Origin: an uncultured Lachnospiraceae bacterium
GTDB taxonomy: Bacteria > Bacillota > Clostridia > Lachnospirales > Lachnospiraceae
Reading direction: 5' to 3'
Assembly (NCBI GenBank): GCA_947624815.1
Contig: CANQME010000024.1
Span: 1 to 35,371 of the forward strand
DNA length: 35,371 nt
Position 1 is the first letter of the stretch; every line of letters starts with the position of its first letter. The notes under the pieces were generated by a model that did no database searches, was not told the origin of the DNA, and saw only the letters and a program-made list of their open reading frames with translations. The translations under genes were made by a program, and so were the position numbers. Positions 1 through 35,371 of this stretch are shown here, piece by piece.

Positions 1-63
1 AAGACAGTATACAGAGCAATTCGCAGACAATCAAGTAGAGCAATAAAAAGTCAACTCAACTTA

Positions 64-405
64 TCAGCAACAATCTTTCTGGCTCAGTTGTTCATCCTTC
101 TGGTTCAATTGCTCATTCTTCTGGTTGATTGTCTCCTGCATCTCATCGATCATGTACTGTACCGTGTTTCGGTCCAATTCCTGCAGTTCCTTTGAATACA
201 TCTCCATCACCTTTTCCAAGTTGCGGCACATTTCATACACTTCTTCATACAGGGAGCGAAATTCCGGGCAGGTCTCGATCACCGCCTCGATCCACTCCGG
301 CTCATCCAGGGACAAAAACGCCAGCCACGCGTCCAGTCGGCTCCGGATACCTTTATTCTGAAGGATGTGACGGAAGTTGTCAAGTGAAATAAAGATATAA
401 CATAC
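64..405 (-). pseudogene. C-terminal remnant of a PD-(D/E)XK nuclease family 'transposase' protein
   Basis: Reading upstream of the nearest start (a TTG at 315), the same frame stays open to about 405 and beyond, and encodes a recognisable tail: F-R-H-I-L-Q, then LDAWLAFLSLDEPEW, then a Glu/Lys-rich helix ending in a QKNEQLNQKDEQLSQKD heptad-like repeat. This tail is typical of the Rpn/PD-(D/E)XK nuclease family 'transposase' proteins common in Lachnospiraceae. Family members are about 250-350 residues; here only about 110 remain, and the N-terminal nuclease domain is absent because the sequence runs directly into the end of lepB. There is no ATG or ribosome binding site at a sensible place. 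I infer a degenerate fragment left by a deletion next to lepB. A short expressed coiled-coil protein starting at 315 cannot be excluded. Confidence 0.6.
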
Positions 406-424
406 CGCGGAATGCGGCGGGTTT

Positions 425-1081
425 CTACTTCAGCAGACTGATCTTCGGGAAATAGCGGAACAGCACCTTGGCGATCATCTGGTCTTCGTCGATGTAGGTG
501 TACCGCCAGAATCTGGCGTCCAACGAGTAGTTGCGGTTGTCGCCCAGCATCAGGTAGTGATCCTCGGGGACTTCGAAATGCAGCGCCTGCGGGGTCTCCA
601 TCTCTTCGGAGAGATACGGTTCCTCCATCGGAGTCTCGGAACCGTTCAGATAGACGCATCCGTCATGGATGTCCACCACGTCGCCGGGTTCGCCGATCAC
701 ACGCTTTACGTAGTAAATGACCTTATTGCGGCTGTCCTTCCGCCCGCAGGAGGGGCAGACCCCGTCCGGCGTCTTCTGGTATTCGACGCCGCACTCACGA
801 CAGGTATATCCGAAGACAAAGATCGCGATATCGCCCCGATGGGGTTCCCCGAAGGTGTAACTGAGCCGGGAGCCGATGACCCGGTCGCCGGTCATGATGG
901 TGGTTTCCATGGAGCCGCTGGGGATCCGGCTGTTGGCGATGATAAACGTATCCAGAATAAACGCGGCGATAGCCGCGATCACCAGGATCTCGATCCAGCT
1001 TAAGAGCTCCTGCTTCCAGTTGAACGGTTCTTCCTTCTCTTCGACTTGCTTCCTTTTGTCGGAATGCTCTCTATCTTTCAT
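425..1081 (-). CDS. lepB: signal peptidase I with a zinc-ribbon-like insert
   Basis: This membrane serine protease removes signal peptides from exported proteins at the outer face of the cytoplasmic membrane. The 218-residue product has a charged N-terminus, one membrane segment (about 29-49), the nucleophile motif IPSGSM (Ser57), the general-base motif YYVKRVIGEPGD (Lys126) and the late box GDNRNYSLDAR. Between the beta strand after RGDIAIFVF and the Lys box lies a 25-30 residue insert with C94-x2-C97 and C109-x2-C112, a zinc-ribbon-like arrangement that Bacillus SipS and E. coli LepB lack. The ATG at 1081 is chosen because the longer frame begins with a TTG at 1147 that lies inside the -35 box of its own promoter; an AGAAGG-type site precedes 1081. 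The gene has its own promoter and diverges from the next gene. Catalytic residues are intact, so activity is expected. Confidence 0.95.
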   Translation of the reverse strand: MKDREHSDKRKQVEEKEEPFNWKQELLSWIEILVIAAIAAFILDTFIIANSRIPSGSMETTIMTGDRVIGSRLSYTFGEPHRGDIAIFVFGYTCRECGVEYQKTPDGVCPSCGRKDSRNKVIYYVKRVIGEPGDVVDIHDGCVYLNGSETPMEEPYLSEEMETPQALHFEVPEDHYLMLGDNRNYSLDARFWRYTYIDEDQMIAKVLFRYFPKISLLK

Positions 1082-1118
1082 AAGTCTGCACTGACCTTCT
1101 TTCTGCCATTTCCCTATC

Positions 1119-1147
1119 AGTGTAAATGAGATTCCGCCAATCCGCAA
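1119..1147 (-). promoter_or_regulatory. sigma-A-type promoter of lepB
   Basis: On the minus strand TTGCGG (1147-1142) is followed after 17 bp by TACACT (1124-1119). It lies about 40 bp upstream of the chosen lepB start and would exclude the longer TTG start. Confidence 0.6.
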
Positions 1148-1180
1148 GGGCTTTTTGAAAAAGGTAAGAAAAAATTCATA

Positions 1181-1207
1181 TGTGACGGGACGGAAGTATG
1201 GTACAAT
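1181..1207 (+). promoter_or_regulatory. extended -10 promoter of the DUF3810-like gene
   Basis: TACAAT at 1202-1207 is preceded by TG at 1199-1200, giving an extended -10 element. The -35 is weak (TGTGAC around 1181-1186). The element overlaps the upstream ATG at 1198, so translation must start further down, at 1276. Confidence 0.5.
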
Positions 1208-1275
1208 TTATCTGTACAGCAACGCGGCGGCCGCAGTCCGGCAAAGAGATCAAGGGGAGTCTGGGGAATCTGCAA

Positions 1276-2382
1276 ATGAAGAAGGAAATCGGTTTACATA
1301 AAGAGAAAAAGAGGGCGGCACGAAGGCATGGTCGTCTGGCGGCGGCCGGAGTGATCCTGCTGGCGGTCGCCGGGATCCTTCAGCTGGCGGCCCGTAAGAC
1401 CGCCGGCTTCGGAGAGTGGTACGCGGTTCATGTATATCACTGGATTGTGGAGATATATGGAAGAATATGCGGCATTTTTCCGGTATCAGTGGTGGAAATA
1501 CTCCTATATATCGGCATAATATGGCTGATTCTGTATACCGCGTCCCATATTCGGCGTGCGGCCGTCCACGAGGGAACGGCTGCGTCGGAAGCGGGAGCAT
1601 GGTTTTCGACGGTCTGTTTCCTTCTGGGGCTTCTGGCGTTCCTCTACACGGCGTGCTGCGGCGTCAATTACTACCGGAGGCCATTTTCCTCCTATCTGGA
1701 ACTGGAGGTGCGGGAGTCCCCGGTGGAGGAACTGATTGCGCTCTGTGAATTTCTCACGGAGAAGGTGAACGAAACGGTGGATTCCACGCCGTACAGCCAG
1801 GCGTGGAATGCGGAAGGCAGAAGGGCCATGGCCGGCCTGGCCGAAACCTGCCCTCAGCTGTCCGGCTATTATCCCCGGCCCAAGCCGCTTCTGATTCCCT
1901 GGATCCTCTCGGTCCAGCAGCTGTCGGGAATCTATTCTCCGTTTACCGTGGAGGCCAATTATAACCGGGCAATGACGGATTATAACATTCCTCATACGAT
2001 CTGCCACGAGCTTTCCCACCTGCGGGGCTTCATGCGCGAGGATGAGGCCAATTTCATCGGCTATCTGGCCTGCATCGGTTCGGCGGATCCGTCCTTCCGC
2101 TACAGCGGGTATCTGACCGGCTGGGTCTACGCCGGCAATGCCCTTGCCGCGCAGGACTTAGAGACGTATTCGGAGCTTTATACGCGGCTGAATGAGCAGA
2201 CCCGTGCGGATCTGGCGGACAACAACGCGTTCTGGAACCGGTATGAGGGTAAGGCCGCAGAGGTGGCCAACCAGATGAACGACACGTATCTGAAGATCAA
2301 CAGCCAGCCTGATGGCGTCAGGAGCTACGGGCGGATGGTGGATCTGATGCTGGCGTACTACCGGGAGCAGGAAAGGGAGTAG
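1276..2382 (+). CDS. DUF3810-like membrane protein with HExxH motif
   Basis: The product is 368 residues with a Lys/Arg-rich start and three hydrophobic segments, near residues 22-40, 58-80 and 105-127, followed by a large domain that is probably extracytoplasmic. That domain holds H244-E-L-S-H248 and a downstream M-R-E-D-E-A-N-F stretch, a zincin-like arrangement of two His ligands and a possible Glu ligand. Membrane proteins with exactly this HELSHLRGF...DEANF signature are grouped as DUF3810; their substrate is not known to me. The frame is open from an ATG at 1198, but that codon sits in the -10 box, while the ATG at 1276 has GGGGAA nine bases upstream. It is divergent from lepB and separated from glgB by a promoter. 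A role as a membrane metalloprotease is an inference from the motif only. Confidence 0.8.
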   Translation: MKKEIGLHKEKKRAARRHGRLAAAGVILLAVAGILQLAARKTAGFGEWYAVHVYHWIVEIYGRICGIFPVSVVEILLYIGIIWLILYTASHIRRAAVHEGTAASEAGAWFSTVCFLLGLLAFLYTACCGVNYYRRPFSSYLELEVRESPVEELIALCEFLTEKVNETVDSTPYSQAWNAEGRRAMAGLAETCPQLSGYYPRPKPLLIPWILSVQQLSGIYSPFTVEANYNRAMTDYNIPHTICHELSHLRGFMREDEANFIGYLACIGSADPSFRYSGYLTGWVYAGNALAAQDLETYSELYTRLNEQTRADLADNNAFWNRYEGKAAEVANQMNDTYLKINSQPDGVRSYGRMVDLMLAYYREQERE

Positions 2383-2397
2383 CTGTGTATTTAATAT

Positions 2398-2426
2398 TTG
2401 TATTTATCAGAAAATAATGGTAAACT
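2398..2426 (+). promoter_or_regulatory. promoter of the glgB-mscS unit
   Basis: TTGTAT (2398-2403), a 17-bp spacer and TAAACT (2421-2426) with TGG in front of the -10. A strong AAGGAGG site (2471-2477) and the glgB ATG (2487) follow. Confidence 0.6.
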
Positions 2427-2486
2427 ATGTAATAAGAACCAATCCGAAACCGATCAACCGGAATTCCGAAAAGGAGGTACCGCTCC

Positions 2487-5066
2487 ATGACCGATATTCT
2501 CTATTCTCTGATGGACTGGGCTGCGATAGAAGAGCTGGTTTATTCCGAGGCCAGCGACCCGCACCGCCTTCTGGGGCCTCATGTCGTGCCTCAGGGCGTT
2601 CTGATTCAGGCGTTTATACCGACCGCCGTGTCGGTTGCGGTTCATACGGCCGGGGGAAAGGAGCCCGCCGGACCGGAAGATGCGGCGGATGCGCCGCTTT
2701 CCGCCGGAGAACGGGAGCCGGTCTGGCCGATGGAGCTGGCCGACGAGGCAGGGTTCTTCGCGGCGCTTCTGCCGGGAGAGACGATTCCGGAATACACGCT
2801 GGAGGTGACCTACGACAACGGCTCCGTCCAGACGATCCATGATCCCTATGCCTACGGCCCGCAGCTGTCGGAAGCGGATCTGAAGAAATTCGATGCGGGC
2901 GTTCTTTACAATGTCTACGAGAAGCTGGGCGCCCATCCGATGGAGATCGGCGGCGTGGCCGGCACGTATTTCGCCGTGTGGGCGCCGTGCGCCATGCGCG
3001 TCAGCGTGGTCGGTGATTTCAATCTGTGGGACGGCCGCCGTCATCAGATGAGACGGCTGGGCGGCTACGGCGTGTTTGAAATCTTTCTCCCCGGCGTCGG
3101 ACCGGGTACGATTTACAAATATGAAGTGAAGGCGGCGGGCGGCGCCGCGATGCTGAAGGCGGATCCCTATGGGACGTACGCGGAGGTACGGCCCCACGAT
3201 GCGTCGGTCGTCTGGGATGTATCCCATTATGCGTGGCATGACCAGGAATGGATGGCCCGCCGGGCGGCCGGCCGCGGGGAAGAAAAACAGGCGCCGATGT
3301 CGGTCTACGAGGTACACCTGGGCTCGTGGATGCGCAGAGAGCCTGAGGCAGCCGAGAAGACAGCGGCGGAGCCGGCATTATCCGCAGCCGATGCGGCCGT
3401 GTCTTCTGCGGTTGCGGAGCCGCGCAAGGTGGATGAAGGCGCGGCTGCAGGTTTCTTAAATTACCGGGAGCTGGCGGTGAAGCTGGCCGTTTACGTGAAG
3501 GAGATGGGCTACACCCATGTGGAGCTGATGCCGGTGATGGAGCACCCGCTGGACGCGTCCCTCGGCTATCAGACCACCGGATATTACGCGCCTACCAGCC
3601 GTCACGGTTCGCCGGATGATTTTCAGTATTTTATGGATTATATGCACGGCCAGGGGGTCGGCGTGATCCTGGACTGGACGCCGGCCCAGTTCCCGCGGAA
3701 TCTCGCAGGGCTGGCCTGTTTCGACGGAAGCTGCGTCTACGAGCATAAGGATCCGCGGCAGGGGACCCATCCCCAGTGGGGCACGCTGATCTTCAATTAC
3801 GGACGGCCGCAGGTGGCCAATTTCCTGATCGCGAACGCCCTGTACTGGGCAGAGGTATATCATGCCGACGGCATCCGGGCGGATTCGGTGGCGGCCATGC
3901 TTTATCTGGATTACGGCAAGGCTCCCGGCCAGTGGATCCCGAATCTCTACGGCGGCAATGAGAACCTGGACGCGGTGGATTTCCTGAAGCGTCTTACGGC
4001 CTGCTTCCATAAGAGGGAAGACGGAGCGCTTTTGATCGCCGAGGAATCGACGGCCTGGCCGCAGGTGACAGGTACGGAAGACAGCGCTTTGGGATTTGAT
4101 TACAAATGGAACAGCGGCTGGCTGGGAGGTCTTCTGACCTATATGCGGTACGATCCCTATTTCCGGAGCCAGCGGTACGGAGAGCTGACCTTCAGTATGC
4201 TGTATGCCTACAGCGAGGAGTTCATCCTGGCGTTCCCCCACCACGAGATGGGACGCGGACGGGGCTCCATGGCGTCCAAGATGCCGGGCGATACACTGGC
4301 AGTGAAGCTGGCGCACCTGCGGGCGGCTTACGGCTACTGGATAACCCATCCCGGGAAGAAGCTTCTGTTCATGGGCCAGGATATGGGTATGACGGAGGAA
4401 TGGGATGAGAATGCGGTCCTGCCCTGGAGTTCATTCGCGGAAGCAGGAGCGGTGGCGGCCGCGGGTACGGATGCAGGCATGGCGGCGGCCGCGGAAGCGG
4501 AAGCAGCAGCAGTGCCGGCTGCGGAAGCAGGAGCGGAGACAGCAGTGGACACGGAAGCAGGAGCGGTGCCGGCAGCGGATATGGAAGCTGGCGCAGTACC
4601 TGCCGCAGATATTGAGAGCGTGGCGGATGCGCCGAAGGAGGATGTGCCTGCGTTGCAGCGGCAGTTCAGGGACTATGTGAAGGAGCTGCTGCATTTCTAC
4701 CGTGCGCATCCGGCGCTTTCCGCGCTGGACGGTCAGCCGGAGGGCTTCGAGTGGATCGACTGCCTGAGCAGCGAGGAGAATATCCTGGTGTACCTGCGCC
4801 GGTCCGCGGCACCGGAGGAAACGCTTCTCGTGGTCTGCAATTTCGTGCCGGTGGCGTACGCAAAGCGCCGGATCGGCGTCCCCTTCCACGGGAAGTATAA
4901 GGAAATATTTAACAGCGACGCCGGGAAATACGGCGGAAGCGGCATGACCAATCCGCGGGCGGTCCTAAGCCGCGCGGTGGAGTGCGACGGCCGGGAGGAA
5001 TCCATTACGATCCACCTGGCTCCGCTGGGCGTTCAGATCTTCAACTGCATCCGGAACGCCGGATAG
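2487..5066 (+). CDS. glgB: GlgB-like 1,4-alpha-glucan branching enzyme with altered active site
   Basis: GlgB makes alpha-1,6 branches in glycogen. The 859-residue product has the N-terminal glucan-binding and CBM48 modules (HRLLGPH; later YFAVWAPCAMRVSVVGDFN) and a GH13 barrel: region I LDWTPAQFP (Asp396), region II GIRADSVAAM (nucleophile Asp466), region III IAEESTAWP (acid/base Glu519). Region IV reads FPHHEMGRGRGSM where the family has SHDEVVHGKGSM, so the transition-state-stabilising Asp is His586. Region I has Gln401 where His is usual. Two Ala/Glu-rich inserts, near residues 285-325 and 651-718, lengthen it over the usual 630-750 residues. The fold and neighbours support GlgB ancestry; branching activity is doubtful. 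The ATG at 2487 follows AAGGAGG at a spacing of nine. The stop lies 12 bp before mscS, so the two are likely cotranscribed. Confidence 0.88.
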   Translation: MTDILYSLMDWAAIEELVYSEASDPHRLLGPHVVPQGVLIQAFIPTAVSVAVHTAGGKEPAGPEDAADAPLSAGEREPVWPMELADEAGFFAALLPGETIPEYTLEVTYDNGSVQTIHDPYAYGPQLSEADLKKFDAGVLYNVYEKLGAHPMEIGGVAGTYFAVWAPCAMRVSVVGDFNLWDGRRHQMRRLGGYGVFEIFLPGVGPGTIYKYEVKAAGGAAMLKADPYGTYAEVRPHDASVVWDVSHYAWHDQEWMARRAAGRGEEKQAPMSVYEVHLGSWMRREPEAAEKTAAEPALSAADAAVSSAVAEPRKVDEGAAAGFLNYRELAVKLAVYVKEMGYTHVELMPVMEHPLDASLGYQTTGYYAPTSRHGSPDDFQYFMDYMHGQGVGVILDWTPAQFPRNLAGLACFDGSCVYEHKDPRQGTHPQWGTLIFNYGRPQVANFLIANALYWAEVYHADGIRADSVAAMLYLDYGKAPGQWIPNLYGGNENLDAVDFLKRLTACFHKREDGALLIAEESTAWPQVTGTEDSALGFDYKWNSGWLGGLLTYMRYDPYFRSQRYGELTFSMLYAYSEEFILAFPHHEMGRGRGSMASKMPGDTLAVKLAHLRAAYGYWITHPGKKLLFMGQDMGMTEEWDENAVLPWSSFAEAGAVAAAGTDAGMAAAAEAEAAAVPAAEAGAETAVDTEAGAVPAADMEAGAVPAADIESVADAPKEDVPALQRQFRDYVKELLHFYRAHPALSALDGQPEGFEWIDCLSSEENILVYLRRSAAPEETLLVVCNFVPVAYAKRRIGVPFHGKYKEIFNSDAGKYGGSGMTNPRAVLSRAVECDGREESITIHLAPLGVQIFNCIRNAG
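4437..4640 (+). repeat. Ala-rich degenerate repeat insert within glgB
   Basis: About 68 codons made of degenerate units such as EAGAVPAAD, rich in GCG/GCA/GAA codons, sit between the end of the GH13 barrel (PWSSF) and the C-terminal helix and beta domain (LQRQFRDYVKELLHFY). Related enzymes have a short loop here. The units keep the reading frame. Confidence 0.75.
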
Positions 5067-5078
5067 GAGATATGGGAA

Positions 5079-6452
5079 ATGACTGAGAATCAGGAAGGGA
5101 TCGTGGAGAATCCCATAGAAGAGAGCGAAGCGGGAGCGCAGACGGAAACAACGGGATCTGCCGGTTCGGAAGAGACGGCGGGAGGCGCGGACGCGGCCGG
5201 ATCCGGGGGACCGGCGGAATCGGCGGGCGGTCCGAGCTTTTCCGGGACGGTTACCGGAGAGGCGTCGGAGAACGGTCCGGGTGCGGAGCATACCGGAGAG
5301 ACCGGACAGGACCGGGAGAACGAATCGCATACCGGAGGATCGCAGAGTGTATCGGGACCTCTGGGGTATGTTTCGGAGGAAGAAACCGGCGAGGGAGAGT
5401 CTGCCGGGGCAGAATTCGGGGAAGACGAATCCGGCCAGGCGGCGGGGGAAAGCTATATCATCGGCGAGGACGGCGAGACGCAGGTTGTCTTCGATGCGGA
5501 ACCGGAGACGGAATACATTGTCAGCACACCGGCCAGCGCCGGCAGCGAGAATAAGAAAACGAATACATTTTCCAAAACCTATTCGGCGGCGGCAGGAGCG
5601 ATCACGAAGACGGCTCAGAGCGCGGCCAAAAGCGCGGCGCCGGCGCTGAAAACGATAGGCTTCAATATCGTGAATGCGATCCTGATCGCGTTCATCGGCG
5701 TTCAGATCGCCAGGTTTGTTAGGAAGATGCTGAATAAGACGTTTGAGAAGATCCATATGGACGCGTCTTTAAGATCCTTCCTTACTTCCGTGATCTACGC
5801 CCTGATCATCGGCGTGGCCGGGTTCATGGCGCTGGAGCGGGTCGGGGTGAGCTCCGCGTCAATCATAGCGATCCTGGGCTCCGCGGGTCTGGCGGTCAGC
5901 CTTTCGCTGCAGGATTTCCTGGGGAATTTTGCAGGCGGCGTGATCATTCTGTGCCTGAAGCCGTTCCGGCCGGGAGATTATATCGTCTGCGGAACGGCGG
6001 AGGGAACGGTTTTATCCACCAGCCTGTTCTATACGACGCTGAATACGGTGGATAACCGTCAGATGATCCTTCCCAACGGTGCATTGTCCAACGCCAATAT
6101 CATCAATGTGACCGCGGAGCCGAGAAGGCGTCTGGAGATCCGGGTGGATATCTCGTATGACTCTGATATCCGCACGGCCAAGGAGATCATGAGGCGGCTT
6201 TTCGACGAGTATCCGGATATCATTCACGAGGAAGAGGTCGTGGTGTTCGTGGACAGTCTCGGCGAGAGCGGCATCACGCTGGTGGCCAGGGGCTGGATCG
6301 CCCGGGAGAAATACTGGGCGGCCAAATGGCAGCTCACGGAGGATCTGAAGTACGCGTACGACGAGGCCGGAATCGTGATTCCCTACAGGCAGGTGGTCGT
6401 ACATATGGGGGAGACGGGAACCGGCGGGGATCCCGATTCGAAGAAGAAGTAA
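5079..6452 (+). CDS. MscS-family mechanosensitive channel with acidic N-terminal extension
   Basis: Small-conductance mechanosensitive channels release solutes on osmotic downshock. The 457-residue product has about 150 N-terminal residues rich in Glu, Gly, Ser and Thr with no recognisable fold, then three membrane segments near 195-215, 232-252 and 255-290. The last is the pore helix (ASIIAILGSAGLAVSLSLQ) leading into the conserved beta-domain start FLGNFAGGVIILCLKPFRPGDYI, followed by the P-N-G-A-L-S-N motif and the alpha/beta cytoplasmic domain. E. coli MscS has 286 residues, so the extension is the extra part. AGGAGA eight bases upstream supports the ATG at 5079. It follows glgB by 12 bp and ends at a terminator. 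The acidic tail may be a cytosolic or surface-exposed low-complexity region; this is not determinable from sequence. Confidence 0.92.
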   Translation: MTENQEGIVENPIEESEAGAQTETTGSAGSEETAGGADAAGSGGPAESAGGPSFSGTVTGEASENGPGAEHTGETGQDRENESHTGGSQSVSGPLGYVSEEETGEGESAGAEFGEDESGQAAGESYIIGEDGETQVVFDAEPETEYIVSTPASAGSENKKTNTFSKTYSAAAGAITKTAQSAAKSAAPALKTIGFNIVNAILIAFIGVQIARFVRKMLNKTFEKIHMDASLRSFLTSVIYALIIGVAGFMALERVGVSSASIIAILGSAGLAVSLSLQDFLGNFAGGVIILCLKPFRPGDYIVCGTAEGTVLSTSLFYTTLNTVDNRQMILPNGALSNANIINVTAEPRRRLEIRVDISYDSDIRTAKEIMRRLFDEYPDIIHEEEVVVFVDSLGESGITLVARGWIAREKYWAAKWQLTEDLKYAYDEAGIVIPYRQVVVHMGETGTGGDPDSKKK

Positions 6453-6463
6453 GAGTGGAATGG

Positions 6464-6501
6464 AGAACCCGGAGGGCGGTCTGGGCCGACGGGTTCTTTT
6501 T
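6464..6501 (+). terminator. rho-independent terminator after mscS
   Basis: AGAACCC (6464-6470) pairs with GGGTTCT (6491-6497), with additional GC-rich pairing possible inside the loop, followed by a T-run to 6501. It separates the glgB-mscS unit from the surface operon. Confidence 0.75.
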
Positions 6502-6563
6502 CTGTACGGCGAGACAGCGGAAATTATCAGACTAGCGCGAATAGTACAACTTTAATAATGTGG

Positions 6564-6592
6564 TTGACTGGGACAGACGGATCCCGTATACT
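6564..6592 (+). promoter_or_regulatory. strong promoter of the surface-protein operon
   Basis: TTGACT (6564-6569), a 17-bp spacer, TATACT (6587-6592): close to the sigma-A consensus. Transcription would begin near 6599 and leave a leader of about 230 nt before the first large gene. Confidence 0.8.
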
Positions 6593-6831
6593 AAAGCTAC
6601 GATCTTGGCAGAGGATTCACCGAAGCCGGATTCTGGAATTTCTATAATTCCTGATTGGTATTTCACCATGGATTCACAGCGTATTGCCGGAAGACAGTGC
6701 GAAAAGCGAAGGGGGTGGTGTCTTTATTGTCTGTTGTTGACTGACGGGAGGAAAATGCCCGGCGTTGCGGCCGCGGCAGGTGTATTTCGCGCGCCCTTTT
6801 TCAGGGCGGAGAGAACGGAAAGGAAGGATTT
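6593..6831 (+). other. long 5' leader of the surface operon, no known riboswitch recognised
   Basis: The region between the promoter and the DUF6273-like gene contains a small hairpin (GGAATT 6635-6640 with AATTCC 6646-6651), a short ORF with a good ribosome binding site (separate entry), and a CGCCCT/AGGGCG hairpin just upstream of the AAGGAAGG site of the next gene. I looked for the conserved GCAAACC-type core of c-di-GMP-I riboswitches, often found before clostridial adhesins, and did not find it. Its function is unknown. Confidence 0.45.
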
Positions 6832-6847
6832 ATGGGAAAAAATGTGA
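6755..6847 (+). CDS. possible 30-residue leader peptide overlapping the next gene
   Basis: An ATG at 6755 is preceded by GGGAGG at a spacing of about four bases and opens 30 codons (MPGVAAAAGVFRAPFF...) ending with TGA at 6845-6847, 16 bases inside the next gene in another frame. This geometry could give translational coupling or attenuation. The peptide has no recognised homologue, and a short hairpin-forming stretch lies within it. It may be accidental. Confidence 0.3.
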   Translation: MPGVAAAAGVFRAPFFRAERTERKDLWEKM

Positions 6848-8181
6848 GAAAAGCGGCGGTTCTTGGGATCGCCGTCGTAGGGATCGCGCTGGGGATCTGC
6901 TTTATGGCTTACGGGACGGAGGGGACCGGGGAGCCGGTATATCCGCAGGTGGATATGGCAGAACCAGGGCTGACAGTGGCAGAGGAGCCGGCAACGATTC
7001 AGGATGGCATGGCCGGGGATACGGGAAAGCCGCGGGGAGCTGCGGTCGTGGAGCCGGCGCTGCCGCAGTGGCTCCGGGAGAAGGTGAAGGAGCAGGAAGC
7101 GGCGGTTACGGGCGAGGATCCGCAGCAGATCCCGGACAGCCGGTTCCTGGTGGAGAACCGGGCGGAGAATGATATGCGCGTGCTGTCCGCCGCCGGTCAG
7201 TGCATGACGGGAGACGGCGGCGACAGGGTGTTCTACGTGATCGGGAGGAACTACGTACCGGAAGGAAGCGCATTGCTGGTGATGTTCGGCCGGAGGCTGG
7301 AGTATTCCTGCACGCGGGAGGAAACATTTTCACGGAACGGGGACAGGTACTGCGTCGTCCGGTTCGCGGTGAAGGAAGCGGCTGGCGGAGCCGGGGGCGG
7401 ATCAGACGCGGACGGCTTTGTATGGACCGATGAGACGGTGCCGGCTCTGCGGCACTGGAATGTGGGAGACGTGGTGGTGCGGACGCTGGACGGCGTCGGA
7501 TACCGGTTCCGCTGTATCGACCGGAATTACGGAGAAGGAAGAGCCGGCGATAACGGCGGCCTGGCCCTGTTCCTGTGCGAGTCCGTGATCCCGGCCGACA
7601 GCGGGTCGCGGTATGCCTATGAACGGCTTGCGGACGGAAGCCACGGTTATGTCTATTATCCAGGGCCAGTGGTGAATTTCGGGGAGAGCTCCGAGTATGC
7701 GGATTCCGGGATCCGCGCATGGCTGTCCGGCCAGGAGGCGGATCCGGAACGGTTCCCGGCGGTAAACGTGGGGGTCGAGACCAGCTGCACGGGCCGGACC
7801 GCGCCGGGAAGCTTCAGCAGCTGCTCGCCTTCGCAGCTGCGGTTTTCCAGACTGGGAAGCCAGCTCCTGACAGACAGGTATTTCATCCTGTCCGTGGAGG
7901 AAGCGCTGAAATACAGGGATTTCCTCTGGAATGTGGACGGCTGCGGCGAGGAGGAAACCGCGGCGAATGCGGGAACCTTCAGCGCCGGCTTCTGGCTCAG
8001 GACGCCCATGGGCAATGAAAGCGGAGAGGACACAGGGTGCGTCTATGTAGTCGATCTGGTAAACGGAAATATTCATCCGCAGGCGGTAAAGCCGGAAGCG
8101 GAGGGAGCAACGGATGAGGAGACGGCGGTGACCAGTCCCATCGGGGTGCGTCCTGCTTTCGTACTCAGGCAGAAGGACTGA
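6832..8181 (+). CDS. secreted protein with a DUF6273-like domain
   Basis: The product is 449 residues. Residues 1-28 form a signal peptide or anchor (KNVRKAAVLGIAVVGIALGICFMAYG), followed by an acidic linker (about 30-100), a beta-rich segment, and from about residue 205 a domain with the hallmarks of DUF6273: a VGDVVVRTLDG start, a central segment around residue 300 (SGIRAWLSG), the LLTDRYFILSVEEALKY region, SAGFWLRTP, and the final IGVRPAFVL. Such domains occur in extracellular proteins of gut clostridia; no biochemical function is known to me. AAGGAAGG lies upstream of the ATG. It is first of three genes in one direction (51-bp and 59-bp gaps) and may be a surface partner of the two larger proteins. 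Confidence 0.8.
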   Translation: MGKNVRKAAVLGIAVVGIALGICFMAYGTEGTGEPVYPQVDMAEPGLTVAEEPATIQDGMAGDTGKPRGAAVVEPALPQWLREKVKEQEAAVTGEDPQQIPDSRFLVENRAENDMRVLSAAGQCMTGDGGDRVFYVIGRNYVPEGSALLVMFGRRLEYSCTREETFSRNGDRYCVVRFAVKEAAGGAGGGSDADGFVWTDETVPALRHWNVGDVVVRTLDGVGYRFRCIDRNYGEGRAGDNGGLALFLCESVIPADSGSRYAYERLADGSHGYVYYPGPVVNFGESSEYADSGIRAWLSGQEADPERFPAVNVGVETSCTGRTAPGSFSSCSPSQLRFSRLGSQLLTDRYFILSVEEALKYRDFLWNVDGCGEEETAANAGTFSAGFWLRTPMGNESGEDTGCVYVVDLVNGNIHPQAVKPEAEGATDEETAVTSPIGVRPAFVLRQKD

Positions 8182-8232
8182 GCCGCGACAGGCGGCGTCC
8201 GGACTTAAGGAAGGGAATGGAGGTTATCTATT

Positions 8233-11200
8233 ATGAGGAGAAGAAGGAATTGGGGAGCGGTATGCATACTGACGGCGGCCGTTCTGCTGCAGGCAGTATC
8301 CATGCCGTCGAACGCAGCGGCGATGACAGGGGCAGTCGAAGGGGCGCCGGTGATGCCGGCGCAGGAGCAGACAGTGGAAGTTGCCACGCCTTCGAAAGCG
8401 GCGCGGATATCGGAGCTTCCGGATATCTGGGAGAACTGGAACGGGGACGCGGATTTTACGGGAGACGGAACGAAGGAGAAACCGTATCAGATCCGCTCGC
8501 TGGCCGGTCTGATGGGGCTGTCCCGGGCGGTGGCGGAGGGCGAATCCTTCGCCGGGGAATATTTTGAACTGACACAGGACATCAATCTGGGGAATCTGGA
8601 TCTCAACGGCGGCAGCTGGAATCCCATCGGATGGTACCAAAGCGCGGAGGAAATGACCGGAGAGGTCCGAAATCCGTTCAGCGGACATTTTAACGGACGC
8701 GGACATACGATCCGGAACCTGCGGATCGTCTCCGGGAAGATGCCGCTGGATTATGTGGGTCTGTTCGGCGTGATCGACGGCGGAAGCGTGACGGACCTGA
8801 AGGTTCTGGCTCGCGACGTCGGGGGCACGGATCATGCGGCGGTTCTGGCGGGCGAGATCCGCGGCGGGGCGGTGATCCGGAATGTGACCGTATCCGGATA
8901 TGTAACCGCGGAAAACGGGCAGATTGGCCACGCGGGCGGAATTACGGCGGTGGCGGACGGCTCCGGAGGCCGGGTGACCATCGAAAACTGTTCGGCCGTC
9001 AATATCTCCGTCACCTCGGATCAGACGGAGGGCTGCGTAGGCGGCATCGCCGGCATGGCGGACGGCGCGGACCTGGTGGACAGCGTTGTGGAAACGGGCA
9101 GCGTCAATTCCGGGCATCTGAAGGGGCCCGGCTATGTGGGAGGCGTCGCCGGACGGATGGAAGACGCAAGGATCTACAATTCTTACGTAAATGGTCTGGT
9201 CGGCGGCCACAGAAGCCGCGCGGTCGGAGGAATCGTGGGCGAGTACGTCAGCGGCGACCTGATCCTGGCCAGATTCGCGGGAGAGACGGCGTCCACCGGC
9301 ATGGGAGCCGCCACCCGGGAAGGAACCTTTGTGGGAACCAGGGACATAAGCCATCCGTTCAGCTACGGCTCCTCTCCGGGAGACAACCTGGCCTATCTGT
9401 ATGCGGATACCGCGGCGGAGGCGAAGCAGGCGGTGGGCTCCGGGATCGCGGAGGACAATATGTTCCCGTATTCCGCCCATGTGGGGTACTGGATGGATAA
9501 CCAGCGAAGCGTATGCCTGCTGTCCGGCAACACGGAGAAGAATACGGGAGAGTATTTCTATCAGGAACTGGAAGCCGGCGTGAAAATGATTGTCACGGAA
9601 AAGCTGCAGAATGAATTCACGGCCCAGGAGTCGACGAAAGGGGTGGAATTCCGCCTGGATCATTTCGCTCCGGGGCAGCAGGGCCAGCCGGTGAAGGGAT
9701 ATCTTTTGTCGGTGCCGCGGATCGATACGAAGAACGCGGGCGGAACCTACGATACAGACGTGGCGTCCTTTACGGCCATGCCGGAGGGAAATTTGTCCTA
9801 TTACCGGCCGATCGACAAGAATCATCCCGCTGCGGTGGCGGCAGGAGTAACGGTATCCGTGACGACCTCGCCGAACAACCGGGACGGGAGCCGGTATCAG
9901 ATGGCAGCGGATGCGTCGGAGCGGGGCGGGGTGAAGCCTCCGGTCTATATTAACCAGATGGGACGGCAGGTTCCCATGACGTATGTGACCGGCGGCACCT
10001 ATGTGTTTACGATGCCCGCACGCGATACACAGATCAATGTGGAATACGTGAAGGTGACGACCGAACTTGCCATGACGCCTGCCGCAGCGGAGATTACCGT
10101 GACCCAGACCCGTACCGGCGACCGGAAAGCGCCGGATACGGTAACGGAGGTCCACGACGCAGGAGGGAATCTGATCGCCAGATATATCGACGGTACGCCG
10201 GATCCTTCCGTAGAGGTACAGCCGGTCCGGATCCGGAGCGAGCACAATGCGGACGGAGGCACGGCCGACCGGTCGGTCCTGTGGTCGGTGGACGACGGGG
10301 ATCTGATCAGCCTGATGACCGACGGCGGCTATACGGAGCGGGACGCGCAGATCATGCCGAATATGAACAGCGCGTTTATACGCGGGACGCTTGAGAAGCA
10401 GGTGAAGGCCCAGGCGGACGGCGGATATCTGGAAGCGATCATGCCGGCGGTCTATGAAAAGCACGCCGTCGTGACGGCGTCGTCCAATCCGGACACATCG
10501 GCCGACCGGGTGCCGGTGTACGGGAACTGCAAGGTAACGGTGCGGTTTCGGATCCTGGATCTCACGACCCGGAGAGTGGAGGGACTGCAGCTGAACAAGA
10601 GCGACCTTGTGCTGACCGTGACCAGGACGCTCACGGGCCGGCGTACGGCGCCTGCGGAGACGATTACCTGCTCGGAGCCGGTGATTCTGGCGGCGGGACT
10701 CTATCCGGAGAGACCGTTCTATAAGAATGTGAGCTGGAGCGACCATGACGGCGGTGCGGCGGTCGTACTGACTCCGCAGGGGGCCAATGCGTCCCAGTGC
10801 GCCGTAGCGGTGCGCTTCGACCCGGAAGGAAAGGCGAATCCGGCGTGGATCCAGAACGTGATCAATGAGGACAACCAGAAGAAGAAAGAGGATCCGTATG
10901 CCCGCCTGGAGGGACATGCGGAGTACACGGAAACGGTAACGGCGGTATCGGAGGACCAGACCCATGGAGTGGTTTCCGCCCGGTGCCGGGTGACGCTGCG
11001 GTTCGAGACGGTGGATAAGACGGGCGGTTACGGCGGCTTTGGGAGCGGCGGTCACAGCGGTTTCGGAGGCAGTCATGGCGGCTCCGGTTATGGAGGCCAC
11101 GGTGGCTATGGCGGTTCTGGCGGCGGCTCCGGTTCCGGCGGTCACAGTGGATTCGGCGGCTCCGGCGGCCCGGGTTCCGGCGAGAACGGACAAAACAGCG

Positions 11201-11646
11201 GTTCAAAAACACGGATTCCGGGAGCTTTGGTTCCCGGCGCGCCCGGCGCCGTACCGTCCGGGCCCCTTGGCGAAGGGGGACCGTCTGCCATAACGGGAAT
11301 CTGGCGGCAGGCGGCGGACGGCAGATGGATGTTCGAGGCGGGGCAGCAGGTCGTCGCCGGCCGCTGGGCCTATCTGTCCAACCCTTACGCGGATACGTCC
11401 GGGGGACAGCCGGCCGCAGACTGGTTCTATTTCGACGGGGACGGCTACATGGCCGTCGGATGGAGATGGATCGCGGACGGAAGCGGAACGGAACGCTGCT
11501 ACTATTTCAATGAACAGCCGGACGGAACCAGGGGGGCCATGCTCCACGGAGTGACCACGCCCGACGGATGGCAGGTGGACCATAGCGGCGCCTGGACCGT
11601 GGACGGCAGCGTGCAGACCAGACAGCCGGTACAGAGGCAGGATTAG
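8233..11646 (+). CDS. secreted GLUG-repeat surface protein with Gly-rich linker and cell-wall-binding repeats
   Basis: The product is 1137 residues. A signal peptide (1-29, RRRRNW then a hydrophobic core ending SNAAA) is followed by a beta-helix-like region (about 90-340) with GLUG-type units such as VGLFGVIDGGSV, VGGIAGMADGA, VGGVAGRMEDA and VGGIVGEYVSG. Next come beta-sandwich-like repeats (about 440-925), a Gly/Ser/His/Tyr/Phe-rich linker (about 930-990, GGYGGFGSGGH-type units) and C-terminal aromatic repeats (about 1020-1137: DGRWMF, ADWFYFDGDGYMAVGWRW, CYYFN) resembling choline/cell-wall-binding repeats. No LPxTG signal is present, so non-covalent wall attachment is the likely mode. The ATG at 8233 has GGAGG eight bases upstream. 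GLUG proteins are often adhesins or IgA-protease-associated; here a surface-adhesion role is inferred from architecture and neighbours. Confidence 0.85.
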   Translation: MRRRRNWGAVCILTAAVLLQAVSMPSNAAAMTGAVEGAPVMPAQEQTVEVATPSKAARISELPDIWENWNGDADFTGDGTKEKPYQIRSLAGLMGLSRAVAEGESFAGEYFELTQDINLGNLDLNGGSWNPIGWYQSAEEMTGEVRNPFSGHFNGRGHTIRNLRIVSGKMPLDYVGLFGVIDGGSVTDLKVLARDVGGTDHAAVLAGEIRGGAVIRNVTVSGYVTAENGQIGHAGGITAVADGSGGRVTIENCSAVNISVTSDQTEGCVGGIAGMADGADLVDSVVETGSVNSGHLKGPGYVGGVAGRMEDARIYNSYVNGLVGGHRSRAVGGIVGEYVSGDLILARFAGETASTGMGAATREGTFVGTRDISHPFSYGSSPGDNLAYLYADTAAEAKQAVGSGIAEDNMFPYSAHVGYWMDNQRSVCLLSGNTEKNTGEYFYQELEAGVKMIVTEKLQNEFTAQESTKGVEFRLDHFAPGQQGQPVKGYLLSVPRIDTKNAGGTYDTDVASFTAMPEGNLSYYRPIDKNHPAAVAAGVTVSVTTSPNNRDGSRYQMAADASERGGVKPPVYINQMGRQVPMTYVTGGTYVFTMPARDTQINVEYVKVTTELAMTPAAAEITVTQTRTGDRKAPDTVTEVHDAGGNLIARYIDGTPDPSVEVQPVRIRSEHNADGGTADRSVLWSVDDGDLISLMTDGGYTERDAQIMPNMNSAFIRGTLEKQVKAQADGGYLEAIMPAVYEKHAVVTASSNPDTSADRVPVYGNCKVTVRFRILDLTTRRVEGLQLNKSDLVLTVTRTLTGRRTAPAETITCSEPVILAAGLYPERPFYKNVSWSDHDGGAAVVLTPQGANASQCAVAVRFDPEGKANPAWIQNVINEDNQKKKEDPYARLEGHAEYTETVTAVSEDQTHGVVSARCRVTLRFETVDKTGGYGGFGSGGHSGFGGSHGGSGYGGHGGYGGSGGGSGSGGHSGFGGSGGPGSGENGQNSGSKTRIPGALVPGAPGAVPSGPLGEGGPSAITGIWRQAADGRWMFEAGQQVVAGRWAYLSNPYADTSGGQPAADWFYFDGDGYMAVGWRWIADGSGTERCYYFNEQPDGTRGAMLHGVTTPDGWQVDHSGAWTVDGSVQTRQPVQRQD

Positions 11647-11662
11647 GATTAGGATTAGGATT
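11639..11662 (+). repeat. AGGATT hexanucleotide repeat, four copies
   Basis: Four perfect tandem copies of AGGATT cover the stop codon of the GLUG gene and the start of the gap to the giant gene. Every copy contains TAG in the gene's frame, so slippage here would alter spacing but not the protein. Confidence 0.85.
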
Positions 11663-11663
11663 C

Positions 11664-11689
11664 GGGCCGTCTGCGTAGACAGACGGCCC
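11664..11689 (+). other. perfect 10-bp hairpin just before the giant adhesin gene
   Basis: GGGCCGTCTG (11664-11673) and CAGACGGCCC (11680-11689) form a perfect stem with a 6-base loop, CGTAGA. No T-run follows; the AGGAGG of the next gene starts four bases later. It could stabilise or separate the two messages or modulate initiation on the giant gene, rather than act as a true terminator. Confidence 0.7.
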
Positions 11690-11705
11690 TGCAGGAGGTA
11701 TGAGG

Positions 11706-14700
11706 ATGAGAAAGAAATGGATCCGGGAAAGACAAAAACAGGTGCAGGCGGGGATTCTGGCGATCCTCTGCTTCTGCATGGCCGTACTGCCCCTGTTTGA
11801 CATGACGTCCGTCGTAGGCCGCGCGGCCACATTCAGCGGCCCGAATATCTGGAGCGGCGGTTCGGAGATGCTGTTCGGCCACAAAAGGAACTATCTGTAC
11901 CGCTGGTCGGACGGTTACCAGATGACATTCTGCATCTCGCCGGGAAAGCATATGGGAGTCAGCGTGGTATCCGAGGCGATCCGGACTACGGTAGACGATA
12001 TGGGGATCCCGTATATTAAGAGTCCGGGCGATTATGAGCTGCTGGCGGACGTCTGCTTCTGGTATGACCATCACGGCGCCGACCGGGCGGATAACGCCAC
12101 CTATGCGGCGGCGCAGACGGCGATCTGGGCCATCATGAACGACGGATGGGAAAGCGCCGGGGCGCTGGAGGCAATCGTGGACCGCCATGTGCCGGGAACG
12201 CTTGCCCGCTGGCACGAGCTTCAGGCTTATGTGGAACGTACCGGCGGCCCGGGCGCGGAGATCCCTGCGTGGCTTAAGACGTCCAGAAGAGACGCGCGGA
12301 AGGAGCCTCACGCGATGCGCCAGAAGGACGGGGTCTGGAAGCGGGAGTTTGATATTTCGTCCGTTCCCCAGCTGGCTCCCTGTGAATGGCAGTTCGAAGG
12401 AGACGCCGCAGGCTGGTCCGTTCAGACGTCGGGAGGGAAGCTGGTCTTTACCTGCACGGACGGCCAGGTTTCGGAGATGATCGTATCCACTCCCGTTCCC
12501 GACAGCCTTGCCCAGTGGGAGCATAATACGGAGACGCTGAACATCTATCTGCCGAAGGGGAGTACTTCAATCCTGCAGGCCATGATAAGCGCCGGTCTTC
12601 CCACGTCCAGATTCTACCTCTGCCTGACCGGCGGGGAGGCCGCCCCGGAAGAGGAGAATGAGGTGGAGCTTACGATCTACCGGCATCAGGAGACATTTTC
12701 GTCCCATTACCAGGTGGGTCTGGAAAAGCTATGCGCGGAGACCGGACAGCCGCTGGCCGGCGCACGGTTTCAGGTTCTTGAGGCGTTTGACGCGGCCCAG
12801 ACGGGAGGGCTTCTGGATCCCGGAAGCATGACGCCAAGACCGGCGGTCTGGAGGGATTTTAAGATCTGCGGCGACGAGGCGACGGATGAAGAAGGACATT
12901 TTATTCATGGCGACCGGAAGAGCTATGAATACGAGAAGACCTATTGCAGCGGCCATCCGAAACCCGGAGCCTCGGAAGAGGAGGAAATACCCGAAGAACG
13001 GAAAGCGGGAGCTGCGGAAGATAAGGAAATGTCTGAAGAACGGAAAGCGGGAGCTGCGGACATTGAGGATGACGCAGAGGCGGCCGCGGAGCAGCAGAAG
13101 AGAGCGGAACGGCAATGGGAGGCGCTGGTGGAGCAGTGCGCCGCCTACAATGAAGGGAATCATTTCCATAACGTGACGCCGGGAGCGGCGCTGGAGGAAA
13201 TGCTTGCGGACCGGGACGCGTCGTATGAGCAGTTCATCGGTCTGGAATACAGGTATGCCTTCCGGGAGACGCAGGCCAGATACGGGTATGTCCGGCACGG
13301 GCAGCACCGGGACGACCGCTCGATCCCCATCTTGCGGGTCTCGTCGCTGGAGGCGGGAGGAAGCGTGTATGAGGACGGGAGATCGGAGGAGGCTGTGGTC
13401 AATGAAGACATTGGACAGAGGACGTACCGGCCGGCAGCGGAGACGAAAAGAGAGCCGTACCGGCCGGCAGGAACGGTTCGGCAGGCCGCAAAACCGGGTG
13501 GAGGCCGGGATTGGGGGTGGAAGAACAGGATCCGGAAGGAGGCGGGGAGCGGTGAGCGGAAAAAGGACCGGACGCCGTCCGGAAAGCCGGCGGAATCGGA
13601 TTGGCCGTTCAAAACAGCCACGCCTGCGAACGCCGAAGAGGCGGCGGAACCCGGTTGGGACGCGCTTGCCGCGGCGACGCCGTCTGACGCGGAACGGTCC
13701 GGAAAGCTTCGGTATCTGTTTCTCGGAAGAACAGGGAAGGGGCCGGCAGGAGATCCGGAGGAGGAGGATATCCTGGGAGAACCGGCGCTTCCGGAACCGG
13801 TGGAGGACGATGTCGAATGGGTGACGCCGAGGCCCTATGACACGGAACCGCAGTATCCGGCGGCGGTAACGGATCACCGGACGGAAGGAGAGCTTCATAT
13901 CAATAAGAGGGATATGGAGCTGTCGGACGGAGAGGGGAACGGTTATGACAGCTATGGAGATACCCAGGGAGACGCGACGCTGGAAGGGGCGGTCTATGGC
14001 CTTTACGCGGCGGAAGATATCATTCATCCGGACGGGAAGACCGGCGTGGTCTACCGGGCCGGGGAGCTGACGGCGGTGGCGGCTACGGATAAGAATGGGG
14101 ACGCGTCCTTCATGGCGTATACGGAGGAAGGAGCCCTTATGGATGGGGCTTTCGGGCAGTCCCGAAGCGGGCGGCAGCCGGACTCCTGGATCGGCCGGCC
14201 GCTGATCGCCGGGCGTTATCTTGTGAAGGAGATCGCCAGATCGGAGGGATACGAACTGACAGTGGATCCGGCGGCCGTGAAGAAGGCGAAAGCGGCCGGC
14301 CGCGCCGACGTGACCTCGGCCATGAGCCATCCGATCGATATGCATGACGGCTCCTGGCTGGAGTTTGAGGTGACCTGCAGGGATACGTCGGAGGGCTTCG
14401 ACATTCTGGTCAGCGGGTTTCCGGAAGGGTCTGCCTTCTTCCGGTCGGGGATGGAAGAGACATCCGCCGAGGAAGAGGTCGTGACGGGAGTCCGGATGGT
14501 TCCCACCGGGGAATACGAGCGTGCCAAAGGCGGCGAATACCGGCTGGATGCGACCGGAAGCCGGATTCCGAAGCGCGACGGAGATGGCAGCATTCTTTAT
14601 GATGAAGAAAGCCCAGTGATGAGGACATATTTTGCAGTGAGAAGGTCCTCGTATTATCCGGGCGGCGAATATGAGATCACGGTGGATCCTAAGAAGTGGA

Positions 14701-17700
14701 GGGATACCGGAGCGGCAGACGGAACCTATATCCGGGAAGAGGTAAACGCCATCCTGGAGCAGCTGGGGTATGTGAAGGCGGATCCGGACAGCGCCCCGTG
14801 GACGGTGCTGCAGCTTGGCGGGAAAACGAATCAGAGCCTGGCGCGGGAGATCCTGGAATGGTACGGCTCCGCGTCCTTCTGGAGCTGCGCCATCATCGAC
14901 CGGGTCTGGGAGGAAGACGGAGTCTGGAAAGCCCTGGCGTTCCATGATTATCCGGGAGGCAGCGCGGTCTATGAGGCGGCGTCGGATACGGTGTATGTAC
15001 GGGTACCGGTGCGGGTCGGAGGCGGCAAGAGGCATATGTACGTGCCGTTTCCTTCCGGCGCCTGTGTGATCAGAAACGGCTATGTGACGCTGGCCTCCGT
15101 GAAGCAGAAGGATGGTGAGATCCCCTTCGGAGCGGTGATGGAGGACTATCTGGAACCGGAATATGCGCCGCTTTATGAGCGGTACGCAAAAGGAGACTAC
15201 CTTCTGGACGGCAGAGGGGAGCCGATCCCCATATACAGGGAGGAATATATCCTGGAAACCAGGACCAATACGACGAGCGACTACGCGCTTACGCCTCTGG
15301 ACGCGGTCTATGACGCGGCCGCCGGAAGCTATCGGATCCATGTCGATAATACCGTTGACTGGAGTCGGAGAGAGGAACCGCTCGTGATGACGTTCCGTGC
15401 TTCTGCGCCGGAAAAGACGCGGATCCATGAGGGCAGGCAGATGTTTTACAGCGATTATCTGACGGATATTGCAGGCGCCGGAGCCAGCGCGTTCGCGTGC
15501 GTCCGGGGAGACGAACCGGCGGGGGCGGCAAAGCTGGTCTATCCGGGGCAGATCTCGCCTGTACAGGACGGTACGGGGGTTTTCGGAGCCGGAAGCAGGC
15601 GGGAGCCCTTAAGAATGGGAGAGAGGATCATTACCCAGAGGGTGAAGGTGATCAAGACGGTCACAGCGCCGGACGGGACGCCGGCGCGGGAACAGCTGCC
15701 GAACTTCCGGTTTAAGGCGTATCTGAAGAGCAATCTGGAGCGGCTTTACAGGGATGAGAACGGCGCGGTCGTATGGCTTGACCGCCGCGGACGCGCGGTC
15801 GATATTGCGGAGAAGAAGCGGACGTATCCGGCGAAGGTTCCCGGGATCTTCACGAAGGTACCCAGACAGACAGCGCCGCTTTATAAGCAGAACCGGGACG
15901 CGGTGATTGCCGGCGAGGTGTTATACCGGGACGGGGAGGATAAGCCCCGGGACGGCTATACGGCGGTACTTGAAACGGTCGAGAAGACGCTGGCGGACGG
16001 GACCGGCTTCCGGAAGATGCGGGTATATAATTATGATAAGTTTTTCGACGCAATGACGGTGGCTAATTATGACAAATGGGACGACGGGACTGCCCGGTCG
16101 ACGTCTTACAGGCCCCGCGGCAATACGGTCAACCGAAGCAAAGCGGCGGTGGAAAATGAGAAGGCGTCGGATATGGTCCGACAGTTCGCCATTGACTGGT
16201 ATCTGGACGGCGAAGCGGCGCGGATGGATACGGAGGGGACGACCGCCTACGGGGATCAGCTTTATGACGAGGCGCTGCGCCGGGCGATCCGGAAGGCGGA
16301 GAATTATCTGAAACCGTTCTTTGCCTATGACCTGGATGAGATCTATGCGATCGCCTGGGACGGGGAAGCCGGAGGCGGTCCGGATGGAGATCCCTCGACG
16401 GTGAGCGCCGACGATACGGCAGAGGGGAGTTGCTTCGGCGTTTCTGCGGGACTGCCCTACGGGACGTATGTCATAGCGGAACAGCAGCCCCATTATGCGA
16501 AGCTTCGGGATTTCAGAAACCGCCATTACCGGACCGGCAGCCCGAAGGAGGTCTGTGTGCCGTCGCTGTATCTGCAGACGGAGATGGAGGATCCGGACGA
16601 CGTCCTGAGCGCGGAGTACCTTTATGACAGCCAAATGTCCATGGAAGAGATGCAGGAAAGGTACCGGATCCGGTTCGGGGAGGAAAGACCCGGACCGGAG
16701 GCAGACGGGGCGGCGGCGTATGTGACGGAAGCCGGCGGTCACATCGGAGAATATGAGATCTACCAATACGGCATGGATATGGATCTGATCAGCAACGGCG
16801 CAGGAAGCGCGGGAAAGGGAGATTATTTTGCGCTTACCCAGGACAGATGGAAGCCGTATCCGAATTACTATAACGAAGCGGACGACCGGACGGCGGGGGA
16901 GGTGACGTATTATCTGTCGGAAGGAAAGCCGGGCAGCAGGGAGGCCGGTCAGGTCTACCGTTACAGCTCGGTAACGGAGGATGCGGCGAATGCGGACGGA
17001 GTGCGCTTCGCAGGCGGGCCCGTTTCGGCAGAAAATCCGAGAGGGTATTATTTCCGGGATCATGTAAAGGCCATGCGCGGCGTCAGGACGGCGTACGAGG
17101 GACTGTTCAGCCCTGCGCTGGTGCCCGAAAGCCCTGAGGAAGGCGTCTGCGCCCGCGTGCGGTTCGCCAATATTCCTTACAGGACGAGACTGCGTATCGA
17201 GAAGCTGGATTCGGAGACCCGGGAGAATCTGCTGCATGACGACGCCATTTTCAATCTCTACGAGGCGGAACGGGAGGAGGCGCCGGACGGGGAAGGACGT
17301 GTGCGTTTCTATGACGCGGACACGACGGTAAAGGGCAGTCGGGAATTTCTGGAAAGCATGAGAGCTGCGGATATCCGTCCGCTGCCGGGCGGCGGTTATC
17401 AGGGAGTGGTTTCGGAGGGAACCCCGGTCTGCCGGGAGAAAAAGCGGGTGTTTCAGACGGATGAGCGCGGAGTGAGAACCGGCGAATTCCGTTCCTATAC
17501 GACGGCCCGCGACGGGGCGCTTGAGAAGGCGGGGGAGGATTTCGCCGGCGGATACGGCCTGCAGAACGCGGGCTGGCTTGAGACGCCGGAACCCCTGGAC
17601 GCCGGAGCGTATGTTCTGGCAGAGGCGAAGGCTCCCGACGGATATGTACGAAGCCGTCCGGTCGCGGTGGAGATCTACAGCGATACGGTTACGTATTATC

Positions 17701-20700
17701 AGAGGGGAGACAGGGACCGGCGCGTTGTGGCGACCATATACGGGACGGATGCGGAAGGCGCGGAGGGACCGGAGGATACGGCGCGGATCTATGTGGAAAA
17801 CGAGCCTGTCCGCCTGTTGGCGGAGAAGCGGAAGGAAGCTCAGGCAGACGGCGGAGGCGGAGACGGGCGGCCCCGGACCGTGACCTTCCGGATCAGCGGC
17901 CGGGTGGACGCGGGACTCGGTGAGATCGGCGGCAGCGCCAATTATGAATACGCCTTCCGCAACGGCGTTTACCTGGGATACGCCTGGCGGAAGGGAACGC
18001 TGGAATATCTGAAGGCGCTTAAGGATTCCGGAATGGACGTCCGGATCGTATATCACGGAGGGATATTCGCAGGCTACGGATATGTCACGCAGACGCTTGA
18101 GACGGCCGACGACCGCAGCGGATATGTGACGGGGGCGCTGATGACCCTGTATGAAGGGATGGAGCTGACCCCTTCCGGCGACAGGGAGGATCTGGCCTAC
18201 GAAGGGCTTGTCGTGGAACGCGGCGGAACCGGCAACGTGACGAGGATGTACGTAAAGAAAGGGTACGCCGGATCCCGGACGGAATTTGTGAACACAGGGC
18301 GCACATCTTCGGAACCGCCCGGGGACGTATGGAGCGCGGTGCGGACCGAACGGGACGATACGGATATTCTGTTCCATGATCTGGGCGGTCTGGAGCTGTT
18401 TCGGACGGAAACCGTTGCCGGCAAAAGGGTGCTGTACGCATACGGACGTGACCATAGCCGTCTGGAGGTGGGGCAGCTGGAGGAGGATAAGGAGCTGTGT
18501 CCGGCGACAGACGGCAGCCAGTCGATCTTCGCGTTCCGAAACGGCGCGCCGGTCTTCGAGCTGGCCGGTGGGGATTTTAAGCGGATCTCCTATTCGGCTG
18601 CGGATAAGGTGTTTGAGGGAGCGTTTGCCCGTCCGAAGAGGCGGCCCGACGGTACGGTCGGAATGAGCGGGGGCGTGGCGCTGTTCCATCTGGCTGCGGA
18701 CGGCAGCAGGGACAGTCTAACGGATCCGTATACGGGGATGGCCTACGTGCTGGCCGAAAGCAGACCGGCAGACGGGGATGACCGCGGCAGCGCCGGAATG
18801 GGGTTTGACATGGAGACTTTAACGGGAGCGGAGAATGTCCGGGTACTGGTATGGCCGGTGACGGTCAGCCGCGACAAAGAGGGGCGTCTTATGGCGCGGG
18901 AGAAGATCGCCACTTCCAGGATCGCCACGCCTGGAGAAACGGCGGATACGGAGTATCTGACCGGGACCTGGGAGCCGGAGGACGGCGGACAGAGCCACCA
19001 AATGTCGTCGCTTGTCAAAAACCGCTTCGGTCAGGATCTGAACGGAGAGCCGGTTTTTGCCGGGAATAACGGAAGCTTCGGAAAAACCGTCAGACCGGTC
19101 TATGACAGGCATGGACTGCCCCGGTATTACCGCTGCAGCGGTCAAAGCTATGAGACGGAAATTCCGCTTTATGACCGGAGCGGCCGGCCGGTGAGGGAGA
19201 AGACGGCGGATCTGGCCGGTCATTATGACGAGGCGTCCTATGTAATGGAGAACGGGAAGATCCTTCACCGTGCCGGAGAGAGCTATATCCTGGAGAATAC
19301 CTGGATAACGGGCGAGAGCACGCCGGACGATCCGTTTTCGGGACATATGACGAAAGGACAGGCGGATCTGCTCCGCAGAGTACCTTCAGGCGCTTATATC
19401 ATGGAGGAACTGGCGGCGCCGGAGGGGTACCGGAAGGGGCTTCCCACCGGCGTGGTCGTGGAGGAGACGGCGGCGGTTCAGAGGACGGAAATGACGGACA
19501 GGACGACGAAGCTCCTGATCGGAAAGATAGATGGGACGGAGAGTTATTCCTATCAGGTCCTGGATATGAGGCGGACGGACGATTCCGGAAGAACGGCTGT
19601 GCTGGGAACCGTCACGGAAGGGAAGGGGGCGTTTCGTCATACCCAGATACCCGGCGCCCGTCTGACGCTTTATGAGGCGTCCAGGGTATATACGTCGGAT
19701 CTGGAGAGATATCCGAACGGAACCTATCTGAAGAAAAAGGACGGCAGACCGTTCCGGTTCCACTCTACGGACAGCCGGCCCGGCGCAGAGGAGGAGCTGA
19801 CCGCATCGTGGATCTCCGGAGACCGGCCGGTCTATCTGGAGGGACTCCCTGCCGGAGAATACCTGCTGGAGGAGACGGAGACGCCGGCCGGCATGGTCAG
19901 CGCGCCTGCTGTGGAGGTTACGGCAGGGAAGACCGGGCAGGTACAAACCTATATTCTGTATAATGACCATACGAAGGTGGAGCTTGAGAAATATTCCGGG
20001 GACGGCGCGGATCGCAATCTGGTAAACGGCGCAGGATTTACAATCTTCGAGGCGGTTACGGACGCGCAGGGACAGGTCGTTTACGACGGGAACGGATGGC
20101 CCGCATATGATCCGCAGAAGGCGGTGGACCGCTTCGTCAGCTGCGACGGAGAGAAGTACCGGGGCTTTATCCGGGAATTCGAAGAGCAGTTCGGACGGTA
20201 CGGAACGGGGCTTAGGGCCGTGTCCTGGGAATACGGAGGACAGAACCGGACTGCATATTATGTCAATCATACCCAGCTTGACGCGTCCGAGGACGGCGGC
20301 AGCGGCACGGCATTTCCCACTACGGTGCAGATGACGCTTCGGACCGACAGCGGCGAGGAGCTGCGGGTCACGGCCTATGGGCAGGGAGAGAGCCGGCTGG
20401 GGCAGAACTGGGTCTATGAATACCGGCTGGACTATCATGCGCTGCCGGAGGTGAACGAGAGAGCGTCGTCCTATCTGACGGTGGACGGAATGAGGCGGTG
20501 GGACTATCTGCCGGCGGGGGCGGCGTATGCGGCGGTGGAAACGGAGCCTCCGGCCGGTTATGCGGCGGCGGAACCCGTGCTTCTGAAGATACAGGATACG
20601 GCGGATATTCAGCGGTACCGCGTCCGCAATGAGGAAGGGGCGATCATGATCTCCAAGAGCTTCAGCGGCGGAGGCGAGCTTTCCGGGGCGCGGCTGCGTC

Positions 20701-23700
20701 TGTACCGCGCGGCGGCAGACGGCAGCCTTGTCAGGGAGGATGCGTATCTGGCTGCGGAGTGGATCAGCGGACAGGACGGAACCTATACGGAGGATGACCG
20801 GTTAAACGGACGGATCCCCGCGGGATATCAGGAGGGGGATCTGAGACCCCATATGCTGAAACGGCTGCCGTCCGGCGATTACTGGCTGACGGAAGCGGAA
20901 AGCCCGGATTACTATACCACGTTCAGACCCGTCCGGATCGAATACAGAAGCGGCGACCCGATCCGGATCGTCAGGGTATCGGACGTTCTGGCGGAAGGCG
21001 AGGTAACGGTAAGGAAGGCGGATCCGGAAGGAAACGCCCTGACGGGGGCCGTATTCGAGGTGTCCGCGTACAGGCAGCCGGATCTGAAGAATCCGGTCTT
21101 TACCAGACGGTTCAGCGATTCCGGCGGCGCCGCATCCCTTACCGGACTTCCGGTGGGAGAAGCGCAGGAGGACGGAAGCGTCGTCCCTTACTGCTACCGG
21201 CTGAGGGAGGTCGTTCCGCCCCGGGGCTATGCGGTGAATCCGCAGGTGTATTCGTTTGAGTTCGCACCCGACCGAAACGGCGTGTCCTACCAATGGGGCG
21301 AGACCGCCGGGCATGAGCAGCGGATCACGGACAGGAGGACGCGGATCGCCATAAGGAAGAAGGATTTCGGAGAGGCGTTTGTCGCCGGCGCAGAGCTGGC
21401 GGTATACCCGGTCGCAGGTACCGGTGAAAACGGCGCTTATCTCTATGATGCGGATGCGCCGTTTGACCGGTGGATCACGTCGGAGGGGGAACCGGATCAT
21501 GTTCTGGAAGGGCTGATTGCCGGGCAGAGCTATCTGCTGGCGGAGCTGTCTGCGCCTGAAGGATATCAGATCATGCCTCCGGCCGTATTTACCCTGTCGG
21601 AGGACGGAAGACGGATCAGCTCCATCGGCAGTCATCCGGCGATTATCACATTTCATGATCTGTTCTCTGCGACGGTCCGGGGAAGATATGCCGTGCGGAG
21701 TGAAGTGACGGCGGAGGACGGGGACGGCAACACGGCTGCGTCCTGGACGGCGTCCGGAGATGGACATGTGCTGACGGCTGCGGATGGGATCCGAAACGGC
21801 GGGATCTATACGCTGACGGAGAGAACGATCTACAGCGACGGCTCCGCGGAGGTGACGGACAGGAGGACGCTGCGGCTCTCCCTGGAGGACGGGCGCTGTC
21901 CGGTGAAGGATCGGAGGCCGGTACGGGTCCGCCTGCGTCTGCTGGAAGCAGAGGAAACACAGGCGCCGGAACCGGAGCCGGATCGGACTGCCAGAGAGCT
22001 GGCCGCCTATGATCCGTCGGAAGCGCGACCGGAGCTGATCGTGGGGGAGCCTGCGTCGGAGCAGGAGCTGTTATCCAACCGAAAGACGTATGTGCTGGCG
22101 GAGACGACCTTCTATGACGACGGCAGCCGGATCGAAAGCGGCCGGCTGGCGTTCACGATCGGGGACGACGGCTCTGTGGCGGCTGTCGCCGGATATGACC
22201 AGGCGCGCCGTCTGACGGTCAGCAAGCGGGACATTACCGGAGAGGAAGAGCTTCCCGGAGCGCTTCTGCAGATCCTGAATGAAGACGGCGGGGTGGTTGA
22301 GGAATGGATCTCCGACACAAAGCCGCACCTGGTCGGCGCCGGTCTGGAGCCGGGAAGGCCCTATACGCTTCGCGAGGTTTTGCCGCCGAAGGGCTGGGCG
22401 TATGCGTCGGAGGTGACGTTCACATTATCTTCCGAAGGAAGCACGGAGCAGGTGCTCATGACGGACGGGCCGACCCGCGTATCGGTGACAAAGACGGATA
22501 TTACCGGAGAGAAGGAGCTTGCGGGAGCCAGGATGCAGATTCTGGAGGCCGAAGGCGTGCAGGAGGGACTGCCGCGGGAGGACGTCCGGCGGGGACGGCT
22601 GGTGGAGGAATGGATCTCGACCGGAGAGGCCCATGAGATCGTTGGAAAGCTGGAAGCAGGGAAGACATATATCCTGCATGAGGAATCGGCCCCTGCCGGA
22701 TACGCGTATGCCGCGGATATTGTGTTTCAGGTGTCTGAGGATGGCCGGATCGACCGGGTTGTGATGAAGGACGAAGCGCTTCCCCAAAGGCCCGCCGGTC
22801 CGCGAACGTATGGGAAGCCGGCGGCTGTAAAGCCCGGTCCTCGGCTGCCCGGAACCGTGGAAGCGGAGTATCAGGTATACCGTTTCGGGGTAGGAGCCGT
22901 ACCACTGGGAAGCCCGCAGCTCTTTACGGCGCCGGCGACCGGCGATGCGGACGCCGGGGCGGCCATGGGGGCGCTTGTGCTGGCAGTATGCTCGGCCGCG
23001 GCGTGCGGGATCTTCGGCGTCCTGCAGAGAGGGAATGCGCCACGTCGGAATAAGCCCCATCGGAATAAGCCCTGCCGCAGAGGGAAAGCCATGTTTGCCG
23101 TTTCCGCAGGTCTGGCCGCCGCCATGGCCCTGACCGCGCCCGCCGTTACGGCCCGTGCAGAGGAACAGGTGACCGAGACCGCGGAAGATGAGATCATGGT
23201 GCGTTTCAGCGCGTCGCCCGCAGCGGGAGGAGAAGGGCAGGAGCCTGCCCCGCCGCCGGATATCTATGTGTGGCAGGATGAGGAATATGATCTCAGCTCG
23301 TATCAGCTGACGGAGGTCCTGATGCCGGAGCTTGTCAGACAGGTGCGGGAATCCGTAAGATACGAAAGTGTCGAAAGGGCGGCGGGAGTGCCCGCCGAGA
23401 TCGAGACTGAGATCCGGGACGAGGCCACAGGGCGCAGGGCGTCGGTCATGCTTCCGCTGGAAAGCGAGGAGGCTTCCGGCTGGCGGTGGGAAGGGGGATT
23501 TACGTTCCCTGTTACCGTATGGGGATACGATTCCGGAAGCTTTCTTCTGGGAGGCGAAACGGTGGAGGTACGGGAAGATCAGCCGTTTGCAGGCTATGAG
23601 AGCGCGCTTCTGGAGCTGATCGGCGTGGATCCGGAATACTACCGGATCGACAGCGTGGAATGGAGCGGTCCTCCCGAAAACGGAGAAAACGGCCAGATCC

Positions 23701-24074
23701 GCCGGCAGGCTGCCGCTTCGGGACAGAAGTATGTGGCGGATATCGAGGCGGTCTACGGGGGCCCCGCCGTGATTCCTGCACAGCCGGGGACGGCGTACGA
23801 AGCGGTCTACCGGCGAAGAATGTCTGAGACGGAAACCGAAGACCCTACGGAGCCGGAAACGGAAGCTCCAAAGCATGAGACGGAGGCGTCCGCCGCGTCT
23901 GTGCCGGCGGATCCGACGCAGGAGGAACCGGAGGTCCTGTGGTGGCTTAGAAATCTGAGGTACGCGACTACGGTGATCATCGGATTGGGCGTTCTGGCCG
24001 GACTGCCGGCGGTCCTTATGTTCTTCAGGCGCAGAAAAAGACGGAAGGAGAACGAAAACAGGCGAAAAGTCTGA
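11706..24074 (+). CDS. giant thioester-domain / Cna-B (SpaA-like) surface adhesin
   Basis: At 4122 residues this is the dominant gene. The ATG at 11706 fits AGGAGG (11693-11698) with 7-base spacing; the ATG at 11700 is one base from it. Order: signal peptide (1-40); thioester (TQXA) domain with Cys76 (FCISPG) and Gln137 (AAAQTAIWAI), the pair that forms the internal thioester for covalent target capture; a charged linker (about 420-720); then Cna-B/SpaA-type domains starting near residues 336, 729, 1311, 1829, 2601, 2757, 2979, 3099, 3212, 3501 and 3591. Each opens with a Lys strand (VSKRD, VTKTD, LRIEKLD) and most end with the E-box YxLxExxxPxGY (YILHEESAPAGY, YTLREVLPPKGW). APATGD (3742-3747), a hydrophobic stretch and basic residues follow, then a second signal-like segment (from Met3796), a further domain and a C-terminal membrane segment with RRRKRRK. 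No sortase gene is in the window. Confidence 0.9.
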   Translation: MRKKWIRERQKQVQAGILAILCFCMAVLPLFDMTSVVGRAATFSGPNIWSGGSEMLFGHKRNYLYRWSDGYQMTFCISPGKHMGVSVVSEAIRTTVDDMGIPYIKSPGDYELLADVCFWYDHHGADRADNATYAAAQTAIWAIMNDGWESAGALEAIVDRHVPGTLARWHELQAYVERTGGPGAEIPAWLKTSRRDARKEPHAMRQKDGVWKREFDISSVPQLAPCEWQFEGDAAGWSVQTSGGKLVFTCTDGQVSEMIVSTPVPDSLAQWEHNTETLNIYLPKGSTSILQAMISAGLPTSRFYLCLTGGEAAPEEENEVELTIYRHQETFSSHYQVGLEKLCAETGQPLAGARFQVLEAFDAAQTGGLLDPGSMTPRPAVWRDFKICGDEATDEEGHFIHGDRKSYEYEKTYCSGHPKPGASEEEEIPEERKAGAAEDKEMSEERKAGAADIEDDAEAAAEQQKRAERQWEALVEQCAAYNEGNHFHNVTPGAALEEMLADRDASYEQFIGLEYRYAFRETQARYGYVRHGQHRDDRSIPILRVSSLEAGGSVYEDGRSEEAVVNEDIGQRTYRPAAETKREPYRPAGTVRQAAKPGGGRDWGWKNRIRKEAGSGERKKDRTPSGKPAESDWPFKTATPANAEEAAEPGWDALAAATPSDAERSGKLRYLFLGRTGKGPAGDPEEEDILGEPALPEPVEDDVEWVTPRPYDTEPQYPAAVTDHRTEGELHINKRDMELSDGEGNGYDSYGDTQGDATLEGAVYGLYAAEDIIHPDGKTGVVYRAGELTAVAATDKNGDASFMAYTEEGALMDGAFGQSRSGRQPDSWIGRPLIAGRYLVKEIARSEGYELTVDPAAVKKAKAAGRADVTSAMSHPIDMHDGSWLEFEVTCRDTSEGFDILVSGFPEGSAFFRSGMEETSAEEEVVTGVRMVPTGEYERAKGGEYRLDATGSRIPKRDGDGSILYDEESPVMRTYFAVRRSSYYPGGEYEITVDPKKWRDTGAADGTYIREEVNAILEQLGYVKADPDSAPWTVLQLGGKTNQSLAREILEWYGSASFWSCAIIDRVWEEDGVWKALAFHDYPGGSAVYEAASDTVYVRVPVRVGGGKRHMYVPFPSGACVIRNGYVTLASVKQKDGEIPFGAVMEDYLEPEYAPLYERYAKGDYLLDGRGEPIPIYREEYILETRTNTTSDYALTPLDAVYDAAAGSYRIHVDNTVDWSRREEPLVMTFRASAPEKTRIHEGRQMFYSDYLTDIAGAGASAFACVRGDEPAGAAKLVYPGQISPVQDGTGVFGAGSRREPLRMGERIITQRVKVIKTVTAPDGTPAREQLPNFRFKAYLKSNLERLYRDENGAVVWLDRRGRAVDIAEKKRTYPAKVPGIFTKVPRQTAPLYKQNRDAVIAGEVLYRDGEDKPRDGYTAVLETVEKTLADGTGFRKMRVYNYDKFFDAMTVANYDKWDDGTARSTSYRPRGNTVNRSKAAVENEKASDMVRQFAIDWYLDGEAARMDTEGTTAYGDQLYDEALRRAIRKAENYLKPFFAYDLDEIYAIAWDGEAGGGPDGDPSTVSADDTAEGSCFGVSAGLPYGTYVIAEQQPHYAKLRDFRNRHYRTGSPKEVCVPSLYLQTEMEDPDDVLSAEYLYDSQMSMEEMQERYRIRFGEERPGPEADGAAAYVTEAGGHIGEYEIYQYGMDMDLISNGAGSAGKGDYFALTQDRWKPYPNYYNEADDRTAGEVTYYLSEGKPGSREAGQVYRYSSVTEDAANADGVRFAGGPVSAENPRGYYFRDHVKAMRGVRTAYEGLFSPALVPESPEEGVCARVRFANIPYRTRLRIEKLDSETRENLLHDDAIFNLYEAEREEAPDGEGRVRFYDADTTVKGSREFLESMRAADIRPLPGGGYQGVVSEGTPVCREKKRVFQTDERGVRTGEFRSYTTARDGALEKAGEDFAGGYGLQNAGWLETPEPLDAGAYVLAEAKAPDGYVRSRPVAVEIYSDTVTYYQRGDRDRRVVATIYGTDAEGAEGPEDTARIYVENEPVRLLAEKRKEAQADGGGGDGRPRTVTFRISGRVDAGLGEIGGSANYEYAFRNGVYLGYAWRKGTLEYLKALKDSGMDVRIVYHGGIFAGYGYVTQTLETADDRSGYVTGALMTLYEGMELTPSGDREDLAYEGLVVERGGTGNVTRMYVKKGYAGSRTEFVNTGRTSSEPPGDVWSAVRTERDDTDILFHDLGGLELFRTETVAGKRVLYAYGRDHSRLEVGQLEEDKELCPATDGSQSIFAFRNGAPVFELAGGDFKRISYSAADKVFEGAFARPKRRPDGTVGMSGGVALFHLAADGSRDSLTDPYTGMAYVLAESRPADGDDRGSAGMGFDMETLTGAENVRVLVWPVTVSRDKEGRLMAREKIATSRIATPGETADTEYLTGTWEPEDGGQSHQMSSLVKNRFGQDLNGEPVFAGNNGSFGKTVRPVYDRHGLPRYYRCSGQSYETEIPLYDRSGRPVREKTADLAGHYDEASYVMENGKILHRAGESYILENTWITGESTPDDPFSGHMTKGQADLLRRVPSGAYIMEELAAPEGYRKGLPTGVVVEETAAVQRTEMTDRTTKLLIGKIDGTESYSYQVLDMRRTDDSGRTAVLGTVTEGKGAFRHTQIPGARLTLYEASRVYTSDLERYPNGTYLKKKDGRPFRFHSTDSRPGAEEELTASWISGDRPVYLEGLPAGEYLLEETETPAGMVSAPAVEVTAGKTGQVQTYILYNDHTKVELEKYSGDGADRNLVNGAGFTIFEAVTDAQGQVVYDGNGWPAYDPQKAVDRFVSCDGEKYRGFIREFEEQFGRYGTGLRAVSWEYGGQNRTAYYVNHTQLDASEDGGSGTAFPTTVQMTLRTDSGEELRVTAYGQGESRLGQNWVYEYRLDYHALPEVNERASSYLTVDGMRRWDYLPAGAAYAAVETEPPAGYAAAEPVLLKIQDTADIQRYRVRNEEGAIMISKSFSGGGELSGARLRLYRAAADGSLVREDAYLAAEWISGQDGTYTEDDRLNGRIPAGYQEGDLRPHMLKRLPSGDYWLTEAESPDYYTTFRPVRIEYRSGDPIRIVRVSDVLAEGEVTVRKADPEGNALTGAVFEVSAYRQPDLKNPVFTRRFSDSGGAASLTGLPVGEAQEDGSVVPYCYRLREVVPPRGYAVNPQVYSFEFAPDRNGVSYQWGETAGHEQRITDRRTRIAIRKKDFGEAFVAGAELAVYPVAGTGENGAYLYDADAPFDRWITSEGEPDHVLEGLIAGQSYLLAELSAPEGYQIMPPAVFTLSEDGRRISSIGSHPAIITFHDLFSATVRGRYAVRSEVTAEDGDGNTAASWTASGDGHVLTAADGIRNGGIYTLTERTIYSDGSAEVTDRRTLRLSLEDGRCPVKDRRPVRVRLRLLEAEETQAPEPEPDRTARELAAYDPSEARPELIVGEPASEQELLSNRKTYVLAETTFYDDGSRIESGRLAFTIGDDGSVAAVAGYDQARRLTVSKRDITGEEELPGALLQILNEDGGVVEEWISDTKPHLVGAGLEPGRPYTLREVLPPKGWAYASEVTFTLSSEGSTEQVLMTDGPTRVSVTKTDITGEKELAGARMQILEAEGVQEGLPREDVRRGRLVEEWISTGEAHEIVGKLEAGKTYILHEESAPAGYAYAADIVFQVSEDGRIDRVVMKDEALPQRPAGPRTYGKPAAVKPGPRLPGTVEAEYQVYRFGVGAVPLGSPQLFTAPATGDADAGAAMGALVLAVCSAAACGIFGVLQRGNAPRRNKPHRNKPCRRGKAMFAVSAGLAAAMALTAPAVTARAEEQVTETAEDEIMVRFSASPAAGGEGQEPAPPPDIYVWQDEEYDLSSYQLTEVLMPELVRQVRESVRYESVERAAGVPAEIETEIRDEATGRRASVMLPLESEEASGWRWEGGFTFPVTVWGYDSGSFLLGGETVEVREDQPFAGYESALLELIGVDPEYYRIDSVEWSGPPENGENGQIRRQAAASGQKYVADIEAVYGGPAVIPAQPGTAYEAVYRRRMSETETEDPTEPETEAPKHETEASAASVPADPTQEEPEVLWWLRNLRYATTVIIGLGVLAGLPAVLMFFRRRKRRKENENRRKV
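12984..13067 (+). repeat. 42-bp tandem duplication in the adhesin linker
   Basis: Two adjacent 42-bp units encode EIPEERKAGAAEDK and EMSEERKAGAADIE in the charged linker between the first Cna-B domain and the next, showing recent in-frame expansion. Confidence 0.8.
22929..23165 (+). other. internal sorting-signal-like element followed by a second signal peptide
   Basis: Within the giant ORF, codons from 22929 read APATGD (LPxTG-like), then about 22 hydrophobic residues (AAMGALVLAVCSAAACGIFGVL), then a basic segment with RRNK/HRNK/CRRGK. At 23091 an in-frame ATG preceded by AGAGGG (6-base spacing) begins MFAVSAGLAAAMALTAPAV...ARAEE, a typical signal peptide with an Ala-x-Ala-like cleavage site. 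This is the end of one cell-wall protein and the beginning of another, joined without a stop codon. Confidence 0.65.
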
Positions 24075-24103
24075 TTGCGCAAATCCCGTTTTTCTGCTAT
24101 GAT
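24075..24103 (+). promoter_or_regulatory. promoter of malQ
   Basis: TTGCGC (24075-24080), a 17-bp spacer and TATGAT (24098-24103), with TGC ahead of the -10 (extended -10). It starts right after the stop of the giant gene. Confidence 0.65.
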
Positions 24104-24166
24104 AGAAGAAACTGCCGGGAACGAAATAGTTCGAAAAGCAAAGCAGAAGAAAGGGAGGACCTGGGT

Positions 24167-25663
24167 ATGAGAGAGTGCGGAATCCTGCTTCCGATCGCCA
24201 GTCTGCCGTCGGAGTACGGCATCGGCGCATTTTCAAAAGAGGCATATCAGTTTGTTGACGATCTGCGGGCGGCCGGCCAGAATTACTGGCAGATCCTGCC
24301 GCTGGGACCGACGGGGTACGGGGATTCGCCGTATCAGGCGTTTTCCGCTTTTGCGGGCAACCCGTATTTCATCGATCTGGAGCAGCTGATCGCGGACGGA
24401 CTGCTGACGAAGCAGGAATGCGATGAGGCCGATTTCGGCGACGACGAAAGGTATATCAATTACGAGGCGATCTATAACAGCCGTTTTAAGGTGCTGCGGA
24501 AGGCTTATGAGCGTTGGAAGGAACGGATGCTTGCGGCCGGGGCGGATCTTGAGAAGGAGCTGACCGGAGATCTCTATGAGGAGACGCTGGACTACTGCTT
24601 CTATGCGGCGGTGAAGCGTTCCTTCGGAGAGAAGAGCTGGAGTGAATGGGACGAGGATATCAAGCTTCGCCGGCCGGAGGCTGTGACGCGCTACCGCGCG
24701 GAACTGGAGGATGAGATCCGGTTTTATGAGTTCCAGCAGATGATGTTCTTAAAGCAGTGGCACGCCCTGAAGAAGTACGCCAATGAGCGCGGGATCCGGA
24801 TCATCGGCGACATCCCGATCTACGTGGCGTTCGACAGCGCCGACAGCTGGAGCCATCCGGAGCTGTTCCAGTTCGATGAAAGATGCCGGCCGGAAGCGGT
24901 GGCCGGAGTGCCGCCGGACGCGTTTTCCGCCACGGGACAGCTGTGGGGGAATCCGCTGTACCGCTGGAGCTATCACAAGAAGACCGGGTACGCCTGGTGG
25001 CTGCGCAGGATGAAGTACTGCTTCGATCTGTATGACGTGGTGCGTGTGGATCATTTCAGGGGATTCGAGAAGTATTATGCGGTACCCGCAGGCGACGCGA
25101 CGGCAGAGAACGGCGTCTGGGAGAACGGTCCGGGCTACGCGCTGTTTAAGAAGATGAAGGATGAGCTGGGAGAACTGAATATCATCGCCGAGGATCTGGG
25201 ATTTCTGACCCCGGAGGTCCTTAAGATGGTGGAGAAGACCGGGTTCCCCGGGATGAAGGTGCTTCAGTTTGCTTTTAATGCCGGTGAGAAGAGCAATTAT
25301 CTGCCCTGCTTCTATACGCCGAACAGCGTGGTGTATACCGGAACCCACGATAACGATACCGTGAAGAGCTGGTATGAGACGATCTCGCAGAGAGACCGGG
25401 ATTTTGCAGCACAGTACATGGGAATTACGGATCCCGACTGGAACGACATTCACTGGGCGTTTATCCGCGCGGCGCTGTCCAGCGTGGCCAGACTGGCGGT
25501 AATCCCGCTGCAGGATTACCTGGGCCTTGGCTGGGAGGCGCGCATCAACACGCCGTCCACGTTGGGCGGCAACTGGGAATGGCGCATGAAAAAGGGCGAG
25601 TTTACCCGCCCGATCATAGACAGATGCCGCCAGATGAATCATCTGTACGCAAGAGGGCAGTGA
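24167..25663 (+). CDS. malQ: 4-alpha-glucanotransferase (amylomaltase)
   Basis: MalQ transfers alpha-1,4-glucan segments between maltodextrins and releases glucose in the cytoplasm. The 498-residue length is normal for GH77. It begins with RECGILLPIASLPSEYGIG and shows YWQILPLGPTGYGDSPYQ, the loop PPDAFSATGQLWGNPLY, the nucleophile in RVDHFRGF (Asp295), the acid/base in IIAEDLGFLTPEV (Glu342) and GTHDNDT (Asp395). AGGGAGG lies eight bases before the ATG. It has its own promoter and no repeat inserts, unlike the other sugar enzymes nearby. It would work with the debranching and branching enzymes on glycogen and maltodextrin. No clear terminator follows; a weak GCCGC/GCGGC hairpin lies at 25674-25686. 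Confidence 0.97.
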   Translation: MRECGILLPIASLPSEYGIGAFSKEAYQFVDDLRAAGQNYWQILPLGPTGYGDSPYQAFSAFAGNPYFIDLEQLIADGLLTKQECDEADFGDDERYINYEAIYNSRFKVLRKAYERWKERMLAAGADLEKELTGDLYEETLDYCFYAAVKRSFGEKSWSEWDEDIKLRRPEAVTRYRAELEDEIRFYEFQQMMFLKQWHALKKYANERGIRIIGDIPIYVAFDSADSWSHPELFQFDERCRPEAVAGVPPDAFSATGQLWGNPLYRWSYHKKTGYAWWLRRMKYCFDLYDVVRVDHFRGFEKYYAVPAGDATAENGVWENGPGYALFKKMKDELGELNIIAEDLGFLTPEVLKMVEKTGFPGMKVLQFAFNAGEKSNYLPCFYTPNSVVYTGTHDNDTVKSWYETISQRDRDFAAQYMGITDPDWNDIHWAFIRAALSSVARLAVIPLQDYLGLGWEARINTPSTLGGNWEWRMKKGEFTRPIIDRCRQMNHLYARGQ

Positions 25664-25697
25664 CGAAGAGTCGCTGCCGCTCTGCGGCCGGAACGGA

Positions 25698-26381
25698 TCA
25701 CTCCGCCGGATGGATCGCGTCGTTATCCGCCTCCTCGATGACCTCGGTCAGGGAGAACGCCGGCTGGTATTCGTTCCCGGACATGTCCTTTACCGTTACG
25801 GTCAGACCGGTCGTATCGATCTCGAATACCGCGGTTCCGGCGTTGCGGTCGACGGACAGAGGCGCGATCTGCCGTCCGTCCCCGGTGACCGCGGACAGGC
25901 TCTCGTAATCGATCCCGGACTGGGTGTCGCTGAGCCACAGCGTCAGCTGGCCGTCCTCCAGTGTGTAGGAGGTCACGTCCGGAAGCTCATTGTCCAGAAC
26001 GTCGATCACCTCATAGCCGGTGATGGCCATATGGTTGAAGTTCTCCATGTGGATCTCCAGCACGCCGTTGCGGGTGACGGTGGACCGGTAGCTTTTGCGG
26101 CCGACCGGCGTCAGATCCAGCGGCTCGCCGTCCAGTGTGATGGTCACGTTCCGCAGGGGCATGAACGATGTGATCGTGAAGGTGACGTCGGTGGTACGGT
26201 AGTCGTTGGTATTGGCGATGGTCACCTCATAGCCGGGCTTGGTAGTCACCAGGAAAAAGATGATCAGATTAACGACGACAAAAGGCAGAATATAAAATAG
26301 CAAAAGCCGAACCCATTCGAGCCGTAAGAAGCTGCTGCGTCTTCTGACCGGGGTGCGGCGACGGACACGCTGCTGTTCCAT
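25698..26381 (-). CDS. single-pass membrane protein with an Ig-like extracytoplasmic domain, function unknown
   Basis: The 227-residue product has an Arg-rich cytoplasmic N-terminus (QQRVRRRTPVRRRSS), one membrane helix (about 26-47, LLLFYILPFVVVNLIIFFLV) and a beta-rich exterior domain with strands such as TDVTFTITSFMP and VLEIHMENFNHMAITGYEV, ending in an acidic tail. The pattern of DVTSYTLEDGQLTLWLSD and VKDMSGNEYQ resembles Ig-like or bacterial sandwich domains. GGAGGG stands six bases before the ATG. It is convergent with malQ and divergent from the HD hydrolase gene. I do not recognise a function; it seems to be a Lachnospiraceae hypothetical protein. Confidence 0.8.
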   Translation of the reverse strand: MEQQRVRRRTPVRRRSSFLRLEWVRLLLFYILPFVVVNLIIFFLVTTKPGYEVTIANTNDYRTTDVTFTITSFMPLRNVTITLDGEPLDLTPVGRKSYRSTVTRNGVLEIHMENFNHMAITGYEVIDVLDNELPDVTSYTLEDGQLTLWLSDTQSGIDYESLSAVTGDGRQIAPLSVDRNAGTAVFEIDTTGLTVTVKDMSGNEYQPAFSLTEVIEEADNDAIHPAE

Positions 26382-26480
26382 AGGAATCCCTCCGCTGTTC
26401 TGTGATTGGTATGATGAAACCGGCTTCCATAAGTCCCGCCGGTGAACGCCGGCAGGCAGGCACAGAAAAGTCGTATCCCT

Positions 26481-26509
26481 AGCATACCAGAAAATCAGAA
26501 ATCTTACAA
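26481..26509 (-). promoter_or_regulatory. promoter of the Ig-like membrane protein gene
   Basis: Minus strand TTGTAA (26509-26504), 17-bp spacer, TATGCT (26486-26481). It is back to back with the promoter of the HD gene, about 8 bp apart. Confidence 0.65.
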
Positions 26510-26516
26510 GTTATAC

Positions 26517-26545
26517 TTCAAAAAATATATATTTTATGGTAAGAT
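26517..26545 (+). promoter_or_regulatory. promoter of the HD hydrolase gene
   Basis: TTCAAA (26517-26522), a 17-bp AT-rich spacer, TAAGAT (26540-26545) with TGG before the -10. A leader of about 100 nt without recognised structure follows. Confidence 0.5.
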
Positions 26546-26652
26546 AAATCCGACAATCGACTGCAAGAAGCCTCCCGCCGGTACGATGCGCCGCAGGTGA
26601 GGCAAAGTCCCCTACTCCAATGCATCCCCCTACATGGAAAGGGAGGACAACC

Positions 26653-27192
26653 ATGATCCACAGAGCCGCGGCTTATGCCGCGAAGGCCCACGAAGGCGCG
26701 CTCCGCAAAGGGAGCAATATGCCGTATATCGTTCATCCGAAGGAGGTTGCGGCTCTTACGGCCGCGATGGGCGGCGATCAGGAAGCCATCGCCGCAGCCT
26801 ATCTGCACGATGTGATCGAAGACGCGGGCGTGACTTACGAGGAGCTGAAGGAGGAATTCGGCCACAGAGTGGCCGATCTCGTTCTGGCTGAGAGCGAGGA
26901 CAAGACGAAGACCTGGATCGAACGCAAGCAGGCGACGGTGGATCGTCTGCGCACGGCAGTGCGTGAGGAGAAGCTGATCACCTTTGCAGACAAGCTGAGC
27001 AACCTTCGCAGTACCGCGGAGGATTATCTGGCGATGGGAGACGTGATCTGGCAGAAATTCCGTCAGAAGGACAAGGTCATGCATGCCTGGTATTACAGGA
27101 GTGTGTTTGAGAGCTTCGGAGATTTTGAGGAATTTCCGTTTTACGAGGAATACCGGATGCTTCTGAATCTGGTATTCGGGGATATTCCGTGA
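26653..27192 (+). CDS. stand-alone HD-domain (p)ppGpp hydrolase-like protein
   Basis: The 179-residue product matches the N-terminal hydrolase half of RelA/SpoT proteins: His28 in YIVHPKEV, the HD pair His52-Asp53 followed by VIED (Glu56, Asp57), and the later FADKLSNLRS motif. The metal ligands and the catalytic ED pair are present, and there is no synthetase, TGS or ACT domain. Small alarmone hydrolases of the Mesh1 type have this size and remove the 3'-pyrophosphate of ppGpp; related HD proteins can act on other nucleotides, so the substrate is an inference. GGGAGG six bases upstream of 26653 supports this start over the in-frame ATG at 26620. It has its own promoter and ends at a bidirectional terminator. 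Confidence 0.88.
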   Translation: MIHRAAAYAAKAHEGALRKGSNMPYIVHPKEVAALTAAMGGDQEAIAAAYLHDVIEDAGVTYEELKEEFGHRVADLVLAESEDKTKTWIERKQATVDRLRTAVREEKLITFADKLSNLRSTAEDYLAMGDVIWQKFRQKDKVMHAWYYRSVFESFGDFEEFPFYEEYRMLLNLVFGDIP

Positions 27193-27231
27193 GAAAACGG
27201 GGTACTGCATAACCGTGATGCAGTACCCCGT
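27193..27231. terminator. bidirectional terminator between convergent genes
   Basis: A perfect 14-bp stem (27197-27210 with 27218-27231) and 7-base loop lies between the HD gene and the LacI-type gene. The AAAA at 27194-27197 gives a T-run for the minus-strand message, so it is clearest as the terminator of the LacI-type gene, and could also stop the HD message. Confidence 0.8.
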
Positions 27232-27250
27232 GTATGTTAGAATGGAATGG

Positions 27251-28297
27251 TCAGACAGGCGTCTGCCTGCTGTTCGGGATCTTCCTGGGCGTCGTCAGCT
27301 TCCCGCGGCGGGCGCTTGCGGTGCTTGCCCGGGTAATGAGCTCCGCCCTGAGCAGAAGGGTTCCGATGTAGGTCCGGCTGATCAGGCTGTTCAGCGCATA
27401 GAAGCCGCACCGGCCGAGCGCTTCCTGGTTCTGGCGGATCGTGGTCAGAGCGGGGCTTGTGTAAGCCGCGAAGGGAGCGTCGTCGAAGCCGATGATGCTG
27501 ACGTCCTCCGGAACGCGGCAGCCCATGTCCATGCAGCTGACGATCACGGCCTGCGCCAGCAGATCCGTGGCGCATACGATAGCGGTCACCTGGCTGTTAA
27601 GAAGACGGGGCAGGTACTTCTGCGTACATTCCGATATGAAATAGGAGCAGCCGATCCGATTCTGCTTCACCGTCAGGCCGTGGGCGTCCATGGCTCCCAG
27701 AAACGCGTCGTGCCGCTTCCGCGATACGAAGGAGTCCATATCGCCTCCCAGGTATCCGATCTGCGTGTGTCCCAGCCCGTACAGGTGCCGGATCGCCATC
27801 ATATAGGCTTCCTCATTGTCGACACCGATGTAGCCGACCCGCGGATTCTCCTGTATATAGTTATCATAGAGTACGGCGGGGGTCCGTGCGGTCTTCAGCT
27901 CCTCCATCCAGGGATCCAGAAGCGACATGCCGATAATGAACGCTCCCTTATATTCGTGGGAAAGCATGAACGCGTCATAGGAGATCTCCTTTTGCCGTTC
28001 CTCCGTGATGGCGACGACATCCACCTCCCAGCCGGCCGGGACGGCCAGCTTCTTAAAGCCCATGACGATATCGTGTCCGAAATCGCCCGGATCCTCATGA
28101 TGAATGTTTTCCACGATAATACAGAGCCGGTTGGCGGTATCCTTCCGCACCCGGTTCCTTTCGTAGCCGATCTCCACAGCGGTTTCGAGAACTTTCTTTC
28201 GTAAAGTTTCGCTTACGTCGTCGGCGCCGTTTAAGGCTTTCGATACCGTTCCTTTGGAAATACCCAGTTTATCGGCAATATCATTGATTGTTGGCAT
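27251..28297 (-). CDS. LacI-family transcriptional regulator
   Basis: The 348-residue product has an N-terminal LacI helix-turn-helix (PTINDIADKLGISKGTVSKALNG, residues 2-24) and hinge region, then a periplasmic-binding-protein-like sensor domain with RLCIIVENIHHEDPGDFGHD at the start, the GYIGVDNEEAYMMAIRHL ligand-site motif and VSIIGFDDAPFAAYTSPALTTIRQ near the end, all typical. AGGAG eight bases before the ATG at 28297 supports this start rather than the TTG-type codon upstream. It is transcribed away from the debranching enzyme gene, 208 bp apart, and would bind a sugar or sugar phosphate. Control of the debranching enzyme-GH31 cluster, and perhaps malQ, is the natural inference; I could not identify a convincing shared palindrome. 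Confidence 0.93.
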   Translation of the reverse strand: MPTINDIADKLGISKGTVSKALNGADDVSETLRKKVLETAVEIGYERNRVRKDTANRLCIIVENIHHEDPGDFGHDIVMGFKKLAVPAGWEVDVVAITEERQKEISYDAFMLSHEYKGAFIIGMSLLDPWMEELKTARTPAVLYDNYIQENPRVGYIGVDNEEAYMMAIRHLYGLGHTQIGYLGGDMDSFVSRKRHDAFLGAMDAHGLTVKQNRIGCSYFISECTQKYLPRLLNSQVTAIVCATDLLAQAVIVSCMDMGCRVPEDVSIIGFDDAPFAAYTSPALTTIRQNQEALGRCGFYALNSLISRTYIGTLLLRAELITRASTASARRGKLTTPRKIPNSRQTPV

Positions 28298-28347
28298 ATC
28301 ATCAACTCCTGTGCCCAACATGTCCCGTGTCTTTTGTATCCGTAAAA

Positions 28348-28376
28348 ATTATACAAAATTTTCAGAAATAATGCAA
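28348..28376 (-). promoter_or_regulatory. promoter of the LacI-family regulator
   Basis: Minus strand TTGCAT (28376-28371), 17-bp spacer, perfect TATAAT (28353-28348). Divergent from the promoter of the debranching gene, 27 bp away, so one operator could control both. Confidence 0.75.
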
Positions 28377-28402
28377 GAGTTTGAATGAAGATGAAGAAGC
28401 TC

Positions 28403-28432
28403 TTGACATTTTGCCGGAATCCGAGTGATAAT
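28403..28432 (+). promoter_or_regulatory. promoter of the debranching enzyme-HAD-GH31 cluster
   Basis: Perfect TTGACA (28403-28408), 18-bp spacer, GATAAT (28427-28432). This places transcription start near 28440 and rules out the in-frame ATG at 28385 as the translation start. Confidence 0.75.
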
Positions 28433-28504
28433 AAATATATTGGAAAACAAGCGAAACTTTTGGGTAAAACAATGGACCCTGAGCGGGAACGGGATGTACA
28501 GATT

Positions 28505-30802
28505 ATGAGATTTGTGTATGGAAGACAGGAATGGGCGACACGCAGGAAGGGGCAGGAGAACGGCTACCTGCTGACCAACGGACTGGGAGGCTTTTCCTGT
28601 GCGTCGATGATCAATTCGAATACGAGGAACGACCACGCGCTGCTGATGGCCAGTCTGCGGGCGCCGAATCTCCGGTACAATATGGTGAACCGGCTGGAGG
28701 AGAGCCTGAAAACGGGCGGAGCAGGGGCAGGCGAAGAAGCACCGGAGCCAGAATCCCGGAGCGTCTGCCTGTCCTCGCAGGAGTTCACCGATGAAACGAG
28801 GAATGAGAACGGCTACCGGTATCTGAACTGCTTTGTATATGAAGATTATCCGGAATGGACGTTTCAGGCGGGCGGTGTCGAGGTCGTGAGACGCGTGGCC
28901 ATGGCCCATGGGAAGAATCTGACGGCGGTGGAGTATCGGATCGAGAACCGCACGGACGAGGAGGCTGAGCTGCTCGTGACGCCCCATATGCAGTTCGTGC
29001 CGAAGGGACAGCCTCTTAAGGGCGGGCCGGAATTTGTGATGAAACGATGCGCTGCGGCGGAGAACTATGACGGAGATGCGATGGCTGCCAAAGCGGAGAG
29101 ACGGTGCGCTGCGGCGGAGAATCATGCCGGAGGCGCGAAGGCTGCCGGAGCGGGGAGACGGGGTGAAGCGGCGGAGAACCTTGACAGAGGCATGTTGGCT
29201 GACAAGGCGGGGAGACAGTGCGGGGCAGAGCCCGGGGCGGTATACGAGATCGCCGCGCATGGTCTGCGGCTGTACTGCCGGACGAACGGAACGGTGAAGA
29301 TGTTCGCGCCTGAGATCCGCGAAGGCGCTTACTATGCCTATGACGCCTGCGACGGACGCGAAAGCACCGGCAGGACCTGCGTGCTCTGCGAGATCGCGAA
29401 GACGGTTCCGGCCCATGATTCTGCGGTGCTGGAGATCCTGTACAATACGGAGTGCGAATTTCCCGCCTCCGCGGAGCAGGTGATGACCGAAGCGTCGGAG
29501 TACCGGCGCCGCCTGCGGGAAACGGCGGCGGGAGCCGGCAAAGCGCCGGACGGCGGCGTAGATAAGACCCGGAGGCGGACCGGCCTGCGAAGCGAGGCGG
29601 CCCTGCATCTGGCGGTCGCGGCGGATCAGTTTATATCGGAGCGGGAATCCACCGGCGGAAAGACGATTCTGGCCGGATATCCGTTCTTCGAGGACTGGGG
29701 GCGCGATACGATGATCGCGCTGGAAGGGTGCTGCATGAGTACCGGACAGCTTGAAACCGCCGGGAGCATTCTCAGGACCTTCGCGGCATACTGCCGGAAG
29801 GGACTGATGCCGAATCTGTTCCCGGAAGGAAGTCTCCTGCCCAGGTACAACACAGCCGACGCGGCGCTTCTGTTTATCAACAGCGTCTATGCGTACGTGA
29901 ACCGGACCGGCGACCTCGGATTTGTCCGGGAAATGTGGCCGGTGATGACGCAGATCATCGAAGCGTACCGTGACGGGACGGATTACGGCATCCGCATGGA
30001 TGAGGACGGCCTGATCCGCGCGGGTCTGGAGCATGACCAGGTGACCTGGATGGACGTGTGCGTCGACGGTCATCTGCCGACGCCGCGGCACGGGAAGCCG
30101 GTGGAGATCAACGCCTACTGGTATAATGCGCTGAAGGTGATGGAGAAGCTGGGTGGCGCGGCGGAGGGCGAAAGCGGGACGGAAACGGGAGCGGAGACGC
30201 CCGGCGCGGGGCCGTCTGCCGGCGGTCCGGCGGATTTCGGCCGGCGGTGCGGGCTTCTGGCCGAACGGACGAAGGAAAGCTTTCGCAGTCAGTTCTGGAT
30301 GGAAGACAGAGGCTGTCTGAGGGATGTGATTTCCGGTACGAAAGCGGACGAACAGTTCCGGTGCAACCAGATCTGGGCGGTGTCGATGCCGTTTTCCATG
30401 ATGGACAGGGAGCAGGAGCGGCGGATCGTGGACGCGGTTTACGAAAAGCTGTATACGCCTTACGGCCTTCGGACGCTGGATGCGGACGACGCGGAATTTC
30501 ACGGCACCTACGGGGGCGAGCTCCGGGCGAGAGATCTGGCCTATCATCAGGGAACCGTATGGGTGTTTCCCATGGGAGCGTATTACCTGGCGTACCTGAA
30601 GACCCGGGATTACGCGCCGGAAGCGGTCCGGACGGTGCGGCGGCAGCTGGAGGTGCTGGAAAGCGCCATGCGGGAGGGCTGTATCGGCCAGCTTCCGGAG
30701 ATCTATGACGGGGAGAATCCCACATTTTCCAGGGGATGCTTCGCCCAGGCGTGGAGCGTGGGTGAGATCCTGCGGGTATACGAGATTCTGGACAGGATAT
30801 GA
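28505..30802 (+). CDS. glycogen debranching enzyme (amylo-alpha-1,6-glucosidase, GH133-type)
   Basis: The enzyme hydrolyses alpha-1,6 branch residues of glycogen. The 765-residue product starts RFVYGRQEW...ENGYLLTNGLGGFSCASM..NTRNDHALLMA, the N-terminal domain signature of bacterial debranching enzymes, and continues with the (alpha/alpha)6 barrel: YPFFEDWGRDTMIALEG (about 391-407), MPNLFPEGSLLPRYNTADA, EHDQVTWMDV, EINAYWYNAL and the final YHQGTVWVFPMGAY...GQLPEIYDG. The ATG at 28505 fits the family start; 28472 is the alternative, and neither has a strong ribosome binding site. Extra material: three 19-residue Ala-rich repeats (about 181-237) plus shorter low-complexity loops near 70 and 550. 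The stop overlaps the start of the HAD gene (ATGA), indicating coupled translation. The LacI-type gene diverges from it. Confidence 0.93.
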   Translation: MRFVYGRQEWATRRKGQENGYLLTNGLGGFSCASMINSNTRNDHALLMASLRAPNLRYNMVNRLEESLKTGGAGAGEEAPEPESRSVCLSSQEFTDETRNENGYRYLNCFVYEDYPEWTFQAGGVEVVRRVAMAHGKNLTAVEYRIENRTDEEAELLVTPHMQFVPKGQPLKGGPEFVMKRCAAAENYDGDAMAAKAERRCAAAENHAGGAKAAGAGRRGEAAENLDRGMLADKAGRQCGAEPGAVYEIAAHGLRLYCRTNGTVKMFAPEIREGAYYAYDACDGRESTGRTCVLCEIAKTVPAHDSAVLEILYNTECEFPASAEQVMTEASEYRRRLRETAAGAGKAPDGGVDKTRRRTGLRSEAALHLAVAADQFISERESTGGKTILAGYPFFEDWGRDTMIALEGCCMSTGQLETAGSILRTFAAYCRKGLMPNLFPEGSLLPRYNTADAALLFINSVYAYVNRTGDLGFVREMWPVMTQIIEAYRDGTDYGIRMDEDGLIRAGLEHDQVTWMDVCVDGHLPTPRHGKPVEINAYWYNALKVMEKLGGAAEGESGTETGAETPGAGPSAGGPADFGRRCGLLAERTKESFRSQFWMEDRGCLRDVISGTKADEQFRCNQIWAVSMPFSMMDREQERRIVDAVYEKLYTPYGLRTLDADDAEFHGTYGGELRARDLAYHQGTVWVFPMGAYYLAYLKTRDYAPEAVRTVRRQLEVLESAMREGCIGQLPEIYDGENPTFSRGCFAQAWSVGEILRVYEILDRI
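29045..29215 (+). repeat. three 57-bp tandem repeats inside the debranching enzyme gene
   Basis: Units at 29045-29101, 29102-29158 and 29159-29215 encode 19-residue copies beginning RCAAAEN, RCAAAEN and RGEAAEN and ending in KAER, GAGR and KAGR, followed by a partial copy. They sit between the N-terminal domain strand EFVMK and the strand resuming at AVYEIAAHGL. Confidence 0.9.
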
Positions 30803-31677
30803 GGAAAATGAAACTTCATTACGACAATTATATATTCGATCTGTACGGGACGCTGATCGACATCCGCACCGATGAGAATGATAGAAATGCATGGGAGAAA
30901 ATGGCGCTGCTGTACCGCTACTACGGCGCTGTCTATGAGGCGGACGAGCTGCGCTGCGCCTATGTCTCGGAGGTCCGTGCCGCGCTGGACGCATCCCGCG
31001 CAGAGCACGGCGGCGAACCGGAGCGGCCGGAACCGGATACGGCCGAGATTCGCATTGAGAATGTTTTCCGCCGCCTGTATGAGCGGAAAGGAGTCTGCCC
31101 CGACGAGGCGCTGGTGCTGTGGACCTGTCAGATGTTCCGCATCGTTACGACGGTTTACATCCGCCTGTTCCCGCAGGTGAAGGAGAGGCTGGGGCAGCTT
31201 CGGAGAAACGGGGCGCATACCTATCTTCTGACCAACGCCCAGCGGGTCTTTACGGAAAATGAACTCCGGATGTTCGGCCTGGAGGAGTATTTTGACGGCA
31301 TTTTCATATCGTCCGACCATTATAGGAAGAAGCCGGACGTCCGGTTCTACCGGCGCCTGATCGATACCTACGGCCTGGATCCTTCACGGAGCCTGATGTG
31401 CGGCGACGACGCGGTCTGCGACGTGGCGGGCGCGCAAAACGCCGGCATGGAGGCGTTCCTCGTGAGACACCGCCCGGTCCGTCGCGGGAGCCGGCGTAGC
31501 CTGGACGGCGCGGAGGCCCGTGATCCCCAGGCGGCTGAAGCACAGAACCGGGGGAAGAAAGAACTCGTGGGTTCCGGAGCCGCCAGGGCGCAGAGCCGGG
31601 GAACGGCGGAGGCCCGGGATTCTTCGGCGGCCGGAACCCGCCCGCCGGCGGGAACAGTGGAAGTACCGCTCGTATGA
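30799..31677 (+). CDS. HAD-superfamily hydrolase (YjjG-like) with low-complexity tail
   Basis: The product is 292 residues. The HAD core has motif I in YIFDLYGTLIDI (Asp14 nucleophile), a helical cap (about 25-115), motif II in YLLTNAQ, motif III Lys in YRKKPDVRFY and motif IV in LMCGDDAVCDVAGAQNAG. The YjjG/haloacid-dehalogenase-like subgroup dephosphorylates nucleotides or sugar phosphates. The last 65 or so residues are Arg/Ala/Gly-rich without predicted fold, longer than the usual 220-235-residue enzyme, and their composition resembles the repeat inserts in neighbouring enzymes. Its ATG overlaps the debranching enzyme stop, and GH31 follows by 39 bp, so a sugar-phosphate substrate is plausible but unproven. 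Confidence 0.9.
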   Translation: MRKMKLHYDNYIFDLYGTLIDIRTDENDRNAWEKMALLYRYYGAVYEADELRCAYVSEVRAALDASRAEHGGEPERPEPDTAEIRIENVFRRLYERKGVCPDEALVLWTCQMFRIVTTVYIRLFPQVKERLGQLRRNGAHTYLLTNAQRVFTENELRMFGLEEYFDGIFISSDHYRKKPDVRFYRRLIDTYGLDPSRSLMCGDDAVCDVAGAQNAGMEAFLVRHRPVRRGSRRSLDGAEARDPQAAEAQNRGKKELVGSGAARAQSRGTAEARDSSAAGTRPPAGTVEVPLV

Positions 31678-31716
31678 GCGTTATATAATTAGGTTCATTC
31701 GAAATGGAGGAAAGTT

Positions 31717-34032
31717 ATGATTCGAAAGTACGTATTTGGAGATCCGTTTGAGACGGACGCGGTGACGGTTCAGATCCCGGCGGAAACGAAGGCATTCACG
31801 GAAGATTACATCTGTCTGGAGAACGCGGGGGAGAAAGCTGCCGCGGAACTGGACGGCTTCGGCTGGATCCCTGAAGGGCTGGACGGAGCGGTTCTGGCCG
31901 GATCCGCACAGACGGCGGGACCTGCGGCGGTCTTTACCTGCGAGCTTGCGGACTCCGACCGGATCTACGGTCTTGGCGAGAATATCCGCGGCATCAACAA
32001 GCGGGGATGGATCTATGAGTCCAACTGCACCGACGTCCCCAATCACACGGAGGAGAAGCGGGCCCTGTACGGCGCCCATAATTTCCTGATCGTCGACGGC
32101 CCCGGCCCTGCGGCTGCATCTGACGGTTCCGGCCCTGCGGCTGCTTCTGACAGCCCCGGCTCCGCGGCTGCTTCCGATGGCTCCGCCCTTGCGGCAGCAT
32201 CTGACGGTCCCGGCCCTGCGGCTGCCTCGAACGGTCCCGGCGCCGGGAAGAGCGGCGCCCGCCGCTTCGGTCTGTTTATCGACGCCAGCCAGAAGGTCAC
32301 GTTCGACTGCGGCTATACGGACCGCCGCAGGCTTACGATCACCGTCAGCGAAGGCGGCTTTACCCTTTACATCCTGGAAGGCGGCGGCCTGCGGGAGCTG
32401 GTGCGGGAGTTCCGCTCCATCATCGGCCGCAGCTACATTCCGCCCAGGTGGGCCTTTGGCTACGGTCAGAGCCGCTGGGGGTACAAATGCGCCGACGACG
32501 TGCGGGAAGTGGTCCGTGCGCACCGGGAGAAGGGCGTGCCGCTGGACAGCGTCTATATGGATATCGACTACATGGAAAGCTACAAGGATTTCACGGTCAA
32601 TGAAGAACGGTTCCCGGATTTCCCCGCTTTTGTGGAGGAAATGAAGGAGCAGCACATCCATCTGGTTCCGATCATTGACGCGGGAGTGAAGATCGAGGAA
32701 GGCTATCCGGTCTATGAGGAAGGCGTCAGGAACGGTTACTTCTGCCGGAATGAGGACGGTACGGAATTCGTCGGCGGCGTCTGGCCGGGCCGGGTGCATT
32801 TCCCCGATATGCTGAATCCGAAGGCGCGGAAATGGTTCGGCGAGTGGTACAGGGTGCTTCTGGACGCGGGGATCGACGGCTTCTGGAACGACATGAACGA
32901 ACCGGCGCTGTTCTACAGCGAGAAGCATCTGGAAGAGATCTTTGAGAAGGTCAGGAATTTCGACACAGACAGGCTGAATATTGGTCAGCTGCTCACGCTG
33001 CAGGCGCAGCTGATGAATCTGGCGTCCCGCCCGGAGGATTACCGGACCATCTGGCATGACTGCGGGGACAGAAAGGTACGTCACGATCATGTCCATAACC
33101 TGTACGGCTACAATATGACCCGGGCCGCCGCCGAAGCCTTTGAACGGCTGTCGCCGGAGAAGAGGATCCTTCTGTTCTCACGTTCCTCTTATATCGGAAT
33201 GCACCGGTACGGAGGGATCTGGATGGGCGACAATCAGTCCTGGTGGTCCCATCTTCTGATGAACCTGCAGATGCTTCCGTCGCTGAATATGTGCGGTTTC
33301 CTGTACACCGGCGCGGATCTGGGCGGTTTCGGCTCCAATACGACGGAGGATATGATGCTGCGCTGGCTGGAGCTGGGGATCTTCACGCCGCTCATGCGGA
33401 ACCATTCGGCTCTCGGCACGAGACAGCAGGAATTCTACCAGTTCGGGGACGACGCCGGCTTCAGAGGGATCATCGGCCTGCGCTATGCGCTCTTGCCGTA
33501 TCTGTACAGCGAATTCATGAAAGCGGCGCTGACGGGCGATATGATGTTCTTGCCGCTGGCGTTTGTGTGGCCGGAGGATGAGGCCGCGGTTCAGGTGGAG
33601 GATCAGCTGATGGTGGGCGAGAGTATCATGATCGCGCCGGTTTACCGGCAGAACGCCGCCGGCCGTTATGTCTACCTGCCGGAGCAGATGAAAATGTACC
33701 GGCTGCGGAGCGCGGACAGCATGGACGCGGAAGTCCTGCCTGCAGGGCATCACTATGTGAAGGCGGCGTTGAATGAAGTGCTGATCTTTGTGCGGGAGAA
33801 CTGTCTGGTTCCGTTGGCGGCGCCCGCGGAGTATGCGGACGCGGTAGATGCGTCGAAGCTTACGCTGCTGCATTTCATCAAGAACGAAGCGGCTTACACG
33901 ATGTACGACGACGACGGCATCAGCCGCGAAGCCGGCCTGGAAGGCCATCTGACGGAGATCCGCGCGGCGGCGGACGGAACCATCCGTGTCAGCGGAGCCG
34001 CAAAGCCGGCATGCCGGCTGATGGAGCTGTGA
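31717..34032 (+). CDS. GH31-family alpha-glucosidase
   Basis: The 771-residue product cleaves terminal alpha-linked glucose from oligosaccharides, probably in the cytoplasm since no signal peptide is present. Landmarks are IYGLGENIRGINKRG, YIPPRWAFGYGQSRWGY, DSVYMDIDYME, the nucleophile motif FWNDMNEP (Asp392), the acid/base in GIWMGDNQSWW (Asp505), FLYTGADLGGFG and PLMRNHSALGTRQQE, all standard GH31. An insert of five 9-residue repeats (about 127-171) breaks the N-terminal domain between NFLIVDG and RRFGLFIDASQKVTFDCGY, where relatives have a few residues. GGAGG six bases upstream supports the start. It is the last gene of the debranching cluster, and its 3' end is duplicated downstream. Confidence 0.95.
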   Translation: MIRKYVFGDPFETDAVTVQIPAETKAFTEDYICLENAGEKAAAELDGFGWIPEGLDGAVLAGSAQTAGPAAVFTCELADSDRIYGLGENIRGINKRGWIYESNCTDVPNHTEEKRALYGAHNFLIVDGPGPAAASDGSGPAAASDSPGSAAASDGSALAAASDGPGPAAASNGPGAGKSGARRFGLFIDASQKVTFDCGYTDRRRLTITVSEGGFTLYILEGGGLRELVREFRSIIGRSYIPPRWAFGYGQSRWGYKCADDVREVVRAHREKGVPLDSVYMDIDYMESYKDFTVNEERFPDFPAFVEEMKEQHIHLVPIIDAGVKIEEGYPVYEEGVRNGYFCRNEDGTEFVGGVWPGRVHFPDMLNPKARKWFGEWYRVLLDAGIDGFWNDMNEPALFYSEKHLEEIFEKVRNFDTDRLNIGQLLTLQAQLMNLASRPEDYRTIWHDCGDRKVRHDHVHNLYGYNMTRAAAEAFERLSPEKRILLFSRSSYIGMHRYGGIWMGDNQSWWSHLLMNLQMLPSLNMCGFLYTGADLGGFGSNTTEDMMLRWLELGIFTPLMRNHSALGTRQQEFYQFGDDAGFRGIIGLRYALLPYLYSEFMKAALTGDMMFLPLAFVWPEDEAAVQVEDQLMVGESIMIAPVYRQNAAGRYVYLPEQMKMYRLRSADSMDAEVLPAGHHYVKAALNEVLIFVRENCLVPLAAPAEYADAVDASKLTLLHFIKNEAAYTMYDDDGISREAGLEGHLTEIRAAADGTIRVSGAAKPACRLMEL
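32095..32229 (+). repeat. five 27-bp tandem repeats inside the GH31 gene
   Basis: Five imperfect 27-bp units encode DGPGPAAAS-like nonapeptides (DGPGPAAAS, DGSGPAAAS, DSPGSAAAS, DGSALAAAS, DGPGPAAAS), then a partial NGPGAG unit. Copy differences are scattered and in frame. Confidence 0.93.
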
Positions 34033-34198
34033 CAGATCCGCAGAGCCGTCCCGGACGGACCATCCGCGTCAGCGGAGCCGCAAAACCGGCGCGCGCTGAT
34101 GAAGCCGTGAAAGAGCCGGCCTCCGGCCCGGACGAGGGCCGTGGCGCGCTGATGAGGCTGTGACGGAGCTTGTGACACCGGCTGACAAAGCTGTGAAA
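33973..34198 (+). repeat. degenerate duplications of the GH31 3' end in the following gap
   Basis: The last 60 bases of the GH31 gene (33973-34033, GACGGAACCATCCG... to GCTGTGAC) reappear with a few changes at 34054-34110. Shorter copies of the terminal motif GCTGATGnnGCyGTGA occur at 34144-34163 and about 34178-34195. The 258-bp gap before rubrerythrin is therefore mostly built from partial copies of a coding end and holds no gene I can support, only an imperfect CGGCCC/GGGCCG hairpin with no T-run. Confidence 0.8.
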
Positions 34199-34215
34199 AA
34201 TATCGCAGATACGGG

Positions 34216-34244
34216 TTGACATTTCCCGTATCATAGGATATATT
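34216..34244 (+). promoter_or_regulatory. promoter of rubrerythrin
   Basis: Perfect TTGACA (34216-34221), 17-bp spacer, TATATT (34239-34244). Confidence 0.8.
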
Positions 34245-34262
34245 AGTAATAGTTACTATAAT
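34240..34262 (+). promoter_or_regulatory. palindromic operator candidate at the rubrerythrin promoter
   Basis: TAGTAA (34244-34249), TAG, TTACTA (34253-34258) is a perfect inverted repeat; extended to 34240-34262 the arms match at 8 of 10 positions. It covers the -10 box and the start of transcription, so a bound protein would repress. PerR, the peroxide-sensing Fur-family repressor, controls rubrerythrin genes in clostridia and binds AT-rich palindromes of this general size, but the match to the Bacillus PerR box is only partial. Confidence 0.5.
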
Positions 34263-34291
34263 TGTATTAAACATGTAAGGAGGAACAGTTT

Positions 34292-34828
34292 ATGTCCAAG
34301 TATGCGGGAACAAAGACGGAGAAGAACCTGTGGGAGGCATTTGCCGGCGAGTCTCAGGCCAGGAACAAATACACGTATTTCGCGTCCGTGGCGAAGAAGG
34401 CCGGATACGAGCAGATCGCCGAGCTTTTCTTAAAGACGGCCGACAACGAGAAGGAGCACGCGAAGCTGTGGTTCAAGGAGCTGGGCGAGCTGGGAGATAC
34501 CCCGACCAACCTGCAGCATGCCGCCGAGGGCGAGAACTTCGAGTGGACCGATATGTATGCGCGTATGGCTGACGAGGCCGAGGAAGAGGGCTTTAAGGAG
34601 CTGGCCTTCAAGTTCCGCGCCGTGGCCGCGATCGAGAAGACTCATGAGGAGCGTTACCGCGCCCTGCTTCACAATGTGGAGACGAAGCAGGTATTCGAGA
34701 AGAGCGGCGTTCAGGTGTGGGAGTGCCGCAACTGCGGACATATCGTCGTCGGTACGAAGGCCCCCGAGGTCTGCCCGGTGTGCGCCCATCCGCAGAGCTA
34801 CTTCGAGGTCAGGAAAGAGAATTATTGA
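34292..34828 (+). CDS. rubrerythrin
   Basis: This cytoplasmic non-haem iron protein reduces hydrogen peroxide in anaerobes. The 178-residue product has the four-helix diiron domain (about 1-140) with the ligand motifs [25 protein letters not shown] and ...[13 protein letters not shown], and a C-terminal rubredoxin-like iron site, C-R-N-C-G then C-P-V-C-A. The spacing and length are typical of classical rubrerythrins. AAGGAGG lies eight bases before the ATG. It is a single-gene unit with a strong promoter, an operator-like palindrome and a terminator, in keeping with peroxide-inducible expression. Its compact coding sequence lacks the low-complexity inserts of the upstream enzymes. Confidence 0.97.
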
Positions 34829-34879
34829 TGGAACCGGCGCTGATGCGCGAAAACAGACAGGTTTAACAGGTTCAGGATC

Positions 34880-34914
34880 CCGCCGCATTTGGAATGAATG
34901 CGGCGGATTTTTTT
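34880..34914 (+). terminator. rho-independent terminator after rubrerythrin
   Basis: A perfect 10-bp stem, CCGCCGCATT (34880-34889) with AATGCGGCGG (34897-34906), a 7-base loop and a run of seven T after one A. Confidence 0.93.
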
Positions 34915-34947
34915 GTGTTCGGAACGCAATACCTCGTCGAAAATATT

Positions 34948-34974
34948 TTAGCACTCAGGGCTTGACAGTGCTAA
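34948..34974 (+). promoter_or_regulatory. CIRCE element (HrcA operator)
   Basis: TTAGCACTC (34948-34956), exactly nine bases, CAGTGCTAA (34966-34974). The consensus is TTAGCACTC-N9-GAGTGCTAA, so only one position differs. It overlaps the -35 box of the next promoter, as expected for HrcA repression of a heat-shock gene. Confidence 0.93.
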
Positions 34975-34990
34975 CAACATGTGTTATAGT
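34962..34990 (+). promoter_or_regulatory. promoter of clpB
   Basis: TTGACA (34962-34967), 17-bp spacer, TATAGT (34985-34990), embedded in the right half of CIRCE. A GGGGGAGA ribosome binding site lies before the ATG. Confidence 0.85.
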
Positions 34991-35024
34991 ACGAGTAGAA
35001 CAAAGAAAAAAAGGGGGAGATCCT

Positions 35025-35371
35025 ATGAATATCAATAAATTTACCCAGAAATCGGTCGAGGCGGTTCAGAACTGCGAGAAGCTGGCGTACGAGCACGGCA
35101 ACCAGCAGCTGGAGCAGGCCCATCTGCTTTTAAGCCTTCTGACGCTTGAGGACAGCCTGATCTTAAAGCTGGTTACGAAGATGAATATCTCCGGCGAGAT
35201 GTTTGCCAATGAGGCCCGGCAGGCGGTGGAGAGGCTGACGAAGGTCAGCGGCGGCGGACAGCTCTACGTGAGCAATGATCTGAACAAGGTGCTGGTGAGC
35301 GCCGAGGACGAGGCGAAGGCCATGGGCGACGAGTATGTGTCCGTGGAGCACCTATTCCTGGCTATGCTGCG
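35025..35371 (+). CDS. clpB: ATP-dependent disaggregase ClpB, 5' part (cut by window end)
   Basis: Only the first 115 codons are in the window, with no stop. They read MNINKFTQKSVEAVQNCEKLA...NQQLEQAHLLLSLL, then SVEHLFLAML, which is the double Clp-N repeat of ClpB; ClpC proteins instead begin with a FGRFTERA-type sequence. ClpB is a hexameric AAA+ chaperone that rescues aggregated proteins with DnaK. The ATG at 35025 follows a GGGGGAGA site. The upstream CIRCE shows HrcA control, which is known for clpB in some Firmicutes. The AAA+ modules lie outside the window, so completeness cannot be judged. Confidence 0.92.
   Translation, partial: MNINKFTQKSVEAVQNCEKLAYEHGNQQLEQAHLLLSLLTLEDSLILKLVTKMNISGEMFANEARQAVERLTKVSGGGQLYVSNDLNKVLVSAEDEAKAMGDEYVSVEHLFLAML

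Follow-up and report, generated by a model that had tools for sequence, protein, structure and literature searches.

A predicted thioester adhesin fibre encoded in one frame with a conserved partner domain in an uncultured Lachnospiraceae bacterium

The giant open reading frame and its locus

The window, by which we mean the whole stretch of 35,371 nucleotides analysed here (contig CANQME010000024.1 of an uncultured Lachnospiraceae bacterium), contains a set of three collinear genes within a glycogen-metabolism locus, flanked by an MscS-type gene on one side and MalQ on the other; the three genes and their parts lie on the forward strand. The first gene of the set (6832..8181) encodes a secreted protein of 449 residues that resembles DUF6273 (Pfam E 8.5e-5), its score of 22.9 bits being slightly below the family cut-off of 23.5. 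The product of the second (8233..11646; 1137 residues) was labelled by eye as GLUG-like with a Trp/Tyr-rich, wall-binding-like C-terminus; no Pfam family matched it at E 0.01, and an NCBIfam match to ZmpA over residues 177-338 (2.7e-4) was far under the ZmpA cut-off. The third is a giant open frame (11706..24074, with another ATG at 11700) specifying 4122 residues and a mass of 454.3 kDa, in agreement with the single product of about 450 kDa described in the first-pass annotation of this DNA. Its start (11706..11828) has the character of an N-terminal signal peptide, with a basic stretch, a hydrophobic stretch and then GRAA. Consensus scans at the three-gene locus gave weak results.

Among the 25 other genomes of the window's genus, 22 contained a match to the giant and three had none; two hold pieces at contig ends, and a homologous stop-free frame of 3757-4760 codons was present in 20 of the 25. 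At one place (L103) the giant was spread over several frames. For the conservation analyses 25 whole giants were extracted, comprising 21 primary copies from the genus (the window included), two paralogues and two proteins from other genera. The paralogues are second giants found in two genus members (L053 and L054); their best segments are 37-38% identical to the window protein, and they too carry the fused tail described below together with the Cys and helix-Gln motifs.

The order of the three surface genes, which had been noted for the window, proved to be conserved across the relatives. All 20 genus relatives have a GLUG homologue immediately upstream of the giant, and 17 of them a DUF6273 homologue upstream as well, the regions from the remaining three being too short to reach it; GLUG-like genes also adjoin giants in other genera (L051, L052, L110, L111, L120 and L146). 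Downstream, the genus relatives have MalQ (15/20) or an HD gene (3/20), and in the last two the region ends too early. Gene sizes had at first pointed to a conjugative-element setting for the window copy, which was rejected on the neighbours scanned, namely GlgB, MalQ, a debranching enzyme, GH31, MscS, DUF3810 and an HD protein. Ala-rich tandem repeats were observed at window positions 4492-4625, 29044-29222 and 32095-32241, inside the glycogen branching, debranching and GH31 enzymes.

A thioester-type head on a Cna-B/SpaA stalk

The earlier reading of the giant as a thioester-type head on a Cna-B/SpaA stalk was borne out by motifs conserved in 19 of 19 aligned heads and by a Pfam SpaA match at E 4.9e-71. 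The head (11820..12629) is probably a class II thioester domain. Its best PDB profile match was to SaTIE-TED (6fx6; E 0.31), a weak match that covers the Cys and the TQxxW motif and stops before Gln291. Pfam TED (PF08341) was absent from the window protein and NCBIfam likewise gave no match to the head, so that naming it from either database alone was dropped; weak TED matches were obtained in 9 of the 19 head homologues (best E 0.0043). The assignment to the thioester class is thus a prediction from motifs and a weak profile match. The alignment consisted of 12 genus members (the window included) and seven other rows, namely L105 and L113 from two other genera, L123, L100, the Enterocloster bolteae plasmid protein L131 and the two paralogues.

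Two of the motifs had been pointed out before, FCISPG at Cys76 (11931..11933) and AQTAIW at Gln137 (12114..12116), and both are at the places given, with both residues invariant (19/19). The sequence FCIS fits the [YFL]CΦζ motif of thioester cysteines, and in AQTAIW, which corresponds to the TQxxΦW-type helix motif with Ala as first residue in the window protein, the Q and W are kept in all 19 heads. The first-pass annotation had taken Cys76 and Gln137 as the bonded pair. In the available parts of two published studies, the bond-forming Gln of thioester domains lies in a late strand with the motif ΦQζΦΦ and the Gln of TQxxΦW is reported as not essential (PMC4450167, PMC6194298), and for this reason Gln137 is probably not the bond Gln. 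The residue that fits the late-strand position is Gln291 (12576..12578), in the sequence LQAMIS; 17 of the 19 heads have Q at this column and the other two (L123 and L131) have it one column off. The fit of LQAMI to ΦQζΦΦ is loose, with Ala rather than a hydrophilic residue at ζ. We therefore consider Gln291 the likely thioester partner of Cys76, and the pairing of Cys76 with Gln137 as real at the level of motifs and probably wrong as a predicted bond.

Nine of the 21 genus giants (L042-L050, which are longer) keep a Cys and were judged by eye to have no TQxxΦW motif, which indicates that a thioester is not a constant feature of the genus. An AlphaFold model of the head from a two-row alignment had a pLDDT of 45.3, and a fold search with this low-confidence model found nothing below E 0.001. 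In a search of 299 genomes of the family the strongest eight head matches were all in genomes that also bear the partner domain described below; this co-occurrence was set aside as evidence, seven of the 19 rows in the head query having come by way of the partner search or as paralogues.

Behind the head, Pfam SpaA matched the giant in eight stretches (235.4 bits against a cut-off of 23.1). The first isopeptide unit (12726..13874) carries long insertions and the triad K341-E521-D723, in which the Lys, the Glu and an N or D at column 723 are each found in at least 24 of the 25 giants. The rest of the stalk (15654..22772) contributes nine more complete triads, the first starting at K1317 and the last ending at D3689, which brings the Lys-Glu-Asn/Asp sets to 341-521-723, 1317-1592-1822, 1833-1973-2032, 2041-2568-2598, 2607-2723-2753, 2762-2945-2975, 2984-3063-3093, 3104-3168-3209, 3507-3557-3587 and 3596-3659-3689. 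At each of the ten, the K, the E and the N/D are kept in at least 24 of 25 giants, with N and D interchanging among giants at nine of the ten acceptor columns. E521, D723 and N1822 were picked after the fact from the conservation pattern. Two further units, at K734 and K3218, have no clear acceptor; D3318 was considered for the latter and rejected as it is not conserved.

The contrast with residues at large supports the choice of positions. At all 12 Lys starts chosen by eye the Lys is kept in 24 or more of the 25 giants, compared with 15 of the 139 Lys overall, and the 11 Glu chosen from the sequence are kept to the same degree, compared with 35 of 391 overall. Of the 15 conserved Lys, 10 are preceded by an N/D column at a distance of exactly 9 or 11 residues, as are only 4 of the other 124. 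The earlier count of at least eleven Lys strands accordingly holds, and that of about ten E-boxes is fair, since a slightly loosened pattern found seven (four of them exact fits to YxLxExxxPxGY) and looser boxes surround the 11 conserved Glu. The Lys/Glu/Asn triads expected of Cna-B domains are likewise present, and isopeptide bonds may form in all ten, though conservation by itself is no proof of this.

The long middle part of the protein had been described as falling outside clear Cna-B units and perhaps holding unnamed folds. This stands for residues 860-1305 (14283..15620), which have no recognised fold and whose profile had no PDB sequence match at E 1. It does not stand for residues ~2045-2555, which fall within a single Cna-B unit, after its Lys2041 and before its Glu2568, and so appear to be an insertion in that unit and not a row of units; a PDB sequence search with this region returned only two matches, at E 0.4, that were taken as spurious. 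Much of the supposedly unnamed middle would then consist of insertions inside Cna-B units. Within the insertion of unit 1, residues ~414-488 (12945-13169) contain a CxGHP and a later C...HFH cluster that look like a metal site; Cys414 and Cys478 are kept in at least 20 of 25 giants, and the remaining residues of the clusters were judged by eye.

A second protein behind an internal sorting-like signal

The end of the giant (22929-24074), absent from the first-pass annotation, holds an internal sorting-like signal, a second signal peptide and a second protein that occupies the last ~330 residues. The sorting-like motif, APATGD (22929..22946), is followed by 375 residues and is thus not at the very C-terminus. 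After it come a membrane segment identified by hydropathy (22947..23027), a basic loop, RGNAPRRNKPHRNKPCRRGK, that is predicted to be cytoplasmic (23028..23087; net charge +9 counted with short flanks), a putative internal signal peptide ending TARA|EE, in the pattern of AxA and then E/Q (23088..23159), a conserved partner domain of 184 residues that we call CTERM (23259..23810; alignment of 22 rows), and a final membrane segment with the basic tail RRRKRRK (23967..24071).

In each of the 27 fused giants examined, the partner domain is preceded by two hydrophobic segments joined by a loop with a net charge of +3 to +15. The sequence AxA|[EQ] follows segment 2 in 20 of the 27 and follows segment 1 or the last segment in none (0/27 each); without the E/Q rule, AxA also occurs after segment 1 in 12 and after segment 3 in nine. 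Stand-alone partner proteins have an N-terminal hydrophobic segment in 18 of 18 cases and a C-terminal one in 17, with AxA|[EQ] in only 6 of 18. Since the second protein in the tail has its own export signal, cleavage of the product may yield two functional parts; the cutting would probably be done by signal peptidase and, in giants that retain the motif, by sortase as well.

The sorting-like motif does not survive everywhere. T-G-D/N is altered in 9 of the 27 fused giants, with Thr changed to M, L or V in seven (L044-L050), Gly changed in L035 and the sequence SAGD in L037. At least one sortase was detected in 25 of the 26 genus genomes, and the window genome has two sortases, neither on the contig of the giant; in the exception, G008, which is 98% complete and has a fused giant, no sortase was found at E 0.001. 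Because of the altered motifs and G008, sortase anchoring cannot be general. The same two observations would fit a protein that is never cut, in which the hairpin and the last helix form a triple membrane anchor, the fusion itself being neutral, and TIEpLS20, the thioester adhesin of plasmid pLS20, needs no sortase according to the part of its description available (PMC8092201). We nevertheless regard an uncut product as somewhat doubtful, as it does not account for the retention of AxA|E/Q after segment 2 and after neither of the other segments, or for the intact LPETG of the short fused protein L115. Division into an adhesin and a separate partner is the reading that we follow below.

For the partner domain itself, the window row had no Pfam match at E 1, the best match to PDB profiles was unrelated (E 0.7), an AlphaFold model from a two-row alignment reached a pLDDT of 52.6, and the searches gave no phage match and no relative on a viral contig; the plasmid matches were three Enterocloster records. 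Within the family, 26 of 299 genomes hold the domain, in 30 places, and a search of 295 genomes of the order gave five matches, all within the window's family. Thirteen of the 30 places are in ORFs of about 800 residues or more, six of these being fused giants. The other seven ORFs (796-1777 residues) comprise four with a thioester-like head as judged by eye, a fragment of a broken giant, one truncated by the end of its contig and one without the inner signals. Eight of the places lie directly after a SpaA-type gene, three have same-strand DUF6273 and GLUG genes as neighbours, and at six no SpaA-type adhesin, DUF6273 or GLUG gene was seen alongside. Partner-domain genes were noted near the glycogen/HD locus at L112, L116, L117 and L118, with no adhesin in the region fetched; L115 encodes its short fused thioester-type protein at this same place.

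The domain is thus a second protein fused in frame to the adhesin here and a separate neighbouring gene in several other genera. In L052, for example, the adhesin ends with PKTGD, a hydrophobic segment and basic residues, and the partner domain is the next gene. Seven of the eight adjacent adhesin-partner pairs overlap by 4-14 bases, with gene starts set mechanically. Overlap and fusion would both keep the two products near a 1:1 ratio, which suggests a structural partner and not an enzyme.

The fused state was also found in other lineages, and in the window's genus it applies to 20 of the 21 primary giants; in the remaining one, L041, the partner is a separate overlapping frame. On a tree of 52 domain rows, poorly resolved beyond the window's clade, that clade has 22 members, 21 fused and one split, with L041 nested among the fused forms. 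The fused-giant label requires five changes on this tree, at least three of them by starred branches, and gain and loss were not distinguished. The window genome is a draft (87.8% complete, in 207 contigs), and a frame of 4122 residues or its fused tail might be ascribed to misassembly or a frameshift. Such an artefact is very improbable, given that the 20 fused genus giants are stop-free in separate assemblies and that other genera and a complete plasmid likewise carry fused forms.

Proposed mechanism, relatives and possible target

Our preferred interpretation, to which we give a probability of about 0.6, is that the locus encodes a covalent-capture fibre fused to a 1:1 membrane partner as a two-part polyprotein. 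The N-terminal thioester domain, with its predicted Cys76-Gln291 bond, would bind a target amine, and the stalk of at least ten isopeptide-locked Cna-B/SpaA units would keep this head at a distance from the cell. Behind the internal sorting-like signal, the second signal peptide, the partner domain and the membrane anchor would form a second protein, needed 1:1 with the fibre as a membrane-side base or assembly factor. Elsewhere most of the adhesin and partner genes overlap, possibly with coupled translation, whereas in the window they are fused. The chain would cross the membrane as a hairpin with the sortase-like site and the signal-peptidase site at its outer ends, and cutting at both ends would part the fibre from its membrane partner. 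In giants with a decayed sorting motif, it may be the hairpin that holds the fibre. This explanation is built on domain similarity, conserved motifs, gene order and the existence of both fused and separate states, from which we infer the thioester and isopeptide bonds, the two cleavages, the topology, the role of the partner and the target.

The giant would work like the TIE adhesins, and its stalk is of the Cna-B/SpaA class. It resembles the class II TIE proteins BaTIE, SaTIE and EfmTIE86 in its [YFL]CΦζ-type Cys, TQxxΦW-type motif and late Gln, and also in having an isopeptide stalk, a sorting-like signal and a long Cys-Gln spacing, which is 215 in the window protein compared with 171 in SaTIE and 204 in EfmTIE86 (values from the available part of PMC6194298). 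It differs from them in its far greater length, in the insertions inside its Cna-B units and in having a second signal peptide, a partner domain and a further anchor after the sorting-like signal.

Fusion to a partner is not confined to the CTERM domain. In L123 the adhesin, partner and sortase are in one frame (sortase match E 2e-40, with the sortase of L051 and that of L131, the latter annotated as class B, as queries), and among the matches listed at least eight sortases lie inside ORFs of 1644-1670 codons in several genera. Three such long ORFs were fetched (L143, L144 and L145), and L143 alone was scanned with Pfam; this protein of 1633 residues (genome G060) matched TED (8.4e-11), SpaA (6.1e-84) and Sortase (5.2e-9). 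It is like the window protein in joining a thioester domain, a SpaA stalk and a further protein behind the sorting signal in one frame, and unlike it in that the fused partner is a sortase and not the CTERM domain. Among the literature matches listed, no description of a natural adhesin-partner or adhesin-sortase fusion was found in the open literature. The window's own genome also has a second giant of at least 3244 residues (L127:3-10713, contig C11), with DUF7507/DUF11 repeats, a Gram_pos_anchor match below threshold and a sortase gene behind it.

A parallel outside the chromosome is WP_235622276.1 (L131, on the Enterocloster bolteae plasmid NZ_CP022465.2), which has a similar head with the Cys and helix Gln, a sorting-like signal, a second hydrophobic segment and a fused partner domain, and which is annotated merely as a SpaA isopeptide-forming pilin-related protein. 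It differs in lying in a conjugation-type operon, where it adjoins a class B sortase and genes of the FtsK/SpoIIIE type and the TcpD and TcpE families. TIEpLS20, the conjugation adhesin of the Bacillus subtilis plasmid, similarly has a class II thioester head and Cna repeats in the portion of its description available (PMC8092201). Together, the operon of the plasmid relative and pLS20 raise the possibility that the fibre binds other bacteria, in mating pairs or in communities, and not the host. Unlike TIEpLS20, the window copy is chromosomal and has a partner domain. We regard a bacterial target as rather unlikely, as no conjugation gene was seen among the window proteins scanned, and MalQ downstream of the giant in most genus relatives marks a chromosomal metabolic setting.

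More broadly, we tentatively propose that the thioester adhesins of Lachnospiraceae are polyproteins made of an adhesin, an excisable two-helix hairpin and a 1:1 membrane partner, with a sortase as well in places; the partner would then define an assembly or anchoring factor not described before, and in lineages with decayed motifs the hairpin would have taken over the anchoring role of sortase. On the Gram-positive surface, linking a sortase-type substrate to its partner through an internal signal peptide would amount to a polyprotein strategy, of which no account came up among the papers listed from one open library. The analysis brings out a conserved and so far uncharacterised partner of the covalent adhesins of gut bacteria and indicates the residue at which to test for the thioester, and, by linking a chromosomal fibre to plasmid conjugation adhesins, it makes the binding target a direct question.
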